From assembly GCA_009268125.1 (NCBI GenBank), contig WBOU01000017.1, forward strand, positions 62,001 to 126,000: DNA of 64,000 nucleotides, read 5' to 3'. The notes under the pieces were generated by a model that was not told the DNA's origin, did not search any database, and saw only the letters and a program-made list of their open reading frames with translations. This DNA comes from Chloroflexia bacterium SDU3-3. Lineage in GTDB: Bacteria; Chloroflexota; Chloroflexia; Chloroflexales; Roseiflexaceae. Of this stretch, positions 1-64,000 are shown in pieces; within the stretch, counting starts at the first letter, position 1; the number at the start of each line of letters is the position of its first letter. The position numbers and the translations under genes are program-made.

Positions 1-590
1 CGGAGCGTCCACGTGCCCAGGCTCGCCGCGTGCCCCAGCGCGCCGCTCGCGGTGCGCCCGAAGTACAGCTCGCGCGCCTGCTCCGGGGCATTCAGCCGCT
101 GGAACGACACCCCGAACGCGCCGGTGAGCACCTGGCTCCAGGGCGTCACCACCACCGTATAGGTGCCCGTGCGCGGGATCAGGCACGGCCCCGCCTGCGC
201 GATCACCGCATAGGTGTAGTCCTCGCAGAGATTCACGCCATCGTCGCCAAAGACCCGCACCTGCGCCCGCATGCCCGACGGGGTCGCGCCCATGCGCACC
301 AGGAGCGCGTCGCCCGCCGTCGCCGCCACCGCGTAGGTGCCCAGGCCGCCGGTCACGGTGAATGTGTCTGTGGCCACCACCCCCGGCAGAAGCGGCACGG
401 CGCGCGGGCGCATTGACGCGCTACACCTCGACCTCGTAGCTTCCGGTCCGCACCTGGCTGAAGACCGAGAGCAGCAGCGTGTAGCTCCCCGTGCTCGGCA
501 GCAGGCAGCTCTCCAGCTCCACCACCGCCCCGTCAGGGCCATAGAATGGGGACAAGACGCGGTAGCGGGGGCGGAAACACAGCGCGGCAG
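1..590 (-). pseudogene. remnant of a secreted PPC/beta-sandwich repeat protein, runs off the window edge
   Basis: Read on the minus strand, 413 down to 1 stays open and encodes a beta-rich repeat with phrases such as DTFTVTGGLGTYAV, VFGDDGVNLC and IPRTGTYTVVVTPW, typical of bacterial pre-peptidase C-terminal (PPC) style secreted repeats. The preceding repeat unit (about 570-424) ends in GSYTLLLSVFSQVRTGSYEVEV-like residues and then a TAG at 423-421. Aligning the two units shows that the TAG sits where the other repeat has Gln (FQRLNAP against V-stop-RVNAP). A frame change follows within about 25 bases. Homology upstream stops at the hairpin at 589-622, so the 5' end is also missing. I read this as a decayed or truncated gene; assembly or sequencing error is the alternative. 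The nearest similar protein in the window is at 49073-51154. Confidence 0.6.
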
Positions 591-622
591 GCCAGCGCAT
601 ACCATTCAGCATGCGCTGGCCT
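589..622. terminator. 12-bp perfect hairpin at the edge of the remnant
   Basis: AGGCCAGCGCAT at 589-600 and ATGCGCTGGCCT at 611-622 form a perfect 12-bp stem with a 10-nt loop. There is no T tract. It could be a bidirectional terminator or the end of an insertion or rearrangement that truncated the neighbouring repeat gene. Confidence 0.45.
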
Positions 623-1187
623 GTCAACCGCAGTTGGGAGCTGCCATCAGGGCCGCGCTATTGTAGCACATATATTCTACATCAACGCCCTATCTCGCTG
701 GGTGCGATCTGCTCTTCCCCCGCGCTAGGACAACCAGCGCACCACCGCAACGAGATCCATGCCGAGCTGCGCTGCCGATGAGCGGGCACGGAGCAGCGGG
801 CGCTGCGCCGCAGACGCCGCCGAGCCCACCGAGCCGCTCGACATCGGGGCATCCTGCCTCAGGTCGTGCGAGGCCCTGCCTCGAAGGACGTGGCAGACGG
901 CAGCCACCGCTCCGCACACCGCGCCGCCTCCCGTCTCGCAGCTTTATGTCCTGTTAACCCATGCCATGGGCCAAAGAGGCGGACTGCGCCGCCCGGCTGC
1001 CCACATCGATCACCTTCTCCGCTCGACCCAACAGCGCACCGCTGTGCTCAACTGGTCTCAGCAGGGCCGCCGCTGCAACACACCCAGCGGCCACGCCCGC
1101 GCCCCATGGCCGCGCTACGCCATCGGGACAGGCGCATACCGATGCTGGGCCAAGCGCCGATCACACGGCGCGAGCCTGAGGCTGCGC
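623..1187. other. gap without a recognisable gene
   Basis: No reading frame here has plausible protein features on either strand. The longer open frames are compositional. I see no RNA gene. Confidence 0.5.
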
Positions 1188-2315
1188 TTACCGCCAGGCG
1201 ACGCTCGCTCCAGCGCGGCTCACCCTACGCGCCCAAAAGGGCTGGTCCGCATACCGCCTGACGCTCGCATAGGCCGCCGCCAGGTGCGCCTGGTAGCGCG
1301 CAGACACCGACCTCATCTCCGCCACATAGGCCTCGCGCGCCTGGGGCGCACCCGCGAACTGCGCCTCGATCGCGCGGGCGGCGCTCTCCGCAGAGGCCAG
1401 GGCGTGGAAGAGCCCTTGCGAGGAAAGCGGGTCGAAGGCAAGCAGCGCGTCGCCGATGGCGAACACCCCCGGCGCGCGCTGCGCCAACCCATCGAGATCG
1501 AGCGCCGCGCTCCCGGCAGGGCAGCAGCGCACCGGCGCGGCGGTGTCTGCACCCTCCCCCAGGGCAGCCGCGATCAGCGGCTGCCTGCGCGCCCGGGCAA
1601 CGAGCTGTGCGGCGGTGCCCAGATGGCGCAGATCCGGGTCATCGCGATCAAGGTGAAACGCCAGCACACGGTGCCGTGATGGCACGCGGACGGTATACCA
1701 CCACCCGCCCGCCTCGGCGCACAGGCGCGTGCAGCGGTCCTCGTCATCGGGGGCGGCCCGCAGGTGCGCATACAGACAGACCAGGCGCGTATCCCGCTGG
1801 CGCGCTAGGCCGAGCTGGCGCGCCAGCGCCGCGCCCCGCCCGCTGGCGTCGACCACGACGGGGGCGCGGTGCCGCTACCCGCCCGCCGCCAGCGAGATCT
1901 CCCAGCAACCGGCGTGGTGCGCGACCCCCACGCGACCGCAGCCCGCAACAAGCGCCGCGCCCGCGGCACCGGCAGCCGCGCGCAGGCTGGCATCGAAGCG
2001 CGTCCGGTCCAGATGCCAGCCCGGTCCGTTTGGGTCGCGGAGCGCATCAAACCAGACCGGCTCGCGCTGGTCCCACTGCGCAACGGTCGCCCCGCGCTCC
2101 TCATGGCCATCGGCGAGAAAGCGGTCGAGCAGCCCGAACCGCTGCAGCAGCACGCGCGCGGCCCCCGGCAGCGACTCGCCGATGCGCAGCGCGCCGGGCG
2201 CGGCCCCCGCCGCGGCGCGGTCCAGCAGCAGCACGCGGTGCTGCGGGCGCAACCGGCAGGCCAGGGCCGACCCTGCCGGGCCCGCGCCCACGATGATCAC
2301 ATCCCACCCTCCCAT
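1188..2315 (-). pseudogene. lodB: LodB-like flavin-dependent modifying enzyme, interrupted by an in-frame TAG
   Basis: The N-terminus has the Rossmann FAD-binding motif VIIVGAGPAGSAL, followed by GESLPGAARVLL. The second half has the matching GD motif of the family (GVFAIGDALLAFDPLSSQGL). Both halves lie in the same frame (2315 and 1856 differ by a multiple of three) and are separated only by a TAG at 1877-1875. After the TAG, APVVVDASGRG continues naturally. LodB proteins are FAD-dependent tryptophan-modifying enzymes needed to form the cysteine tryptophylquinone (CTQ) cofactor of LodA-type oxidases. The gene starts 3 nt after the lodA stop, so the two are translationally coupled. With the stop, only a 146-residue N-terminal part would be made. 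Either this is a true nonsense mutation or a sequence error; the rest of the frame is intact over about 375 codons. Confidence 0.75.
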
Positions 2316-2318
2316 CGC

Positions 2319-4187
2319 TCACCCGCCTGACCTGGGCGTGCCCTGCCGCGCGACCTGGCGCATGCGCGAGTCCGTGCGCTGGCGCTCCTCCTCGCTCAGG
2401 GCGGGGCCGCCGCAATCCTCCACCTGCATCACCGGGGGGAAGTCCGGGTCGTTGGGAACGCCCGGTCGGACCACGACGATCCCCTGCCGATCAAAGTGCT
2501 CGACCATCGTCTGCAGCTGGTGCTCGTAGCCCGCGCCGAGGGTGCGGTCCCAGTCCGCCCGCTCGTGGAAAGCGGCCAGGCGCTCCTCGCGCGGCAGCGA
2601 GCGGTCCATCACCTTGTCGTAGTTTTCTTTGCTGAGCACCTGATTGGGCACACGCGCGGGCCAGAAGGTCGGCAGGAACGGGTCGTACTTCGGGTCGTAC
2701 CCCGAGCGGCAGCTCGCCGTGTCGGTCTGCCAGGGTACGGCCATCCAGCGCGTGATCGAGCCCGCAAACTGGCCATAGAGCGGCCCGTTGTAGGACTGGG
2801 CCTCATCAGGGGTCAGCGTCGTACCGTAGTCGGGCTCGGGGTCATCGGAACCGCGATGCCGCCAGCGATACGGCTCGCTATACATAGTCGCATGGCGCAC
2901 CGGCCACGTCATCTCGCAGCCCGGGTGAAACGCGTCGGCCAGGCAGAACTCCAGCGCCGCCCGATCGAGCATTGCTGGCTGCTGCGCAAGATCCACCGCA
3001 TCGATCGAGCACGGCGGCGTCGCAAGGGGATTATAGTCGGCGATAAAGTGGCCCTCCGCCCAGCGGTCGAGCAGCGCCAGCTGGGTGCGGGTGAGCGCGT
3101 TCATCGCCCGCTCACTGGGCGGCATGGGGACATCCATCGCATCGCCGTAGACCCACGGCCACGGCTTAAGGGAGATGTCGTGGTCCTCTGGATTGCGGAA
3201 CGCGCTCGCCACCGTGCGCCGCAGCTCGGCATAGGTGCTACCCGGCATCGCCAGCTTTGCCAGGTAGTCCGGCGCAAGAAAGTGCTGCGGCATGCCGTAG
3301 CCAAAACTGGCGGCGAACCCAGCATTGACCCACTGCAGATCGCACATAGCCGTGAAGATCGGCAGCAGATCGTGCTGGAACGATGGCAGCGTCAGGGCAG
3401 GCAGCTGCCCAGACTGGATCGCGAGGTCGGTCATCAGAGCGTACATGGTCCGCACCGATTTGATCTGCGGGCCATAGTTCGGCGGCCCCACCACCACCCA
3501 TGCCGGTGCCACCGGGATCTCCCGCCCATGCAGCCGCACCGTCGCGGTCACCGGCCCATCGCTGGTGTCGTCATACCAGCCGTCGTTATTGGCGAAGGTG
3601 GTTGGCGGCGTCTCGTCGAAGGAGCCAGATTTCCCGTGGCCGCCAAACACGTGCAGGCGGCCCGCCTCATCGGTCCGCAGCTCGCCCAGCGGCACCGGTA
3701 TGTGCCGAAAGGTGCCGCCATCGAAGTGATACTTTGTACCATGGGTCGCCGCCGCGCTGATGCTACGCGCGCCGGGGAGGATATCAAGCATGCTGCGCTG
3801 CGCGCCTTTGATCTGGGCGTTGCGCCGGGTCGAGGGCGTGGCGGTGGCGGCCTCGGGGATATCCAGCGCGATCTCGAAGTTGTACCAGCTCGCCTTGCGG
3901 TTCGCGAGCTCCACGGTCCATTCGATCTCCACCCCCGCTCCCATGTGCAGCTCGCACAGCACCTGGCCATCGCCGCTATACCCATAGATGCGGAACTCCG
4001 CAACCTCGCGCTTCAGCGCCCCGGCGCTATCACGATAGGCACCGTGCAGCAACGGCGGGGGCTCAAGCACCTGAGGACCGATGTAGTAACCGTCGGGGTC
4101 GGTCGAATTGCCAACCCGAGCGATGCCAATAGCGGGGTGGATCTTTGCATAGGCGACGTCTTTGAGCCGTTCACCGTGCATGCTCAT
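2319..4187 (-). CDS. lodA: LodA/GoxA-family CTQ-dependent amino-acid oxidase
   Basis: The N-terminal signature KIHPAIGIARVGNS is diagnostic of the LodA-like quinoprotein family, which oxidises amino acids (lysine or glycine in the characterised members) with release of H2O2. I chose the ATG at 4187 because AAGGAG lies 5 nt upstream; the longer open frame above it has no homology. The product is 622 aa, somewhat shorter than Marinomonas LodA (about 726). Asp489 and Cys493 (DTASC) reproduce the spacing of the Asp512/Cys516 pair of LodA, Cys being one CTQ partner. Trp509 in FWPARVP is a candidate for the partner tryptophan, but I cannot fix that assignment. No signal peptide is seen, as is usual for the family. 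Function depends on the adjoining lodB, which carries an in-frame stop. Confidence 0.85.
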   Translation of the reverse strand: MSMHGERLKDVAYAKIHPAIGIARVGNSTDPDGYYIGPQVLEPPPLLHGAYRDSAGALKREVAEFRIYGYSGDGQVLCELHMGAGVEIEWTVELANRKASWYNFEIALDIPEAATATPSTRRNAQIKGAQRSMLDILPGARSISAAATHGTKYHFDGGTFRHIPVPLGELRTDEAGRLHVFGGHGKSGSFDETPPTTFANNDGWYDDTSDGPVTATVRLHGREIPVAPAWVVVGPPNYGPQIKSVRTMYALMTDLAIQSGQLPALTLPSFQHDLLPIFTAMCDLQWVNAGFAASFGYGMPQHFLAPDYLAKLAMPGSTYAELRRTVASAFRNPEDHDISLKPWPWVYGDAMDVPMPPSERAMNALTRTQLALLDRWAEGHFIADYNPLATPPCSIDAVDLAQQPAMLDRAALEFCLADAFHPGCEMTWPVRHATMYSEPYRWRHRGSDDPEPDYGTTLTPDEAQSYNGPLYGQFAGSITRWMAVPWQTDTASCRSGYDPKYDPFLPTFWPARVPNQVLSKENYDKVMDRSLPREERLAAFHERADWDRTLGAGYEHQLQTMVEHFDRQGIVVVRPGVPNDPDFPPVMQVEDCGGPALSEEERQRTDSRMRQVARQGTPRSGG

Positions 4188-5230
4188 TGCAGCTCCTTGC
4201 GGCGGCCCCAGCGCGCACACTCCCAGCATTCTGGGTCTACCGCCCTCTGTGTCTGACACCAACCAACAGATCGAACGATTCCGATGCCCCAGGGGAATCG
4301 CGGCATGCTGGCCGCGCTCACGCAGCGGCCAGGGCCGTGTGCCGAGGCAGGGCGTGCGAGAGACCGCACCGACGCAGGGTGAGCCGACAGCTGGCATGCC
4401 GCAGGAAGCGCGACGCACGATAAGGCAAGCGGTCGGAAAGGGTACGATGAGCGCTTCGCAAAGAAGCCTATAGGAAGGAACCGGGCGGCATATGCCCCAT
4501 GCTGCGCAGGCGGACGATCAGCAACCAAACGCCGCAGATTCGCACCCACCTGCACGGTACTATTAATAGGGTATAGGGCTTCCCAATGATCTACGGCTAT
4601 TATACACCGCCGTCAAGCGCGCATCTGCGGCGCAGACCCACGCAGGCTTCGCCCATGCGCCACTGCTGGTGTGGCGCATGGGCGAAGCCGGGGCGCGATA
4701 CGTGCATCGCATACAAGGATACGTCAGGTATCGGCGGCGCAGGGCGATAGCGATCTGCCAGAATGGATACGACCATGCACCATCTCCCCCGCGCTCCATC
4801 TGCCAGAGCAGCGCGCGGCCTTCTGCACGATGCCGTGCGCCAGGGGACGGGAGGCCGAGGCTCCGACGAGCACAACCGCCGCCGCACGCTGGTCTGACTC
4901 GCCACCACGCGGCAGCCCCCAGTCCCACACCGGCTAACTGCGCGCCCTGGCGCTGCCGCAGGAGACCGTAACGCGCGGAGCAGCATGGCAGGATACCGCT
5001 ACCGCCCCCGCCACGTTCGTGAGGAGAGGAGCAGACACGCGCGGGGGCGCTTGCCTGAGCCACCCCGCGCTGCTGCACCCATCTCTCTCACCGCCACTGC
5101 CATCCACCCCCATGGCCAGCCCGCGCGGGCGCATCTTTCTCATCTCAACAATGAACGGCCCTCTCACCATGAGGTGCTGGTTCGTCAGCGCAGGCGGCAT
5201 GGCGCGCCGTCTGCCCCCATAGGCCGCCGC
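4188..5230. other. long gap; contains a 19-bp hairpin at 4645-4689
   Basis: No gene is recognisable on either strand over about 1 kb. A striking perfect inverted repeat occurs at 4645-4663 and 4671-4689 (arms beginning GGCTTCGCCCATG and GTGGCGCATGGG, 7-nt loop). It lacks a U tract. It may terminate transcription approaching from either side or be a remnant of a small mobile element. Confidence 0.5.
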
Positions 5231-6433
5231 CTAATCATCAATAGCCGCATAGGCCGACGTCCAGAAATCGCTCCAGCAGCGTGGGCCGCCCGGCGAGCTC
5301 CAGGCAACCTGCGTCATCAGGACACCGATCAGATCCTCCTCAGGGTCGGCGTAGGCCGAGGTGCCAAGGCCGCCGTCCCACCCGAAGCGGCCCGGCACCG
5401 ACCAGGCATCGGTGCGCCTAGTCGCGACGGCGATACCAAGGCCCCAGCTGCTCTTGTCCTGAAAGAACACCTCGGCCCCGGCGCGCTGCGCAGGGGTCAG
5501 CTGATCGGTGATCATCGCCGCGACGGTGGGCCGCGCGAGGATGCGCTCGCCGCCGCGCTTGCCCCCGCCCAGCAGCATCTGGAAAAACGCGAGGTAGTCG
5601 TCGACGGTCGAGACCAGGCCCCCGGCCCCAGATTCAAACGGCGGCGGACTCGCCCACTGCCCGCCCTCGGCGTCGTCGTAGCAGGTCAGCGCCCCGGTGG
5701 CAGCATCCACCTCGTAGCTGGTCGCCAGGCGATCGCGCTGGTCGGCTGACACAAAAAAGCCGGTGTCGCGCATCCCAAGGGGGTCGAAGATCCGCTCGCG
5801 CAGAAATGCGCCCAGCGGCTGGCCGGACGCGCGGGCGATCAGGACGCCGAGCACATCTGCGCCGACATTATAGAGCCAGCGCTCACCCGGCTGGAAGAGC
5901 AGCGGCAGGCTGCCCAGGTTGCGCATCCACGCGTCAGGGGCGGGCGTCAGCGCAGGCTGAGGCGGACCATCGCCGCCGATCCGCAGCTCGCGGATCGACC
6001 GCTGGATGGGATAGCGTCCCGGTGCCGCCATGACGGTGCCGATGCCCAGCCGGAACGTCAGCAGATCGCGCAGCGTGATGGCGCGGTCGGCAGGCACCGT
6101 ATCGTCAAGCGGGCTGCCGATATGTCTCAGAACTCGCCGGTTTGCCAGCTCGGGCAGCAGCTCATCCACCGGATCATCCAGCCGCAGCTGGCACGCCTCC
6201 ACCAGAATCATCGCGGCGACCGCGATGATTGGCTTGGTCATCGACGCAACACGAAAGATGGTGTCGCGCTGCATCGGCGGGCCACCGATCGCCCGTGCGC
6301 CAACCGCGTCGACAATAACCTCACCACGGCGCGCCAGCAGCGTCACCGCCCCAGGGATCGCCCCGCGCGCAACATGGCCAGCCATGACCCGCCGCATCGC
6401 CCCTAGACGCATGGTCGAAAATCCACCGCTCAC
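5231..6433 (-). CDS. class C beta-lactamase-like serine hydrolase (family VIII esterase type)
   Basis: This is a serine hydrolase of the beta-lactamase/transpeptidase-like (PF00144) fold. The SxxK motif is SMTK (Ser64, Lys67). The tyrosine motif lies in RWLYNVGADVLG, and the third motif is a W-x-G type (WDGGLGTSAY) rather than the KTG of true beta-lactamases. That pattern is seen in family VIII esterases. The GTG at 6433 is chosen as start because GGAGAGGAGG lies 7 nt upstream; it gives 400 aa, a normal length. There is no clear signal peptide, so a cytoplasmic esterase or lactonase is more likely than antibiotic resistance. A consensus-quality promoter lies upstream at 6559-6587. The substrate cannot be told from the sequence. 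Confidence 0.85.
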   Translation of the reverse strand: MSGGFSTMRLGAMRRVMAGHVARGAIPGAVTLLARRGEVIVDAVGARAIGGPPMQRDTIFRVASMTKPIIAVAAMILVEACQLRLDDPVDELLPELANRRVLRHIGSPLDDTVPADRAITLRDLLTFRLGIGTVMAAPGRYPIQRSIRELRIGGDGPPQPALTPAPDAWMRNLGSLPLLFQPGERWLYNVGADVLGVLIARASGQPLGAFLRERIFDPLGMRDTGFFVSADQRDRLATSYEVDAATGALTCYDDAEGGQWASPPPFESGAGGLVSTVDDYLAFFQMLLGGGKRGGERILARPTVAAMITDQLTPAQRAGAEVFFQDKSSWGLGIAVATRRTDAWSVPGRFGWDGGLGTSAYADPEEDLIGVLMTQVAWSSPGGPRCWSDFWTSAYAAIDD

Positions 6434-6558
6434 CTTGCACCCTCCTCTCCAGCCACGCGAACCGTGCCCATCAGGTCGGCACCGATAAAACGGCTCGCAG
6501 CGATACCCATCTGCTCTCGTGCACAACCACGGACATGCACAGCCATCTGACTAGGTAG

Positions 6559-6587
6559 ATCATATGTTCGACATGCAACCCTGTCAA
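6559..6587 (-). promoter_or_regulatory. sigma70-type promoter for the serine hydrolase
   Basis: On the minus strand TTGACA (6587-6582) is followed after exactly 17 bp by TATGAT (6564-6559). The predicted start near 6552 gives a leader of about 120 nt before the GTG at 6433. The remainder of the gap 6434-6864 holds nothing else I can recognise. Confidence 0.6.
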
Positions 6588-6864
6588 CCCAACCGCGCTG
6601 ATCGCGCATCTAGGGGTTGCCACCCGCCCACCGAACCAAGACACCGTGCCAAGAGATCTGCCAGGCGTGCCTCGCGACCGATAGAGGCACCCTTCCGCCG
6701 ATGGAGCACGCTCCACCCGGCGCAAGATGATCCCTCCATCATACGGTTGAACCATCGATGGCCCTGCCAAAAATTGCCGATAATTTCCGAACACGCCTCG
6801 GCCTGCTGCCTGGATATTCATCTGGTAGCAAACAACCGCTACCGCACATGCAAAGGAGCTTCCT

Positions 6865-7820
6865 ATGGCAACACGATTACGTATCATGGCGTGGAATATT
6901 GCGGAGGGGCGCTACCCGAACCGTGACGCGAACGCCGCACTGCCCGACATCGCCGCACAGATCCGGGCGCTCAGCCCCGATCTGGTACTGCTCAACGAGG
7001 TGAAGAACGAGCGCGGCTGGCCCTATGGCAGCGGCGTCAATCAGGTCGAGCAGCTCGCGAGCCTGACCGGGATGGCGTTCCGCCACTGGGGCAACACCAC
7101 CGCCACCGGTCTGACCGGGCATACGGCCGTGGGGGTGCTCTCCCGCTATACGCTCGGCGCGGCGGTGATGCACCCGGTCATCTTCAACGGCGACGAGACA
7201 GCCTTTGCCACCATCGAGACATCGATTACGGTCAATAACGTCACCCACCGTATGCTCTCGACGCGCTTTGCCCCCAGAATACGCCCGAGCACGAGCAGGA
7301 GAACCCGGCGGGCATCGCGCAGGCGGCCCAGCTCATCCGCGGGTGGGGGACGGCAACCCCGATCATCTTCGGCGGCGACTTCAACGCGAAGCCGGAGTCG
7401 GCTCAGATCCAGCAGTTTATCGCCACCAGCAGGCTGCGCGATGCATTTGCCGATCTCCCCGACCCCGCGATCTGCGACGCCAACAACCGGATCGACGACC
7501 TGTTCTACGCCGGGAGCTATGTGGTCCGGCGGCTTGAGCAGCGCTGCCCCTGGGGCGACACGCCGCCCTCGGACCACGCCTATGTCTACGCCGAACTGGA
7601 GTGGACTGGCCCCACCGAGCCGACCGAGTGCCAGACCATCCGCGGGCGGATCAGCCAGCTGAACACGCGGCTTGGCGATCTGCGCGAGCAGCAGTTCTAT
7701 CTGGACCCCGAAGACCCGCTCGACCGCGAGCTGATCATGCAGATTCAGGAGCAGATCGAAGAGGTCAATGCCGAGATCGCGAAGCTGCGCAAGCGCTCAA
7801 GCGAGCTGGGGTGCGCGTGA
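6865..7820 (+). pseudogene. endonuclease/exonuclease/phosphatase-family protein with a -1 frameshift
   Basis: The ATG at 6865 follows AAGGAG with a 6-nt spacer. The EEP (exonuclease III/DNase I-like) signatures appear in order: MAWNIAEGR (metal-binding Asn), VLLNEVKN (catalytic Glu), then in the next frame GGDFNAKPES and PPSDHAYVYAEL (C-terminal Asp/His). The frame switches at a run of five C at 7271-7275; one extra base there would restore a single protein of about 318 aa from LSTRFAP into NTPEHEQENP. The C-terminal 60 residues after the catalytic domain are a predicted coiled coil (QIQEQIEEVNAEIAKL). The family cleaves phosphodiester bonds in DNA, lipids or inositol phosphates; the substrate is unknown. 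Homopolymer sequencing error is a realistic alternative to a true mutation. Confidence 0.8.
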
Positions 7821-7832
7821 TGACCGCCCCAC

Positions 7833-7866
7833 GAGGGATGCCTATTCATTTCGATAGGCATCCCTC
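7833..7866. terminator. 13-bp hairpin after the EEP gene
   Basis: GAGGGATGCCTAT (7833-7845) pairs perfectly with ATAGGCATCCCTC (7854-7866) across an 8-nt loop, 12 nt after the stop codon. There is no T run. Confidence 0.55.
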
Positions 7867-8955
7867 GGGAACATGCTCCCGCAGAACACGGCAAATCGAA
7901 GGAATCTGGCATCCCATGCCGACGCCATTTCTGCCACCGCGTCATCCCTCCACCCCACTCACGTGGGGGCCTGAAGCAATGGCGGTGCTCAGTCCGAGGG
8001 TATGTGGCACGGCCAGGGGAGCATAGCGGCGGCGCAGAGCATCCCCACCGCCCTCTCACGGCTGGCGGTAGGCATCGGACTGCGCCTGCGCGCCGTGCAG
8101 GTTGGACCGTACGACCGCACCTCGCAGTACCACATCCGCCGAGATCGTTTGAAGGCGGAGGCTGATCGGCACGACCATCATCGGCTACTGCTCAGGCTGC
8201 TGCACCTGCACCACCCAGTAAATCAGCTGCGCGCCCTTCCCTGGCGAATCAGGGCCAGCGGCAGTATATAAGGTCAGTCGCCTGCGGGGAAGCCATTCAG
8301 CGCAACTAGCGGGGCATCGCACCCGCCGAAAATAGCCCTATACTCATCGACCACACGCAAAACCCCACCATGGAAGTGCGGGATGACCATGCACGCAACC
8401 ATCATCGATACGGCGCGGTTGATGGGCAGCATGCTGTGGCTACCGCGTGCAAACTGATCGGCGGTTGGGGGAGGCATGACCCACCGCAGCGCGTAGGAGC
8501 ACCATGGCATGCACTGGTGGTCACCATAATCACCACACGCATGCCATCACACCCCGCACCCTCGGATGACACGCCTCCCGTGCCTCTCCGTGCGAAGCAC
8601 CCAGGCTATACTCGTTTATGTAGGCAAAACATCACACCCCAACGATCCGCACTGAGCAGAACGGAAAGACCCGCCATAGGCGCTACCTCCTTTCACGGCG
8701 ATATCACCGCCGCCTTTCTCAATATGGGCGGCACCATCTCGAACGGCAGCCTCATCACCGCCGAACCGGAGGCCAGCGCGTCCTGGGCACGGCCACCGCC
8801 CGCCTCGCGCAGCTGTACTGAGAACGCCACATTTGCGCGCAACACCTCGCTCCATATATCTCAAAATGCTCAACATACACCCATAAAGGTCTGCAACCTC
8901 TAGAACTACCAAACGTATCTCTGATCAATCCATCTGACGCATAGGAGCACCACCG
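7867..8955. other. gap of about 1.1 kb without a convincing gene
   Basis: Open frames exist on both strands but none has family signatures, a ribosome site or protein-like composition. Around 8700-8760 the plus strand reads NMGGTISNGSLIT, faintly like the NLGGTETIQ core of the genes downstream; this may be an old remnant but is too weak to call. An AGGAGC ribosome site precedes 8956. Confidence 0.4.
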
Positions 8956-9717
8956 ATGGCCACATCCGACGATATCCAGGACCAGCAGCAGCGGCTACGT
9001 ATCAACCGTCAGACCCTGGCCGACATGCTCCGCCAGCAGGCCATCCAGGGATCAGCCTACGCCCTGCCCGGCCTGCTCGCGACCATCCGCGAGACGCGCC
9101 AGCAGATCGCCCGCATCAAGGGCATCCTGCGCGCCTGGGGCGTCTCGGTCGAGAATCACCCCGACGACGAAGACCCCATGCGCACGCCGAGCAGCATCAC
9201 GCAGGCTCCCATTACCCCATCACCGGCAGCAGGAAACTCCTACCACTTCCACGGCACCGTCAACGCAGGCAAGATGAACCTCGGCGGCACCGAGACCATT
9301 CAGCATGAGGAGATCCCCATGGGCGACACCTACCAGAACGGCGACAACTTCACGGGCGCGAACTTCAGCGGGGCCATCGTCAACATCCGCGCGACGCTCT
9401 CCAACGTCACCCAGTCCATTGGCAGCATGCCCCACGGCTCTGCCGACGACAAGCAGCAGCTCGCTACCCTCGTCGAGCAGCTCCGCAAAGCACTGGAGAC
9501 CGCCCCTGCCGAATCCCAGGAAGATGCTGAGGCGGTCGCCGATCTGGCCAAAGACCTCCTCGACAAGGCATCCAAAGCCACGCCCAACAAGAAAACCATC
9601 ACCATCAGCGCGGAGGGTCTCAAACAGGCGGCAGAAAACCTCGGGGCCGCCCTGCCCGCCATCCTCCCACTGGTGCCTCAGATCATCCAGGCCGTCCAGA
9701 AGATGCTGCCCGCCTAG
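8956..9717 (+). CDS. two-module protein: small helical adaptor domain plus shared C-terminal module (copy 1)
   Basis: The product is 253 aa, without signal or membrane segments. Residues about 1-75 form a charged helical domain (RQQIARIKGILRAWGVSVE), reminiscent of the short effector-associated helical domains found N-terminally on STAND, caspase-like and TIR proteins of filamentous bacteria; this is from memory of such sequences and unverified. After a Ser/Pro linker comes a module starting YHFHGTVNAGKMNLGGTETI, continuing through GDTYQNGDNFTGANFSGAIV and a helical tail ending IIQAVQKMLPA. The same module, with near-identical phrases (AGKxNLGGTETIQHE, SIGSMxHGSADD, ITISAE), closes the protein at 11316-12536 behind an unrelated N-terminus. 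The arrangement suggests a common scaffold with exchangeable front ends. A conflict or defence role is inferred only from context. Confidence 0.75.
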   Translation: MATSDDIQDQQQRLRINRQTLADMLRQQAIQGSAYALPGLLATIRETRQQIARIKGILRAWGVSVENHPDDEDPMRTPSSITQAPITPSPAAGNSYHFHGTVNAGKMNLGGTETIQHEEIPMGDTYQNGDNFTGANFSGAIVNIRATLSNVTQSIGSMPHGSADDKQQLATLVEQLRKALETAPAESQEDAEAVADLAKDLLDKASKATPNKKTITISAEGLKQAAENLGAALPAILPLVPQIIQAVQKMLPA

Positions 9718-10054
9718 CCAAGAGCGCACAAAGCCGGAGTCGCCACGTGCAGATCCCAAGCGACCCTCGGTGTTTGGGCGGCTCATCGCTGACATGCTCG
9801 GGTTTATCCACAGCCGCATTCAGGGCAACGCAAGGTCAAGGATGCCCCACAACCCACCAACACCCCGGATTTGGCTCATACCCTCTGACGGCTCGCCATC
9901 TAGAAGGCCACACAACCCGCTCGCCCCAACACAACGCCGCAGCAGCCTGGACACCCCTCCGGCGCTGTGGCATTGTGTTGCCCCCCTTCCCTTTTGGGCG
10001 CTTGTCCTTATAATAGGCAGGAAGAAGCCGCCTGCAAAAACACCTACAGGTTCG
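9718..10054. promoter_or_regulatory. gap with a DnaA-box match and a TATAAT -10 for the NERD gene
   Basis: TTATCCACA, a perfect DnaA box, lies at 9804-9812 but is single, so it does not by itself mark an origin. TATAAT at 10009-10014 is a consensus -10 about 40 nt before the ATG at 10055; no good -35 is present at the right distance. No gene is seen in the gap. Confidence 0.35.
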
Positions 10055-11209
10055 ATGAATCAACAAGAACCACCAAACAACACCACGCTCACGCTCGCCC
10101 AGGCCCGCGCGGTGCGCTGGAATAGGCCGCATCACGAGCGCACAATCGGTGACCTGCTCGATGAGGGGATACTCAGCCATAACGACATCGTATGGGGAGC
10201 CGAGAAGGCCTACCGCAGCGACCTCAGGGCCGCATGCCAAGTCATCCTCGCCGCGCACAAACGCCCCCCTGCAGCCGCCACCCGCACCACCCCCACCGAT
10301 ACCAATCCCAGCGCGCCCAGCGCAGCCCGGCCACCCGCCCCATTCCCCACCATCGACAAGAAGCCGGTGACGACACAGTCCGCCCATCCCCCCGCCGCGC
10401 CGCCCCGCTACGGCCCGCGCGTCATCCAGGCCAGCGACTACCTCAGCGAGAAGAAAGAAGAGCACTTTGGTCTGACCATGTACGGCTCGGGGATGGGCGT
10501 GATGATGATTATCTACGGCATCGCATCCGCCATCTCCGCACTAGCAAAGGGCCAGCCGATCGACTGGGTCTCGATTATCGGGTTCCTTGCGGGGCTGTGT
10601 ATTGTAGGGTGGTACATCTACCAAAACGGGCGGAGGTGGCGCATAGTTCACCTGGGCCTCGAAGGTGAGCAGCGCATCGTCGACCTGCTGCGCAACGCCC
10701 TCGACAGCCGCTGGACGATCTACCGCAATCTGAAGCTGCCCAACCGCGTCGCCGATCTCGACCTGGTGCTCGTCGGCCCCGGCGGCGTGTGGGCCGTACA
10801 GGTCAAGGCCTTCCGACCCGCCGTGCGCTACGCGGGCGGGCAGTGGCAGTACCACGCTGGCCGCGCCTGGCGCACCATCGACCCGCGCCAAAACCCCGCC
10901 AAGGTCGCGGGCCAGGCCGCCCAGCTCAGCCAGTTCCTCGCCAAACATGGCATCCAGCGCTGGGTCGAGACCGCCATCGCGCTGGCCGAGCCGGTGCCCG
11001 AGCGCGACGTGCAGGACTCGGCCATCCCCGTCTGGCTCCCCTACACGATCGAGCAGCGGGCGCGCGCCCTCCGCACTAGGTCCGAGCCAGGCGGCCAAGA
11101 GCTGGCCCAGATCAACCAGCTCCTCGAAACCCGCGCCGCCGAGCAGCGCGCCATCGAGGACGACCGCATCAGGCGCGGCAAACCGCTAGATGACAAGAAG
11201 GGCGCATAG
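10055..11209 (+). CDS. membrane-anchored NERD (nuclease-related domain) protein
   Basis: The ATG at 10055 follows a consensus -10 and removes a compositional N-terminal extension. The 384-aa product has three parts. Residues about 8-70 are a helical domain (HERTIGDLLDEGILSHNDI). A Pro/Thr-rich linker follows, with two membrane spans near residues 150-190 (GVMMIIYGIASAISAL and IIGFLAGLCIVGWYI). A NERD domain starts at GLEGEQRIVDLLR and carries RVADLDLVLVGPGGVWAVQVKA. The NERD family is distantly related to the PD-(D/E)XK nuclease fold. Here the core acid and the lysine of the VQVK strand are visible, so catalytic competence is possible. The gene lies between two proteins sharing a C-terminal module and beside a restriction-modification pair. 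A nucleic-acid-targeting effector tethered to the membrane is my inference. Confidence 0.8.
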   Translation: MNQQEPPNNTTLTLAQARAVRWNRPHHERTIGDLLDEGILSHNDIVWGAEKAYRSDLRAACQVILAAHKRPPAAATRTTPTDTNPSAPSAARPPAPFPTIDKKPVTTQSAHPPAAPPRYGPRVIQASDYLSEKKEEHFGLTMYGSGMGVMMIIYGIASAISALAKGQPIDWVSIIGFLAGLCIVGWYIYQNGRRWRIVHLGLEGEQRIVDLLRNALDSRWTIYRNLKLPNRVADLDLVLVGPGGVWAVQVKAFRPAVRYAGGQWQYHAGRAWRTIDPRQNPAKVAGQAAQLSQFLAKHGIQRWVETAIALAEPVPERDVQDSAIPVWLPYTIEQRARALRTRSEPGGQELAQINQLLETRAAEQRAIEDDRIRRGKPLDDKKGA

Positions 11210-11315
11210 ACGCGGCCAACTGCGGCACACCCTCCGCAGATAGCACGAGCGCATCCACCCCTCAGCGGAAAAGCTCGGAGCGCAGGAAACCCGCCTGTAT
11301 GGAGAGCCCACACCC

Positions 11316-12536
11316 ATGGACCACGAACCGCCAGCCACCCGCGATGCAGACAACGCTATGTCAGCGGCAGACCGAACGATCGTACAAACCCTCTCCAATC
11401 TGCTTGCGGAGGGGGAGCGGTTCGCGCACAAGCTGGCCCAACGACGCTTCAACCCATTCCGCACCGCCGAAGAACGCACCGCCTTCATGCACCGCTACGA
11501 GGACTGGTATGCCCGCGGGATGTCAGCGCTGCCCGCCGATCTCCAGCCCCACTTTGAAGACCGCTTCGGCGTGCTCGCCGCTATCCCTTCTGACTGGATG
11601 ACCTTCCGCTCAGAACTGCCGCTCACGCTCCAAGACCAGCTCACCGCGCTCCGCAGCGCCCGTCGGCGGCGGTGGGTACCAGAAACCGCATACCCCGCTA
11701 TCCACCGCCTCATCGCCACGATCTGCCGCACCACCTATCATGCCGAGCACACCCTTGATGATCTCTTCCTTGATGGTCACTGGGAGCCTGGCGCATACCT
11801 CCCCCCCTTCGACCCCTCGGAATCGGCCATGGAGCATCGCGCGCGGGGCTGGCTCGACGGGCTGCTGTTCTTCGCCCCGGCAGATGAGCGACGGGCGCTC
11901 CGAGCGATCTGCACGCTCCTGCGCACCAAGCCAGGGCGCGCGCAGGGCTATCGCGCGGCGCTCGATCAGGCCCTGCAGCAGCTCTCCGCGCCCACCAGCA
12001 CCCCAATGCCCGCGCAAAAGCGCGCCGCGCCGCCTGCGGCGGGGCCGATCTACCACTTCCACAGCCCGATCCACGCGGGTAAAATCAATCTCGGCGGCAC
12101 CGAAACCATTCAGCATGAAAAGATCATCATGGGCAGCAGCGTCGGTGGCGCGGCCTTCACGGAGGATCTCGCCGCCACCTACGCGCCGTTGCGCAGCGCC
12201 ACGCAGGCCATCGGCAGCATGGCCCACGGCTCCGCCGATGACCGGCAACAGCTCACCGCCCTCGTCCAACAGCTGAGCAGCACACTCATGGCCGCCCCGG
12301 TCGACGCGCAGGAACACGCCGAGGCGATCGCCGATCTCACCAGCGATCTGCTCGGCAAGGCCGCCAAAGAGCAGCCCAACCGCACGCTCATCACAATCAG
12401 CGCGGAAAGCCTCACGCAGGCGGCAGCAGCCGTTGAGGACACCCTGCCCGCTGCGCCCCCGCTCGTCCGCCACATCGTCCAGGTCGTCCAGAACATACTA
12501 TCTCCCGAGCAAGGAACAGCGATCACCCTTTTTTGA
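11316..12536 (+). CDS. two-module protein: novel N-terminal domain plus shared C-terminal module (copy 2)
   Basis: The product is 406 aa. Residues about 15-230 form an alpha-helical, Arg- and aromatic-rich domain that I do not recognise (phrases MHRYEDWYARGMSALP, YPAIHRLIATICRTTYH). After a Pro/Ala linker it enters the same module as the protein at 8956-9717: YHFHSPIHAGKINLGGTETI, SIGSMAHGSADDRQQLTALV, PNRTLITISAESLTQAA. No membrane segment is seen. A GGAGAG site lies 9 nt before the ATG. The 3' end overlaps the convergent gene at 12523 by 14 bp. The conserved module with different N-terminal modules in two nearby genes is the most unusual feature of this block. Confidence 0.75.
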   Translation: MDHEPPATRDADNAMSAADRTIVQTLSNLLAEGERFAHKLAQRRFNPFRTAEERTAFMHRYEDWYARGMSALPADLQPHFEDRFGVLAAIPSDWMTFRSELPLTLQDQLTALRSARRRRWVPETAYPAIHRLIATICRTTYHAEHTLDDLFLDGHWEPGAYLPPFDPSESAMEHRARGWLDGLLFFAPADERRALRAICTLLRTKPGRAQGYRAALDQALQQLSAPTSTPMPAQKRAAPPAAGPIYHFHSPIHAGKINLGGTETIQHEKIIMGSSVGGAAFTEDLAATYAPLRSATQAIGSMAHGSADDRQQLTALVQQLSSTLMAAPVDAQEHAEAIADLTSDLLGKAAKEQPNRTLITISAESLTQAAAAVEDTLPAAPPLVRHIVQVVQNILSPEQGTAITLF

Positions 12537-13107
12537 GTGCCTGGAGTCGCTGAACCCACTCTTTTCCAAGCGCGCTAAGCGCCACATAGGCTGCAAGATC
12601 AATTTTCATATCATCCTGAATCTCGCCAATCGTATGCGCATTCAGCATCTCAATCAAGCCAAGATAGCGTAATCTCCGAAGCTCTGTCCGAAGATTATGA
12701 TTCCCAAGATAGTTCGCCGTCCGGTTAGCGGCAAGGTTTTGCAGATGCGCCTGCTCAGAGCGAGGAATGAGCAGCGGAATAATATCCGCAATCTGCTGGA
12801 TGCGCGCTTCCTGGTCGATCTGTTTTTCTTTGACCTCCTCAAGCACCTGCATCTCTACCTTCACCCCCCCAGCCTCAAGAAGCTTGAGTCTTCGCAGGTA
12901 ATCAGGACGGATGATGATGAGGCTCAGTGCAGTGGTGAAGACGATAAAGAACAGGCTCGCCGCATCGAGCCGCTGGTCGGTCTTGAGATAGCCAAAGATA
13001 ACCCCGCAGCTATACACAACCGCCATGCTCATCACCAGCAGACCGCCTATGAAGCGAAGCGCCTGACCAACCCCATGAACAATCCTAGCTTGATTGATAT
13101 GGATCAT
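12523..13107 (-). CDS. membrane-anchored protein with coiled coil and winged-helix-like C-terminus
   Basis: I chose the ATG at 13107 because GGAGGG lies 7 nt upstream; a start 10 codons earlier is possible. The 194-aa product has two membrane helices near residues 12-37 (FIGGLLVMSMAVVYSCGVIF) and 46-63, then a charged coiled-coil segment (MQVLEEVKEKQIDQEARIQQ). The cytoplasmic end (NLRTELRRLRYLGLIEM) looks like a winged helix reading a wing and recognition helix. Its base composition is clearly less GC-rich than its neighbours, suggesting separate acquisition. The gene is convergent with, and overlaps by 14 bp, the module gene at 11316-12536. The family is not recognised; a membrane-bound sensor or regulator is a guess from the architecture. 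Confidence 0.65.
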   Translation of the reverse strand: MIHINQARIVHGVGQALRFIGGLLVMSMAVVYSCGVIFGYLKTDQRLDAASLFFIVFTTALSLIIIRPDYLRRLKLLEAGGVKVEMQVLEEVKEKQIDQEARIQQIADIIPLLIPRSEQAHLQNLAANRTANYLGNHNLRTELRRLRYLGLIEMLNAHTIGEIQDDMKIDLAAYVALSALGKEWVQRLQALKKG

Positions 13108-13419
13108 GACATGCCCTCCGATGAAGCCTTCTTCCACGCATCACACAACACACCGTCTGTTCTGACAGCGTGCCACATACACATATCAAGAAAACCATAC
13201 TGCGCATTTGGGTTACTGTCGAGACTCAGAGAAGACATCTTCACTTTTTGAACGACAAAACATCCACCAATGGGGAAGCCACATTCCTACCACTCAGCAC
13301 CCATCTTCGGGATGCCACCATCATGCCCATGGCCCCCAACCGAAACAAGGTCAGGTATAATGGGCTTTTCGCATGGGTGGTACGCCCACCCGCACGCCAC
13401 CCCTGGCACGTGAGCGACG
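13108..13419 (+). promoter_or_regulatory. divergent intergenic region with a -10 for the methyltransferase
   Basis: TATAAT at 13356-13361 is a consensus -10 lying 59 nt before the methyltransferase ATG at 13420. No good -35 is found at 16-18 bp. The region is AT-richer than its surroundings and separates genes on opposite strands. No controller (C) protein gene is present. Confidence 0.35.
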
Positions 13420-15120
13420 ATGCAGTACCAAGAACCGCTGCCCTTCTCCGTCTCTGACTGGCACCCCGCCCCTGCGGCGGAGCGCGGGGCCATCTTCACC
13501 CGCCCCGAGGTCGTGGCGTTCATCCTCGACCTGGCCGGGTATACCGCCGACCGACCGCTCGCGCAGCTGCGGCTGCTGGAGCCCGCCATCGGCCACGGCG
13601 ACTTTCTGCTCCCGGCCATCGACCGCCTGATCACCGCCTGGCGGGCCGACCCCGCGCTGGGCGGCGACGTGGCCGCGCTGGAGCCAGCTATCCGCGGGGT
13701 GGAGCTGCACGAGGAGAGCTTCCGCACCGCCCGCCAGGCGGTCATCGCGCTGCTGGTGCGCCGCGAGATCGCGCGCCCCGATGCCGAGCGCCTGGCCGAC
13801 ACCTGGCTCACCCACGGCGACTTTCTGCTGACCAACCTCGGCACCACCTTCCACGTGGTGGTCGGCAACCCGCCCTACGTGCGCCAGGAGCTCATCCCCG
13901 CCGCGCTCATGGCGCTCTACCGCGCGCGTTTCCGCACGATCTACGACCGCGCCGACCTCTACATCCCCTTCATCGAGCAGTCGCTCCTGCTGCTGGAGCC
14001 GGATGGCCACCTCGCGTTCATCTGCGCCGACCGCTGGATGAAGAACCGCTACGGCGGCCCGCTGCGCCAGCTGATCGCGGAGCGCTTCTTCCTCAAGACC
14101 TACGTGGACATGGTCGACACCCCGGCATTCCAGTCCGAGGTCATCGCCTACCCCGCAATCACCGTGATCGCGCACGCCCGCGGCACCACCACCCGCATCG
14201 CCCGCCGCCCGCAGATCGATGCCGCGGCGCTCCGTGCGCTGGCCGCCGCGCTGACCGCCGCGACGCCGCCCAGCACCGACCAAGTCCGCTGCCTCGACGG
14301 CGTCGCCGCCGGGGCCGAGCCGTGGATTCTCGAGTCGGACGACCAGCTCGCGCTGGTGCGGCGGCTCGAGGCCCAGTTCCCGACCATCGAGGAGGTGGGC
14401 TGCACCGTCGGCATCGGCGTGGCGACCGGGGCGGACAAGGCCTTCATCGGGCCGTTCGACGCGCTGGATGTGGAGGATGACCGCAAGCTGCCGCTCGTCA
14501 CCACCCGCGACATCGTCTCCGGCACGGTCGCCTGGCGCGGGCTGGGCGTGATCAACCCGTTCGACGACGCGGGCGGCCTGGTCCCGCTCGACCGCTACCC
14601 GCGCCTGCGGCGCTACCTGGAGGAGCGGCGCGCGGTCATCGCCAGCCGCCACATCGCCATGCGGGCCCCGGCCAGCTGGTACCGCACCATCGATCGCATC
14701 ACCCCGGCGCTGGCCCAGCGGCCCAAGCTGCTCATCCCCGATATCAAGGGCGAGGCCCACATCGTGTTCGAGCCCGGCGCGCTCTACCCCCACCACAACC
14801 TGTACTATCTAATCTCCGACACCTGGGACCTGCGGGCGCTCCAGACCATCCTGCGCTCAGGGATCGCGCGCCTGTTTGTCTCGGTCTACTCCACCCGCAT
14901 GCGGGGCGGCTACATGCGCTTCCAGGCCCAGTACCTGCGCCGCATCCGCGTGCCGCCGTGGGACGCCATCCCCAACGACCTCCGCCGGTCCCTGATCGAC
15001 GCCGCCGCCAGCGACGATCCGTCGGCAGGGAACCGCGCGGTCGCCCGCCTGTACCAGCTCTCTGCCGAGGAGCAGGATGCCCTCGGCGTTATCGGAGACG
15101 AGCCCACCCATGACGCTTGA
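13420..15120 (+). CDS. adenine-N6 DNA methyltransferase of a PaeR7I/XhoI-type R-M system
   Basis: The 566-aa product is a class-gamma type N6-adenine methyltransferase. The SAM-binding motif I region reads [14 protein letters not shown] near residues 50-60, and the catalytic motif IV is NPPY at residues 150-153. The C-terminal half carries a target-recognition region with [12 protein letters not shown] and HHNLYYLI, typical of the Eco57I-like/M.XhoI group. The partner endonuclease overlaps its stop codon by 11 nt, giving tight coupling. By homology of the partner, the expected target is CTCGAG. Two CTCGAG sites (14329-14334 and 14365-14370) occur within the methyltransferase gene itself. The ATG at 13420 has only a weak ribosome site. 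Confidence 0.9.
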
Positions 15121-15844
15121 TCTGGTCAACTACGAGCAGCAGACCCGCGAGGCGATCCAGGCCTTCTGGGGCAACCGCGACCAGGCCCGCGCGAAGCAGC
15201 AGGAGGCCGGTATCATCGATGCGGGCGAGCGCGGCAGCGTGACCGCCGGGAAGAATATGGATGGGTTCATCGTGCTCATCCGCGACCTTATCCACGCCAA
15301 CGGGCTGCCCGACGCCCAGATCCAGCAGCGGACCGCGCTGCTCACGCTCCCCGGCTACTTCCGCCCGACCAAGCGCTGGGACCTGCTCGTCCTGCACCAT
15401 GGGCGGCTCATCGCCGCCCTAGAGTTCAAGAGCCAGGTCGGCCCCTCGTTCGGGAACAACTTCAACAACCGGGCGGAGGAGGCGATCGGCACCGCCCACG
15501 ACCTCTGGACCGCCTACCGCGAGGGGGCCTTCGGCAAACACCCCCGGCCCTTCGTCGGCTGGCTCATGCTGGTTGAGGACGCGCCCGGTTCGCGCACGCC
15601 CGTCCGCGACACCTCACCCAACTTCCCGGTGTTTCCCGAGTTCCAGGGCGCATCCTACCTCCAGCGCTACGACCTGCTGTGTCAGCGGCTGGTCCAGGAG
15701 CAGCTCTACACCACGGCCTCCGTCATCGCCTCGCCGCGCACCGCCATCGCCGACGGGCACTTCGTCGAGCTGAGCGCGATGACCGGGCTGCGCACGCTCA
15801 TCACCTCGCTCGCCGGACATGTGGCAGCCGAGGCCGCGCGGTAG
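15110..15844 (+). CDS. PaeR7I/XhoI-family type II restriction endonuclease
   Basis: The 244-aa product matches the length of PaeR7I (about 246). It has the family-specific stretch [19 protein letters not shown] followed by [20 protein letters not shown]. The PD-(D/E)XK catalytic core is visible as Asp91 (RWD), Glu105 and Lys107 (EFK). Later phrases [20 protein letters not shown] also follow the PaeR7I family. The enzyme is expected to cut C^TCGAG as a dimer. The ATG at 15110 overlaps the methyltransferase stop, so modification is translated before restriction. A strong hairpin follows at 15898. Confidence 0.93.
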
Positions 15845-15897
15845 CGCCGCTCGCGACGACGAGCGCCCCAGACCCTGCCACCCATGAGGGGCGCACG

Positions 15898-15942
15898 GTG
15901 CGAGACCGCCCTGCGACGATGTTCTGTAGGGCGGTCTCGCAC
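15898..15942. terminator. 15-bp hairpin closing the R-M operon
   Basis: GTGCGAGACCGCCCT (15898-15912) pairs perfectly with AGGGCGGTCTCGCAC (15928-15942) around a 15-nt loop, 53 nt after the endonuclease stop. No T tract follows. Confidence 0.6.
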
Positions 15943-16036
15943 GAGCCGAGAGCAATCACCACCGTCATTCTCGCCCACCGACCGATCTCCCCCAGGCCAT
16001 CGCCGAAGCCAGATCGCGCTGAGAAGCACCCACGCC

Positions 16037-16297
16037 ATGCCACACCCACTCGCCTACGACACGTCCCCCGCAGCGGAGGCTCGCCAGATCGCCTTCTTCC
16101 AGCAGCGCACCCCCACGGAGCGACTGGGCATAAGCTGCGAGCTCACGGCCTTCGCCTTTGTATACTCCCGCGCGGCGGTGCGCCGTCTCCATCCACACCT
16201 TGACCCGCTGGCGCAGGAGCGGCGCTTCGCCCAGCTCGCCTATGGCCCGGCCCATGCCGACCGCCTGCTCCAGGCCCCAACAATTGAGGGCAGCTAG
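16037..16297 (+). CDS. small helical protein paired with a nucleotidyltransferase
   Basis: The 86-aa product is soluble and mostly helical (ARQIAFFQQRTPTERLGISC, ERRFAQLAYGPAHADRLLQA). I recall small proteins of this kind immediately upstream of Pol-beta-like nucleotidyltransferases in Chloroflexia, but have no family name. Its stop codon (16295-16297) is in the same frame as the next gene, which continues without another stop, so the pair could have been one frame or simply be adjacent. The pairing resembles antitoxin-toxin layouts. That role is inferred. Confidence 0.6.
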   Translation: MPHPLAYDTSPAAEARQIAFFQQRTPTERLGISCELTAFAFVYSRAAVRRLHPHLDPLAQERRFAQLAYGPAHADRLLQAPTIEGS

Positions 16298-16336
16298 GCC
16301 ATCCCCGCCACCATCCTGCCGCTCACCCGTACGCTT

Positions 16337-17155
16337 ATGCAGCTGCACGTGCCCTACTATGTGGGCGGCTCGATCGCCAGCACCGCCTACAGCCTGCCGC
16401 GCACCACCTACGATATTGACATGGCCGCCGCGCTGGACCCCAGCCACGTCAGCCCGCTCATCGCAGGGCTCGCGCCGGTCTACTCTATCGACCACGCGTC
16501 CGTGCGGGAGGCCATTGCCCATCCAGATCGCGAGGCATCGTTCACGATCATCCACCATGAGACTGGCATCCCGCTCGACATCGTTGTCACCGCCGATCGG
16601 CCCTTTGACCAGGCGCGCTATGACCGCGCCCAGGAGCACTCTTTCCCCGGCACCGCAGCGCCCATCACGCTCGCCTCGCCAGAAGATATCATCCTCAACA
16701 AGCTGCGCTGCTCCTATCAGGATGGGATCAGCAGCCAGCAGGAGTGGCGAGATGTTGCGGGCATCATCCGTGTGCAGGATCAGCACCTTGACCAGTCATA
16801 CCTCCGCTCCTGGGCCACCAGCCTCGGTATCCGCCCGCTCCTCGACGCAGCGCTCCGGGGCGACGCCCCGCCTGCGGGCCCAGCCGCGCCGCCGGGGCCA
16901 GGGCTGCTCTTCTCGCACACCAGCACATGCTGCGGATGGTGCAGTGCCGATCATCCGCAGCATGCGCCGCACAGCCTACCTGAGCGAACGATGCAGCACA
17001 CCGCACCGCAGGCGCTCCCATCGATGCGCGATAGCACCGGACGAATCTACCCCACACCTCGGCCCTACAATTATGTCATGCTAGGAGTTCCGAAAAAAAG
17101 TGGATATAGGGAGGATTTCGGAGAGGTTTTAGGGGTGGTTTTCGGGAGGTTTTAG
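16337..17155 (+). CDS. Pol-beta-superfamily (MNT/AbiEii-like) nucleotidyltransferase
   Basis: The nucleotidyltransferase signature is present: a GGS turn (YYVGGSIAS), the paired carboxylates in TYDIDMA, and a third acid in IPLDIVVT. A later LASPEDIILNKLR segment is characteristic of this subfamily. The first ATG is at 16337, but homologous-looking sequence (ATILPLTRTL) begins about 12 codons earlier, directly after the previous gene's TAG, where only non-ATG codons exist; the native start is therefore uncertain. Conserved sequence ends near LLDAALRG (about 16860). The last 97 codons read through a hairpin at 16926-16964 and G-rich repeats, so the original stop has probably been lost. It is possibly a toxin or defence enzyme. 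Confidence 0.65.
   Translation: MQLHVPYYVGGSIASTAYSLPRTTYDIDMAAALDPSHVSPLIAGLAPVYSIDHASVREAIAHPDREASFTIIHHETGIPLDIVVTADRPFDQARYDRAQEHSFPGTAAPITLASPEDIILNKLRCSYQDGISSQQEWRDVAGIIRVQDQHLDQSYLRSWATSLGIRPLLDAALRGDAPPAGPAAPPGPGLLFSHTSTCCGWCSADHPQHAPHSLPERTMQHTAPQALPSMRDSTGRIYPTPRPYNYVMLGVPKKSGYREDFGEVLGVVFGRF
16926..16964. terminator. 13-bp hairpin inside the apparent 3' end of the nucleotidyltransferase frame
   Basis: CATGCTGCGGATG (16926-16938) pairs with CATCCGCAGCATG (16952-16964). Its position before the present stop codon supports the idea that the coding frame once ended about 60-100 nt earlier. Confidence 0.45.
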
Positions 17156-17184
17156 GGGTAGAGATAGGGAGGTTTTCGGGAGGA
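17107..17184 (+). repeat. G-rich short tandem repeats (GGTTTTAGGGG / GGTTTTCGGGA)
   Basis: The plus strand alternates GGTTTTAGGGG and GGTTTTCGGGA units, with flanking GGGAGGATTTCGG and GGGAGGTTTTCGGGAGG. At least five degenerate units lie within 78 nt, and the G runs could form a quadruplex. The repeats sit between the defence-like block and the maintenance block. An iteron, recombination boundary or simple slippage array are all possible. Confidence 0.6.
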
Positions 17185-17664
17185 AGTGAAGGTCGCCCTT
17201 CGGCGTCCCAATCGGGCACCCACGCGGACATGAATAGTCCATTTCCGCTGTTTCAAACAAAATGCCTTCTCCAGAAAAAACATTTTCTCGACCGCCTGTT
17301 TCCCGCTCACGATCGCAGACCACAGCTTGCACCGTGCGAGGATACGCGGCAGCACGCCCCGCAGACAACCACCCCCGCCAGGAGCTCCTGGCGGGGGCGA
17401 CAAGCGCATGGGGATAGCAACCTGTGGGAGTCGTCATAGTCGGCGATGATGATCAGGGGTTCCGCGATCCGGGTGAAACCGATGCGCTATCCTCGGGCAT
17501 GCGCCAAGGCTAAGAACGCGCCCGAACCACCCGCGCCGATTCGAGCGTGCCGATCTCCGCATCGAGTTGCGCAGCATCTCCTTGATCAGCGTGCGAGCCC
17601 GCTCGGGCGGGCATCGGTCTTGCTTTTTGCCCGAGCGGTCGGATAGAGGGCCACCCCAGCCGCG
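17185..17664. other. gap with a 26-bp perfect palindrome; no toxin gene found
   Basis: CCCCCGCCAGGAG/CTCCTGGCGGGGG at 17372-17397 is a perfect palindrome. I looked on the minus strand downstream of the antitoxin (below 17665) for a RelE/YoeB-like toxin and found no intact reading frame; the sequence is interrupted by stops in all frames. Confidence 0.5.
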
Positions 17665-17916
17665 TCACTCCGCGAGGTCGTGAGGGGCGACCACACCCGC
17701 GCGCGCCTGCGCGACCGCGCCTGCGAGGTGGGCGGCATTGGACGGATTTGCCAGCAGGGAGAGCGTCTCCTGCCAGGAGGTATACGTATCGAGCGAGATC
17801 AGCACCACCTGCTCGCCCGCCTCACCCACGATGATGGTCGGCTCGGCATCCGCCAGGACGCGCCCGATCACCTGCTCCAGATTTTGCTTCGCCTCGTGCA
17901 GCGTGATGGCCTTCAT
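17665..17916 (-). CDS. Phd/YefM-family antitoxin, apparently orphan
   Basis: The 83-aa product begins MKAITLHEAKQNLEQVIGRV and contains EPTIIVGEAGEQVVLISLDTYTSW, the classic Phd/YefM N-terminal DNA-binding fold. The C-terminus (AVAQARAGVVAPHDLAE) would be the toxin-neutralising tail. A near-perfect ribosome site AAAGGAGG lies 6 nt before the ATG. Type II antitoxins normally sit upstream of a RelE/Doc-like toxin, but none is visible in the 480 nt that follow on this strand. It may be a relic or a trans-acting anti-addiction protein. Confidence 0.88.
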   Translation of the reverse strand: MKAITLHEAKQNLEQVIGRVLADAEPTIIVGEAGEQVVLISLDTYTSWQETLSLLANPSNAAHLAGAVAQARAGVVAPHDLAE

Positions 17917-17989
17917 CTCTCCTCCTTTTGGCGCTCTCGCTCTCCTGGCCGTCGGTCGCCCTGCTGGATGTGTTTTATGTCACGCCATA

Positions 17990-18017
17990 TTGACGCAGGA
18001 GATTTTTTCGCTATACT
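17990..18017 (+). promoter_or_regulatory. promoter for the 18182-20359 operon
   Basis: TTGACG (17990-17995), a 16-bp spacer and TATACT (18012-18017) make a good sigma70 promoter. The implied leader of about 155 nt contains two hairpins, one at 18060-18088. Confidence 0.6.
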
Positions 18018-18059
18018 GAGCCCAGAGTACTTGGTTTCGTGAGGCGCACCAGAAACAGT

Positions 18060-18119
18060 ACGGGGCCGTGATTCGAGCACGGCCCCGTCAGCACGGGAAG
18101 GCAGCTCCCAACCGTGCTG
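18060..18119 (+). promoter_or_regulatory. two hairpins in the 5' leader
   Basis: ACGGGGCCGTG (18060-18070) pairs with CACGGCCCCGT (18078-18088). A second stem CAGCACGG/CCGTGCTG spans 18089-18119. Both lie between the promoter and the ATG at 18182, so they could act as a leaky terminator or attenuator. Confidence 0.4.
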
Positions 18120-18181
18120 CGCGCATGGTGCGTGATCACCAGGGCGTTTGTCAAGCCCTGAGATGAAAGGCAGCAGTTCCC

Positions 18182-18970
18182 ATGCCCATCCGAGAAGCAA
18201 AAGCCGCCAGCGCCGAGGCCACTCTGACCTACGAGCCGCCGCCGCAGGCCTATCTGCCGCGCGGCCTCGTCGGCAAGCCCGCCGCCGCCCCTGCGCCCGC
18301 ACCCGCACCCGCGCCCGCCGTGGAGGCGGCCCCGGCAGCTGCGCCGCAGGCGACCCGCACCGCCGCCGTTCTACGCCCACCGCGCCCGGCCCCCGCGCCC
18401 ACGCAGATCCCCTGGGGGCAGTCGGGGGTGGGCTGGTCGCAGCAGATGTACGTCTACTCCGTCCTGCTGCTGTTTGGCTATATCATCTGGGGGGTGGACG
18501 GCGCGTTCACCGTGATCGGTGCGGTGACAACCATCCTGCCGCCCACCGCGCTGGGGGTGCTCATCGCCATCGGCGGCCACTTCTTCTTGAGTTGGGGGCA
18601 GCACGCGCTGGTCTTCCACCCGCAGCTCGCCATCCGCAGCATCGGGTTTGGGCTGCTGGGCATCAATGTGCTCTCAAATATCTACGGTCTTATCAGCACG
18701 GCGCAGCGGCTGCGCCCCGAGATGCTCGGAACGATGCCTACCGACCCCGCCCGCTGGACGCAGGACATCGGCACCTGGATCACCGGGCTGATCATGCAGA
18801 CCGTCCGACCTGGCACCGCCGCACCCGACACGCCGCCCTGGATCGGCGGGGTGCTCATCGTTATCATCCTCGCCCTCATCCTCGCCTGGTACGCGGAGAA
18901 GATCCGCGACTACTTCCAGGCACAGTGGAAGTCGATGTGGGCGCTTCGGCCAACCGCGCACGGGAAGTAG
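18182..18970 (+). CDS. polytopic membrane protein with Pro/Ala-rich cytoplasmic N-terminus
   Basis: The 262-aa product has a disordered AP-repeat N-terminus of about 75 residues, then four predicted membrane segments (MYVYSVLLLFGYIIWGV, LGVLIAIGGHFFLSW, SIGFGLLGINVLSNIYGLI, IGGVLIVIILALILAWY) and a short basic C-terminus. I recognise no family. It lies 9 nt upstream of the FtsK/HerA-like gene and shares its promoter. A membrane platform or adaptor for that DNA-handling protein is the simplest reading. It could be the element's second DNA translocation or replication-anchoring device. Confidence 0.7.
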   Translation: MPIREAKAASAEATLTYEPPPQAYLPRGLVGKPAAAPAPAPAPAPAVEAAPAAAPQATRTAAVLRPPRPAPAPTQIPWGQSGVGWSQQMYVYSVLLLFGYIIWGVDGAFTVIGAVTTILPPTALGVLIAIGGHFFLSWGQHALVFHPQLAIRSIGFGLLGINVLSNIYGLISTAQRLRPEMLGTMPTDPARWTQDIGTWITGLIMQTVRPGTAAPDTPPWIGGVLIVIILALILAWYAEKIRDYFQAQWKSMWALRPTAHGK

Positions 18971-18979
18971 GAGATCGCT

Positions 18980-20359
18980 ATGGAGAGTCTCTACGGGCTG
19001 TACATCCTGCTCTTTCTGATCACCGGTGGTGCAGCCATCTACCTCATCATCCATAACCTCCGGCGTGAAAACGCGGCCCTGCGGCTGAGCCTTGCCGCCA
19101 GCGAGCAGCAGCTCCAAGATATCATCAACATCCTCAGCCAGCCGGAGCGCGAGCGCGTCGATCGCGAGCTGCGCCGCCGCACGCCGCACCAAAGCCCGCC
19201 CGGCCTCCAGGCGACACTCGCCCGCCTCGCCCAGCAGGCCGAGGGCGACCCCTATGAGTTCGGCATCGGCTGGAATATGTTCCAGGGCACGCCTGACCTG
19301 GTGAGCATGAGCCTGTCCGACACGAGCATCTACCGCACCGGCCATATCGCCATCACCGGCGAGAGCGGCCACGGCAAGGGCACGCTGGAGCAGGCCATCC
19401 TGCTCCAGCTCGCGCGCAACACCACCACCGGGCAGCTCCGCATCCAGATCATCGACCCCAAGAGCTCAGATGGGGCACTCTGGATCGGCAAGGAGCACCT
19501 GTGGCGCGCACCCGTCATCGGCGAGGACACCGATCAGATCAAGGCCACGATGGCGGCGCTGCGCGAGGAGCGCCAGAAGCGCGATAAGCTGCGCACCACC
19601 CACCGCGTCCGCGAGTGGTACGAGCTGCCCGCCGAGGTCCAGCCGCCCCGGCTCGTCGTCTGGATCACGGAGCTGGAGACGATCTCCTCGTCGCTGCGGG
19701 AGTTCGACAGCTGGCTCGGCGACGAGCTGGCCAAGGCGCGGGCCAGCGGGATCACCTACCTAATCGATCTCCAGAATCAGTCGGGCAACGAGATGCGCTG
19801 GCGGAAGCACATCGGCACCTTCATCGCCGGGTTCCAGTCCAGCACCCATCACATCCAGCCCAACATCGGCCTGCCGCCATCGGAGATCATTCAGCTTGGC
19901 GCGTTCCTGCCCACCGATCTGAAGCGCGGCCAGTTCGTCGTGCGCAACAAGCGCGATGTCACGCTGGCCTGCGCGCCAACCGTGACGACCGCCGATATCC
20001 AGCAGGCGCTGGCGCTGCTGCCCGATCAGCCCGAGCCGGAGCCTGCGGCGACGGCCACGCCAATCGCCCGCGATCGCCGCGAGTCCGAATTTATGTCGAG
20101 TGGCAGCGCAGTGATCGATGATCTGCCAATCACCCCCGAGCTGTGGGCGAAGATCGCCGCCGCCGCCCGCGAGGTGGAGGCGACCCGGCCCAGCCCTAGC
20201 CGTGCCGACGTCTACCGGCTCGTGTTCGCGGGCGGCGACCCGAAGGCCACCCCGACAGGTGACAACTACAAGCGGATCAAGCGTGTGTGCGATGCCGAGC
20301 GGCTGCTGATGCCGCGCATCGCCCCGCCGATGCTCTCCGGCGTCGTCGACACGGTCTAG
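18980..20359 (+). CDS. FtsK/HerA-like P-loop protein with degenerate catalytic motifs
   Basis: The 459-aa product starts with one membrane helix (LYILLFLITGGAAIYLII) and a coiled coil. An FtsK-like motor core follows: the P-loop reads GESGHGKGT (residues 127-135), so the usual Ser/Thr after Lys133 is Gly. The Walker B strand reads PRLVVWITELETI, with Thr in place of the Asp. The sensor-like strand GITYLIDLQNQSGN is in the expected place. Near the C-terminus (SRADVYRLVFAGGDPKATPT) there is a helix-turn-helix-like region. The fold is that of plasmid and ICE translocases, but ATP hydrolysis may be impaired. A strong palindrome follows the stop. Confidence 0.75.
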   Translation: MESLYGLYILLFLITGGAAIYLIIHNLRRENAALRLSLAASEQQLQDIINILSQPERERVDRELRRRTPHQSPPGLQATLARLAQQAEGDPYEFGIGWNMFQGTPDLVSMSLSDTSIYRTGHIAITGESGHGKGTLEQAILLQLARNTTTGQLRIQIIDPKSSDGALWIGKEHLWRAPVIGEDTDQIKATMAALREERQKRDKLRTTHRVREWYELPAEVQPPRLVVWITELETISSSLREFDSWLGDELAKARASGITYLIDLQNQSGNEMRWRKHIGTFIAGFQSSTHHIQPNIGLPPSEIIQLGAFLPTDLKRGQFVVRNKRDVTLACAPTVTTADIQQALALLPDQPEPEPAATATPIARDRRESEFMSSGSAVIDDLPITPELWAKIAAAAREVEATRPSPSRADVYRLVFAGGDPKATPTGDNYKRIKRVCDAERLLMPRIAPPMLSGVVDTV

Positions 20360-20382
20360 CCAAACCAGACGCGCTCCCCCGC

Positions 20383-20420
20383 ACACACGAGGCCCCCGCA
20401 GCTGCGGGGGCCTCGTGTGT
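20383..20420. terminator. 38-bp perfect palindrome, bidirectional terminator
   Basis: A perfect palindrome with 19-bp arms (ACACACGAGGCCCCCGCAG and its complement) begins 24 nt after the stop codon. There is no loop in the primary sequence, so it would extrude or fold as a very stable hairpin. Confidence 0.65.
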
Positions 20421-20616
20421 CTTCGAAAGGTTCAGGCGAAATGCCCTCTTTCGCCCGAACCTTTCGAAACACTTCTATGGCTTTCAAAAGCCAAATTCGC
20501 CTCTTCGACACCCCTTCAGGAACACCCTCATGGAGCAGCTACCGCCACTCATGGAGAGCGGCGAAGGGGCAAAGCGCAACAAAGAGCATGCGAAAGCAGC
20601 GACACCAACCACCGCG

Positions 20617-20994
20617 CCATGTCTACATTTGTAGACATGGCACGGCATATTTGGAGACAAAGGCGCAGAAACAGGCCCATTTTGTCTACGATTGAAGACA
20701 AAATGGGCCTGTTTCTGCGCAAATCCTCAGAGTATTGTCTACGATTGTAATCATTCGTAGACAATGCATGGACACATGAGAGATCCAATCCGCTCGTTTG
20801 CGCACGAGGAATTATGCTGCCTCACCATACAAACGGTATGAAGGATAGAGCAATGCGGCATCTCAACGCCCTATTCGCAACCACCTAGCAAGCTGCACAA
20901 AGCTTCATTCGATTGACATAAAGTCTATCCGTGCCATGCAACCCCGCATGAACGGATAGGAAACGCCTCTGAAGAAAAGTCTACAATCGTAGAC
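20617..20994. promoter_or_regulatory. parC-like array of GTCTAC...GTAGAC palindromes
   Basis: Four related sites lie in an AT-richer gap upstream of the actin-like gene. They are 20617-20640 (11-bp arms, core TGTCTACATTTGTAGACA); 20663-20720 (perfect 25-bp arms with an 8-nt loop, core GTCTACGATTGAAGAC); 20734-20765 (arms ATTGTCTACGA and TCGTAGACAAT); and 20979-20994 (GTCTACAATCGTAGAC). The last overlaps the -35 of the parM promoter. ParMRC systems bind ParR to an iteron cluster at their own promoter, which both seeds ParM filaments and represses transcription; that is established for R1-type plasmids. The remaining sequence in the 20421-21061 gap holds no gene. Confidence 0.7.
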
Positions 20995-21018
20995 AAAATC
21001 GCAAAGCCCTGCTACAAT
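20990..21018 (+). promoter_or_regulatory. promoter of the parM-parR operon
   Basis: TAGACA (20990-20995), 17 bp, TACAAT (21013-21018). The -35 lies inside the palindrome at 20979-20994, consistent with autorepression. AAAGGAG lies 9 nt before the ATG. Confidence 0.65.
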
Positions 21019-21061
21019 ACCGGCAAGGTACGATCCCTCAGCAACAAAGGAGTCATGTGGT

Positions 21062-22225
21062 ATGACCGCCGGAACCATAAGCCTCTCGATTCTTGACTAT
21101 CTGATCGCCAATCAGCCCTTTGGGCTGAGCAGTGACCTGACCCTCAAAGACACCCGCTACCTAGCCGTCGCCCTCGACAACGGCAACGACGCCGCCAAGG
21201 GCGTCGTGCTCGACGCGGGCGGGCAGATCCGCACCATCCGCATCCCCACGGCCCACGTGGTAGCCAAACACATCCAGGGCGGCGCAGGCGAGATCACCTA
21301 CCAGACCGAGGGCGGCACGCCCTTCTGGATCGGTGAGACGGCGCTCCGCAACGAGGGCCGTGCGCTCCCCGTCGGCCCCACCGGCCAGCGCCTCGCCGAC
21401 CCCCGCCAGAAGCAGTTCCTCGGCGCGGTCCTCGTCGAGCTGCTGCTCGCCGCAGGCTACCCGCCCGGGGCCTACCACCTGGCCCTCGGCTTCGCCATCC
21501 CCAACACCGAGATCGTCCGCGAGGGCGAGTCCTCTGAGAAGATGGTCGTCTCCCCCGAGACCCGCGACGCGCTCAAGGAACACCTGCGCGGGGCCAGCTG
21601 GAATATCGAGCGGGTGGACGCGCGCGGGGCCAGCCAGCGCTGGAGCCTCACCATCGGCCAACTGGTCCCCCAGGCCCAGTCGATCGGCACCTTTGTGTGT
21701 TGGTCCAAGGCCCCCAATGGCAAGAACGTCACACCCTACGACGCGGTTACGGTGCTCGACATCGGCGGCGGCGACATCCACCAGTCCGACATCGCGATCA
21801 AGCCCTACCGCCTCTCGACGGCCCGGATCGCCGACGGCACGATCGATATCGCGCGCGGTCTCAAGACCATGCTGCCCCGCGCGGCGCTCAATGATGTCAC
21901 TGCCCAGCACGCACTCGTCACCCGCCGGGCGCTGATCGCCGGGAAGATGCAGGATATCTCCGCTGAGGTCCAGGAGTGCATCGCGCTCTACGGGCAGGAC
22001 ATGATCGCCCAGCTGCTGCCGGTGATGCAGCAGACCCGACGATTTGTCCTCTTCACCGGCGGCGGCACCATCTTGCTGAACGGCCTGCTCAGCCAGCGGC
22101 TCAAGACGGCGGGCAAGATCGCCGGGCAGGACTACACCATCGTCACACCGGAGTACGCCGCCTACCTCAACGCCATCGGGGCGCTGTTTGGCGTGCTGTT
22201 CGCCGCATCCGGCACACGGCGGTAG
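21062..22225 (+). CDS. parM: ParM/StbA-like actin-family segregation ATPase
   Basis: The 387-aa product has the actin-fold nucleotide-binding signatures in order: phosphate 1 (AVALDNGNDAAKGVV), phosphate 2 (VTVLDIGGGDIHQSDI) and the adenosine motif (FTGGGTILLNGLL). The length fits bacterial actin-like proteins of plasmid origin (ParM, Alp and archaeal-like Ta0583 types). These polymerise on plasmids and push sister copies apart. It is the first gene of a two-gene operon with the probable ParR 3 nt downstream, and its promoter is embedded in repeated palindromes. I am confident of the fold and moderately so of the segregation role. Confidence 0.85.
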   Translation: MTAGTISLSILDYLIANQPFGLSSDLTLKDTRYLAVALDNGNDAAKGVVLDAGGQIRTIRIPTAHVVAKHIQGGAGEITYQTEGGTPFWIGETALRNEGRALPVGPTGQRLADPRQKQFLGAVLVELLLAAGYPPGAYHLALGFAIPNTEIVREGESSEKMVVSPETRDALKEHLRGASWNIERVDARGASQRWSLTIGQLVPQAQSIGTFVCWSKAPNGKNVTPYDAVTVLDIGGGDIHQSDIAIKPYRLSTARIADGTIDIARGLKTMLPRAALNDVTAQHALVTRRALIAGKMQDISAEVQECIALYGQDMIAQLLPVMQQTRRFVLFTGGGTILLNGLLSQRLKTAGKIAGQDYTIVTPEYAAYLNAIGALFGVLFAASGTRR

Positions 22226-22228
22226 GCC

Positions 22229-22624
22229 ATGACCACAACAAAGAGCACGCGTATGACCGAGGAGGAGGTGCGCTTCCTCCAGCAGCTGCTGCCGCACTTC
22301 CCCGAGTGCCGCTCGGAGGCGCAGCTGATGTACCAGGCCACCATGCTGGGCCTGTGGATGCTGGCGGTGGAGGCCCAGCGCCCAGGGCTGGTTCCCTTCG
22401 GCGGCTACACGCCCGCCGACCTGGCCGCGCTCCTGCGCCCGCGCATCCTGCCCGCGCTGGACTTCTTGACCACCCACCGCCAGCTCCCAGCGCTCTTTCC
22501 TCACGGGCTTCCCCCGATGGAGTCAAACATCGTTGAGGAGGTGGTGGAGACACCAGCGGAGCCGCCCATCGATCCCGAGGTCGCTAGCGACATGGAGGAG
22601 CTGGGCACCGGATTCATGGACTGA
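22229..22624 (+). CDS. probable ParR-type adaptor (ribbon-helix-helix N-terminus)
   Basis: The 131-aa product begins KSTRMTEEEVRFLQQLLPHF and continues SEAQLMYQATMLGLWML, which fits the strand-helix-helix pattern of a ribbon-helix-helix DNA-binding domain. The C-terminal 40 residues are acidic and disordered (EEVVETPAEPPIDPE), as in ParR tails that contact ParM filaments. It lies 3 nt after parM. The proposed binding sites are the GTCTAC palindromes at 20617-20994. Sequence similarity to known ParR is too low for me to claim homology; the call rests on position, size and charge pattern. Confidence 0.65.
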   Translation: MTTTKSTRMTEEEVRFLQQLLPHFPECRSEAQLMYQATMLGLWMLAVEAQRPGLVPFGGYTPADLAALLRPRILPALDFLTTHRQLPALFPHGLPPMESNIVEEVVETPAEPPIDPEVASDMEELGTGFMD

Positions 22625-22627
22625 AAA

Positions 22628-22681
22628 CCAAGACACAACGAGGCCGAAGGCGCTCGCGCCTTCGGCCTCGTTGTGTCTTGG
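22628..22681. terminator. 26-bp hairpin ending the parMR operon
   Basis: The 54-nt inverted repeat has perfect arms (beginning CCAAGACACAACGAGG) and a 2-nt loop, starting 4 nt after the parR stop. Any RNA made through it would be extremely stable. Confidence 0.7.
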
Positions 22682-22856
22682 TGCGCCCACCGCTAGGGCA
22701 CATACGTTTGTCACACGTCCCATGTGAGCTCGTGACACGACATAAAACGCACCCACAACCGCAACATGCTAAGTGTATTGAGGCATGACATGCCTGTGTG
22801 TACTCAAAAGGTGAAACATCTTCGAGAAGATCTCAATGTTCTCCAGTAAATACGCA

Positions 22857-22885
22857 TTGACATGTTCCAGATCCACCTATACAAT
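22857..22885 (+). promoter_or_regulatory. consensus promoter of the XRE regulator
   Basis: TTGACA (22857-22862), 17 bp, TACAAT (22880-22885). It lies downstream of an upstream in-frame ATG (22836), which argues that translation starts at the GTG at 22920. A palindrome AGGCATGACATGCCT (22781-22795) upstream is a possible operator. Confidence 0.7.
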
Positions 22886-22919
22886 AGGCTCTATTAGTCG
22901 TGTCTTGAGGAGATATGGC

Positions 22920-23168
22920 GTGGGAAGAATCATTTCCAAAGTGAAACAGGCGCGCTTAGCCTACCAAGTGCGACTTGGCCGCACCGTATCGATCCAAGAG
23001 GTCGCGGATCAACTCGGTGTCACACGCGCCTATCTCAGTAACATTGAGAATGGCAAAGCGTGGCCAAATGAGCCAACCTTGACCGGGCTCTGCAACATCT
23101 ATGGTATTAGCGTCGGGGAACTTCTGGTCTACCAAGAAGATGAACGAGAAACTCGAATAGCCTCATAA
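22920..23168 (+). CDS. XRE-family (Cro/CI-like) DNA-binding regulator
   Basis: The GTG at 22920 is chosen because GAGGAG precedes it by 7 nt and the promoter at 22857-22885 lies upstream of it. The 82-aa product is almost entirely an HTH_XRE domain: VSIQEVADQLGVTRAYLSNI (helices 2-3) and then PTLTGLCNIYGISVGELLVY. It is less GC-rich than its neighbours. It sits between the partition operon and the replication gene, so it may control replication or copy number. No operator-protein match can be shown. Confidence 0.85.
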   Translation: MGRIISKVKQARLAYQVRLGRTVSIQEVADQLGVTRAYLSNIENGKAWPNEPTLTGLCNIYGISVGELLVYQEDERETRIAS

Positions 23169-23220
23169 AAAGTGAGGCCGCGCATTCCAATCACCATTTT
23201 AAGGGAAAGGACATGCACGG

Positions 23221-23344
23221 CAGACCTTGCAGAGGATCTGGTTGTAACTACATGTCACAAACAAAACCAATGTAGCGCAAGCTCACAGAGGATATTTTAA
23301 CTTGTGCAAATTGTAGCAGTAGTTGCCCTCCTCTGCAAGGTCTG
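23221..23344. repeat. 16-bp inverted repeat in the leader of the replication gene
   Basis: CAGACCTTGCAGAGGA (23221-23236) is exactly complementary to TCCTCTGCAAGGTCTG (23329-23344), with 92 nt between. The right arm ends 56 nt before the ATG at 23401. A long-range RNA structure or an origin element controlling the initiator gene is possible. Confidence 0.55.
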
Positions 23345-23400
23345 TCTTCCCCCCTTTCGTCCTAATCTTTGAATGCGTGTGCCGCTTTAAAGGACACACG

Positions 23401-25470
23401 ATGACCGTCCCATCAGGTGCCGCAGCACCTTCTTTGGCATGCCCTCCATCACGACGATATCTGTTGATCCCGCTGGATTTGCTGATCGCCTTCGGCGACC
23501 GGCCAACCGCCATCGGGGTCTACGCCGGGATCGCCCGGCTCAACCACATCCACAAACGCGCCGTGGCGCTCTCGCGCGCCGACCTCGCGCGCTGGGACGG
23601 GACCGCCACGCGCTCCGGCACCATCCAGCGCGCCGTGGCGGATCTGACCGAGGCTGGATGGCTCATCCGCCAAACCGAGCCAGGGCAGAAGCTCCAGCTG
23701 CTGGCCACCTGGGGGCGCGGGCGCAACGCCCAGCCCCGCCCCCTGCGCTTCACCCGCCCCGACCGAGGGCGGCCTGCGCAGCTGCGCACCATCGCGCTTC
23801 CCACCGACGTGTTTGACCACTACCTCGGTCGCCTGACCCCGAACACGGAGGACGCCGCTACCGTCGAGCGCTACATGGATCGCCCACTGCTCAGCTTCGC
23901 GGACATCGGCGCGCTCGCGCTCGCACGGGTCACGTCCATCCCGCCCACCCCTGCGCTTGCCCAACTCGGCCTGGCTTCTGCCCCCGGCGATGACCTACCC
24001 CTGCTCCCTCTCACCGACCTGCTCCAGCAGATCGACGATGGCGCGCATGCGCCCGTGCAGCTCACCCCGAGCGGCGCGGCGCATCTGCGCAGGCTGCGGG
24101 GCACGGGCGCATTTGCGGCCCAGGGTGGACCACATGGTGGGCCAGGGGGTGGACCACATGGTGGACCGCATGCAGACCATGCCAAAACGGCTGCAGAATG
24201 CGCCAAAACACCCCGCGCGACCCCTCCGTTTGCGGCATGGGATACATGGGAGAATAAATTAATACATGATCTCCCGTCAGAAGATTTTCTTGGGGCGACG
24301 GCGGTTTTTTCTGATCTACATAATGAAGCCCCCCCGGAGGTGCATCCGCACACGCCAAGCCCCCTCACCACAGCCGAGCCATCCCAACAACCCGACCATC
24401 ATGCCGCCGATTGTGAAGAAAATCACAGCATTGCGCTCGACCCGCTGCTCATGGGCTGGCACAAGGCATTGAATCCAGCTCGTACCATCAGGGCGGCGGA
24501 GTGGTTCGCACTGCTGGATCTTCAGGAGCGCTACGGCGCGGATTTGCTGCGGTCGTGGATGTTCCGGGCAACCAACGCCGGGCGCACCGAGGTGCTACCG
24601 CGCTACTACGCGGCTTGCGCGGCCTCAGAGGCGTGTGCAGGCCTGTCGTCGGGGAAGGAGATTCGGCCCTCCGCGACTTCTCGTCGTCCGCAGGCCGCCC
24701 CGGTGGCCCCCGCGCCCACGCGAGCGGCTGCTCCGCCGGTGGCCCCGCTGCCGGTGCTGGACGCGGCCCGCGCCCAGGCGGTGCGCGCGCTGGCCGAGGC
24801 CTGCGGGCAGCCGATCCGCTGCCCGTACAAGCTGGCCGCCGCGCCGCTGGACCTGCTGGCGCGCTGGCAGGCGATCGCGGCCCACCCCGGCCTGCTGGCC
24901 ACGTGGCAGATGGGCTGGGTGGTGGCGGAGGTAGCCAAGGGCAGTGAGCCGCCGCCCCTCTCCGAGCTGAACCGATGGGCCGAGGCGAAGGGGCTACACT
25001 GGGCGGACCCGCGCATGGCCCCATGGGCCGAGCGCGACCCGTGGGCGCTGCTGGCAGCGCAGGAGTCCGCCCCGGCGGGGCCGGAGAACACGAGCGCAGC
25101 GCGGGAGCCATGGCGGATGGACGCGCCCGAGGAGCCGCCTCTGGCCGCGCAGGAGCCTGCTGGCGCGAGCGGTCGACTCTGGGGCCAGGCGGGTATCCCT
25201 CCAGCGGAGCCCACCTCGCCGCTGCCGCTGTCCGCTGTGTGGGCACAGGTGCTGGATGCGATGCGCCCCACCACCGAGCGTGCGGTGTTCCGGGCGGTGC
25301 TGGAGCAAACGAGCCTCGTTCGGCTCGATGGGGGGATGGCCGTGGTGGCGGTTCCAACAGCGGCGGTGATGCAGGGACTAGAGGCGCGTTTCACGCGGCC
25401 GTTGCGCGAGGCCTTGCAGGCACATGCGGGGCAGGGGATCACCGCGCTGCGGGTGATCATACGGCGCTGA
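23401..25470 (+). CDS. plasmid-type replication initiator with C-terminal DnaA domain-I-like segment
   Basis: AAAGGA precedes the ATG at 23401, which is preferred over an upstream in-frame start. The 689-aa product begins with an initiator-type winged-helix domain (YLLIPLDLLIAFGDRP, RSGTIQRAVADLTEAGWLI). A low-complexity stretch follows, including a GGPHGGPGGGPHGGPH tract encoded by short direct DNA repeats (24120-24175), and a locally AT-rich patch at 24240-24330. The C-terminal 85 residues (LSAVWAQVLDAMRPTTERAV, RLDGGMAVVAVPTAAVMQGL) match the pattern of the DnaA N-terminal domain I, which recruits the DnaB helicase. This suggests an initiator that loads the host helicase. It would act at an origin nearby or within the gene. 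Confidence 0.75.
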   Translation: MTVPSGAAAPSLACPPSRRYLLIPLDLLIAFGDRPTAIGVYAGIARLNHIHKRAVALSRADLARWDGTATRSGTIQRAVADLTEAGWLIRQTEPGQKLQLLATWGRGRNAQPRPLRFTRPDRGRPAQLRTIALPTDVFDHYLGRLTPNTEDAATVERYMDRPLLSFADIGALALARVTSIPPTPALAQLGLASAPGDDLPLLPLTDLLQQIDDGAHAPVQLTPSGAAHLRRLRGTGAFAAQGGPHGGPGGGPHGGPHADHAKTAAECAKTPRATPPFAAWDTWENKLIHDLPSEDFLGATAVFSDLHNEAPPEVHPHTPSPLTTAEPSQQPDHHAADCEENHSIALDPLLMGWHKALNPARTIRAAEWFALLDLQERYGADLLRSWMFRATNAGRTEVLPRYYAACAASEACAGLSSGKEIRPSATSRRPQAAPVAPAPTRAAAPPVAPLPVLDAARAQAVRALAEACGQPIRCPYKLAAAPLDLLARWQAIAAHPGLLATWQMGWVVAEVAKGSEPPPLSELNRWAEAKGLHWADPRMAPWAERDPWALLAAQESAPAGPENTSAAREPWRMDAPEEPPLAAQEPAGASGRLWGQAGIPPAEPTSPLPLSAVWAQVLDAMRPTTERAVFRAVLEQTSLVRLDGGMAVVAVPTAAVMQGLEARFTRPLREALQAHAGQGITALRVIIRR

Positions 25471-25846
25471 GCCAGCAGATGCCGCCGCTGGCGTAGCTCA
25501 CGCCTGCTCAGGGTCTGGCTCGATCACCTGCGGGCTGCGCTGAAGGTCTCGGCCCTAGTAGCCAGGCAGCGCCTACGGTTTTCTGCGCCGCGCCGATCTT
25601 TGCGATATAGGTTAGGGTTAAGGTTAGGTTATGAGTCCTTTGTGGTACAATATATTCGCTATACGAACCATCTCCTCCTCCTTTTCTGCTCCTCGATAGC
25701 ACACCCTCGGTGTCGTGTATTACGCTGCTGAACATGGGCGATCCGCAGCCTGGCGGGATCGGGCGTTGCTTGCCCGACGCCCGATCGGATTTCCTGCGTT
25801 GATCGCCCTCGCTTGGTTCTGTTGTTGCAAAGGAGTGCTTTCGGGA
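25471..25846 (+). promoter_or_regulatory. gap with telomere-like TTAGGG stretch and a promoter
   Basis: TAGGTTAGGGTTAAGGTTAG lies at 25608-25627, a short run of TTAGG-like units. TTAGGT (25624-25629), 16 bp and TACAAT (25646-25651) form a possible promoter for the operon starting at 25847. A weak stem GCCAGC/GCTGGC follows the rep stop codon. The open frame from 25715 in phase with the next gene lacks a ribosome site. Confidence 0.4.
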
Positions 25847-26794
25847 ATGACCACACCATCTGCTGATTACGTGACCCGCCCCGCTACCGCGCCGCGCCTG
25901 CGCGCCCCGCGCGACCACAGCGAGACGCTGCTGATGCTGACTGCCGAGCTGCACGTGCAGCGGATCGCCGCGCTGGGCACCCTGCCGCGCATCCACCAGG
26001 CCGGGCTGAAGGTGTTCTCGCAGCACGATGACGACGGCATCATCCAATACCTCATCCAGCGGTTGGAGGTGCCGCGCTCGTTCATCGAGTTTGGCGTCGA
26101 GGACTACGAGGAGGCCAACACGCGCTTCCTGCTGCTGCGCGACGGCTCTTGGCGCGGGCTGCTGCTCGATGGCGACCCCGCCAACATCGACTACATTCGC
26201 TATGGCGAGGTCTACTGGCGCTACGACCTGACCGCCGTTGCCGCCTTCGTGACCCGCGAGAACATCAACGACCTGATCGCCGCCAACGGCTTTGCCGGCG
26301 AGGTGGGCATCCTGAGCATCGATCTGGATGGCGTGGACTACTGGGTGTGGGAGGCGCTCACGGTGGTCGACCCGGTGATCGTGATCGTGGAGTACAACAG
26401 CGTGTTCGGCTGCGATGCGGCCATCACGGTGCCGTACCACCCGCAGTTCCAGCGCACCGCGGCGCACCACAGCAACCTGTACTTCGGCGCGTCGCTGCCC
26501 GCGCTGGCGCACCTGGCCGCGCGCAAAGGCTACGCGCTCATCGGCTCGAACAGCGCGGGCAACAACGCCTACTTTGTGCGCCGCGACCGCCTAGGGCCGC
26601 TCACTGCGCTCACAGCGGCGGAGGGCTACATCCGTTCGGTCGCCCGCGAGTCGATCGACCCCAGCGGCGTGCCGACCTTCCTGAGCGGCGACGACCGCCT
26701 GCGCGCGATCGCCGACATGCCTGCGGTCGACGTGATTACCAGCGAGCTGCGGCTCGTGGGTGCCCCTGCGCTGGACGCTGAGGATGCGGGATGA
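25847..26794 (+). CDS. FkbM-like SAM-methyltransferase-fold protein
   Basis: The 315-aa product starts at an ATG with AAAGGAG upstream (11-nt spacing). The central region reads SFIEFGVEDYEEANTRFLLL, GLLLDGDPANI and GILSIDLDGVDYWVWEALT, matching motif I and the following acidic strands of the FkbM-like methyltransferase fold found in glycan and surface-polymer clusters. No membrane segment is seen. It overlaps the next gene by 4 nt (ATGA). Why it is linked to a redox lipoprotein and a two-component pair is not clear. Substrate unknown. Confidence 0.65.
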   Translation: MTTPSADYVTRPATAPRLRAPRDHSETLLMLTAELHVQRIAALGTLPRIHQAGLKVFSQHDDDGIIQYLIQRLEVPRSFIEFGVEDYEEANTRFLLLRDGSWRGLLLDGDPANIDYIRYGEVYWRYDLTAVAAFVTRENINDLIAANGFAGEVGILSIDLDGVDYWVWEALTVVDPVIVIVEYNSVFGCDAAITVPYHPQFQRTAAHHSNLYFGASLPALAHLAARKGYALIGSNSAGNNAYFVRRDRLGPLTALTAAEGYIRSVARESIDPSGVPTFLSGDDRLRAIADMPAVDVITSELRLVGAPALDAEDAG

Positions 26795-27372
26795 TGTATC
26801 AACCTCAACCTCCCTGGCCGCGGCGGCAGTTTCTTCGTACGCTGGTCTTGCTGGGAGGGCTGACCGCATGTCAGCCCTCCCAGCCACCCGCACCCGTGAC
26901 GCTTATTCGTCCGCGAACGCTGGCACAGACCCCCTCCCTCCCGCCTCCGCACGATCCGGTCGTGCTCAGTGTTACGGGCCGCATTGGGGTGACGAATCGT
27001 GCGGATCGGCTCGATCTTGACCTCACCACGCTGGAGCAGCTCGCGCTGTATGCCTATACCACCTATGATGCGGGAATCCGTCGCCGCGCGGCCTACCAGG
27101 GTGTGCTGTTGTCTGATGTCCTGCAGCTCGCTGGAATGGCCGCTGACGCGACGACGCTGCAAGCCTCCGCGCTGAACGACTATGTGACCGATATTCCGCT
27201 GACCGCCCTCCAGTGGCCCGTCATGCTCGCAACCTTCCGAGATGGCCAGCGCATGCCCATCGCTGAGAAGGGCCCGATTGAGATTGTCTTCCCCGCAGAT
27301 TCATTCGCGATCGATCCGGCAGTGTGGGACCCCAAGTGGGTATGGATGCTCCGAACGCTGGATGTACGCTAG
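26791..27372 (+). CDS. lipoprotein with sulfite-oxidase/molybdopterin-binding-like fold, no Mo-ligand Cys
   Basis: The N-terminus has twin Arg and hydrophobic residues (RRQFLRTLVLLGGLTAC), with Cys27 in a lipobox, so export (possibly Tat) and lipid anchoring are expected. The body (VVLSVTGRIGVTNRADRLDL, YQGVLLSDVLQLAGM, VWDPKWVWMLRTLDVR) follows the SUOX-fold oxidoreductase molybdopterin-binding pattern. The only cysteine in the 193 residues is the lipidated one, so the molybdenum-ligating Cys of true sulfite oxidases is absent. It is encoded directly upstream of a sensor kinase. A binding or sensing role rather than catalysis is my inference. Confidence 0.7.
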   Translation: MMYQPQPPWPRRQFLRTLVLLGGLTACQPSQPPAPVTLIRPRTLAQTPSLPPPHDPVVLSVTGRIGVTNRADRLDLDLTTLEQLALYAYTTYDAGIRRRAAYQGVLLSDVLQLAGMAADATTLQASALNDYVTDIPLTALQWPVMLATFRDGQRMPIAEKGPIEIVFPADSFAIDPAVWDPKWVWMLRTLDVR

Positions 27373-27387
27373 GATAGGTTTGTCTCG

Positions 27388-28665
27388 ATGAAGATAGGTA
27401 TTCGTATTGGGCTAGTGGTGGCTATCGCTCTGACAGGGATCGGCCTAGCGGTAACAGCCGTGCATGATCTCGCGGCGCAGCGGGCACTGTATCAGTTTGA
27501 GCAGGGTATCTGGGCCCCCGTGGAGGCTGAGCGCCAGTTTCTCCTCCTCCAAAGTACGGTCCAAGCCCTGGAGGCAGATCCTGGCGCGGTCGATCTCAGC
27601 ACCTATACGCTGCGGCGAGATGTGAGTTTGGGCTACCTCTCGGCGCTTGTCACCTTTACCCAGGGCAACCCGACCTTTGATACCGCGCAGCTCGCGCTGG
27701 TGGATGGCCTCCAGGCAGATGTCCAGACCTACCGTCGGTTGGATGCGGGTGGTCTCCCTGATCCGGCGCGGGCGCGCCAACTGACGCAGGTCATGGATGA
27801 TGCCGTGCGCACCAGCCACGAGCTGGTCAATATCCGGCGGCAGATCGGCGAGGCCGCAAGCGTACGGATTATGCAGACGATGCAGACGGCGCTCATGATC
27901 CAAGTGGCGATCGTGGTGCTGCTGCTTATCGGTTGTGTGTGGGTGGTGTGGGCGACCCATCAGGCGCTGATGAAGGATCTCGCCCTCGTGTCGCATGAGA
28001 AGTCTGCGGCAGAGACGATGAACCAGCAGCTTCGCGCGTTTCTGATGCAGGCGGAGGAGCTGGCGATCGAGCAGGAGCGCGTGCGGGTTGCTCGGGAGAT
28101 CCATGATGGGCTTGGCCACCATCTCAATAATATCAAGATCCATAGCAGCGTTGCCCACCATGCGTTTGACCATGATAGCGCGATGGCGCGCTCCGCGCTG
28201 GCGATGGTGAAAGCCGAGGTCACGCAGGCTTACCGCGAGCTGCGGCGCGCGATCGATATTCTCGTTTCTGAGAAGCCGTTTTTGGGGACACTTGAAGATC
28301 TGCTGGCGCAGCCATTGCGTGACTGCGAGCTGAATGGCGTCCACGCAGAGCTGCGCGTCTCGGGTATTCCACGCACGCTTGCGGATCAGACCAAACATGC
28401 GCTCTATCGGATCGCGCAGGAGGCGCTCAACAATGTCCGCCGCCATGCGCACGCGGCGAATGCCTCGATCTGGATTGATTACCGCGACCAGATGGTCCAG
28501 CTGCTGATCGAAGATGATGGGGTGGGGCTTGCCCCATCGGCGGCCCAGCACATCGGCCATGGCCTGCATAATCTCCACGAGCGTGCGCTATTTGTCGGCG
28601 GGAAGACGGCGATTGAGACAGCGGCGGGCAAGGGCGTTCGGGTGATGGTGGAGGTTCCAGGATGA
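27388..28665 (+). CDS. NarL-type sensor histidine kinase (HisKA_3)
   Basis: The 425-aa product has a membrane helix at residues 5-25, an extracytoplasmic helical domain of about 145 residues, a second helix (TALMIQVAIVVLLLIGCVWV) and then HisKA_3 with the phospho-accepting His239 in VAREIHDGLGHHLNNI. The HATPase has N-box QEALNNVRRHA and G-box VQLLIEDDGVGL, GHGLHNLHERA. It lies 15 nt after the lipoprotein and overlaps the response regulator by 4 nt. The signal may be relayed from the adjacent SUOX-fold lipoprotein. Confidence 0.93.
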   Translation: MKIGIRIGLVVAIALTGIGLAVTAVHDLAAQRALYQFEQGIWAPVEAERQFLLLQSTVQALEADPGAVDLSTYTLRRDVSLGYLSALVTFTQGNPTFDTAQLALVDGLQADVQTYRRLDAGGLPDPARARQLTQVMDDAVRTSHELVNIRRQIGEAASVRIMQTMQTALMIQVAIVVLLLIGCVWVVWATHQALMKDLALVSHEKSAAETMNQQLRAFLMQAEELAIEQERVRVAREIHDGLGHHLNNIKIHSSVAHHAFDHDSAMARSALAMVKAEVTQAYRELRRAIDILVSEKPFLGTLEDLLAQPLRDCELNGVHAELRVSGIPRTLADQTKHALYRIAQEALNNVRRHAHAANASIWIDYRDQMVQLLIEDDGVGLAPSAAQHIGHGLHNLHERALFVGGKTAIETAAGKGVRVMVEVPG

Positions 28666-29282
28666 GCGATCGCATCTCTGTGCTGCTCGTTGATGATCAT
28701 GCGCTCTTTCGCAGCGGCCTCCGCAGCCTCCTCCAGTTCTATGAGGATATAGTTGTGGTAGGCGAGGCCAGCCATGGGGATGCGGCCCTCGCCTGTCTTC
28801 CCTCCCTCGCACCAGCGGTGATCTTGATGGACGTTGATATGCCCGGATCGGGTGGGATTGCGGCGACCGCTACTATCCGCGTTTCCTTCCCGACATGTCG
28901 GGTGCTGCTGCTGTCGGGGCATCGGCGCTTTGCGGTTGCGGGCCTTCAGGCGGGTGCTCGGGGATATGTGCTGAAGGATGCGGATGAGGACATAATTATC
29001 CATGCCATCCGTACGGTCCACGCCGGCGGGGTGTATCTCCAGCCAGATATTCAGATGACCGTGGCTGATGGTCTTCAGGATGGCGGGGCGTGGGTGCTCT
29101 CTGATCGAGAGGTGGCGATCCTGCGTCTGCTTGCCTCCGGCGAGGGGAGCCGCGCCATTGGCGATGCGCTTGGTCTCAGTGAGCATCGGATCAAACAGTG
29201 CATCGGTACGATCCTGGAGAAGCTGGGAGCGCGTGATCGTGCGCATGCGGTGGCGATCGCGCTGCGTGCGGGGCGCATCTAG
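28662..29282 (+). CDS. NarL/LuxR-family response regulator
   Basis: The 206-aa product has a receiver domain with the acidic pair in VLLVDDHALF, the phospho-acceptor Asp57 in ILMDVDMPG and Lys in GYVLKDADED, then a LuxR-type HTH (LSDREVAILRLLASGEGSRA, LGLSEHRIKQCIGTILEKLG). It is translated with the kinase through an ATGA overlap. Targets cannot be read from the sequence; the genes immediately downstream are candidates. Confidence 0.93.
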   Translation: MSDRISVLLVDDHALFRSGLRSLLQFYEDIVVVGEASHGDAALACLPSLAPAVILMDVDMPGSGGIAATATIRVSFPTCRVLLLSGHRRFAVAGLQAGARGYVLKDADEDIIIHAIRTVHAGGVYLQPDIQMTVADGLQDGGAWVLSDREVAILRLLASGEGSRAIGDALGLSEHRIKQCIGTILEKLGARDRAHAVAIALRAGRI

Positions 29283-29504
29283 GCGGCGCACGTGCGGGTG
29301 TGCTAGCTAAACGTATAGTAAAAACTACATGATCGTGACTTCCCCCCATGATCATCGGTCCTGTATCCTATTCCTACGGTTGCTGCTGCCGCGTTCGCTG
29401 GCTCGGTCGTGACCTTCGGTCCGTGGCTGATCCAGTGAAAGGGGGCGCTCGGCGGTATGCTCCGCAGTGTGCGTGCATGCGCTGCAAGGAAAAGGATACC
29501 TACG

Positions 29505-29894
29505 GTGGACCGCCAACGTTCTGCCCTCATGACTACCCCTCCGCTGGACGCCGTTGCCGATGACCAGCAACGGCTTACGCTTGGACAGGCGCTGCTCGGC
29601 GCAGAGCGCACCGGTCAGCTTTCCCCTGCTGCCTGGCCGCTCCTTCGCGATATCCTCCTTGCCTCAAACGATCCGGCAGTGCTCGCGCTGGTGGCCTTGC
29701 TGCGGGCGTGGATGCAGGCCCGCCAGATGGTGATGACGGCGTACCAAGATCTTGAGGGCGGTATGGCAGCGGTTACTGCTGCCCAGGATACACCGCACAT
29801 ACTGGCTGATGCTGCTGCCCAGCTCTCCATGCGTGCGGATGAGCTGGCCGCCCGCGCACGTCAGCTCGCTGATTTGGAGCGCGAGCGACGATGA
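29505..29894 (+). CDS. small helical protein of unknown function
   Basis: A GTG start at 29505 with AAAGGA about 9 nt upstream is preferred; an ATG at 29529 is an alternative. The product is about 129 aa, soluble and helical, with a C-terminal coiled coil (QLSMRADELAARARQLADLE). No family is recognised. It overlaps the next gene's ATG by 4 nt and so belongs to the operon that leads into the C25 peptidase. Confidence 0.55.
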   Translation: MDRQRSALMTTPPLDAVADDQQRLTLGQALLGAERTGQLSPAAWPLLRDILLASNDPAVLALVALLRAWMQARQMVMTAYQDLEGGMAAVTAAQDTPHILADAAAQLSMRADELAARARQLADLERERR

Positions 29895-31855
29895 TCCCCC
29901 TCCGCTGCACCCTTCCCCTCTTCCTGGTCGTCAGTCTTCCGTGGTTTTCACCGCCCCACGCCAGCCCGCCGCTTCCTGTGGCCGCCCGTGTCGTCGCGCC
30001 TGGTCAGGTGGTGGTCTCGGACACCCAGCTCCAGGCAGCGGGCTGGTCGCTGCCGCTCGATCGCGCGCGCGTCACGCTCACACGCCAGGGTACGACCCTG
30101 CCGCTCACCGACATCGGCGACGGCTTCGCGTGGGTGGCCCCGCAGGCGGGCACGGCCTGGCTGTCGCTCGCGGACGTCCCGGCCCCGCGCCAGGCGCTGC
30201 CCGCGCGGCTGCCCACGCCGCTCACCTGGTCGCCCGCTGCGCGGTATGACCGTCACACCCAGACGGCGGCGGGCGGGAGCTGGTGGGCGGGCGAGCTGCG
30301 CGGGGATGCGGCGCTGAGTGCCACGCTCATGCTGGACACCGCCATTCCAGCGGGCACGCCGCTCCGGGTGCAGGTGCGGGCCACGGCGGCGGGCAGCCAC
30401 GCGGTGGCGGTGGCGGTGGACGGCCAGCCGCTGCCCACGCTGCGCTGGAGCGATGCTACCCCCCAGGTCGTGACCCACACCCTGACGCTGGGGGCGCACG
30501 CGGCGGGGCCGCTGCGGCTCGACCTCGCGCAGGCGGTGGCGGGCGATACGGTCCTGGTGGCGTCAGTGACGTTGCCCACGGTCTTCCCACTGGCCCCGGC
30601 GCTCCCTACGCCCTCCCTGCGCCCTGCGGTCAGGGTGCCTGCCGACGCCGCCCAGGCGGATTTGCTCATCCTGTCCCACGCCGACTTTCTCCCCGCGCTC
30701 GCGCCCCTGATCGCCGCCCACGCCCAGCGCGGCGAGCGGGCGGTGGCCGTGGATGTGCAGGCGGCCTATGACGCGTATGGTGCGGGCGATCCCGCCCCGG
30801 ATGCGATCCGCGCGCTGATCCGTGCGCTCCAGCCCCGCGCGGTCCTGCTGGTCGGGGCCGGGTCGGTGGCCACGGGCGCGGCGGCGGACGCGCGGCCCAC
30901 GTTCATTCCGCCTTACTTGGTGGTGCTGCCGTTCGATGGCGAGACCGCCTGCGATAGCTGCTATGGCCGCCTCGCGGCGGGGGATGTGCGCGCCCAGGTG
31001 GTGCCCGACATCCCCGTCGGGCGGCTGCCGGTGCGCACGCTGGCCGAGGCCGAGGCGGTGGTGGCCAAGACCGCCGCCGCCATCACCGCCGCACCGGCGG
31101 GGAGCTGGCAGACCCGCGCGCTGGTGGTGGCCGACAACGATCTGGCGGCAGATGGCACGCCCGACCCCGCCGGGCCGTTCAGCGCGACGGTGGCCGCCGC
31201 TCTGGCGGCGCTGCCGCGCGGGATGACGGCCACGACGCTGGTCTATGCGCCGGATCAGGCCCAGGCCAGCGTCATGTGGGAGCCGGATGTGGCGCGGCTG
31301 CGCTGTCGGATGTTCCGGGCCTTGGACGGCGGGCGTGCGAGCGACACCGCCTGCGCGCCGAATGCGGCAGATGCGCGCGGGGTGGCGCTGTGGGTGTATG
31401 TGGGCCACGGCTCGCCCTGGCAGTGGGGCGCGACCGAGGCGGGGGCGGCCACGCCGTACCTCTGGTATCTCTACGACGCCGACGCGCGGCGGAACGGGGC
31501 GCAGCTGCCGATCCTGCTGGGCATGACCTGTCTGAGTGGGGATTTCGCCAACCCGGTGCTGGAGACGACCGACGAGCGGCTGGTGCTGCGGCCCTCGGGC
31601 GGGGTGCTGGCGGCGTTGAGCAGCACCGGGGAGGGTGTGAACACGGGCCACCAGGCCCTGCTGCCTGCGGTGGTGGGGCAGCTCTACGCGCCGACGGGCG
31701 ACCGCAGCCTGGGGGCGGCGCTCCTGGCGGGGCTGCGCGCCCTGGGGGTGGGGCACGCGGATCAGGCGTATACGTTCGGCATCCTGGGCGACCCGCTGGT
31801 GGGGGTGCCGTGGGTGCCGCAGGGGACGGCGTATCTGCCGCTGGTGACGCGATGA
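29891..31855 (+). CDS. secreted C25 (gingipain-like) cysteine peptidase
   Basis: The 654-aa product has a signal peptide (LFLVVSLPWFSPPHA), an N-terminal beta-rich region of about 220 residues, then the C25 catalytic domain. His506 is in VYVGHGSPWQWG and Cys547 in LLGMTCLSGDF, the spacing and context of the gingipain His-Cys dyad. The C-terminus is TAYLPLVTR, a tail type shared with two other secreted proteins here (35333 and 35916). Family members cut after Arg or Lys, or process cell-surface proteins. Given the surface-protein genes nearby, maturation of those proteins is a reasonable inference. Confidence 0.85.
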   Translation: MIPLRCTLPLFLVVSLPWFSPPHASPPLPVAARVVAPGQVVVSDTQLQAAGWSLPLDRARVTLTRQGTTLPLTDIGDGFAWVAPQAGTAWLSLADVPAPRQALPARLPTPLTWSPAARYDRHTQTAAGGSWWAGELRGDAALSATLMLDTAIPAGTPLRVQVRATAAGSHAVAVAVDGQPLPTLRWSDATPQVVTHTLTLGAHAAGPLRLDLAQAVAGDTVLVASVTLPTVFPLAPALPTPSLRPAVRVPADAAQADLLILSHADFLPALAPLIAAHAQRGERAVAVDVQAAYDAYGAGDPAPDAIRALIRALQPRAVLLVGAGSVATGAAADARPTFIPPYLVVLPFDGETACDSCYGRLAAGDVRAQVVPDIPVGRLPVRTLAEAEAVVAKTAAAITAAPAGSWQTRALVVADNDLAADGTPDPAGPFSATVAAALAALPRGMTATTLVYAPDQAQASVMWEPDVARLRCRMFRALDGGRASDTACAPNAADARGVALWVYVGHGSPWQWGATEAGAATPYLWYLYDADARRNGAQLPILLGMTCLSGDFANPVLETTDERLVLRPSGGVLAALSSTGEGVNTGHQALLPAVVGQLYAPTGDRSLGAALLAGLRALGVGHADQAYTFGILGDPLVGVPWVPQGTAYLPLVTR

Positions 31856-32490
31856 CGGGCATGCAGACACAGCTTGCGCTGGTAACGCAGCGGCCAGGGA
31901 TGAAGGCGCGCTACGCGGCGGCGGGCGTGGCGGTGGCGGTGTACCCGGTGCAGGAGGGCGGCCACTGGCCGCGCATCCCGGATGAGTTGCCGATCGTGCT
32001 GGATACGGTGGGGATGCCGCCGGAGCTGCTGATCCAGTTGCTGGCCTGGGTGCCGGACACGCTGGTGGTGATCGCCGTGCCGGAGGCCTTGCTGACGCTG
32101 CGGCTGCTGGCGATGAGCCAGGATGTGCAGCTGGTGTTGCCGGATGACCCCAACGCGCTGCGGCAGTGTCAGCGCGTTGTGCCGAATCTTATTCCAGGTG
32201 GTCAAATGGGCTGGATGATCCCGCCGCCGCTGGCGCTGGCCCCGCAGCCGGATCGGCTGCGGGTGCTGGCTGCGCTGCGGGTGCTGGCCGCGCTGCGTGA
32301 GGCGCAGACCATGCAGGCGGCAGCGAAAAGGAGAGGTGTGTCCAAGGCAACGTTGAGTCGGCAGCTGGCCGCGCTGCGTGCGGCGCTGGGTTTGCCGCCG
32401 GGCCGGGAGAAGCGTGATCGTCCGTCGGTGCATGCGGCGCAGATTCTGGAGTGGCTGGCGCAGGGGTGCGAGCGTGAGCTGGCGGCGTAG
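31852..32490 (+). CDS. atypical receiver-like protein with C-terminal HTH
   Basis: The ATG at 31852 overlaps the peptidase stop (ATGA). The 212-aa product looks like a receiver fold: strands QLALVTQRP, LPIVLDTVGMP (Asp51 at the phospho-acceptor position), TLVVIAVPEAL and VQLVLPDDPN. The acidic pair of the first strand is missing. The C-terminus (AAKRRGVSKATLSRQLAALR) is a helix-turn-helix. It may be a phosphorylation-independent or unusual response regulator. No matching kinase adjoins it, although GHKL-like and receiver-like genes follow at 34180-35278. Confidence 0.6.
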   Translation: MTGMQTQLALVTQRPGMKARYAAAGVAVAVYPVQEGGHWPRIPDELPIVLDTVGMPPELLIQLLAWVPDTLVVIAVPEALLTLRLLAMSQDVQLVLPDDPNALRQCQRVVPNLIPGGQMGWMIPPPLALAPQPDRLRVLAALRVLAALREAQTMQAAAKRRGVSKATLSRQLAALRAALGLPPGREKRDRPSVHAAQILEWLAQGCERELAA

Positions 32491-32501
32491 GAGGTGGGGC
32501 G

Positions 32502-33215
32502 ATGTGTCTGATGTGGTGCCATGTGCAGCGCTGGGTGGTGGATAACGACCTGCCGTGTGACGGGTGCGCGTTGGGCCAAGCGGCGCGGCTACCGTCATCG
32601 TGGGCGTGTGACACCTGTCGGCATGGGCAGGGGGGGATGTGCACGCTCACGCGCGAGGCGCAGCCGGTGGCGGGGCGCTGCTGCCACTGGCAGATGGTGC
32701 CGCGTGCGGAGCGCATGCTGGTGCTGGGGGATGACCAGCTCGCGCCGTGGCTGCGCGGGGTGGGTGGGGTGGCGGCGGTGTTTTTGGCCTCGCCAACCGC
32801 GCCGCCGCTCCAGCGGGATGCGGCGGGCCAGGTGGTGGTCGCGCTGGATGACCTGAGCGTGCCGCTGGTGTATGGGGTCGCGGCGGCAGGGTGGGATGCG
32901 GCGCTGGGCTGGGGTGCGGATGCCCCTGCGCTGGGCTGGGAGCCGCCGCTGGACGCGGTGCGGCAGCAGGCGATTAGCGCGTTGCTGGACGCGCTGGAGG
33001 TGGTGAACCCGTCCCCGCTCGGCGTGGCGCTCACGCATCTGCATGAGGCGCTGGCCCAGGCGACCGTGCCGCTGCCTGCGGGGTGGGCGGCGCTCGTGGC
33101 GGACCTGCTGGCGCTGGGGCAGGAGCGCGCGGTGGGCGATGCGGCCCTGTTGGCGCAGCTGGCGGCGGTGGCCCGCGTGGCGGCTAGGACGACGGAGGAG
33201 ACACGGCCATGCTGA
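32502..33215 (+). CDS. Cys-rich N-terminal protein of unknown function
   Basis: The first 61 residues of this 237-aa protein contain nine cysteines (2, 6, 19, 22, 36, 39, 47, 60, 61), including CxxC pairs at 19/22 and 36/39, plus His7, His41 and His62. This suggests zinc or an iron-sulfur cluster. The remainder is Ala/Leu-rich and helical. It overlaps the MinD/CooC-like ATPase by 7 bp. Pairing with that ATPase recalls metal or cluster carrier systems, but this is only a contextual idea. No family is recognised. Confidence 0.6.
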   Translation: MCLMWCHVQRWVVDNDLPCDGCALGQAARLPSSWACDTCRHGQGGMCTLTREAQPVAGRCCHWQMVPRAERMLVLGDDQLAPWLRGVGGVAAVFLASPTAPPLQRDAAGQVVVALDDLSVPLVYGVAAAGWDAALGWGADAPALGWEPPLDAVRQQAISALLDALEVVNPSPLGVALTHLHEALAQATVPLPAGWAALVADLLALGQERAVGDAALLAQLAAVARVAARTTEETRPC

Positions 33216-33988
33216 TCGCGCTGGCGGGGAAGGGGTCGAGCGGGAAGAGCACGCTGGCGGCGGTGCTGGTGGACGCGCTGGCGGCCCAGGCCGGGGTGCG
33301 ATCGCTCATCGTCGATGCGGACCCGCACCAGAGTTTGTGTATGCTGATGGGGGTTCAGCCGCCGCATACCTTAGGCACGCTGCGCAGCCAGTACGAGCGG
33401 GCGCTCATCACGGGGCGGGACGCAGCGCTGCGCCCGGATGAGGGCCGGGTGGCGTTTGCAGAGCGGCTGCTGGGAGAGGAGGCGCTCGTGTGTGGGTCGC
33501 GGCGGGACGTGCTGGCGCTGGGTCGGTGGGAGCTGGCGGGGAGCCAGTGCACGCCGAACCGAGTGCTGGGCTACGCGCTGGAGCAGCTGGTGCCGCGCTA
33601 CCCGCTGACCCTCATTGACCACGAGGCGGGGATCGAGCCGATCGGGCGGTTTGGGACGGCCCTGGATCGGCTGCTGGTGGTGGCGACGCCGGAGGCGCTG
33701 AGCCTAGATGTGGCAGGGCAGATCCTGGCGCACGCCCGCGCAGTAGGGCGGACGGTGCGGGATGCGCAGCTCATCCTGAATCGGGTGAGGCCCGATGATC
33801 TGACCGATGAGACAGTGTTGGACGCACTCTGGCAGTTGGAGCGCTTGGGCATGCCGCTGGTGTTGACCTTGCCGGAGTCGCCCGCGCTCCAGCAGTGCAG
33901 TCGCCGACGGCTCGGCCCGCAGGCGCTTCCTGCGGATGAGCCGTGGCGACGGAAGCTCATGGCCGCGCTACCAAGGTTGCTCGGCTAG
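33209..33988 (+). CDS. MinD/ParA/CooC-type deviant Walker ATPase
   Basis: The 259-aa product starts MLIALAGKGSSGKSTLAAVL, the deviant Walker A (KGxxGKST) of the SIMIBI class. Switch regions follow as LIVDADPHQSL and YPLTLIDHEAGIEPIGR, where a His replaces the usual Asp-x-Pro-x-Gly-x pattern (IDHEAG), as in CooC-like nickel-chaperone ATPases. ParA-like use in positioning a T4SS or plasmid (VirC1-like) is the other possibility. A terminator follows. The co-encoded Cys-rich protein favours a metal or cluster role slightly. Confidence 0.75.
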   Translation: MLIALAGKGSSGKSTLAAVLVDALAAQAGVRSLIVDADPHQSLCMLMGVQPPHTLGTLRSQYERALITGRDAALRPDEGRVAFAERLLGEEALVCGSRRDVLALGRWELAGSQCTPNRVLGYALEQLVPRYPLTLIDHEAGIEPIGRFGTALDRLLVVATPEALSLDVAGQILAHARAVGRTVRDAQLILNRVRPDDLTDETVLDALWQLERLGMPLVLTLPESPALQQCSRRRLGPQALPADEPWRRKLMAALPRLLG

Positions 33989-34013
33989 ATCGACTCGACC
34001 ATCGGCGCGATAT

Positions 34014-34056
34014 GGTGGCGACCAGGGGCAACCCTCGGTCGCCACCGTGTGTTTTT
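34014..34056 (+). terminator. intrinsic terminator after the ATPase gene
   Basis: GGTGGCGACC (34014-34023) pairs with GGTCGCCACC (34037-34046) and is followed by GTGTGTTTTT. It separates the 29505-33988 operon from the duplicated promoter cassette. Confidence 0.7.
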
Positions 34057-34063
34057 GGGGGGA

Positions 34064-34159
34064 TTTAGTACTTTTGCTAGCACCCCCCGGTACCTCAGCA
34101 TGCAAAATTGATACTTAGCAGTGATTTTTTGGCGTTCTGGCTTGCTATGCTGGACGTGG
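34064..34159 (+). promoter_or_regulatory. duplicated promoter cassette, copy 1
   Basis: This 96-bp AT-richer segment matches 45142-45237 at 94 of 96 positions; the only differences are two G/A changes. It includes an extended -10 (TGC-TATGCT, -10 hexamer 34146-34151), a poor -35, a T6 tract and internal related motifs (TAGTACTTTTGCTAGCA and TGATACTTAGCA). The first gene begins 20 nt later. Conservation far beyond the core promoter suggests binding sites for a shared regulator. Confidence 0.75.
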
Positions 34160-34179
34160 CTGATAGAAAAGGAACGGAT

Positions 34180-34650
34180 ATGAACGTGATGCTATTGACT
34201 GATGGGCCAGGGCCATGGCAGGAGCGACTGGAGCAGGCGCAGCGGCCCGCGCGCGCGGTATGGCGCGTTGGGCGGAAAGATGGGAGCGGGTGGGAGCGGG
34301 TGGGGCCGGGCGCAGACCCGTGGGAGACGCCAGCGGCGTGGGATATGTGTGTGATGGTGCAAGAGCGGCAGCGGCAGCATCTGCCGTTCATGCTGCGGAC
34401 CGCACCCGAGATCCCCATCCTGCTGATCACACCGTGGGTGACGGCGGCGCAGGCGCAGGTGACGCGGATGCGCTGGGTGCGGGTGATTTGTCCGCCCCGG
34501 CACGCGGCGGAACCGGGGCGGTTGTCGGACCTGCTGGCGATGGTGGCGGCGCTGCGCGCGGGCGCGATCACGTTGGGAAATGACCCGACGGGGCGACACC
34601 CGCGCCGTCGGCAGCAGCCGAATGGGAGGTGCTATGTATACGGTGCGTGA
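34180..34650 (+). CDS. pseudo-receiver-like protein
   Basis: AAAGGA precedes the ATG at 34180 by 6 nt. The 156-aa product shows alternating strands and helices like a receiver (MNVMLLTDGP, WDMCVMVQE, PEIPILLITPW, WVRVICPP, then LSDLLAMVAALR). The phospho-acceptor position (VMVQER) has no Asp. A basic tail follows (RHPRRRQQP). It is the first gene after promoter cassette copy 1 and overlaps the next gene by 17 nt. A degenerate signalling protein is inferred. Confidence 0.5.
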   Translation: MNVMLLTDGPGPWQERLEQAQRPARAVWRVGRKDGSGWERVGPGADPWETPAAWDMCVMVQERQRQHLPFMLRTAPEIPILLITPWVTAAQAQVTRMRWVRVICPPRHAAEPGRLSDLLAMVAALRAGAITLGNDPTGRHPRRRQQPNGRCYVYGA

Positions 34651-35278
34651 GGACGAGCAGGCGGTGGTGACGGCGGTGGTGCGGTGGCTGGAGCAGAGCG
34701 CGGCGCGGCGGCGGGGGCTGGCCCCGACGGAGCCGTATCGGATGCAGCGGACCGACACGCTGAAGATGCTGATCGAGGCGGAGGAGGCCGGACGGGTGCT
34801 GCTCGGGCTGCTGGTGCAGCTGCCGCATGAGGGGGCGAAAGCGATGCTGGGCAGTTTGGTGACGACGATCCAGACGGTGGTGACGGTGTCGTGCAAGGAC
34901 CACGAGGCCGCGCCGCTGATCACCTCACGGATGCAGCGGGTGGCGGTGTCGGCGGCGGGGGCGGTGCTGCTGCGGGACGCGCTGGCGATGTTGCTGATTG
35001 CGGCGCTGGATGACGATGCGGGGGAGTTGGAGGTGCGGCTGGAGCGGGCGGCGGAGGGGGCATGCCTGACGGTGGCGTGTGACCGACCGGGTATTCTGGA
35101 CCCGGTGCCGCTGCTGGCGGCGCTGCGGGCGGAGGTCGAGGCCCACGGCGGGAGCTGGGTGGGCGGGCCGACGCCGTATGGGGTGATGCAGGAGCCGGTC
35201 GCGACCTATGACGAGATCTGGGCGGGCGAGCCGATCCCGTCGGGCGAGAGCTGGCAGGTGCAGGTGCGGATTGCCTAA
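34634..35278 (+). CDS. GHKL/histidine-kinase-like ATPase domain protein, degenerate
   Basis: GGGAGG lies 4 nt before the ATG at 34634. The 214-aa product resembles a kinase core without input or membrane parts. A helical DHp-like segment (EAEEAGRVLLGLLVQLPHEG) contains His but no recognisable H-box. Then come AVLLRDALAMLLIAALDDDA, LEVRLERAAEGACLTVACDR and PGILDPVPLLAALRAEVEAH, which follow the N-box/G-box order of a HATPase with several substitutions. Together with the receiver-like gene upstream it looks like a simplified or dead two-component pair placed under the shared promoter. Confidence 0.55.
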   Translation: MYTVREDEQAVVTAVVRWLEQSAARRRGLAPTEPYRMQRTDTLKMLIEAEEAGRVLLGLLVQLPHEGAKAMLGSLVTTIQTVVTVSCKDHEAAPLITSRMQRVAVSAAGAVLLRDALAMLLIAALDDDAGELEVRLERAAEGACLTVACDRPGILDPVPLLAALRAEVEAHGGSWVGGPTPYGVMQEPVATYDEIWAGEPIPSGESWQVQVRIA

Positions 35279-35332
35279 GGGACCCATCCGGCTGGCAGTG
35301 GGCTGGCCGGTGGCCAGAGATGTGAGGACCAG

Positions 35333-35899
35333 ATGCGAACATCGACGACATGGCTGGTGACGGCGGCGGCGGTAGTGGTGGCGGTGGTGGGGATGGTGGC
35401 AGCGCCCGTGCGGGCGGCGAACCCGGCCATCTTTGGGCGGCACTGGATCGACGCGAACTGCAACGGGGTGTATGACGATGGCGAGGCCCCGATCACGGGC
35501 GTGTCGGTGTACCTCTACCGCTTCGGGGCGGATGGGGTGCCATTCACCTCGGATGATCGCCAGCTCCATGTGCTTGGCCTGTACTACGGCGGGGCGAAGA
35601 TGGGCTGGTATGAGGACGATGCCGACTCGTCGCGGATGCTGACGGATGAGCGCTACCGTCTGTCGATCCTCCAGGGTGGGCGGCCTGCGGGCTATATCCC
35701 GACGAAGTACCGCGCGGGGGACGACCCCAGCCGCTGGTCGTCGCTCCAGAGCAACTGGACGACGGGCGACCTGCCCAACAAGGGCTTTGCGATTGATCCC
35801 AACGCTAGTGTGACGGGCGGCAACATCGGCATCGCGCCGGAGAGCTGCACGGCGCAGTGGTACACCGAGCATGTGTACCTGCCGCTCACAACCAAGTAA
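35333..35899 (+). CDS. secreted SdrD B-like single-domain protein with YLPL tail
   Basis: The 188-aa product has a signal peptide (VTAAAVVVAVVGMVAAPVRA) and a single SdrD B-type domain with the calcium-loop phrase HWIDANCNGVYDDGEAPITG. It ends VYLPLTTK. The following large adhesin contains a closely related B domain and a similar tail, so the two probably share a surface location or export route. Confidence 0.75.
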   Translation: MRTSTTWLVTAAAVVVAVVGMVAAPVRAANPAIFGRHWIDANCNGVYDDGEAPITGVSVYLYRFGADGVPFTSDDRQLHVLGLYYGGAKMGWYEDDADSSRMLTDERYRLSILQGGRPAGYIPTKYRAGDDPSRWSSLQSNWTTGDLPNKGFAIDPNASVTGGNIGIAPESCTAQWYTEHVYLPLTTK

Positions 35900-35915
35900 C
35901 CAAAAGGACATGGCA

Positions 35916-38900
35916 ATGACACGTACACCGACGCTGCGGCGCTGGGGGGTAGGGCTTGGGGGGCTGCTGCTGGCCGCAGCGCTGACCCCCCAGGCGGCGG
36001 CCCCTCCGCTGGCCACGGCGCAGATTGACAACATGCAGCCCGCGCAGGCCTACGCCTCGGTGGTGGACTGCATCCGCTCGGGGGCAGATCAGGGCGCGAT
36101 CTCATCATTTTCGCCGCGCTTTGTGACGACCTGCTACGCCTCGCGGCTCCATGAGGGCGGTTACAACGCGCCGGGTGGGGACGAGGGCAATGGGGATGCG
36201 GCAGCGACGGAGCGCTCGATTGTGGCGTTCGGGGATGCGACCCCGGACAACAGCGCTGACCTGTACGATAGCCCGACCAATGACCATGCGACCATGGCCA
36301 CGGTGGGCGCGGTGGGGAGCACCTATGGCCTGGCCTACCAGACCGGGACGAACCCCGCCGCGCCCGCGCTGGCCCGCGCTAGGCGGCTCTTTGCCGGGGC
36401 CTACCACAAGCGGCTGACCCGCTTCGGATCGGGTGGTCCCGGTGCCATCTATGTGATTGATCGCGACGCCAGTACCACCGGCGTGTATGTGCAGATCCCG
36501 GCGGTGGTACCGGGGCCAGTGGGCGCGCCGGGGGACGCGGGCGACGGCAGCCTGGCGCGCTTCCCGAACGACCCGGCGGGCAACAACGCGTTCACGCCGG
36601 AGATGGGCGGCCTGCACCGCTCGGGGGATGACGACCACGAGGAGGGCTATGTCGGCAAGGCGGGCCTGGGCGATGTCGAGCTGGACGCCCAGGAGCGCTA
36701 CCTCTACACGGTCAACCTGAATACCCGCAAGGTCATCCGCATCGACACGTGGTCGGCCTCTCCACAATCTACCCTGACCACCATGGCCGACCCGCTGGCG
36801 CTGAACCCCTGCGCCAGCCAGGGCGGCAGCGGCAACTACCGCCCGTTCGGCCTCATGCTCACCTCCAGCGCGCTCTACCTGGGCGCGGTCTGCTCGGGGG
36901 AGAATGGCGGGGACGTGGCCATGCGCGTGGACCGGCTCGACCTGGGCACGAACAGCTGGTCGAACGCGCTGGGCACATCGCTGAGCGCGTATGCGGCGCA
37001 GCGCGGCACCTGGAACGGCTACAACCTGGCCTGGAATGCCTGGGCCTCGAACGGCGGCACGACCTACAGCGCGCCGCAGCCGATGGTGGCGGGCCTGGCC
37101 CTGGATGAGGCGGGGAACCTGCTGATCGGCCTCCGCGATCGCTACGGCGACCTGTCCTCGAACGGGCGCTATGTGGGCGGGGAGAGCCAGGGCGCGAGCC
37201 AGGGCGATCTACTGATCGCGCCATCCAACGGCGTGGGCGGCTGGGGCGCGCCGCAGAGTGGGGCCGGTGAGACCTTCGACGACGGGACCAGCGCGCAGGG
37301 CAGCTACCCCAGCGGCTGGCTGCATGGCGAGTCCACCTGGGGCGCGCTCGACTACGTGCCGGGCACACACGCGGGCGGCTACGGCGGCGAGGTGATCGCG
37401 ACCGCGATCTCGCCCTACCGCTCGAACGCGGGCGGCACCGCCTGGTGGAATACGTCGTCCGGCGGCGCGGCCACGGCGCGCGAGGAGCTGTATCAGACCA
37501 ACTCCTCGGACAAGAACACCTTCCAGAAGGCCGCCGGGCTGGGCGACCTGGAGCTGCTGTGCGCCTGGCGCGTGATCGGCGACCGGGTGTGGTTCGACGC
37601 CAACGGCAACGGCGTGCAGGACGCGGGCGAGAACGACATCAACGGCGTTCCGCTGCAGCTGCTGGATGCCAGCGGGAACGTGATCGCGAACGTGACCACC
37701 GGCAGCGTGGGCGGGATGAGCGGCAACTACCGCTTCTACGTCGATCCGTTTGCGACCTACACGGTGCGCGTGGACGGCTCGGCGGCGGCGCTGGACGGCC
37801 TGTCGCTGACCACGCCCAACGCGGGCGGGAACGACGCGACCGACAGCGACGCGGACACCCAGGGCCGGATCGCCATCCCGACGGCGGGCAACCACGACAT
37901 CAACCTGACCTACGACGCGGGCTATGTGGATGGTGCGAATGTTCGCGTGCAGAAGACCGGCCCCGCGCTCGCGCTGCGGGGGGAGGCCGTGACCTACACG
38001 ATTGTGGCCACGAACGACGGCCCGGCCTCCGCTACGAACGTGCGTGTCACCGATACGCTGCCCACGGGCCTGACCTACAGCGGGGCCACGCCCGCGCCGA
38101 CCAGCACCAGCGGCCAGGTGCTGACTTGGAACCTGGGCACCATGGCTGCCGGAACCTCGACGACCATCACGGTGGTGGCGACCGTCGGCGCAGCATCGCT
38201 GGGCAACTACACCAATCGGGCCGACATCACCACCGACACGCCGAACGACACGCCCGGCGATAACACCACCACGACCACGGTGCAGGTGGTGCGGCCCAGC
38301 CTCTCGATCACCAAGACCGGCCCGGCGGTGGCGGCGGCGGGCAGCCAGCTGGCCTACACGCTGGCCTATCAGAACAGCGGCGACGCGGTGGCGTCGAACG
38401 CGACCGTCGTCGATACGCTTCCTGCTGGGACGAGCTACCTGAGCGCCAGCCCCGCTCCGACCAGCGTGAGTGGCCAGACGATCACCTGGAATCTGGGCAC
38501 GCTGGCGGTGGGGGCCAGCGGGACGATCACGGTGCAGGTGCGGGCCTCGGCCAGCCTGGCCGACGGCAGCGCCGTGACCAACAGCGCGCAGATCACGACC
38601 ACCACCAGCGGCGATCCGCCGGGTGATAACACCACGACCACCACGACCCAGATCCGGCGGGCGGACGTGGCCATCCAGAAGACCACGACCACGACCTTCC
38701 CGGTCACAAGCGGCACCAGCGTGACCTACTACCTCGACTATAGCAACCGGGGCGGGGTCGCGGCGGCGAATGTGACGATCGCGGACACCGTGCCGTCGCA
38801 GATCACCGGCGTGACCTGGGCCTGCGAGACGGGGTGCAGCGCGTCGGGCAGCGGCAACGCCATCAGCATCGCCATCGGCACGCTGGCGGCGGGTGCGACG

Positions 38901-40475
38901 GGCCGGGTGCGCGTGACCGGGACCGCCACCACCGCGCTGGCCCGCGAGGACTTTACCAACACGGCGACCATCCGCACCGACACGCCCGAGACCGACACCA
39001 GCAACAACACCAGCGCGGTGCCGGGGGCGGTCTGGACCAGCGACGTGCAGCTGATCAAGCAGATGCCGCCGACGGCGGCGGCGGGCGCGGTCTTTACTGC
39101 CACCCTGACCTATCAGAACAGCGGCCCCGCGCCCGCTGCGGGCGTGCAGCTCGTCGATACGCTGCCGACGGGCACGAGCTACCTGAGCGCCACGCTCACG
39201 CCCACGAGCATCAGCGGCCAGACCCTGACCTGGAACCTGGGCACGCTGGCGGCGGGCACGCGCGGGACGATCACCCTCACGCTGCGCAGCGACGCGGCCC
39301 TGGCCGCTGGAACGGCGATCACCAACACCGGCAAGGTCACGACCACCACGCCGGATCGCACGCCGGGGAACAACACCTCGACGAGCACGACCATCCTGGT
39401 CACGCGGGCGGATCTGGCCATCCAGAAGACCGGCCCGGCCCAGGTGACGGCGGGCGATGACCTCGACTACACGCTCAGCTACCGCAACAGCGGGCCAAGC
39501 CTGGCGCGTGGAGTTGTCATAACCGACACGCTGCCGAGCGACCTGACCTTCGTGCGCGCCGTGCCCGCGCCGACCACGAACGCCCAGGGCGTGGCCATGT
39601 GGGCGGTGGGCGATCTCGCGCCGGGGGCCTCGGGGGTGATCACGGTGACGATGGCCAGCGACTACGACCAGCTGGAGGCTACGCGCGCGGTCACAAACAC
39701 CGTGGCCGTGGGCAGCCCAACGCCCGACCCCACGCCCGGCAACAACACCTCAACGCATACGGTCGCGGTGGAGACCGCCGACCTGGTGGTGGAGAAGACC
39801 ATGCCCGCGACGGTGATGCCCGGCGACTCCCTCGTGGCGACGCTGGCCTACCGCAACGACGGCCCCGCGCCCGCCACCCGCGTGGTGCTGCGGGATGTCG
39901 CGCCGGAGGGGCTGACGGTGGTGGCGACCGATCCGGTGGCGACCGGGCCGGGGCTGCGCTGGAGCCTCGACCTGCTGCCGCCGGGGGCGAGCGGCGTGGT
40001 GACGGTCACGTTCCTGGTCGCGCCGACGGCGGCCCCAGGGACGGTCTACCGCAACCAGGCGATCATCTCGACGCCGACCGCCGACCGTGATCCGACCAAC
40101 GACAGCGACTGGTCGGAGAGCCGGGTGATCCCGCGCCCGATCACGGCGGTCACGCTGGCCTACCTCATGGTGGCATGCCAGGCCGACGGCAACCAGGTGC
40201 GCTGGGGCACGACCGCCGAGCAGCAGACCGACCACTTCCGCGTGGAGCGAACCACCAGCGCCAGTGCCAACGGTGCGAAGGTGATCGGTACCGCGTCCAG
40301 CCAAGGCAGCCGGGGCGGCGACTACGCGCTCTGGGACCGCCCGCCGCCCGAAGGGCGGGTGTACTACTGGCTGATCGAGGTGGACGCGAACGGGCGCGAG
40401 CAGCGCTACGGCCCGGTGCCCAGCCAGACCACGACCGCGACCACGCAGATCTACCTCCCGCTGGTGCAGCGGTGA
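35916..40475 (+). CDS. giant surface protein: B domain plus six DUF11 repeats, YLPL tail
   Basis: The second ATG (35916) is preferred because AAAGGA lies 7 nt upstream. The 1519-aa product has an N-terminal signal (GLGGLLLAAALTPQAAA) and a beta-propeller-like region of about 500 residues. An SdrD B domain follows near residue 554 (GDRVWFDANGNGVQDAGE). Six DUF11 repeats start near residues 675, 795, 917, 1042, 1166 and 1289, each with (I/V)xKTxPA, a DTLPxGxxY phrase and a TxTPDxTPGNNT ending. A fibronectin-like domain and the tail QIYLPLVQR close the protein. DUF11 arrays form long stalks on bacterial and archaeal surfaces. Adhesion or mating-pair contact is inferred. Confidence 0.85.
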   Translation: MTRTPTLRRWGVGLGGLLLAAALTPQAAAPPLATAQIDNMQPAQAYASVVDCIRSGADQGAISSFSPRFVTTCYASRLHEGGYNAPGGDEGNGDAAATERSIVAFGDATPDNSADLYDSPTNDHATMATVGAVGSTYGLAYQTGTNPAAPALARARRLFAGAYHKRLTRFGSGGPGAIYVIDRDASTTGVYVQIPAVVPGPVGAPGDAGDGSLARFPNDPAGNNAFTPEMGGLHRSGDDDHEEGYVGKAGLGDVELDAQERYLYTVNLNTRKVIRIDTWSASPQSTLTTMADPLALNPCASQGGSGNYRPFGLMLTSSALYLGAVCSGENGGDVAMRVDRLDLGTNSWSNALGTSLSAYAAQRGTWNGYNLAWNAWASNGGTTYSAPQPMVAGLALDEAGNLLIGLRDRYGDLSSNGRYVGGESQGASQGDLLIAPSNGVGGWGAPQSGAGETFDDGTSAQGSYPSGWLHGESTWGALDYVPGTHAGGYGGEVIATAISPYRSNAGGTAWWNTSSGGAATAREELYQTNSSDKNTFQKAAGLGDLELLCAWRVIGDRVWFDANGNGVQDAGENDINGVPLQLLDASGNVIANVTTGSVGGMSGNYRFYVDPFATYTVRVDGSAAALDGLSLTTPNAGGNDATDSDADTQGRIAIPTAGNHDINLTYDAGYVDGANVRVQKTGPALALRGEAVTYTIVATNDGPASATNVRVTDTLPTGLTYSGATPAPTSTSGQVLTWNLGTMAAGTSTTITVVATVGAASLGNYTNRADITTDTPNDTPGDNTTTTTVQVVRPSLSITKTGPAVAAAGSQLAYTLAYQNSGDAVASNATVVDTLPAGTSYLSASPAPTSVSGQTITWNLGTLAVGASGTITVQVRASASLADGSAVTNSAQITTTTSGDPPGDNTTTTTTQIRRADVAIQKTTTTTFPVTSGTSVTYYLDYSNRGGVAAANVTIADTVPSQITGVTWACETGCSASGSGNAISIAIGTLAAGATGRVRVTGTATTALAREDFTNTATIRTDTPETDTSNNTSAVPGAVWTSDVQLIKQMPPTAAAGAVFTATLTYQNSGPAPAAGVQLVDTLPTGTSYLSATLTPTSISGQTLTWNLGTLAAGTRGTITLTLRSDAALAAGTAITNTGKVTTTTPDRTPGNNTSTSTTILVTRADLAIQKTGPAQVTAGDDLDYTLSYRNSGPSLARGVVITDTLPSDLTFVRAVPAPTTNAQGVAMWAVGDLAPGASGVITVTMASDYDQLEATRAVTNTVAVGSPTPDPTPGNNTSTHTVAVETADLVVEKTMPATVMPGDSLVATLAYRNDGPAPATRVVLRDVAPEGLTVVATDPVATGPGLRWSLDLLPPGASGVVTVTFLVAPTAAPGTVYRNQAIISTPTADRDPTNDSDWSESRVIPRPITAVTLAYLMVACQADGNQVRWGTTAEQQTDHFRVERTTSASANGAKVIGTASSQGSRGGDYALWDRPPPEGRVYYWLIEVDANGREQRYGPVPSQTTTATTQIYLPLVQR

Positions 40476-40487
40476 GGCTTCCCCTGG

Positions 40488-40510
40488 CCGGTGGGGTGAC
40501 TCCCCACCGG
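40488..40510 (+). terminator. 9-bp hairpin between surface genes
   Basis: CCGGTGGGG/CCCCACCGG with a 5-nt loop. It has no T tract and lies before a second small palindrome (TCTCCTAAGGAGA, 40512-40524) that contains the next gene's ribosome site, so it may tune expression within the operon. Confidence 0.4.
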
Positions 40511-40535
40511 TCTCTCCTAAGGAGACCCTATCCCT

Positions 40536-41693
40536 ATGAAGCGTTCTTCTCTTCTCCTGACCGCTGGGCTGCTGGGCGCGCTGGCCGTGGGCGCGATCAG
40601 CCTGGGCAGCCCGGCGCTGCCAGCGGCCCACGCGGCCCCGGCGCGGAGCGTCGGCACGCCGACACCGCCGCCCGCACCCACTGCCGAGCCGACGGATGTG
40701 CCGCCGACCCAGGTGCCACCGACCCAGGTGCCGCCGACGGCGCGCCCGACTGAGGCCCCGACCACGCCGCCGAGCGCGGTCCCCTCCGAGGTGCCGCCGA
40801 CCGAGGTGGCCAGCTCGCCCACCCCGACCCGCAAGCCGGAGCGCCACCGTGACCCCGACCCGACGGCCACGCCCACGACCACGCCGCTGCCGACCGCCAC
40901 GCCCGAGGTGCCGTGGACTACTGAGGTCGAGATCCACAAGGTGGCCGACAAGACCCAAGCGCTGCCGGGTGACACCGTGGTCTACACGCTGGTTGCCCGG
41001 AACACGGGCCAGCAGGATGCCTTCGACGTGGTGGTGAGCGACCCGGTGCCCGCCCAGCTGGCCGTGACCAACCTCCAGAGTAGCCAGGGCGATATCGTGG
41101 TGCACGGCCAGACGGTGACGGCCTACCCCGGCACGCTGGCGGCGGGCGGGACGGCCACCTACCGCATCACCGCGCAGGTGCGCGAGGGCACGGCGGCGGG
41201 CGATATCCCCAACACCGCGCGGATCACGACCACGACCACGGGCGACACCCCCGGCAACAACACCAGCACGGTCACGCTGCGCGTGCGGGTGCCGGATCGG
41301 ACCATCCAGCGCGCCCCCGCGCCGCGCATGCCTGTGACCGCCGCCGGGGACGAGGTGCCGCTGGTGGCCACGGTGGCGGCCATCCCGCCGACGGGCGTGC
41401 TGGGCATCTTCGGCGGCATGCTGGCCATGCTCGGCGGCGTGCTGCGCTGGGGCCTGCGGGGCCGGATGCGGCAGCAAACGGATGGGCCGGAGACCGCTGC
41501 GCCACGTGCTGCCGCTGAGGGTGTCGGCTACGTGCTGCCGGTGGGCGCGGTGGCGGGGCCGCCGCAGCTGGGGCCGGAGCTGCCGCCGCCTGCGCCGCCC
41601 GCACCGCTGCCGCCGCTGGTGGCGGTGGACCGCGACGAGGCCATCCGCGACGCGCTGCGGGATCTGGGGGCCGAGGATGATGCGCTGGTCTAG
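40536..41693 (+). CDS. DUF11 surface protein with Pro/Thr stalk and membrane anchor
   Basis: The 385-aa product has a signal peptide (LLGALAVGAISLGS), a stalk of PPTQVPPT-like and TPTATPE-like repeats (residues 40-125) and one DUF11 domain (VEIHKVADKTQALPGDTVVY, ending TGDTPGNNTSTVTL). A membrane helix follows (GVLGIFGGMLAMLGGVL), then a Pro-rich cytoplasmic tail of about 95 residues (YVLPVGAVAGPP, RDEAIRDALRDLG). A cytoplasmic tail of this size could dock with the secretion machinery. The next gene overlaps its 3' end. Confidence 0.75.
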   Translation: MKRSSLLLTAGLLGALAVGAISLGSPALPAAHAAPARSVGTPTPPPAPTAEPTDVPPTQVPPTQVPPTARPTEAPTTPPSAVPSEVPPTEVASSPTPTRKPERHRDPDPTATPTTTPLPTATPEVPWTTEVEIHKVADKTQALPGDTVVYTLVARNTGQQDAFDVVVSDPVPAQLAVTNLQSSQGDIVVHGQTVTAYPGTLAAGGTATYRITAQVREGTAAGDIPNTARITTTTTGDTPGNNTSTVTLRVRVPDRTIQRAPAPRMPVTAAGDEVPLVATVAAIPPTGVLGIFGGMLAMLGGVLRWGLRGRMRQQTDGPETAAPRAAAEGVGYVLPVGAVAGPPQLGPELPPPAPPAPLPPLVAVDRDEAIRDALRDLGAEDDALV

Positions 41694-43296
41694 GGCGCTT
41701 GCCATGCTGGCCGTGGGCCTTGCGCTGCTGACGAGCTGCATGCCGCCGCTGACCGTCACGCAGGCCCGCGCGACGGCGGCGGCGGGCGGGTGCTGGCCGT
41801 TCGGCTACGACCAGCCGGTGACGCCCGCGCCCGCCGCGCCGGTGGGGGTGGGCACGCCGACGGCCATCCCCACGCCCACGGTGGTGGCCTTCCCCGGCTG
41901 CACGCCGCTGCCGTTGACGCCCACGGCCACCCTGCGCCCGACGGTGGAGCCGACCGAGGTGCCGCGCCCCACACCCCCGCCCCCAGCCCTGACCGGCAGT
42001 CGGGCGGTGCTGGGCCTCCAGCCGGGATCGGCCACGCCCTGGGCCAGAGCCACACGCAGCCCGGCCCTGGCGATGCGCCCGGCGGATGGCCGGGCCGCTG
42101 TGGCCTGGCTGGTGTGGGGCGGCGGGGCGGACGTGTACGCGGGCGACGTGTGGGTGCGGGTGCAGGGGCCGCAGGGCGGCTGGGGCGACGGCCAGACGCT
42201 GGCGACCGCGCCGGTCAAGTCCTTTTATGGCGGCCTGGGCATCACCTGGACGGTGAGCGACACCATCCACGTGGCCTTCGGGCGCGGCGCGCAGGACGGG
42301 GATACCCAGATCCTCCTCGCCAGCTCGCCCGACGCCGGGGCCACGTGGGGCTTGCCCGAGGCCACCGGCCTGCGCGGGCGGGTGGTGGGGCTGAAGAGTG
42401 ACGCGGTGGGGACGCTCTACCTCTTGGCGCTCGTGGATGGGCCTGCGGATGGCCAGAGCGGCTACCCGGTGCTGGCGCGGAAACCCATGGGCGGGGCATG
42501 GACGGTGGGGCCGCGCCTGGCCAGCCACATGTTCTACAGCGGCGACCTGGCGCTGGCCACGCCGCCGGGGCAGGCGGCGACGCTGGCGGCGGTGCTGACC
42601 GACGCCAGCGGGGTGTTAGGGACGCCGCGATCTTCGGTTATCCTGCTCGTTAGTCACGATAGCGGCCTAACATGGAGCCTCACCGATCTCGCGGGTGCGA
42701 GCCGGGTGGGGGATGGCATGGTGATCGCCACCAGTGTGGTGGTCGCAGTGCGCCCCGGCGGCAGCCTGCTCCTCGCGGCGGCCTGGAGCCAGACCCCTGG
42801 TCCCGGCCCCGTCGCGGGTGCGGTCGAGGCGCGCGTGAGCCTGGACGGCGGCGCGAGCTGGTCGGGGGTGGAGACCATCGCCCAGCACCGCGCCGACGCG
42901 CGCTTCACCGACGACCCGAGCGACCCGGCCTATGTAGGCGGCTTCGAGCCGTCGCTGGCCTACGACCGCGCGACCGACCGCCTGGCGGCGAGCTGGGTGG
43001 AGGACGACCTGTCGCGGCGCGACGCGCGTGCGACCTCGACCTCGAACCGGAGCGTGCGCACGCTGCTGGCGGCGCGCGACCTCACGCCGGGTGCGGCCTG
43101 GCAGTTCGCCGTGACCCCGGCGGGCGCGCCGGACCGCCCCCCGGAGCTGACCGCCTGGGGGCAGCGCGGGGCGTTGTGGGGCAGCCCCGACGGGCGCTCT
43201 CAGTGGCTGACGATCCTCGACGAGCGCAACCTACAAGCGCGTGTAAGCGCCCAGCCCGTCCATCTCGCGGCGGCGCTGGCGCAAGGAGTTCCCTAA
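41677..43296 (+). CDS. lipoprotein with sialidase-like Asp-box (BNR) propeller
   Basis: The start is ATG 41677 or 41680, overlapping the preceding gene by about 15 nt. The 539-aa product has a lipobox (ALLTSC), a TPTP-rich linker and a beta-propeller. Three or more Asp-boxes are visible: SSPDAGATWG, SHDSGLTWSL and SLDGGASWSG. Catalytic Arg/Tyr residues of true sialidases cannot be confirmed, so glycan binding is as likely as hydrolysis. It belongs to the surface operon. Confidence 0.75.
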   Translation: MMRWSRALAMLAVGLALLTSCMPPLTVTQARATAAAGGCWPFGYDQPVTPAPAAPVGVGTPTAIPTPTVVAFPGCTPLPLTPTATLRPTVEPTEVPRPTPPPPALTGSRAVLGLQPGSATPWARATRSPALAMRPADGRAAVAWLVWGGGADVYAGDVWVRVQGPQGGWGDGQTLATAPVKSFYGGLGITWTVSDTIHVAFGRGAQDGDTQILLASSPDAGATWGLPEATGLRGRVVGLKSDAVGTLYLLALVDGPADGQSGYPVLARKPMGGAWTVGPRLASHMFYSGDLALATPPGQAATLAAVLTDASGVLGTPRSSVILLVSHDSGLTWSLTDLAGASRVGDGMVIATSVVVAVRPGGSLLLAAAWSQTPGPGPVAGAVEARVSLDGGASWSGVETIAQHRADARFTDDPSDPAYVGGFEPSLAYDRATDRLAASWVEDDLSRRDARATSTSNRSVRTLLAARDLTPGAAWQFAVTPAGAPDRPPELTAWGQRGALWGSPDGRSQWLTILDERNLQARVSAQPVHLAAALAQGVP

Positions 43297-43736
43297 TGGT
43301 ACGACGATGGATGGCGATGGTGGCCCTGTTCGCGACGGTGATGCTGGCGGCCTGCGGTGCGCCCCAGGCGAGCGCCAAGGAGGTGGCGACGCAGGCCATG
43401 GAGGCGATTAAGATCGGGGATAGCGCCACCGCTCGCACGCTTATCTCGCCCTCGGTGAATAGCCTGATTGCCGACAACACGGTGTTTGTGACAACCAATG
43501 TATGGCGCGATAGCCAGCGCCCGGTCGATCCGATGTGCGCCGCCTGCTATGGCCCCATTCTTTCCGAGACGTGGCATGAGCCAGTGGTCGCAGGGCAGAC
43601 CACCACGGTGCTCTTGACCGTGGACTATCAGAAGGCCACCTATGAGTGGACCTTCACGCTCCAGAAGGAATCAGCCGGATGGAAGATCCTCAGTATCAAA
43701 CCCTATCAGACCGTCTACAAGCACAACGACGGCTAA
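43296..43736 (+). CDS. small lipoprotein with NTF2/DUF4878-like body
   Basis: AAGGAG precedes the ATG (43296), which shares one base with the previous stop. The 146-aa product has a lipobox (VMLAACG) and a small alpha-beta domain (ATQAMEAIKIGDSATARTLI, ending GWKILSIKPYQTVY) of the kind seen in NTF2-like DUF4878 lipoproteins. Similar domains occur in T4SS assembly proteins (VirB8-like fold), so a structural role is possible. The family assignment is weak. Confidence 0.6.
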   Translation: MVRRWMAMVALFATVMLAACGAPQASAKEVATQAMEAIKIGDSATARTLISPSVNSLIADNTVFVTTNVWRDSQRPVDPMCAACYGPILSETWHEPVVAGQTTTVLLTVDYQKATYEWTFTLQKESAGWKILSIKPYQTVYKHNDG

Positions 43737-45076
43737 ACGCTGCCTTGATGATGCCCCTTATGATCGTTCTTAGCGGGATGCTGCTTGGCTGTGTGACGCT
43801 GCCGTGGTATCTGGCCAGCCAAGGCACGACGGCCAGCAGCATCCCGCGCTGGGCCTGCCCGACACCCACCCCCGAGCCGTATGGCGAGGATGGCCCCGTG
43901 AAGGGCTATGACGAGGGGATGCCCGACCCGACCACGGGCATCCCGGAGCGCCGCCCCGTCTATTACGAACAATGGGAGCAGGAGGACTTCGATGGCTTGG
44001 GTGCACCCTTCCCGGCTCCCACCCCCTACGTCAAGACCGCGACCGCGTTCTACCTCGGCCAGCTGGTCAACCTCTCCCCGGATCTGGATGTCCGTGTGAC
44101 GGTGGATGCGACCGATATCGTGAGCGGCGAACAGCAGCTCGTGGTGGTTACGGTTGACTGGACCAATCGCGGCGCGTCCTTCGCGTTCTCGCCTGCGCGC
44201 CAGGTGGGGATCAGCGCGCTGAAACGGGCCAGCGGCATTCAGGTGGCGGGGGATGGCTGGCACTGGAGCTTGGCGGCGGCCTCGCGGGCGGCGCAGGCGG
44301 GCTATGAGGAGCTGCTGGATGAGGAGGTCGCTGGCGGCACATCGACGACACAGGTGCCGATCTTCGTGCCCGCTGAGGGTGCGGTGCAGACCGTGGACCT
44401 TGCGCTGGATGTGGCGGCTGCCGCTGATCCGGCGGCCACGCCGCTGCCGGAGACGGGTGAGCTGGGCGGGCTCCATGTGCAGTGGCAGCAGGGGCAGGAG
44501 CCGCATTGCGGCCAGGCGGGGACCGAGGATGCCTCCTATGGCGAGGCCGCGCCAGTGGTCGATGCGCCGCCCCTTCCCGCCGGGACGGATGGGGTGGTCG
44601 CTTTTGCGATGGCCCAGCTTGACCGTCCCTACTGCTGGGGCGGGAAGGGCAATAGCCCGTGCGCAGGCAACCCCAGCATTGCGTTGAAGGATGGTGGTCC
44701 CTACGCGGATCGCTGCCCGGATAAGCAAGGGCTGCCCTGCTGGGATTGCAGTGGTCTCACCTGGGGCGCATACAACGCGGTCGGCGTACCCATCGGGCAC
44801 GGCACGGCCAACCAGAAGAACGAGCCGGTGGTGTGGCGGGCGGGGAGTGGAGTTGATCCCGCCAGCGTGGCCCAGCCCGGCGACCTGCTCCTGTTTACGG
44901 GCGCGAATGCGAACGGGCGTCCGGTCGGCTCGATCACGCACGTGGGCCTCTACGCCGGGGATGGGCTGATGATCCACGCGGCCAACTATCCAGACGGAGT
45001 CATTCCCACCCCCCATGTGTTTTCCTCACGTTACTATGCTCCGCTGTTAGTCTTGATCACCCGTCCCGCGCGCTGA
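43679..45076 (+). CDS. NlpC/P60 cell-wall hydrolase with membrane anchor
   Basis: The ATG at 43679 (AAGGA upstream) overlaps the previous gene by 58 nt; 43748 is an alternative start that would leave a lipobox-like MLLGC. The product has an N-terminal anchor (MMPLMIVLSGMLLGCVTLPW), an extracytoplasmic linker domain and a C-terminal NlpC/P60 domain. Cys357 is in CWDCSGLTWG, His421 in THVGLYAG and His433 in MIHAANY, the usual triad. These enzymes cleave gamma-D-glutamyl-diamino-acid peptides in peptidoglycan. In conjugative clusters they play the VirB1-like role of opening the wall, which fits here. Confidence 0.85.
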   Translation: MEDPQYQTLSDRLQAQRRLNAALMMPLMIVLSGMLLGCVTLPWYLASQGTTASSIPRWACPTPTPEPYGEDGPVKGYDEGMPDPTTGIPERRPVYYEQWEQEDFDGLGAPFPAPTPYVKTATAFYLGQLVNLSPDLDVRVTVDATDIVSGEQQLVVVTVDWTNRGASFAFSPARQVGISALKRASGIQVAGDGWHWSLAAASRAAQAGYEELLDEEVAGGTSTTQVPIFVPAEGAVQTVDLALDVAAAADPAATPLPETGELGGLHVQWQQGQEPHCGQAGTEDASYGEAAPVVDAPPLPAGTDGVVAFAMAQLDRPYCWGGKGNSPCAGNPSIALKDGGPYADRCPDKQGLPCWDCSGLTWGAYNAVGVPIGHGTANQKNEPVVWRAGSGVDPASVAQPGDLLLFTGANANGRPVGSITHVGLYAGDGLMIHAANYPDGVIPTPHVFSSRYYAPLLVLITRPAR

Positions 45077-45100
45077 CCACCTTCCTGGTGGTCTGACGCC

Positions 45101-45144
45101 AAACGGCCCGTTGTGCCTCGATGAAGGCACAACGGGCCGTTTTT
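45101..45144 (+). terminator. intrinsic terminator ending the surface operon
   Basis: AAACGGCCCGTTGTGCCT (45101-45118) pairs with its complement (45125-45142) and runs into TTTTT. It is the clearest rho-independent terminator in the window. A small GACCACC/GGTGGTC stem precedes it at 45075-45093. Confidence 0.9.
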
Positions 45145-45237
45145 AGTACTTTTGCTAACACCCCCCGGTACCTCAGCATGCAAAATTGATACTTAGCAAT
45201 GATTTTTTGGCGTTCTGGCTTGCTATGCTGGACGTGG
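45142..45237 (+). promoter_or_regulatory. duplicated promoter cassette, copy 2
   Basis: This copy matches 34064-34159 at 94 of 96 positions. The extended -10 is TGC-TATGCT with the hexamer at 45224-45229. The first T4SS-operon gene starts 21 nt later, after GAAGGAG. Downstream of the 96 bp the two sequences diverge at once, marking the functional edge of the cassette. Confidence 0.75.
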
Positions 45238-45258
45238 TTGTCACAGAAGGAGCACGAC

Positions 45259-45870
45259 ATGACCAGATGGATAGTGCTGATGGTGCTGGCGCTCGCGCTT
45301 GCGCGCCCCGCGTCGGCGGATGGGACGCGGCTGCGGGTGGTGATGCGCGACGCCCAGAACGGCGGCGTGGCGGGCGCGCAGCTCATGCTGCGTACCGAGG
45401 ACGGGGCGCAGATCCCACTTATTACGGACGGCAGCGGCGTGGCGGTGAGCGGCGATCTCCCAGGGATGGCGGTGTGGCTCATGGGCGGCACGCTGGCGGA
45501 TGGGACGGCGGTGGTGGCCGACAGCTACCCGGCGGGGGCGGGCTTCCGGTTGGCCCTGCTGCCGGGGCAGGTGCGGGACGTGTTGGTGCGGCTGGATGGC
45601 GTGCAGCTCGTGCTCGACCCGGACATGATTTTCTCGCCGGGCGATCCGGGCGAGGCGCTGCCGCCGACGCCGGTGCAGCTGGCGGCGACCGTCCCGCCGC
45701 TCGCTGCGACACCCGTGATGGCTCCGGTGACGGAGACGGCAACCCCCATGGCCATGCAGCCGGATACGACCAGCGGCATGCCCTGGTGGGGGTGGATTGC
45801 CGTCGGCGCGGCGGTGGTGCTGCTGAGTGCTGCGCTGGTCATCGGTGTACTGCGACGGAGGCGGTCATGA
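45259..45870 (+). CDS. secreted single-pass membrane protein leading the T4SS operon
   Basis: The 203-aa product has a signal peptide (LMVLALALARPASA), a beta-rich carboxypeptidase-regulatory-like domain (LRVVMRDAQNGGVAGAQLML), a Pro/Thr linker and a C-terminal helix (WWGWIAVGAAVVLLSAALVI) followed by RRRR. This is an outside-facing, type I membrane protein. It overlaps the next gene by 4 nt. The function is unknown; a structural part of the secretion apparatus is inferred from position. Confidence 0.7.
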   Translation: MTRWIVLMVLALALARPASADGTRLRVVMRDAQNGGVAGAQLMLRTEDGAQIPLITDGSGVAVSGDLPGMAVWLMGGTLADGTAVVADSYPAGAGFRLALLPGQVRDVLVRLDGVQLVLDPDMIFSPGDPGEALPPTPVQLAATVPPLAATPVMAPVTETATPMAMQPDTTSGMPWWGWIAVGAAVVLLSAALVIGVLRRRRS

Positions 45871-48800
45871 ACGGACGGGTGCAACGTTTCGGGGTGGCCC
45901 TGGTCGGCAGTGCCGTGGTGTCCCTGGCCCCACAGCTCGCGCTGGCCGATGGCTGTCAGATGCTCGACCCCGGGTGCTATATCGACGATTTCACCCAGAA
46001 GCAGCTCTATCAGTTTAACCTCGGCATGTGGCAGATCAACCGAGGCGGCCTCGTCGCCGCGCGCTGGCTGGAAGACCTGCGCGTTTGGTTGACCGATTTC
46101 GTGTTCGTGAACGCTTTTATCAGCCTGGCGCAGCCAGTGAAGGTGTTTTTCGCGCTGGCGCTCATGGTGTTCTGGATGGTGTTCGTGACCTCGCATATGG
46201 TGCAGGGGCTATTGGATCTGAACTGGGTGAACCTCCGCCGCGCCATGCGGCCCATCCTGCTGTCGCTACTGCTGTTCACGGTGGGCGGGGATGTCATCAA
46301 GGGTGCGGAGCAGATCCGGCTGATGGGCGGGAGCGTGTTGCAGCAGTCCGTCGCTGGTGCGGTCGCGCAGGTGGGCGCGCCCGAGGTGCCGCTGGATGTG
46401 AAGGGGGATGAGACGGATATGCCCACGATTGGGCAGGGGATCTATGTGGCGACCACCTCGTGCCAGACCCCGCCACGCACCACCCCGGCGGTGTTTCTGA
46501 GCGACTATGCCGCCCGCTACCTCTGGGCAGACGCGGAGGATATTCACTGCAATAGCTGGGTGCTGCTGCCCAGTGAGTTTATCCAACAGTACTACGCGGA
46601 TGGGCAGGATATTTCTGGGAAGCCAGCGGATATCCGGGCCCGCGCGCTGGCAGCGGCAAACCAGGGGGCTGGCCGGGAGACCACAGGCTTTTTCATGATG
46701 CTGGGCGCGGTGATCGAGCAGCTGGTGCAGCTGATCTTCGCGGTGGCGCTGGCCATCGTGTGGTTCGGCATGCTGATCTCGCTGATCTTCGCGCTGTTCC
46801 TGCCGACCGAATCGCTATTCAGCAGCCAAGTGCAGGCGTTCCTGGCGGTGCTGCGGGCGTCGTGGCTGGCGTCGTTCATGATCGGCCTGGGCTTGGCGAT
46901 CTTGGCGGTGGCGGCGGCGAGCGGGGTGGGGGCGATGGTGTTCATCTGCGGGCTGCTGTTGATCGCGACGGTGATCTGGCAGGGCAAGCAGGCGCTGGGC
47001 ATCCTGGGCACGTCGCTGAGCGCGGCGAACGCGGTGGCGGGGAACGCGCCGGGGGCGGTGGGCGGGATGCTGCGGAGCTGGGGGATGACGGCGGCGCTGG
47101 TGGCGGGCACGGTGGCCACGGGCGGCGGGATGGGGGCGGCCTTGACCTCGGTCGGCTCGACGATGGTGCGGCGCGCCGGGCGGAGCCTGGGCGACAACCC
47201 GGTGTCGGAGGCGGCGGGGCGGGTGCTGACCAACCGGGTGGCCGACCGGCTGGACGCGCTCACGCAGAACGCGCAGATGGCCAAGGAGAGCGCGCTGGAT
47301 CAGTCGGCGCTGGAATGGTACGAGCGGGTGCAGCTGCCCAAGGCGACGACGCCGGAGGCCTGGGACGCAACCCAGACCGAGATGTACGAGCTGGCGCAGG
47401 CGCGGACGCAGCGGGACGCGGCGTTGCGCGAGCGGCAGGCGGCGCAGGCGCGGTCACGGAAGGACTTCCGAGGCTATCACCGCTATCAGCAGGAGGCGCA
47501 GGCCTTGCAGGAGCGGGCGGCGGCGTTCGGGCGGGCGCTGGCGGCGCGGCGGGGCGAGCCGGAGGGGGAGGATGCGCGTGACGGGGAGGCTCCTGCCCCC
47601 AGCTCCCAGCCCCGGCCCCAGGGCGCGCTGCTGACCCCCGCCGAGCTGGCGCGGGCGACGGCGCAGGCCCAGGAGGCCGACGGGGACGTTGAGCAGCTGC
47701 GCTCGGTGCTACTGGACAGCGCGGCGCGGGCGGTGCGGCGGCACGGGCGGCGGCAGGTCCAGGAGCGGCAGGCGTCACGGGCGGGGAATGGGCCCGAGCG
47801 GCGTGCGCCGAAACCGAACCCGATGCCCGAGCCGACCCTGGCAGATGCGGTCTACGGGCCACGGGCGCGGCATGGTGCGGATGCCGTGCGGCACGCGGCG
47901 GACCTGCATGCGCTGGAGCACGAGATCGCAGGGCTGGCCCGCCAGGTGGGCGAGCTGGAGGCGCTGCGGCTGCGGGCGACGGGCGGGGAGGAGCAGCAGG
48001 CCGTGGGGCAGGCGCTCGACGGGGTGCGGCGGCAGCTCGTGCAGGCGCAGGCGCGGCTGGGGGTGCTGCGCCCGGCCTCGGAGGGGCTGATCCGGGTGGC
48101 GCTGACCAAGCAGCCGCTGGACGGGAAATCGGTTGCGGTGGCGCGCACGACCGAAGGGCTGCGGATGCACGGGCACGCGGTGCGGCGGAGCCTGGTGCTG
48201 CCCGACGGCGGACAGGTGTTCCAGACCACGGGCGGGCTGGTGGCGCTGGGGCCGTCCGAGGCGGCGCAGCTGCTGGCGCTGCCGGTGGGGCAGGCGCTGC
48301 GGCTCGCGACCATGCCGGTCCCGGCGGGGGTGGTGGCTCCCCCGGATGCGCCTACCCCTGCCCCGACCGCCCCTCCCCCCACGCCCGCAGCGGCGACGGG
48401 GACGACGATCCCGCTGACGCCGCCCGCTGGGGCGGCCCCGGCCCGACGTGGGCGACCCGGCCCGCGCTTCTCGGACGCCCCGGCAGCGCCCGCGCAGGCG
48501 CGACCGGCGGCGCAGGCGCGACCGGCGGCGCAGCCGCCCGCAGAGACGACCCCAACGATTTCCCCGGCGGCGCTGGCCGACGCGCCCATGCCCGCGCCAT
48601 CGGCCCCGACGACCACGCCGCTGGGGGATGTGCCCACCGCGACGGTCGCCCCTGCGGACGCGCCACCGGCGGCTCCCGTTGCGCCAGCGGCTCCCCCGGT
48701 TGCCCCGGCGGTGTCTTCCGGTGCGCAGGTGCCGCCGACGCGGACCCAGGTGGCTCCGAGTGCACCGCAGGTCGCGCCAAGCAGCGCGCAGGTGGCCCCG

Positions 48801-49076
48801 AGCGCGCCGCAGGAGCCACCGGCCAGCATGCCGCAGGGTCCGGCCCAGAGCCGGGCGGCCACGCCGGAGTTCACCCTGCCCACGGTGCCGCCGAGCGCGC
48901 CACCCGCGCCTCCGGCAGCCCCGGAGGCCCCAGCGGCGGGCGTGCCACGCCTGCGTCGCCCGCCGACCCCGCCCGAACGGGCAGCGGGGGAGGAGCCGAG
49001 CGCGCCCCCGGCGGACCCGCCGCCCGCGCCGCGCCGCCGGTCGCCGCACCCACGGGGTGAGGGAGGTGCCTCATGA
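45867..49076 (+). CDS. VirB6/TrbL-like polytopic T4SS membrane protein with long disordered tail
   Basis: The start at 45867 overlaps the previous stop (ATGA). The N-terminal 430 residues contain a cleavable or anchoring signal and about six membrane helices (VKVFFALALMVFWMVFV, LIFAVALAIVWFGMLISLIF, FMIGLGLAILAVAAASGVGA). The order and the Gly-rich loop after the last helix (NAPGAVGGMLRSWGMTAALV) resemble VirB6/TrbL proteins, which form the inner-membrane channel. The remaining 640 residues are charged coiled coil and then Ala/Pro/Thr-rich low complexity (PTRTQVAPSAPQVAP repeats), unusual for the family. Total 1069 aa. Confidence 0.7.
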   Translation: MNGRVQRFGVALVGSAVVSLAPQLALADGCQMLDPGCYIDDFTQKQLYQFNLGMWQINRGGLVAARWLEDLRVWLTDFVFVNAFISLAQPVKVFFALALMVFWMVFVTSHMVQGLLDLNWVNLRRAMRPILLSLLLFTVGGDVIKGAEQIRLMGGSVLQQSVAGAVAQVGAPEVPLDVKGDETDMPTIGQGIYVATTSCQTPPRTTPAVFLSDYAARYLWADAEDIHCNSWVLLPSEFIQQYYADGQDISGKPADIRARALAAANQGAGRETTGFFMMLGAVIEQLVQLIFAVALAIVWFGMLISLIFALFLPTESLFSSQVQAFLAVLRASWLASFMIGLGLAILAVAAASGVGAMVFICGLLLIATVIWQGKQALGILGTSLSAANAVAGNAPGAVGGMLRSWGMTAALVAGTVATGGGMGAALTSVGSTMVRRAGRSLGDNPVSEAAGRVLTNRVADRLDALTQNAQMAKESALDQSALEWYERVQLPKATTPEAWDATQTEMYELAQARTQRDAALRERQAAQARSRKDFRGYHRYQQEAQALQERAAAFGRALAARRGEPEGEDARDGEAPAPSSQPRPQGALLTPAELARATAQAQEADGDVEQLRSVLLDSAARAVRRHGRRQVQERQASRAGNGPERRAPKPNPMPEPTLADAVYGPRARHGADAVRHAADLHALEHEIAGLARQVGELEALRLRATGGEEQQAVGQALDGVRRQLVQAQARLGVLRPASEGLIRVALTKQPLDGKSVAVARTTEGLRMHGHAVRRSLVLPDGGQVFQTTGGLVALGPSEAAQLLALPVGQALRLATMPVPAGVVAPPDAPTPAPTAPPPTPAAATGTTIPLTPPAGAAPARRGRPGPRFSDAPAAPAQARPAAQARPAAQPPAETTPTISPAALADAPMPAPSAPTTTPLGDVPTATVAPADAPPAAPVAPAAPPVAPAVSSGAQVPPTRTQVAPSAPQVAPSSAQVAPSAPQEPPASMPQGPAQSRAATPEFTLPTVPPSAPPAPPAAPEAPAAGVPRLRRPPTPPERAAGEEPSAPPADPPPAPRRRSPHPRGEGGAS

Positions 49077-51154
49077 GGCCGCTGCGCATGCTCCTGATCG
49101 GCGTGCTGCTGGGCGTGCTGGCCATCCCGGCGCTCTGGCTGGGCGCGGCGGCGCAGACCCAGGCGCAGAGCCTGCCGTTCACGCCCACGCCCGAGCCGAC
49201 CGAGACCGCGACCCTGGCCCCCACGGCCACGGCCACGCCCAGCGCGACCGCTGCGGCCACGCCGACCGCTACGGCCACGCCGACCGATACCCTGACGCCC
49301 AGCGCCACGACCGCGCCGCTGGTGCTCGTGGCCACGCCCACGCCACTGGACGCGACGGCCACGCCCACGGCGACGCCGCTTCCGGCGGGCTACGGGCGCG
49401 ACCGCTGCGACCCGAATCACACGCTCACCCAGCCCTGCGCGCTGGCGACCGAGACCGACATCACGGCGCTGAACTTCAACGACGACGCGGTGGACGTGTT
49501 CAGCTTCCTGCTCAAGGGCGGGCGCGACTACCGCATCACCGCCGCCGTGGACGCGGCGAGCGGGATCGACCCGGCGCTGGAGGTGCTCGTCGCCGGTGGG
49601 GCGGACACGCCCGTGGCGGCGAACGATGACGCCCAGATCGGCAGCCCGACCGCCGCCGTGACCCTGACCGTGGCCGCCGACGGCTGGTATCTGGTGCGGG
49701 TGTCGAACAAGGGACCTGCCGACAAGACCACCGGCTACCCCTACACGCTCAGCGTGCGCAGCGTGGTGCCGAGCGCGGGCGCGGGGAGCGCGGCGACGCC
49801 CGTGCCCAGCGACCCGGACGACCTGGTGGGCAACGCCTACGACGCCGATCACGCGGCGCGGCTCGCCTGGAACGTTCCCTACGACCTCTCCATGCGCTGC
49901 CCGGATGCGCGCCCTGGGGCGTGCTACGCGGGGCGGCACACCTTTCTGCTGGTCCCGGTCAAGCAGGCGATCCCGCTCACGGTGCTGACCTACGACCTCG
50001 GCGAAGGGGTGGACACGGTGCTGACGCTCTATCAGCCCGATGAAACGCAGACCCAGACGGGGCCGGGACTGGTGCCGCACTGGCGGGCGATCCAGACCAA
50101 CGACGACGTGGCCCCGGCCTGGACGCTGCGCAGCCAGCTGACGGCGCTGCCGGACTGGAGCGGGCTGGCGCTGGTGGTGGTGGCTCCGAGCGATCGCGCG
50201 GACCTGGCGCTCATCCCGGCGGTCGCGACCGCCGCGCGGGCCGGGCGCTACCGCCTGATCGTGGGCAGCCCGGAGCTGCCGAACGTCAAGGCCGCGCTCA
50301 CGACCGCGAACACCGATCTACCGCCGACGGCGGTGCCGCCGACCGCGCGCCCGACCGGGCAGGCCGCCCCGGCGGCGGTGAGTACGGCCCCGGCGGGCGG
50401 GGACACCCGCGAGGTGATTCGCGAGTCGTGTCCCACGGGTCAGGCCGAGGTGGGGGCAGATGCGACGGGCCTCTACGCCGCCGCGCCGCCCGGCAGCGAC
50501 GACCGGATCGCCGCCTACCCGGAGGGGGCGCTGATCACGCTGCTCGGCCAGTGCTACCGGGGCTGGGTCAAGGTGCAGCCCGCCGACAGCGTGACGCCGG
50601 GCTGGATGTGGGGGCCGGACCTGCGCCCCCAGGAGCTGGGGGCGGCCCCCACGCCGACGGGCGAGGGCCGCGCCAGCGGCGGATCGGGTGGCGGGAGCGG
50701 ATCGAGCGGGGGTCGTGCGACGCCCACGCCGACCATGGGAATCCCTGGTCAGGTGGGCATCCCCGGCCAGGTGGGCCAGGCGCAGCCCACGGCCACGCCG
50801 CCGCAGCGGCTGGCGGCGGAGCCGCTGGACGCGGGGGCGATCCGCGCCGCGCCGACGGCCAAGCCGTTGGCGCGCGCGCTCACCATCACGGTCTGCGCCC
50901 CGGCGGATACGGGCGGGGCGCGCTGCGGGGCGGTGTGGGCCGGGGTACGGGTGGTGGTGGTGCAGGCGGGGCCGTCGTCGGTGCTGACCTCGGGTGTGAC
51001 CGATGCCAGCGGGGCGGTGACGCTCTCGGTGAGCGTGGCCGACGGCGCGGCGCTCGCGGTGCGGCTGCCGATGCTGGGGGTGATGATGGATGTGGATGCG
51101 CAGGCGACCGCGCTGACCGTGCTGGTCGGCGCGGCGGCAGCGGAGGGGGACTAA
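49073..51154 (+). CDS. secreted PPC-domain protein with TPTAT stalk and SH3-like region
   Basis: The 693-aa product has a signal peptide (LLIGVLLGVLAIPALWLG), a TATPTATATP stalk and two PPC-like domains (FNDDAVDVFSFLLKGGRDYR, DGWYLVRVSN; and RHTFLLVPVKQAIPLTVLTY). A bacterial SH3-like segment follows (IAAYPEGALITLLGQCYRGW), then a Gly/Ser linker and a C-terminal beta domain. It overlaps the VirB6-like gene by 4 nt and is followed without a gap by the next. It resembles the broken gene at 1-590. A cell-wall-facing part of the conjugation apparatus is inferred. Confidence 0.7.
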   Translation: MRPLRMLLIGVLLGVLAIPALWLGAAAQTQAQSLPFTPTPEPTETATLAPTATATPSATAAATPTATATPTDTLTPSATTAPLVLVATPTPLDATATPTATPLPAGYGRDRCDPNHTLTQPCALATETDITALNFNDDAVDVFSFLLKGGRDYRITAAVDAASGIDPALEVLVAGGADTPVAANDDAQIGSPTAAVTLTVAADGWYLVRVSNKGPADKTTGYPYTLSVRSVVPSAGAGSAATPVPSDPDDLVGNAYDADHAARLAWNVPYDLSMRCPDARPGACYAGRHTFLLVPVKQAIPLTVLTYDLGEGVDTVLTLYQPDETQTQTGPGLVPHWRAIQTNDDVAPAWTLRSQLTALPDWSGLALVVVAPSDRADLALIPAVATAARAGRYRLIVGSPELPNVKAALTTANTDLPPTAVPPTARPTGQAAPAAVSTAPAGGDTREVIRESCPTGQAEVGADATGLYAAAPPGSDDRIAAYPEGALITLLGQCYRGWVKVQPADSVTPGWMWGPDLRPQELGAAPTPTGEGRASGGSGGGSGSSGGRATPTPTMGIPGQVGIPGQVGQAQPTATPPQRLAAEPLDAGAIRAAPTAKPLARALTITVCAPADTGGARCGAVWAGVRVVVVQAGPSSVLTSGVTDASGAVTLSVSVADGAALAVRLPMLGVMMDVDAQATALTVLVGAAAAEGD

Positions 51155-52663
51155 ATGGCACGCGAGGATGAGCGCCGCCAGGTTGAGCAGGCGCAGGCGT
51201 TGCTGAACCGCGCCCTGGAGGCGCGCTGGCGGCAGTGGAAGGGGTATGTGTCGGAGCTTCAGGCCGAGCTGGCCATCACGCAGGCCGAGGACGCGCCCGA
51301 GGCGGACCTGACGGAGACGGACGCGCCGGTGCGACGGCGGGCGCGGCTGGACGCGGCGACGCGGAAGGAGCTGCAAGCGGTGGTCGAGGCCCGCCGCCAG
51401 CAGTGGCAGGCCCAGGAGGAGCAGGCGGCGCGCGAGGCCGGGCAGCCTGCGCGCGATAGCGAGGCGGTATACGCGCAGCTCCTGGCGCACATCCAGAACG
51501 AGCTGGACGGGACGGCCCACCCGGCGGGCAAGGTGCTGCTGTGGGACGCGGGCGCGCTGGTCACGTATGACGCAGCGCTGGCGCAGGCCGGGACCAGCGA
51601 GGCGGACTACCTGACCGTGCGGGGCGGGGCCGCGCCGCTGGGGCGGCAGGCGCTGCTCGTCGGCGGTGCGGCGGTGGCGGCGGTGGCGCTGATGATCGGG
51701 ACGGTGGTGGTGTTTTTCGGGCCATCCCGCCCACCCGCGCGAGCAGACGCGGACACGCTGCGGGTGAATGGGGTGGTGATGACGCCCTGGGCGGTGGACA
51801 CAGCAGCGGTGGGCGGGGTGGTGGACGCCGCTCCGGAGCTGCGGGGCCTGCTGCCGCTGGTGTGGTGCGCGAACGGGCGGGCGCGGGATGCGGCGGAGCC
51901 GGGGGCGACGGTGGTGCTGACGGGGACGGCGGCGGTGCGGCGCTTCCAGGTGCAGCCGGGGGCGAGCGATCTCGCGCTGGCCGACTGCGGGGCGACGCCG
52001 CCCAGGGTGGCGGCCAAGGCGCAGCTGGTGGCGGCGGTGACGGCGCAGGATCTGGACGCGGCGGTGCTGCGATCGCTGGCGGTGTGGGGGCCAGACACCG
52101 ACCCGCAGGCGATCCCGGCGACGCAGATGCAGGTGGTACTGACGGTGGCGCTGCCGGACGCGGGCGGCGGAACGCTGATCCTGGCGGACGGGCGGCGCTG
52201 GGCGGCCACACGGAGCCGGGCGGTGGACGGGGGCACGGAGCTGACCTACCTGGTGCCGCTGTCCCCCACGGCGCAGCTGGCGGGGTGGGAGCTGGCAGGC
52301 GGAGCGGGGCTGCCACAGCTGCTGGCGCTGACGGTGCCCGCGCCGACGAGCCGGATGCAGCTGCTGCGGGACGTGCTGCTGGTGCAGATCGGGGAGCCGC
52401 AGCCGGTGGTGCGGGAGGGCGTGCCCACCGCCGCGCTGACGCTGACGCTGACGCTGGACGCGCACGCCGCGCCGCTGACGTTGCTCGCGAGCGACCTGGC
52501 GGCGACGGCGGGCGGGACGCCGCTGCCCGTGACCTGGGAGCCGCCCGCGCTGAGGCCGGGTCAGACCACGCAGGTGGCGCTGACGGTGCCGCTGCCCGCG
52601 CAGGGTGGGCTGGAGCTGGCGCTGGCCGCCTGGCGGGTGCGGGTGGTGGCGCGGGATGCGTAA
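51155..52663 (+). CDS. bitopic membrane protein, cytoplasmic coiled coil and exported beta domain
   Basis: The start follows the previous stop directly. The 502-aa product has an N-terminal charged coiled coil of about 165 residues (EDERRQVEQAQALLNRALEA), a single membrane helix (ALLVGGAAVAAVALMIGTVV) and an exported beta-rich half with two repeat-like domains (VLTVALPDAGGGTLILADGR and PTAALTLTLTLDAHAAPLTL). No family is recognised. The topology suits a periplasm-spanning VirB8- or VirB10-like scaffold, but I see no sequence motif to support either. Confidence 0.65.
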   Translation: MAREDERRQVEQAQALLNRALEARWRQWKGYVSELQAELAITQAEDAPEADLTETDAPVRRRARLDAATRKELQAVVEARRQQWQAQEEQAAREAGQPARDSEAVYAQLLAHIQNELDGTAHPAGKVLLWDAGALVTYDAALAQAGTSEADYLTVRGGAAPLGRQALLVGGAAVAAVALMIGTVVVFFGPSRPPARADADTLRVNGVVMTPWAVDTAAVGGVVDAAPELRGLLPLVWCANGRARDAAEPGATVVLTGTAAVRRFQVQPGASDLALADCGATPPRVAAKAQLVAAVTAQDLDAAVLRSLAVWGPDTDPQAIPATQMQVVLTVALPDAGGGTLILADGRRWAATRSRAVDGGTELTYLVPLSPTAQLAGWELAGGAGLPQLLALTVPAPTSRMQLLRDVLLVQIGEPQPVVREGVPTAALTLTLTLDAHAAPLTLLASDLAATAGGTPLPVTWEPPALRPGQTTQVALTVPLPAQGGLELALAAWRVRVVARDA

Positions 52664-52695
52664 GCGCGGACCCACCACCGGGCACCCCTGGTGTC

Positions 52696-52717
52696 GAGGC
52701 CCGCCCTGGCGGGCCTC
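52696..52717 (+). terminator. 10-bp hairpin
   Basis: GAGGCCCGCC/GGCGGGCCTC with a 2-nt loop, 33 nt after the stop codon at 52663. There is no T run. It may reduce transcription into the pilin-like gene or stabilise the upstream mRNA. Confidence 0.45.
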
Positions 52718-52791
52718 AGGGCGGCGCAGGCATTGGGTGGCAGGACGCATGACCGATACGGATGGAGCCAACACAGCAAGGAGATGCCGCT

Positions 52792-53226
52792 ATGGCACAG
52801 GCAATCATGACCAAGACAACGGAGACGATGGGGATGGAGACGGCGGCGCAGGCGCAGGCGCACCTGTGGCGCGGGACGGTCTTGCGTTTCGCCCTGATGA
52901 CCGGGCTGGCGCTGGCGTGGGCGGTGGTGTTCGCGCCCGCCGCACATGCCGCCCCGCTTCATGATGGGTTCGATTTCGCGGGCTGGATGACGCTGGGGAT
53001 TGACGGGCTGAAGAAGCTCTGGGGTCTTGTGATCCTGGCGGAGCTGCTGGCGGTGGTCTACTACGCGGTCGCCTTCTACACGCAGAGCCTGTTCCCCTCG
53101 CTGTACCAGGGCCTCCAGGGGCCCTGGGTCAAGACGGCGGTGATGATCGGGCTGGGGGCGCATGTGGTGTTTGGGCTGCTGCTCAAGTACGCGCAGGACT
53201 CGGTGAACGGCTATACCGGCGGCTAG
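52792..53226 (+). CDS. TrbC/VirB2-like small membrane protein (pilin-like)
   Basis: AAGGAG precedes the ATG at 52792. The 144-aa product has a signal-like helix ending in AAHAAP (residues about 25-48), a hydrophilic stretch, and two further helices (LWGLVILAELLAVVYYAVAF and VKTAVMIGLGAHVVFGLLLK). It is followed by a PrgI-like and a VirB4 gene, the order VirB2-VirB3-VirB4 found in many T4SS clusters. The strong hairpin directly after it would allow higher expression of this gene than of those downstream, as expected for a pilin. Assignment rests on position and topology. Confidence 0.6.
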   Translation: MAQAIMTKTTETMGMETAAQAQAHLWRGTVLRFALMTGLALAWAVVFAPAAHAAPLHDGFDFAGWMTLGIDGLKKLWGLVILAELLAVVYYAVAFYTQSLFPSLYQGLQGPWVKTAVMIGLGAHVVFGLLLKYAQDSVNGYTGG

Positions 53227-53233
53227 GATGCAT

Positions 53234-53264
53234 GCGGGGCGGTGGGTGGTTTCCACCGCCCCGC
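53234..53264 (+). terminator. 12-bp intra-operon hairpin after the pilin-like gene
   Basis: GCGGGGCGGTGG (53234-53245) pairs with CCACCGCCCCGC (53253-53264), with a 7-nt loop. It may act as a partial terminator or 3' stabiliser between a high-copy component and the motor genes. Confidence 0.6.
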
Positions 53265-53284
53265 AGTGATGAATGGAGGGTGAG

Positions 53285-53707
53285 ATGGCATACCGACGGT
53301 CGGAGGATCTGGGCGCGTATGGGGAGCGCCGGGTGTTTGGGGTGTTTACGATGACGAACGTGGTGGGGGCGCTGGTGGGGGCGCTCATGGCGTGGAACGG
53401 GGCGGGGCTGCTGGGGCTGCCGGAGCCGGGCTTTGACGGCGCGACGGTGCTGCGCGCGCTGCTGTGCCTGGGTGGGGCGGTCGGCGGCGGCATGGCGACG
53501 ATCCGCTGGACGGGGGTGTCGCTGTGGGATCGGGCGGTGCTGTGGGCGATGTTCCAGCTGCGGCGGCAGCAGGGCAAGACCCGGCTCAGGCCGCAGCTCA
53601 CGGCCACGGCGATCCGGGGTCAGGTGCGCGCGCCGCTGGTGCGGGACGGCCAGCGGTTGGCTGAGGTCTATGACCCGGCGGGGGAGGGCTTCCATGGCGC
53701 AGCCTGA
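53285..53707 (+). CDS. PrgI/VirB3-like T4SS protein
   Basis: GGAGG lies 5 nt before the ATG at 53285. The 140-aa product has two closely spaced membrane helices (VVGALVGALMAWNGAGLLGL and LLCLGGAVGGGMATI) near the N-terminus, then a basic cytoplasmic tail (QLRRQQGKTRLRPQL). This matches the size and topology of PrgI/VirB3 proteins, which accompany VirB4. Its end overlaps the virB4 start by 14 nt. Confidence 0.65.
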   Translation: MAYRRSEDLGAYGERRVFGVFTMTNVVGALVGALMAWNGAGLLGLPEPGFDGATVLRALLCLGGAVGGGMATIRWTGVSLWDRAVLWAMFQLRRQQGKTRLRPQLTATAIRGQVRAPLVRDGQRLAEVYDPAGEGFHGAA

Positions 53708-56063
53708 GCCGGTGGCCTATCACATCACGCCGTTCTCCTTGGACATGCACCCCGAGGCGGATCGCCTGGAGGAGCAGTGGATTCCCTTCTTCGCGGGGCT
53801 GGAGCGCCCGGTGCGGGTGATCGCGCAGACGACGCGCTTTGACCTGAACCGCCCCCGCCAGCAGCTCCTGCATGAGCTGCGCACGTTGGAGGCGACGGCG
53901 GGGAGCTACGCGCCGCTGGCCGAGGCGGTGCTGGCAGGGGCGGGGTACGCGCAGCTGGCCGGGCCGTTGGCCCAGCTCAGCGCGGCGCAGCGGGCGGGGC
54001 TGGACGCGCTGCTGCCGCTGCACCGGCGGGGCGACGCACTGGCCTGGCGGCAGGCGCTGGCGCGACTGGGCCGCCCGCTGTGGCGGAAGCGCTGGCTTCA
54101 GGACTACGCGCGCTACTACCAGCTGCTGGCCGAGCAGGTCGAGCTGCGCGGCCTCGACCACTTCCTGCTGTCGTGGCTGCCCGACGGGGTGCGCTCAGAG
54201 CAGCAGGCCGCGCTGATCGGGCGGGCCTTTGGCACCCCTGCGCGGATCGCGCCGCTCCCGGCGCTGCTGCGCGGGGAGTACGACGAGCGGCGCGACTACC
54301 TAGAGCCGCGCGAGCCGCAGCTGCCGCTGATCGCGCTCCTGGAGGCCGACGACCTGCGTGGCACCTGGTCGCTCTGGACGTTTGCGCGGCTGCTGGATCT
54401 GGATATCGACCTCCACCTGTGTATCGACCTGGTGCCGATGGACCGCACGCGGGCCGAGCTGAAGGTGGACTTTGTGGCGACCGCGACCGAGAACAGCCTG
54501 CGCGACCCCGGCAACCCGCGCGACGTGAAGACCGAGCGCAAGCTGGAGACGGCGCGGGCGTTCCAGGAGCAGGCCGACCAGGGGTTCTACGAGGTGCGGG
54601 CGGTGGTCGCGGTGGAGGGGCGCGACCATGAGCGGCTGGAGGCCAATGTGCGCATGGTGACGGACGCCTGCCGCAGCTTCATGCGGCTGATCCGCCCGCC
54701 GTATGGCCAAGGGCCGCTGGCGCAGTTCTTCACGACCAGGCCCACGAAGCAGATCGACGCCCATGTCAACGTGCGCACGGAGATCGGGCACGGGGCGGCG
54801 GTGATGCTGCCGTTCGGCATCCGCCGCCCGTCCCGCGATGACGGGCTGCTGTGGCTGATCGAGGGTCAGACGCCGATCATGTTCAATCCGCTGCGGGATC
54901 GGGCGGGGCGGAAGCGGGCCGGGCACGCGGTGGTGCTGGGCAAGACCGGCAGCGGGAAGACCTTCGGGCTGTTTGTCTGGGCGATGCGCATGCTGGCCTT
55001 GGGCTGGCAGGTGGTGATCATCGAGCCGCAGGGGCATGCACGGCGCTTTATCCAGGCCTGCGGGGCGGGCGGGGCCTACTACGCACTGGATATGCGGCAG
55101 ACCATCAATGTGCTGGACGCGATGGTGACGCGGGATGTGGATGGGAACCCGCCGCCTTTGGCCGCGCAGATTGCGCAGGTGCTGGGGCAGCTGGCGATCC
55201 TGCTGGGCCACACTGCGCCGAGCGCGAGTGGCGAGGCGGCGTTTGCGCCGCGCACCTTCGACCGGATTGAGGCCGGGCTGCTGGACCAGGCGCTCCAGCG
55301 GGTGTATGCGCCGTGGGCGGCGGACATCGCGCAGATGCGGCCCGAGGAGACGCCGACGATTGCCGATTTGTGTGCGGCGCTGGGCGCGCTCCAGCCCAGC
55401 TATGCGACCGACAAGACCCGCGAGACCCAGCAGCAGCTCCTGGCCGAGCTGGACCTGTATCTGGTCTCGGGGTCGGCGGGGGCGGTCTACAACGGGCGGA
55501 CGACCATTGACTGGGACTTCACGCACGACGCGACGGCCTACGACCTGACGGCGCTTGAGGAGGGGACGGCGCGGACGCTGTACATGGCGAAGGCGTTTTC
55601 GGCCATCAACCACTACGTGCGCACGCGGCCCCACCGCGACCGCCCGCTGGTGGTGATCTTCGACGAGTTCGCGTACACCCTGGGCAAGGCCCCGGCGCTG
55701 GCGCAGTTTGCGGCGGACGCGGCCAAGACCTGGCGCACGTTCAGCGCGATGCTGGTCACGGCGGATCAGGACGCGCACACCTATCTGGGAACGGAGGGGG
55801 CGGTGGCGAGCAGCGCGCTGCGGTCGATCTTCGACAACGCGAGCATGAAGGTGCTGATGCACCAGGACCCCGCGCCCGCCGAGCGGCTGGGGGCGGTGGT
55901 GGATGGCCTCCAGCCGCAGCACGTGCAGGCGATTAAGGCGGCGGGGCTGGGCGATGTGGTGCTGGCATGGAAATCGGACGACGATGCGCGCCAGATCGCG
56001 GAGGTGTTTACGGGGCGGGTCATCCCGACGGAGCTGGAGGGGCGCACCTTTAGCGGGACATAA
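53694..56063 (+). CDS. virB4: VirB4-family T4SS ATPase
   Basis: The 789-aa product has the expected VirB4 layout. The N-terminal half interacts with the membrane complex. The motor domain has Walker A GKTGSGKT (residues 416-423) and Walker B with Asp657-Glu658 (LVVIFDEFAY), with further motifs VVIIEPQGHARR and MLVTADQDAHTYLGT. The start at 53694 overlaps the PrgI-like gene. VirB4 powers assembly and substrate passage through the secretion channel. The gene lies at the heart of the operon and is its surest family marker. Confidence 0.92.
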   Translation: MAQPEPVAYHITPFSLDMHPEADRLEEQWIPFFAGLERPVRVIAQTTRFDLNRPRQQLLHELRTLEATAGSYAPLAEAVLAGAGYAQLAGPLAQLSAAQRAGLDALLPLHRRGDALAWRQALARLGRPLWRKRWLQDYARYYQLLAEQVELRGLDHFLLSWLPDGVRSEQQAALIGRAFGTPARIAPLPALLRGEYDERRDYLEPREPQLPLIALLEADDLRGTWSLWTFARLLDLDIDLHLCIDLVPMDRTRAELKVDFVATATENSLRDPGNPRDVKTERKLETARAFQEQADQGFYEVRAVVAVEGRDHERLEANVRMVTDACRSFMRLIRPPYGQGPLAQFFTTRPTKQIDAHVNVRTEIGHGAAVMLPFGIRRPSRDDGLLWLIEGQTPIMFNPLRDRAGRKRAGHAVVLGKTGSGKTFGLFVWAMRMLALGWQVVIIEPQGHARRFIQACGAGGAYYALDMRQTINVLDAMVTRDVDGNPPPLAAQIAQVLGQLAILLGHTAPSASGEAAFAPRTFDRIEAGLLDQALQRVYAPWAADIAQMRPEETPTIADLCAALGALQPSYATDKTRETQQQLLAELDLYLVSGSAGAVYNGRTTIDWDFTHDATAYDLTALEEGTARTLYMAKAFSAINHYVRTRPHRDRPLVVIFDEFAYTLGKAPALAQFAADAAKTWRTFSAMLVTADQDAHTYLGTEGAVASSALRSIFDNASMKVLMHQDPAPAERLGAVVDGLQPQHVQAIKAAGLGDVVLAWKSDDDARQIAEVFTGRVIPTELEGRTFSGT

Positions 56064-56084
56064 CGAGAGGAGCAGGGACGGCCT

Positions 56085-59000
56085 ATGTGGTATCAGATGA
56101 TCGCTGCGCCGACGGCCCCGGCGGACAAGCAGCGGGACGAGCTGGGGCGGCTGCTGACGCACGCGGGGCGGCTGACGGTGGTGTTTGTGACGGTGGCGGG
56201 GCGCTACAAGCCGGTGCGGGCACGGCTGGCCCTGATCGAGCTGCCGGAGCGGGTGGCGGAGCCAGGGACGCGCGCGCTGACCATCCTGTGCGGGCAGGAG
56301 GAGGCCACACGGGAGAGCAAGCCGGTGCGGCAGCGCCCGGAGTGGACCGAGACGGTGGTGCTGCTGCCGTCCGGGCCGGATGCGGCAGCGCTGGATGGGA
56401 CGATGCTCGACGGCTGGGCGTCGGCGTGCCTGAGCGTGACCTACACGCCGGGGCGGGCCACGGCGCTGCTGCGCTGCTGCGCGGAGGATGTGGCGCACCC
56501 GGAACGGCTGCCGCGCTTGGCGGCGGCGGGCTGGGCGGTGCAGCGTGGGGCGAACCCGCTCCAGCAGCTGGCCGCCACAGCGGGGCGGCCCTGGGCAGGC
56601 GTGCCGAGCCTCACGCCGGTGCCGGGCGGGGCGGTCGGAGGTGGGGCAGAACGTACCGCACCGCCCCCCACGCCCATGCAGGCCCCGGACGCGCCCGCGC
56701 CGCTGGGGGAGGAGCTGGCGGCGGCGCTGACCGAGGACCCGGCGGGCCTGCTGGTGGGGGTGGGGCGGGACGGACGCGGGGTGCGGCTGGCCCGCCGGGC
56801 GATGACGCTAGCGGTCACGGGGGAGGCCGCCGCACAGGAGCGGGCGGTGCTGGCGCTGATCCGGCGGGCGCTGGCGGCGGGGCTGGGGGTGGTGGCCATG
56901 GTGCCGCGCGCCATGCTGGCGCAGGAGGCGCTGGAGGTCTGGGAGCCGCGCATGCGGCTGCTCGACGGCCAGGCGCTGCCGGACAGTGCGACGCTGCCGT
57001 GGCGGGAGATCGCGCCGGACCTGCTGGCGGCGGCGCTGGGCGGGCCGAGGCAGACGGTGCTGCCCGCGCGGTTCGCGGCGGTGCTGGCGGGGGCGGAGGC
57101 CGAGGCGCTGGCGGTGCCAGCGGTGCTGGGGCTGGCGACCGCGCCGGGGGACGACCTGCGGGGCGTGCTGCGGGCCGGGGGGATGGTGGTGGTGCCGCAG
57201 GACGACGACCAGGCCTCGCAGCTGATCGGGCGGCTGCTCATGGCCCTGCTGGCCACGCCGCCGGAGATCGGGCGGGGGCTGCTGCTGCTGACCACACCCG
57301 CGCTGGTGCCGCCGCCCGCGCTGCGGGCGCAGGCGGTGCAGGTGGTGGTGGGGGAGCGGGGGGATGCGCTGCTGCGGCTCATACCGACGGCGGATGGCTG
57401 GGTGGTGCGCGGGCGGGACGGGCAGGAGCTGGCGGCGCTGCTGCCGGACCTGCTGGCGACGCCAGCGGAGGGCGCGGGCGAGCTGGTAGACGTCATCGTG
57501 CGGGCGCTCGACACGGAGGCGCAGGCAGCTCCGGCGGGCGATGAGCCGGAGGCGCTGCTGCCGTGGGATGCTCCCGAGGAGGATGGGGCAGAACCAACGG
57601 AAATGGCGCATCTCGCCAGCGGGAGTGGCGTCACGTCCGTACTGACTTGGCAAGGAACGCCAGACGCGCTGGCGTCACCGGAAACGGTCGGGGGTGTGAC
57701 CACGGTCCAGACGGCACTGTCCCCGGTTGATGTGGGCGATGGGGCGGATGCGCTGCCCGGAGGTGGGGCCGAACCAGCGGATGTGCTGCCCGAAGAAGCG
57801 GCAGATGCAGCGGAGGTGGCGTCTTTCGCCAGCGGGGGTGGCGTCGTGTCCGTGTTGAGCTGGCAAGGAACGCCAGACGTGTTGGCGTCACCGGAAACGG
57901 TCGAGGCGGTAAGCACGGCCCAGACGGCACCGTCCCCGGTTGATGCGGGCGATGGGGTGGAAGTGCCCAGCGTGATGCCCTGGGATGAGGCGGCAGAACC
58001 AACGGAAGTGGCGCATCTCGCCAGCGGGAGTGGCGTCACGTCCGTGCTGAGCTGGCAAGGAACGCCAGACACGCTGGCGTCACCGGAGACGGTCGGGGCT
58101 ATCGGCATCCTTCCGCGCTTGGATGAGGCGGATACACTGCCCGGAGATGCGGCAGAACCAGCGGGAGTGGCGCAGCTCGCCAGCGGGGGTGGCGTGGCGT
58201 CCGTCCTGAGCTGGCAAGGAACGCCAGACGTGTTGGCGCCACCGGAGACGGTTGGGGCGGACACGCCGCTCGACCAGGCGCTGGACGCGCTCTATGACGC
58301 GCTGGCGGGTGGGGCGGCGGTCGCGCCGGTGGAGGAGCTGGTGCGCGGGGCGATCACGCAGGGGGCGGATGGGGTGGCGCGGGCGATCGCGGCGCAGTGG
58401 GTGGTGGATGCGCCGCAGGACGGGCGGGCGTGGCTGTGGCGCGCGGTGCTGGCGAGTGACCTCGGGGAGCTGGATGCGTGGCTGCGCACGGCGGAGGGCT
58501 GTGTGCTGGAGGGCACGCTGGCCGCACGCGTGGCGGCGGTGCAGGCGGCGCGGTCGCCGGTGGCGGTGGCGCTGCCGCCCTTCGATGTGGCGGCGGCCAC
58601 GGCGGCGATTGCGGCACTGTTTGCCGACGAGGCATTGCTGGCCGATGAGGAGCCGCTGTTTGGGGCGGAGGATGACCTGCTGGCCTCGGATACCGAGCTG
58701 TACGAGGAGGACGAGCCGATTGTGGAGGGGCTGTTTGGGGAAGAAGACGCGCCGTTATACGACCTGGGGATGCTGCCAGCGGAAGGCACCGCGGTGCCCA
58801 CCTGGCTTCAGGCCTTGGAGCCTGCGGAGCCTGCGCCCGCCTGGCTGACGGACGCGCTGGTGTTCGACGATCCCGCGCCTCTGCTCGACGATCCCGCGTC
58901 CGCCGTGGTGGTACATGCGGCCCCCACGCCCATGCCCCCGTTCGACGATCCCGCGCCCACCCTGCCGACGGCGGCGGCCCTGCTGGCGGCCTGGCAGGCC

Positions 59001-59522
59001 GGGGCGACCGTGCCGCAGCTGGTGGCGCAGCTCGTGGCCCAGGGCATCCCGTCGGGCGAGGCCCGCGCCCACGTGCGGGCGGCGATCACGCCCTCGGTGG
59101 CCGCTGCTCCTGCGCCCGCGCCGGTGGCCGCTGCTCCTGCGCCCGTGCCGGTAGCTGCTGCCCCGGTGACCGCTGCGCCAGTGTCGGCGCTGCCGGGGTC
59201 GGCGCTGGATGCGGACCAGATCTGGGCGGCGTGGCAGGCGGGCGTGCCGACGGAGGAGCTGATCCGCCAGATGTGCGGGCGCAAGCAGGGGGTAGTGGCG
59301 GACGCGGCCCGCGCCACGCTCTACCGCGTGCTGGTGCCACGGGCGGCGGCAGCGCTGGGCTGTCAGGGACTGGTGGATGTGCTGGTGTGCACCGGGCAGC
59401 CGAGCGCCGACCCGCTGTACCAGCCGCTCATGCGCGCGCTGGCGCGCACCGACCGCACGGTGGCGGGCCAGGTCGAGCGGCAGCTCCTCCAGCGCATTGT
59501 CGCGACAGCGGGGGAGGCCTAG
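56085..59522 (+). CDS. large protein with motor-like but P-loop-less core and internal repeats
   Basis: The 1145-aa product has no signal or membrane segments. Residues 220-470 follow the strand order of a HerA/TraG motor (LLVGVGRDGRGVRLARRAMT, GLGVVAMVPRAM, GMVVVPQDDDQASQLIG, GLLLLTTPAL). Where the P-loop should be, it reads TLAVTGEAAAQERAVLALI, with no GK(S/T), so it is probably catalytically dead. Residues 505-725 hold four in-frame copies of a unit containing SVLxWQGTPDxLASPETV. The C-terminus has acidic and Pro/Ala linkers, then two small helical domains (AAWQAGATVPQLVAQL and AAWQAGVPTEELIRQM, a repeated fold). It lies between virB4 and the coupling-protein genes. I infer a regulatory or scaffold subunit. 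Confidence 0.6.
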   Translation: MWYQMIAAPTAPADKQRDELGRLLTHAGRLTVVFVTVAGRYKPVRARLALIELPERVAEPGTRALTILCGQEEATRESKPVRQRPEWTETVVLLPSGPDAAALDGTMLDGWASACLSVTYTPGRATALLRCCAEDVAHPERLPRLAAAGWAVQRGANPLQQLAATAGRPWAGVPSLTPVPGGAVGGGAERTAPPPTPMQAPDAPAPLGEELAAALTEDPAGLLVGVGRDGRGVRLARRAMTLAVTGEAAAQERAVLALIRRALAAGLGVVAMVPRAMLAQEALEVWEPRMRLLDGQALPDSATLPWREIAPDLLAAALGGPRQTVLPARFAAVLAGAEAEALAVPAVLGLATAPGDDLRGVLRAGGMVVVPQDDDQASQLIGRLLMALLATPPEIGRGLLLLTTPALVPPPALRAQAVQVVVGERGDALLRLIPTADGWVVRGRDGQELAALLPDLLATPAEGAGELVDVIVRALDTEAQAAPAGDEPEALLPWDAPEEDGAEPTEMAHLASGSGVTSVLTWQGTPDALASPETVGGVTTVQTALSPVDVGDGADALPGGGAEPADVLPEEAADAAEVASFASGGGVVSVLSWQGTPDVLASPETVEAVSTAQTAPSPVDAGDGVEVPSVMPWDEAAEPTEVAHLASGSGVTSVLSWQGTPDTLASPETVGAIGILPRLDEADTLPGDAAEPAGVAQLASGGGVASVLSWQGTPDVLAPPETVGADTPLDQALDALYDALAGGAAVAPVEELVRGAITQGADGVARAIAAQWVVDAPQDGRAWLWRAVLASDLGELDAWLRTAEGCVLEGTLAARVAAVQAARSPVAVALPPFDVAAATAAIAALFADEALLADEEPLFGAEDDLLASDTELYEEDEPIVEGLFGEEDAPLYDLGMLPAEGTAVPTWLQALEPAEPAPAWLTDALVFDDPAPLLDDPASAVVVHAAPTPMPPFDDPAPTLPTAAALLAAWQAGATVPQLVAQLVAQGIPSGEARAHVRAAITPSVAAAPAPAPVAAAPAPVPVAAAPVTAAPVSALPGSALDADQIWAAWQAGVPTEELIRQMCGRKQGVVADAARATLYRVLVPRAAAALGCQGLVDVLVCTGQPSADPLYQPLMRALARTDRTVAGQVERQLLQRIVATAGEA
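57601..58255 (+). repeat. four intragenic DNA repeats with conserved TGGCAAGGAACGCCAGAC core
   Basis: The core TGGCAAGGAACGCCAGAC occurs at 57648, 57861, 58053 and 58212, each followed by a (G/T)TGGCG(T/C)(C)ACCGGA(A/G)ACGGT stretch. Spacings are 213, 192 and 159 nt, all multiples of three. Codon choice in the repeats (TTG, ACT, CAA, GGA) differs from the very GC-rich flanks, and DNA identity exceeds what the protein would need. This suggests recent spread of a nucleotide element in frame. Confidence 0.75.
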
Positions 59523-60914
59523 ATGGCAACCACCGCGAAGAAGACGACCGCCGCGCCCAAGCCGCTCTCGCAGGCGATGCAGTACGCGCAGCAGCAGCAG
59601 CAGCAGCAGCAGATCCGGCTGGGCGTGCTGGGCGCGCTGCTGCTGCTGCTGGCCTTCCCCCAGGTGCCCTCGCCGCTGGCGGGCGTGGACTGGCGGGGCC
59701 AGGTGCTGCCCTCCCTGACCGCCCTGGGCATGGCGATGCCGCCCGAGCCGCTTGACCTGGGGCTGTTCGTGCTGCCCAGCCAGCCGCTATGGTGCTGGCT
59801 GTACGGGGGTGTGGCGGGCTTCCTGGGCCTGATCGCCTTCAGCCTGGTCATGCACGTGCTCGCGCTGTACACGCAGCGCACCGCGCCGCTGCGCCAGACC
59901 CGGAGCTACCTGCGCCTGCGCATCCCGCTGAGCACGCCTGCCAGCGGGCAGGACGGTATCACCCTCCACCAGTCGCTGCACAGCATGCTGCCCGCGCAGC
60001 GGCCCGGCCAGGCCGCGCTGCCGCCCGTGGTGACGTGTTGGACGCTGCGGCCCGAGCAGCGCGCCCAGTGGGGCGTGAGCCTGGCGCTGGATGCCGTGAC
60101 GGCGCGCAGTCTGGAGAAGCGGCTCCAGGGCGTGATGAGCGGCACCAAGGTGGTGGCCGAAGCCGATCCGCTGGCGCAGGCGCTCACCGAGGGGCGGGTG
60201 CTGGCGGTGGGCACGCTGCGGCTGACGGCGGCGGACAGCTACCCGCTGGCCATGGGCCTGAAGGACATGACGTTGCAGCGGTCGGTGCTGACGGCGATGG
60301 CCCCGCAGGCGGGGGTGGTGCTGAGTAGCCTGCGGACGGCGCAGGTGCCGCTGCCCGACCGGCAGTGGCGGCTGGGCGTGCTGGGGCTGCTGGAGCGGCA
60401 GAAGCTCGACCTGGCCACGGATGAGCAGCAGGCGCTCAAGACCAAGGCGAGCGGCCCGGCGTTCCGCACGCAGGTGCAGCTGCTGGCGGTGGCGAGCGAC
60501 GCGGCGGCGGCGGTGGGGCAGGTGCAGACGATGGCCGGGGCGTTCGCGGCCAGCACGCAGGCGGTCGGCATGGTGAGCCAGCAGCTGCGGCTGGCCGGGG
60601 TGCAGGTCTACCCGGCGGTGGTGCCGCCGCCCGCGCGGCTGCCGCTGGCGCTGCGGGTCGTGGGCGCGCTCCTGGGCCTCGCGCTGGGCGGGTGGGCCGG
60701 GTGGTATCTGTGGGCGCGGGCGGTGGCGGTGGGCGCGCTGTGGGCGGTCCCGGCGCTGCTCCTGCTCCTGCCCCTTCTGGCGCTGGCCGCGTGGTGGCGG
60801 CGGCGCACGAACGCGGACCTGGGCCAGCGGCAGCGGGCCGCGCTCCTGGGCCTGATGCCGCCGCAGAACCCGCGCCTCGTGCCGCTCTGGTGGCCGTGGC
60901 TCGGGCATTCGTAG
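59523..60914 (+). CDS. membrane platform protein of the coupling complex
   Basis: The 463-aa product has an N-terminal poly-Gln tract (QYAQQQQQQQQIR, CAG repeats), two membrane helices (LGVLGALLLLLAFPQV and GVAGFLGLIAFSLVMHVLAL), a soluble domain (SYLRLRIPLSTPA, MLPAQRPGQAALPPVVTCWT) and two more helices near the C-terminus. The soluble region resembles the N-terminal part of conjugative TraG-like ATPases in Gram-positive and Chloroflexota elements, where platform and motor are often one protein. Here they seem split into this gene and the ATPase at 60988. Confidence 0.6.
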   Translation: MATTAKKTTAAPKPLSQAMQYAQQQQQQQQIRLGVLGALLLLLAFPQVPSPLAGVDWRGQVLPSLTALGMAMPPEPLDLGLFVLPSQPLWCWLYGGVAGFLGLIAFSLVMHVLALYTQRTAPLRQTRSYLRLRIPLSTPASGQDGITLHQSLHSMLPAQRPGQAALPPVVTCWTLRPEQRAQWGVSLALDAVTARSLEKRLQGVMSGTKVVAEADPLAQALTEGRVLAVGTLRLTAADSYPLAMGLKDMTLQRSVLTAMAPQAGVVLSSLRTAQVPLPDRQWRLGVLGLLERQKLDLATDEQQALKTKASGPAFRTQVQLLAVASDAAAAVGQVQTMAGAFAASTQAVGMVSQQLRLAGVQVYPAVVPPPARLPLALRVVGALLGLALGGWAGWYLWARAVAVGALWAVPALLLLLPLLALAAWWRRRTNADLGQRQRAALLGLMPPQNPRLVPLWWPWLGHS

Positions 60915-60987
60915 CCGGTCGTTTTGGTGATCTCCTCTATTTTGAAGCGGCGCGTTTCTCTCCCTCTGACAGAAAGTGACCTCAACC

Positions 60988-62961
60988 ATGATTTTGAGTG
61001 CGGCAGAGCTGGCGACGATCTGGGGGCCGCCGACGGCGGATGTGATCGACCTAGTGGAGACCGTGGGGGCGCGCTGGCTGCCCGCCCCGGCGAAGGCGTT
61101 TGTGGACCCGGCGAACCCGCGCACGATCACGATGGGCTACGGGCAGAAGTCGGACGGCTCGTGGGCACCGATCGGCATCCCCTACGACCAGCTGCGCTAC
61201 GTGATGTGGGTGACGGCCCCGATGGGGCGCGGCAAGTCGGAGTGGCTGAAGTGGGTCTTTAACGAGCTGTTTCGGGCCGGGTCGGGGCTGATGGGTCTCG
61301 ACCTCAAGGGCACGGATCTGGTGAACGGGACGATCCCGCTGATCCCGCTGGCGCGGGAGAAGGATGTGGTCATCCTCGATCTGAACGGCATGCGGGTGAA
61401 CGGCGAGCACCTCTACGCCGCGATGAACCTGCTCTCGGGCGACTTCGGGCGCTCGCTGGGCATCGACTACGACACGCAGGCCAGCACGGTGCTGTCGTTC
61501 TTCTCCTCGCTCGACGAGCGGTTCGACTCCGCCCCCGGCATGCAGAACTTCGCGACGATGGGCATGCTGGCGCTCCTGGAGGGCGAGCGGAGCGCGACGA
61601 TGCAGCACCTGGTGCGGCTGTACGCGGACGAGGACTATCGCAATGAGGTGTGCGCGGACCTCACCAACAAGCCGGTGCAGGACTTCTGGCTCTCGCGCTT
61701 CCCGGAGATGTCGAGCCAGGACACCGGCTCGCTGGTCAGTTTCCAGCGGCGCATTGACCTGCTCTTGACCTACCCGGCGCTGGCGGCGCTGATGGTTGCG
61801 CCGGGCTGCTCGATCAACGTGCGCGAGCTGATGGACACCGGCGGCATCCTGCTGGCCGGGATCTCGGCCAAGGACGGCAAGATCGCCAGCATCGCGGCCA
61901 CGCTGCTGCTCACGCAGATGACGCTGGCGGCGCTGAGCCGGGTGAACGTGCCGGAGGCGCAGCGCCCGGACTGGCCGGTAGTGATCGACGAGGCCCAGAT
62001 TGTGTTCGAGAAGAACCCCGGCATGGCCCCAGTGATGTTTTCGCAGCTGCGCGCCATGCGCATCGGGACGATGGTGGTGCACCAGAACATCGAGCAGCTG
62101 AACGCGATCCTGGGCGTGCTGAGCGGCAACGCACAGAACCGCCTGATCCTGGGGGCGGAGCTGGAGGACGCGACCGCGTATGGCAACAACTACCGCGCCT
62201 TGGGGATGGTCAAGGAGGACTTCCTCAATATGGAGCGGTTTGAGCACCAGTACATGAAGCTCTACGGCACCGACGCGCAGCTCTTCAGCGCGCAGATGCC
62301 GGGGATGGTCTCGCCGCTGGAAGAGCCAGCGCCGCCGCCGGTCTCCACCAACTGGCGGACGCGCCAGGCGGCGGTGCGCTCGCCCTCAGACGCGCGGCTG
62401 GATGCGGCGATTGGGCGCTTCAAGGAGATGGCGGTGGTGGATGAGGCCAAGGCGGTGACGCAGCTGGGCATGCTGATGATGCAGGACCCGCAGGCCTACA
62501 CGGCGTACTGCGAGCGGACGCGGCAGCACCGGCTGGTGCAGCGGGAGTTCATCCTGAACCACCCCGGCTGCATCCCGCACAAGGAGCGGCGCATCCGCAC
62601 GCTCTCAGCCCTGCGGGTGGGGGTGCCCCGGATCGAGACGAAGGCGCTCCAGTGGGCGCTGCTGATGCAGTCGCGGGAGGCAGCGCAGGCGCGGGCGGCG
62701 CGGGCCGAGGAGGAGAAGGCGGCCAAGAAAGGCGGCGGGAAGAAGCCGAAGGCCGCGCCCAGCGCGCCAGGGAGAGCGGCCCCTAGCGCGGCCCCGGCCA
62801 TCCCGACGGAGGCGCTGCTCGACCCATTCAGCACATCCGCCGGGGCGGCCACCACGGCGCTGCCGTCGCTGGAGACGCTGCTGGCGGAGACGGCGGGGAC
62901 GCTGGCGGCGCGCGAGACGCGGCGGGACGCGGCGGACATCGCCGAGGGCTTCGAGGTATGA
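60988..62961 (+). CDS. VirD4/TraG-type coupling ATPase
   Basis: The start could be ATG 60988 or GTG 60976; both have weak ribosome sites. The 657-aa product has Walker A APMGRGKS (residues 77-84) and Walker B VVIDEAQI (Asp334-Glu335), with TMVVHQNIEQLNAILG following as in conjugative coupling ATPases that bring the relaxosome to the channel. There is no membrane segment; anchoring is presumably through the preceding gene product. The C-terminus has a KKGGGKKPKAA basic tract. The next gene overlaps by 4 nt (ATGA). Confidence 0.8.
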   Translation: MILSAAELATIWGPPTADVIDLVETVGARWLPAPAKAFVDPANPRTITMGYGQKSDGSWAPIGIPYDQLRYVMWVTAPMGRGKSEWLKWVFNELFRAGSGLMGLDLKGTDLVNGTIPLIPLAREKDVVILDLNGMRVNGEHLYAAMNLLSGDFGRSLGIDYDTQASTVLSFFSSLDERFDSAPGMQNFATMGMLALLEGERSATMQHLVRLYADEDYRNEVCADLTNKPVQDFWLSRFPEMSSQDTGSLVSFQRRIDLLLTYPALAALMVAPGCSINVRELMDTGGILLAGISAKDGKIASIAATLLLTQMTLAALSRVNVPEAQRPDWPVVIDEAQIVFEKNPGMAPVMFSQLRAMRIGTMVVHQNIEQLNAILGVLSGNAQNRLILGAELEDATAYGNNYRALGMVKEDFLNMERFEHQYMKLYGTDAQLFSAQMPGMVSPLEEPAPPPVSTNWRTRQAAVRSPSDARLDAAIGRFKEMAVVDEAKAVTQLGMLMMQDPQAYTAYCERTRQHRLVQREFILNHPGCIPHKERRIRTLSALRVGVPRIETKALQWALLMQSREAAQARAARAEEEKAAKKGGGKKPKAAPSAPGRAAPSAAPAIPTEALLDPFSTSAGAATTALPSLETLLAETAGTLAARETRRDAADIAEGFEV

Positions 62962-63959
62962 GCATGCGGCTGGACATACGGGCGCGTGGCCACGCGGGTC
63001 TCACGCGGGCGGGGGCGGTGCTGGGCCTCCTGGGCCGGGTGGAGTTCGCCCGTGCGCACTGGGTCCACCGGCTGCTGTTCGCCGACCAGACGCCCCGGCG
63101 GGCGCGGCAGGTGCTGCGCGAGCTGCACGCGGCGCAGCTGATCTGGTGCGCGAGCGCACCCGCGCGGCGGGTGCCGGGGGCGGTGGGCAGCCCGAACGGC
63201 CAGCCGCCGCCCATCCCGCCGCAGGTGTACGGGCTGACGCCCGAGGGGCGCGCGGCGCTGGACACATTCGGCCTCGTGCCCGCCGGGGCTGACCTGGCGG
63301 GGCTGCCGGTGCGGCCCTGGGCCGACCCCGACCTCCGGCTGGCGCAGCTGCGGCACGACCTGCTGGTGTCGGACTGGTGCTGCGCGGTGCTGGCCGGGGT
63401 GCGGAAGCATCCGCAGCTGCATGCGGTGGCCTGCCAGGTCGAGTACATCAGCGCGACGAACGAGCGCGGCCAGGCGATGCAGCGCTTTGACGCGCTGGTG
63501 GTGGTGACGCTGGCCCCCAGGTCGCCCGCCGTCCGCCCTGCGCCGTGGGCGATCCCGTGGGCGGAGGGGCCGGACGTGCCCGATGGCAGCGTGGTCTGCC
63601 GCCTGGCGGCGGAGATCGACACGGGGAGCGAGAAGCTGGCGATCCTGATGGGCAAGGCGGGCATGTACCGCGCGCTGACGCTGGCGGGGCACTACACGGC
63701 GACGCTGGGCGGCCCGGTGCTGCCGGTGGTGCTGGTGCCGGGCGGGACGCGGCGGGCGGGGCAGGTGGCGCGGGAGTGGCAGGACGGCTGGCCCGACGGG
63801 GCCGGGGTGATCGCGAGCGTCGCCCAGGCGCAGGTCCAGGGCGACGCGGTGGTGGGGCGCTACCTGGCGATGGCCAGCCGCCCGGCGCGCGAGGTGTTCC
63901 TGCTGGAGGCGTTCGGCGTGACGCGGCAGTCCTGGGAGGCGGCGACCGCGCGGCGGTGA
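62958..63959 (+). CDS. Replic_Relax (replication-relaxation) family protein
   Basis: The 333-aa product begins with a winged-helix region (VEFARAHWVHRLLF, RRARQVLRELHAAQLIW, PQVYGLTPEGRAALD). A nuclease-like domain follows with the family phrases LRHDLLVSDW, RFDALVVV and LAAEIDTGSEKLAILMGKAG. This matches the replication-relaxation family (PF13814 type), associated with rolling-circle relaxation and mobilisation in Gram-positive and related elements. It overlaps the coupling ATPase, consistent with a relaxosome role. The catalytic residues cannot be named with confidence. The 41 nt after it are uninformative. Confidence 0.8.
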   Translation: MSMRLDIRARGHAGLTRAGAVLGLLGRVEFARAHWVHRLLFADQTPRRARQVLRELHAAQLIWCASAPARRVPGAVGSPNGQPPPIPPQVYGLTPEGRAALDTFGLVPAGADLAGLPVRPWADPDLRLAQLRHDLLVSDWCCAVLAGVRKHPQLHAVACQVEYISATNERGQAMQRFDALVVVTLAPRSPAVRPAPWAIPWAEGPDVPDGSVVCRLAAEIDTGSEKLAILMGKAGMYRALTLAGHYTATLGGPVLPVVLVPGGTRRAGQVAREWQDGWPDGAGVIASVAQAQVQGDAVVGRYLAMASRPAREVFLLEAFGVTRQSWEAATARR

Positions 63960-64000
63960 TGGGCCGTGTGGCGCTGGATGGGGCGAATCCCAACATTCCT

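Follow-up and report, generated by a model that had tools for sequence, protein, structure and literature searches.

A putative YLP-type C-terminal surface-sorting tag on exported proteins of Chloroflexota

Tailed proteins of the window and their surroundings

The window, by which we mean the whole 64,000-nucleotide stretch analysed, corresponds to C17:62001-126000 of the 6.76 Mb genome of Chloroflexia bacterium SDU3-3, assembled in 51 contigs. It encodes three exported proteins with a shared C-terminal tail, in a group of surface-protein genes beside a conjugation-type block:

29891..31855, + strand: C25 (gingipain/PorU-like) cysteine peptidase with signal peptide and YLP tail (PF01364, 6.8e-55)
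31832..31855, + strand: tail YLPLVTR plus stop (NF053834, 12.5 bits against a cut-off of 10)
31852..32490, + strand: gene overlapping the C25 stop, C-terminal helix-turn-helix (PF00126, 3.2e-07)
33209..33988, + strand: ParA/MinD-like ATPase of the element (PF01656, 1.2e-12; 47% relative in G058)
35333..35899, + strand: small secreted SdrD_B-like protein with YLP tail (PF17210, 25.0 bits, below the 29.7 cut-off)
35876..35899, + strand: tail YLPLTTK plus stop (no NCBIfam match)
35916..40475, + strand: large SdrD_B/six-DUF11 adhesin-like protein with YWL..YGP segment and YLP tail (PF01345, 1.9e-109; PF17210, 2.7e-22)
40452..40475, + strand: tail YLPLVQR plus stop (NF053834, 17.5 bits, cut-off 10; NF050076, 15.6 bits, cut-off 15)
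40536..41693, + strand: DUF11 protein with signal peptide, IPPTG, membrane helix, RGRMR and about 75 further residues, no YLP tail (PF01345, 9.7e-22)
43748..45076, + strand: NlpC/P60 protein of the element (PF00877, 4.1e-12)
53694..56063, + strand: VirB4-like conjugation ATPase (NF045971, 9.5e-19; TIGR00929, 1.6e-17; both below cut-off)
62958..63959, + strand: Replic_Relax protein (PF13814, 3.9e-12)

Each tail runs in frame to the position that the earlier note on this DNA had given for it (31855, 35899 and 40475), and the signal peptides which that note assigned to all three proteins were recovered both by a simple signal-peptide rule (3/3) and by reading of the N-termini. Its description of the three proteins as unrelated needs a small correction for the 188-aa and 1519-aa pair, both of which match SdrD_B (PF17210; the 188-aa protein below cut-off). 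A broad search of open frames longer than 60 codons ([YFWILVM][LIVM]P[LIVMF].{1,5}stop) found no further tails in the window. The third tailed protein most likely starts at 35916 rather than 35871. The peptidase belongs to C25, scoring 187.3 bits against a PF01364 gathering score of 23; with the PorU equivalog model NF033707 it scores 102.1 bits, below the 420-bit threshold.

The window's gene set is present at 27–51% identity in G058, a genome of family f2, with genes for C25, the small SdrD_B-like protein, the large SdrD_B/DUF11 protein, the DUF11 membrane protein, NlpC/P60, the VirB4-like ATPase, Replic_Relax and ParA. The module of G058 keeps its tails at 27–45% protein identity: FLPVIFAP on C25, VSLPLVVR on the small SdrD_B-like protein (a 27% relative) and VYLPLIRR on the large SdrD_B/DUF11 protein. 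G424, from f4, has two C25–DUF11 sets and two further C25 copies, with tails that have drifted to WVPLVGR, WMPIARR, FLPIVR and HIPMAR. In both genomes the DUF11 membrane protein stays adjacent to the large adhesin-like protein, and a gene of 237–253 aa follows C25 in the same place as 31852..32490, with no blastp match to the window gene. A module of C25, SdrD_B/DUF11 adhesins and a DUF11 membrane protein, new here, is common to the window and two other families. The block beside it appears conjugation-like from its VirB4 match (below cut-off) and Replic_Relax, from which we infer a mobile element.

Elsewhere, in 13/36 C25 loci, the gene next to C25 encodes a protein that has a signal peptide and a helix at its C-terminus. 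An LPxT-like motif, read loosely so as to include LPHAG, LPGAG and LPSSP, is present in 12/13 of these neighbours, DUF11 was found in the C25-adjacent helix gene in seven of the genomes, and one neighbour end passes the LPXTG model (with a few letters added in front of the query).

Stop-codon use was tallied over 459 roughly called genes from 30 stretches of the host genome plus the window. TAG is the commonest (314), followed by TGA (94) and TAA (51). The three tail genes of the window stop with TGA, TAA and TGA, and the element possibly differs from its host in stop-codon use.

Naming, occurrence and dialects of the tail

The motif is not new. NCBIfam already names it the 'YLP-box putative sorting motif' in two models, NF050076 (sort_motif_YLP, 11 positions) and NF053834 (ultrashort_CTERM, 10 positions). 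This is the same C-terminal motif as that of the window tails and, as far as our searches show, only a label. The third window tail passes both cut-offs, the first passes NF053834 only and the second passes none (2/3 tails pass); the dialect tails LPLVQR, FLPIVRR and YLPAVTK fail both. A full-text search of PMC, whose coverage mostly excludes subscription papers, found no description of the tail. The earlier note knew of no characterised pathway, and we found none either, although the motif itself had already been named. New here are its distribution over the phylum with dialects, the exclusion of sortase and exosortase as the general reader, and the keeping of tails in diverged relatives.

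Chance is excluded as the origin of the tail. The DNA pattern TWYNTNCCNNTN-7-CGNTRR has 37 matches in the host genome versus 5 for the reversed pattern, and a stricter form that requires a T-centred (hydrophobic-type) codon after LPx has 29 versus 0. Among 49 host loci read, 35 end open frames of at least 140 codons and the other 14 do not. With the stricter pattern, the host's family f1 without its genus g2 gave 106 matches against 5 controls (7 genomes, the host included) and f2 gave 501 against 45 (23 genomes), in sum 607 against 50. A broader pattern was also tried; it was noisy and near control for most genomes.

The stricter pattern and its reversed control were applied to 400 Chloroflexota genomes. 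A strong excess is seen in f1 and f2, which belong to the window's order, and in genus g8 of f3 (29 vs 3); f46, f29, f42 and f66 show a visible one. At equal genome quality, tails are at control level in g2 (1 vs 5 in 2 genomes) and in f5 and f7. Genus g6 gave 23 matches against 34 for the control with the R-ending pattern; a tail-less status for it was rejected, as an R-only pattern misses its K-ending tails (e.g., YLPLVTK, YLPAVIK). Tails in f29 often read [YF]LPIVRR and those in f46 LPLILR. The occurrence of R-, K- and RR-ending tails in different lineages indicates lineage dialects of a consensus of about seven residues, [YFW][LIVM]P[LIMV][VIL]xR. The earlier note had mentioned similar tails on other secreted Chloroflexia proteins; the tail recurs across Chloroflexota.

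Tails are associated with export. In the host sample (38 tail matches, including a false one) the signal-peptide rule was positive in 29/38 tailed proteins versus 83/421 others (Fisher 2e-12), a correlation that the earlier note had suggested checking, and in 14 other genomes in 32/44 versus 104/493, against a background that is non-random because stretches were picked around tails. Gene calls and signal peptides came from simple scripts, and several predicted starts are wrong. Tailed proteins have a median length of 835 residues, versus 290 for the others. Only 1/81 has a membrane-like segment within its last 60 residues, false by eye, and 2/81 have a lipobox; the layout of an LPXTG substrate, with a membrane helix and basic cluster after the motif, is not found among them. 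Many tails are preceded by Pro/Thr-rich linkers, e.g., TPTPGSGPNSFVYLPLITR, and the pre-tail linker consists of long Pro/Thr repeats such as TTPVTPTATG in the host loci L056, L059, L073, L075, L077 and L079.

Families represented among tailed proteins, from a scan that took in 36/38 of the host's and omitted two, include S8, C25, M4 and M6 peptidases, GH8, amidase, ExeM/NucH nuclease, ELWxxDGT, SdrD_B and DUF11. Three tailed members each match the NCBIfam models whose names refer to myxosortase-, rhombosortase- and T9SS-dependent M36 peptidases. ExeM/NucH relatives have the tail in 3/18 readable Chloroflexota loci and 0/56 readable loci elsewhere (80 loci, 6 unreadable; phylum from record titles, chain ends by a simple rule), an anchor-swap comparison of modest weight. 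Two near-identical tailed proteins (VFLPLLQR) are encoded on contigs C1 and C17, at L051 10001-11773 and L071 9703-10413; the latter copy, just left of the window, is apparently shortened.

Tail conservation in C25 peptidases

A search with the window C25 through 158 genomes of its class gave 48 that match at 1e-40. A recognisable tail follows the catalytic end (GDP) after 11–14 variable residues in 30/30 fetched loci, with one to three extra residues behind it in L276, L278, L281 and L283. Among 19 non-redundant ends, Pro is present in all 19 and always preceded by L/M/V, the first position is aromatic in 15/19 and the last tail column is R/K in 17/19. Across 22 aligned C25s, whose mean column identity is 39%, the tail Pro never varies, and neither do H506 and C547, which we take to be the catalytic pair. 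To judge from these alignments, tails are retained across diverged relatives. One C25 of G341, at L234, is tail-less. A codon test in two genera gave a pN/pS of 0.20–0.25 for the tail versus 0.15–0.18 for the linker; constraint on the tail does not exceed that on the linker, which counts against reading the tail as a sorting tag.

In the predicted fold of the window C25 (mean pLDDT 82.6) the last strand ends at residue 632, and residues 633–654 are without secondary structure. The tail lies about 15 residues past the predicted catalytic fold, with no folded C-terminal domain of the type IX kind. Among solved structures the C25 profile A2 matched PorU best (6za2, 1.4e-31, over 116–834 of 846 positions), with gingipain R at 1.4e-17; the top Foldseek match is also 6za2, at a TM of only 0.36.

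A second, longer type of C25 occurs in L232, L237 and L244 (f3) and in L236, L238 and L242 (f46). Ahead of it lie genes for a PqqD-like protein (about 97 aa), a protein of 300–380 aa and one of 260–290 aa, named by eye, and this gene group may be a peptide-modification cassette. In f3 a sortase gene comes next, followed in L232 and L237 by an IPATG-helix protein. Short C25 end fragments are present in the tail-poor genus g2 (G366:C308:4182-4412 and G439:C1:72106-72339; one has an internal stop). Together with the full but tail-less C25 of G434, they could be a sign that g2 has lost the system.

Proposed role and comparison with known systems

We think it fairly probable, from the sequence patterns above, that the YLP-box is a C-terminal surface-sorting or retention tag on Sec-exported Chloroflexota proteins. 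The helix-free tail stands at the extreme C-terminus, behind either a Pro/Thr-rich linker or a folded domain. In the proposed scheme an envelope receptor or processing enzyme would recognise the free C-terminal end, including its basic final residue, and would then hold the tailed protein at the surface, or cleave and transfer it. In general this reader is neither a sortase nor an exosortase of the classical kind. Three window proteins bear the tag, all of them from the surface module (the PorU-like C25 and the SdrD_B/DUF11 adhesins) beside the conjugation-type block, and we speculate that this module serves cell contact during transfer. The tail occupies the position at which related proteins of other phyla have their sorting tags (proteases, nuclease, adhesins). 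To the earlier note the tails looked like a sorting, anchoring or processing signal, a view supported in part: they proved short, C-terminally fixed, strongly associated with export and recurrent. The extra C-terminal residues behind some tails, the tail-less L234 and the 3/18 of ExeM/NucH count against a sorting tag. The neighbourhood search does so as well: among 998 called genes of 15 genomes, a count to which a G155 stretch without gene calls does not contribute, no plausible reader-type family recurs beside tailed genes, and the recurrent neighbours are either common families (ABC ATPases, dehydrogenases, regulators, glycosyltransferases) or ones that are themselves tailed.

Candidate readers were compared over 40 genomes, 28 tail-bearing and 12 tail-poor, classed manually from pattern and HMM results with G281 and G155 counted as tail-poor despite 4 and 8 weak HMM matches. 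Sortase genes in 38/40 genomes, and the DUF11 proteins with LPXTG-like ends that adjoin C25 genes, would suit tailed proteins that are conventional substrates of sortase or exosortase and carry a degenerate signal. Yet the tail-poor genomes have sortases too, G165 and G333 are tail-rich (17 and 11 HMM matches) without PF04203, exosortase occurs in 1/40 genomes and not in the window's own, and no membrane helix stands by the tail. On this distribution both enzymes were rejected as the general reader, and we regard degenerate sortase signals as highly improbable. The PorU-like C25 might instead be the reader, cutting or transferring tailed proteins at the surface as PorU does while tagged itself. 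Its best profile match to PorU, with which Foldseek agrees, favours this, as does the presence of Pfam C25 in 26/28 tail-bearing versus 0/12 tail-poor genomes, which are phylogenetically non-independent. However, a more sensitive C25 profile still found none in the tail-bearing G147, G034, G255 and G213, which weakens C25 as the sole reader; G426 has a few tail matches (broader pattern) and no C25, and G434 has tails at control level, yet a full C25 that is itself without a tail. The substrate-type domain DUF11 also tracks tails, more weakly (28/28 versus 5/12), so that secretome size confounds the correlation. Together these observations make C25 look like a common client of the tag and perhaps a helper rather than its general reader, and its being the reader is quite unlikely. 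The hint at gingipain-type enzymes and type IX sorting in the earlier note thus holds insofar as a PorU-like C25 co-occurs with the tail, and gives way at the at least four tailed genomes without C25 and at the reverse case of G434. A search for SprA matched 0/13 genomes, and its control genomes were silent too.

Two further explanations do without a sorting enzyme. The tail might dock passively, binding as an extended strand to a surface polymer, S-layer or scaffold, non-covalently and without cleavage. It is short, without a helix and uncharged except at its end, it tolerates small C-terminal additions, and no enzyme is linked to tailed genes; but its strict C-terminal position and mostly basic last residue point to recognition of the end itself, and we consider docking unlikely, if the least so of these alternatives. 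Alternatively, the tail could be a cap against tail-specific or carboxy-exopeptidases and no sorting signal, as its place on many extracellular enzymes and long linkers would allow. A specific reader would better account for the dialects and for the absence of tails from the sister genus g2 and from f5 and f7, and we hold a protective cap to be very unlikely.

A wider form of the sorting-tag reading, to which we give a little less than even weight, is that Chloroflexota possess a C-terminal sorting system without a helix that has so far gone undescribed. Each genome would encode dozens of Sec-exported proteins with the seven-residue YLP tail in its dialects, the candidate reader would be an envelope receptor or transpeptidase other than sortase, exosortase or type IX, and conjugation-type elements would carry a tagged module of their own, as the element in the window carries its own tagged proteins. 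To our knowledge, little is known of how enzymes and adhesins are placed on the surface of Chloroflexota. With a tag so short, tens of substrates per genome and genera cleanly with or without it, this placement becomes a testable question.

The PEP-CTERM/exosortase, GlyGly-CTERM/rhombosortase and MYXO-CTERM/myxosortase tags consist of a motif, a helix and a basic cluster. Like these, the YLP tail is a many-substrate C-terminal tag on the same kinds of enzymes; it differs in having no helix, and exosortase is absent from 39/40 genomes. With LPXTG/sortase it shares an LP within the tail, surface proteins and a basic end, whereas here there is no membrane helix, the motif is at the very end, and two tail-rich genomes are without sortase. 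As in type IX/PorU sorting, the tag is found on exported proteins without a membrane helix, and a PorU-type C25 is itself tagged here; in contrast, the YLP tag is a seven-residue tail rather than a folded C-terminal domain, and C25 is not universal.

Follow-up and report, generated by a model that had tools for sequence, protein, structure and literature searches.

The window analyzed here, a 64,000-nt stretch of a 6.76-Mb genome in 51 contigs (G000:C17:62001-126000), carries two near-identical 96-bp cassettes, copies a and b, placed ahead of two operons. Comparison with diverged copies and with related elements makes it, in our judgment, reasonably probable that both are promoters of an element-wide regulon, that is, activator-dependent modules with three boxes, copied to restart a broken transfer operon and likely regulated by R, the product of an upstream gene. 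One type of module would drive the surface-protein operon (operon 1), the T4SS operon (operon 2), a methyltransferase/ParB operon past the window end, and a locus on contig C30. The features concerned are as follows.

31852-32490, + strand: candidate regulator R, 212 aa, receiver-like domain and HTH (HTH_1 match, E 3e-7; orthologues in three other elements; orthologue model)
34014-34056, + strand: intrinsic-terminator-like hairpin and T-run directly upstream of copy a (sequence and fold)
34064-34159, + strand: predicted promoter cassette copy a, ahead of operon 1
34066-34078, + strand: box 1 of copy a, TAGTACTTTTGCT; kept in diverged copy c at equal distance to the -10
34090-34097, + strand: box 2 of copy a, GTACCTCA; kept in copy c, with CTCA also in copy d
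34103-34119, + strand: box 3 of copy a, CAAAATTGATACTTAGC; kept in all four genome copies, with one A/G change in copy d
34146-34151, + strand: -10 hexamer TATGCT of copy a, preceded by an extended TGC, without a -35 hexamer at 15-20 bp
34180-34650, + strand: first gene of operon 1, receiver-like protein (homologues in the same position in three relatives)
34634-35278, + strand: second gene of operon 1, GHKL/ChpT-like protein (homologues; a low-confidence orthologue model matches ChpT/DesK)
35333-45076, + strand: rest of operon 1, with SdrD_B/DUF11 surface proteins, a BNR-like protein, and an NlpC/P60 protein (Pfam)
45101-45144, + strand: intrinsic-terminator-like hairpin and T-run directly upstream of copy b (sequence and fold)
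45142-45237, + strand: predicted promoter cassette copy b, ahead of operon 2 (T4SS); missing at the same junction in three relatives
45144-45156, + strand: box 1 of copy b
45168-45175, + strand: box 2 of copy b
45181-45197, + strand: box 3 of copy b
45224-45229, + strand: -10 hexamer TATGCT of copy b
45259-63959, + strand: operon 2, with a membrane protein, large T4SS proteins, a VirB4-like ATPase (53433-56063), and Replic_Relax (62958-63959); extends beyond the window

Copies of the cassette in the window genome

Copies a and b share 94/96 positions and differ by two G/A transitions; they end 20 and 21 nt before the ATG codons at 34180 and 45259, respectively. A sequence-only reading of this DNA had described the same duplication and had placed each copy about 20 nt ahead of the first gene of an operon, and both statements agree with the sequence comparison and the measured distances. 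A search of the window genome with the 96 bp returned copy b at E = 1e-41, which excludes chance for the pair. The repeat finder carried the match on to 110 nt at 94%, since similar ribosome-binding sites follow the two copies. The flanks had also been called unrelated; this holds for the upstream flanks as sequences, which are dissimilar, but not for their design, since both are GC-rich hairpins followed by T-runs (fold energies of the stretches containing them, -42.5 kcal/mol for copy a and -41.4 kcal/mol for copy b).

The linkers between the boxes of a and b are also identical, save for the two transitions, and the pair is therefore a recent duplication. This is what would be predicted if the pair were a mere accidental promoter duplication without coordinated regulation. 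Because the a/b identity also reflects recent copying, our functional reading depends on two further copies, c and d. The first, a diverged copy on contig C30, came from the same 96-bp search. Its ungapped alignment keeps TAGTACTTTYGCT, GTACCTCA, CAAAATTGATACTTAGC, and TGCTATGCTGG with diverged linkers, and copies b and c likewise match in blocks separated by diverged linkers; the blocks are marked as predicted binding sites for this reason. Contig C30 may belong to the same element as the window or to a different one. Copy d, found by a pattern search with box 3 alone, lies at C17:128986, about 2.9 kb past the window end. Box 1 and most of box 2 are missing from it, and TATGCT stands 26 nt downstream of box 3, the same spacing as in the other copies; an N6_N4 methyltransferase gene and then a ParB_N gene follow. 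The pattern AATTGATRCTTAGC-N26-TATGCT has exactly four sites in the genome, with no further site at 1-3 mismatches and none for the reversed-pattern control, and all four copies are upstream of genes and oriented as the downstream gene. Beyond this genome, the 88-bp cassette was not found in any of the other 59 relatives searched, and the exact pattern has no match in viral_contigs and one in genome_contigs (an Oceanospirillaceae MAG), about the chance expectation. Rfam contains no RNA family matching the window, and ARAGORN detects no tRNA in the window or on C17 or C30.

A cassette of the same layout in related elements

Searches with VirB4 within the order yielded the syntenic elements G038:C56, G038:C347, and G037:C50 as well as a G013 fragment (VirB4 identity 45-50%); the G013 contig ends inside the GHKL gene, and the promoter comparison was made without it. 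Among named relatives, the one with the best coverage of the window VirB4 is that of plasmid pHAU02 of Herpetosiphon aurantiacus (30% identity), in keeping with the Chloroflexota assumed in the sequence-only reading. The three long relatives keep the gene order C25 peptidase, R, operon 1 promoter, receiver-like, GHKL-like, surface proteins, NlpC/P60, and T4SS. In all three, the NlpC gene abuts the T4SS gene, leaving no room for a promoter, and copy b was therefore gained in the window lineage.

Both G038 elements bear a repeated cassette of their own, with letters unlike those of G000. Its pattern, box 3 followed by N28 and TATNCT, has ten sites in the G038 genome (control, 0), two each ahead of operon 1, the NlpC/T4SS region, the homologue of gene 56085, ParB, and an unknown gene. 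Boxes 1 and 2, which lie outside the search pattern, occur at fixed positions in 10/10 of these sites, including four that were unused in defining the pattern. When anchored on the -10, the conservation profiles of the G038 family and of copies b and c correlate with r = 0.72 at zero shift, the maximum of 81 shifts. Both families stand ahead of operon 1, the NlpC/T4SS region, and ParB genes. De novo searches for further cassettes in G038 C184, G038 C347 (1-40 kb), and G037 returned none.

These comparisons bear on several points of the sequence-only reading. It had taken conservation over the cassette to imply regulator sites, for which the 94/96 identity of a recent copy is insufficient, whereas the blocks and -10 kept in diverged copies do argue for such sites. 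Its shared control of adhesins and secretion gains comparative support, but the regulon appears wider and includes the methyltransferase/ParB genes and the C30 locus. It had further suggested looking for the cassette in related elements; the G000 letters were not found there, but an analogous cassette precedes the same types of operons in G038. Taken together, the comparisons support co-regulation of the operons preceded by cassettes. Conversely, an accidental duplication of the a/b promoter, already disfavored by the two diverged copies that retain boxes and -10, hardly accommodates an unlike family that retains the design in ten copies of another genome, and we consider it very unlikely.

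The cassette is also short, repeated, and located ahead of several genes, as expected of a MITE/REP-like mobile repeat inserted in front of them. Random scatter, which had been named earlier as the mark of such a repeat, was not seen: the window genome has four copies only, all gene-oriented, at a conserved distance to the -10 and with no 1-3-mismatch copy elsewhere, and the ten G038 copies are likewise all upstream of genes and in gene orientation. With no copy inside a gene or in random orientation in sight, we give this explanation almost no weight.

The predicted box centers lie about 74, 53, and 35 bp before the -10 hexamer, and the boxes span 27-84 bp upstream of it. The -10 is TATGCT or TATCCT at a fixed position in 13/14 copies (own genome and G038) and TATCCC in one. 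Neither cassette family has a -35 hexamer at 15-20 bp, the best match to TTGACA being 2-4/6 at variable spacing. Because TATGCT lacks a -35 partner, an activator that binds the boxes is probably needed for transcription. The copies, block conservation, fixed spacing, positions, and analogous cassette of the relatives are computed from the sequences, and from them we infer promoter activity and activation. The 21-22-bp spacing of the boxes is suggestive of repeats of one operator, but shuffles give no support for most pairs (best results, 27/500 for the direct pair box 1/box 2 of copy b and 14/500 for the inverted pair box 1/box 3 of G038). The boxes of the G000 element and of G038 contain no clear palindromes and no 18-bp inverted-repeat dyad.

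The genes around the G038 cassettes suggest why several copies exist. Opposite-strand cargo separates the surface genes from NlpC and, further on, VirB4 from the 56085 homologue, and each cargo stretch is followed by a cassette. G037 has a single transfer operon without breaks, and no further cassette was detected in it; its operon 1 and ParB upstream regions share a different, 18-bp palindrome with exactly two occurrences in that genome. From this arrangement we infer that the cassette copies let the pieces of an interrupted operon remain jointly controlled. An ancestral single transfer operon would have been broken by cargo or a terminator, and a copy of the module would restart transcription, so that all segments stay commonly controlled; copy b would be a recent such copy.

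The candidate regulator

R (31852-32490) is the best candidate for the regulator and is FixJ/VpsT-like in the model of an orthologue. Its gene lies directly upstream of the operon 1 promoter in the three relatives and is the third gene upstream in the window, which holds two extra genes (32502-33988) in between. In that model, of a G038 orthologue (pLDDT 82.9), a receiver-like domain is combined with a four-helix HTH, and the top PDB matches are FixJ and VpsT (5xt2, 3kln/3klo), at an E of only about 1e-3. D51 of the window R, a candidate phospho-acceptor Asp, is invariant in 7 sequences and directly follows predicted strand 3; the acidic pair after strand 1 and the Lys after strand 5 are not apparent in the alignment. 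R matches neither Pfam Response_reg nor GerE, nor any autoinducer-binding Pfam domain. It was not found in PLSDB plasmids or, beyond the known cases, in 400 genomes of the phylum, and is also paired with a C25 peptidase in stretches without operon 1. Two operon 1 proteins, one receiver-like and one ChpT-like, might modulate R; the ChpT-like (GHKL-like) one has no conserved His in the alignment.

The R proteins of the two G038 elements, which share a cassette, have an identical recognition-helix stretch, RTFYRKLRQLR, and those of G037 and the window differ there. This co-variation of R with its putative sites is anecdotal, spanning three independent lineages only. The shared helix fits R as the cassette binder, but ParB or a host factor would co-vary equally. 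Were the element's own ParB the regulator, the cassette would be an element-wide operator/promoter module, KorB-like in its control and driving the parB gene itself. ParB genes do follow a cassette copy in the G000 element and in G038, the G037 palindrome stands before operon 1 and before ParB, and on IncP-1 plasmids a ParB, KorB, acts as a repressor of backbone promoters (PMC4889941). We regard ParB as an improbable regulator, given that the boxes of the G000 element and G038 are not clear palindromes and that their position 27-84 bp upstream of a -10 without a -35 fits activation better than repression. Similarly doubtful is a host-encoded or classical two-component regulator, such as the window's NarL-type pair (27388-29282). 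The HisKA_3/HATPase and Response_reg+GerE genes of this pair are located 5 kb upstream, and both copies of the G038 cassette family are in one host, as a host regulator would allow; but the pair was seen again in one other stretch only (G038 C347, 1-40 kb), where no operon 1 or cassette was detected, and searches of the remaining syntenic elements did not find it. Several observations also count against the regulon reading itself: the boxes missing from copy d, the unlike sequences of the three boxes, the different palindrome of G037, and the pairing of R with a C25 peptidase away from operon 1.

With R as the preferred regulator, a broader proposal can be made, tentatively and at somewhat less than even confidence. 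Chloroflexota conjugative elements may carry a self-contained circuit of a FixJ-like R, receiver-like and ChpT-like partners, and multi-box cassettes, in which the specificity of the protein and all cassette copies would change letters together while the spacing stays fixed, and in which the cassette would be recopied whenever cargo breaks the transfer operon, so that every lineage would have a private, insulated code.

Relation to known control systems

To our knowledge, most of what is understood about the control of conjugation comes from Proteobacteria and Firmicutes. In the literature on conjugation, plasmids, and promoters of Chloroflexi/Chloroflexota, of which our coverage is incomplete, we found nothing on such a system, and the occurrence of related elements with the same layout and differently spelled switches points to an undescribed element-wide control system. 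The elements offer a concrete predicted regulon, a candidate regulator, and predicted binding sites for Chloroflexota conjugative elements. They also provide a natural promoter series of constant geometry and changed letters in which to follow how regulators and sites change together, and a case for how mosaic elements keep single control over a transfer operon repeatedly broken by cargo.

Several known systems share parts of this design. ComA, of the NarL family, acts at promoters with an inverted and a direct repeat and so uses several recognition elements ahead of the promoter (PMC4797271). In this it resembles the NarL/FixJ-type activator with multiple upstream elements proposed for R; however, ComA drives Bacillus quorum genes and its elements share one hexamer, whereas the G000 boxes have no clear common sequence. 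The modeled receiver-like fold and four-helix HTH of R, with an invariant Asp after strand 3, are FixJ/VpsT-like, and R differs in lacking a Pfam Response_reg/GerE match and an apparent acidic pair and conserved Lys.

On IncP-1 plasmids, an element-encoded set of regulators, KorA, KorB, and TrbA, coordinates replication, partition, and transfer promoters (PMC4889941). The likeness is the proposed element-wide coordination; a ParB that may or may not bind cassettes is encoded on the G000 element behind one of them. The Kor proteins, however, are repressors and the KorA operator is palindromic, whereas the promoter that follows the G000 boxes has no -35, and a KorA-like protein was not identified; the G000 element and G038 show no clear palindromic operators of the Kor type, with a palindrome in G037 only.

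TraR, the LuxR-type activator of Ti plasmids, uses repeated tra boxes to co-activate the transfer, T4SS-like mating-pair, and repABC replication/partition operons, with class II tra boxes about 45 nt upstream of the start (PMC3907764). The G000 and G038 elements resemble the Agrobacterium Ti plasmids in having common boxes ahead of the predicted promoters of several transfer and partition operons. TraR, however, is a receptor for acyl-homoserine lactone and acts at single 18-bp inverted-repeat tra boxes, whereas the G000 cassette has three unlike boxes and its candidate R is receiver-like in the orthologue model. Although the cassette system works like TraR and its tra boxes or like the Kor operons, it lacks features that define each and is a member of neither.

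A palindrome in the related element

The 6.3-Mb genome of G037 holds just two copies of an 18-bp palindrome, TGGTACCAATTGGTACCA, a possible parS or operator site. Both are on C50, the syntenic conjugative element with a single uninterrupted transfer operon. One copy lies upstream of operon 1 (receiver-like, GHKL-like and surface-protein genes) and the other upstream of a ParB gene:
G037:C50:17256-17273, palindrome
G037:C50:56410-56427, palindrome

Peptidase and regulator genes

C25 peptidase genes are additionally paired with genes for the FixJ/VpsT-like candidate regulator in two related genomes. The stretches analysed on either side of these pairs yielded no surface-protein genes, VirB4 genes or promoter cassette:
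G038:C347:8812-9525 (-)
G038:C184:45290-45991 (-)
G003:C190:2819-3460

In the window, a classical NarL-type two-component pair is located upstream of the C25 peptidase gene:
27388-29282, HisKA_3/HATPase kinase and Response_reg+GerE regulator

Other genes and repeats

The window also carries an XhoI-type restriction-modification pair:
13420-15844, Eco57I-like methylase and XhoI endonuclease

Genes for a LodA-like L-lysine epsilon-oxidase and a beta-lactamase-family protein (2319-4418 and 5231-6526, both minus strand) adjoin the element genes. Outside the window, the same contig holds a near-identical duplication of at least 300 bp (~20.6-20.9 kb versus ~37.6-37.9 kb). The gene at 56085-59522 (1145 aa) contains 4 internal tandem repeats of ~175 nt each, 72-82% alike, at 57579-58317.
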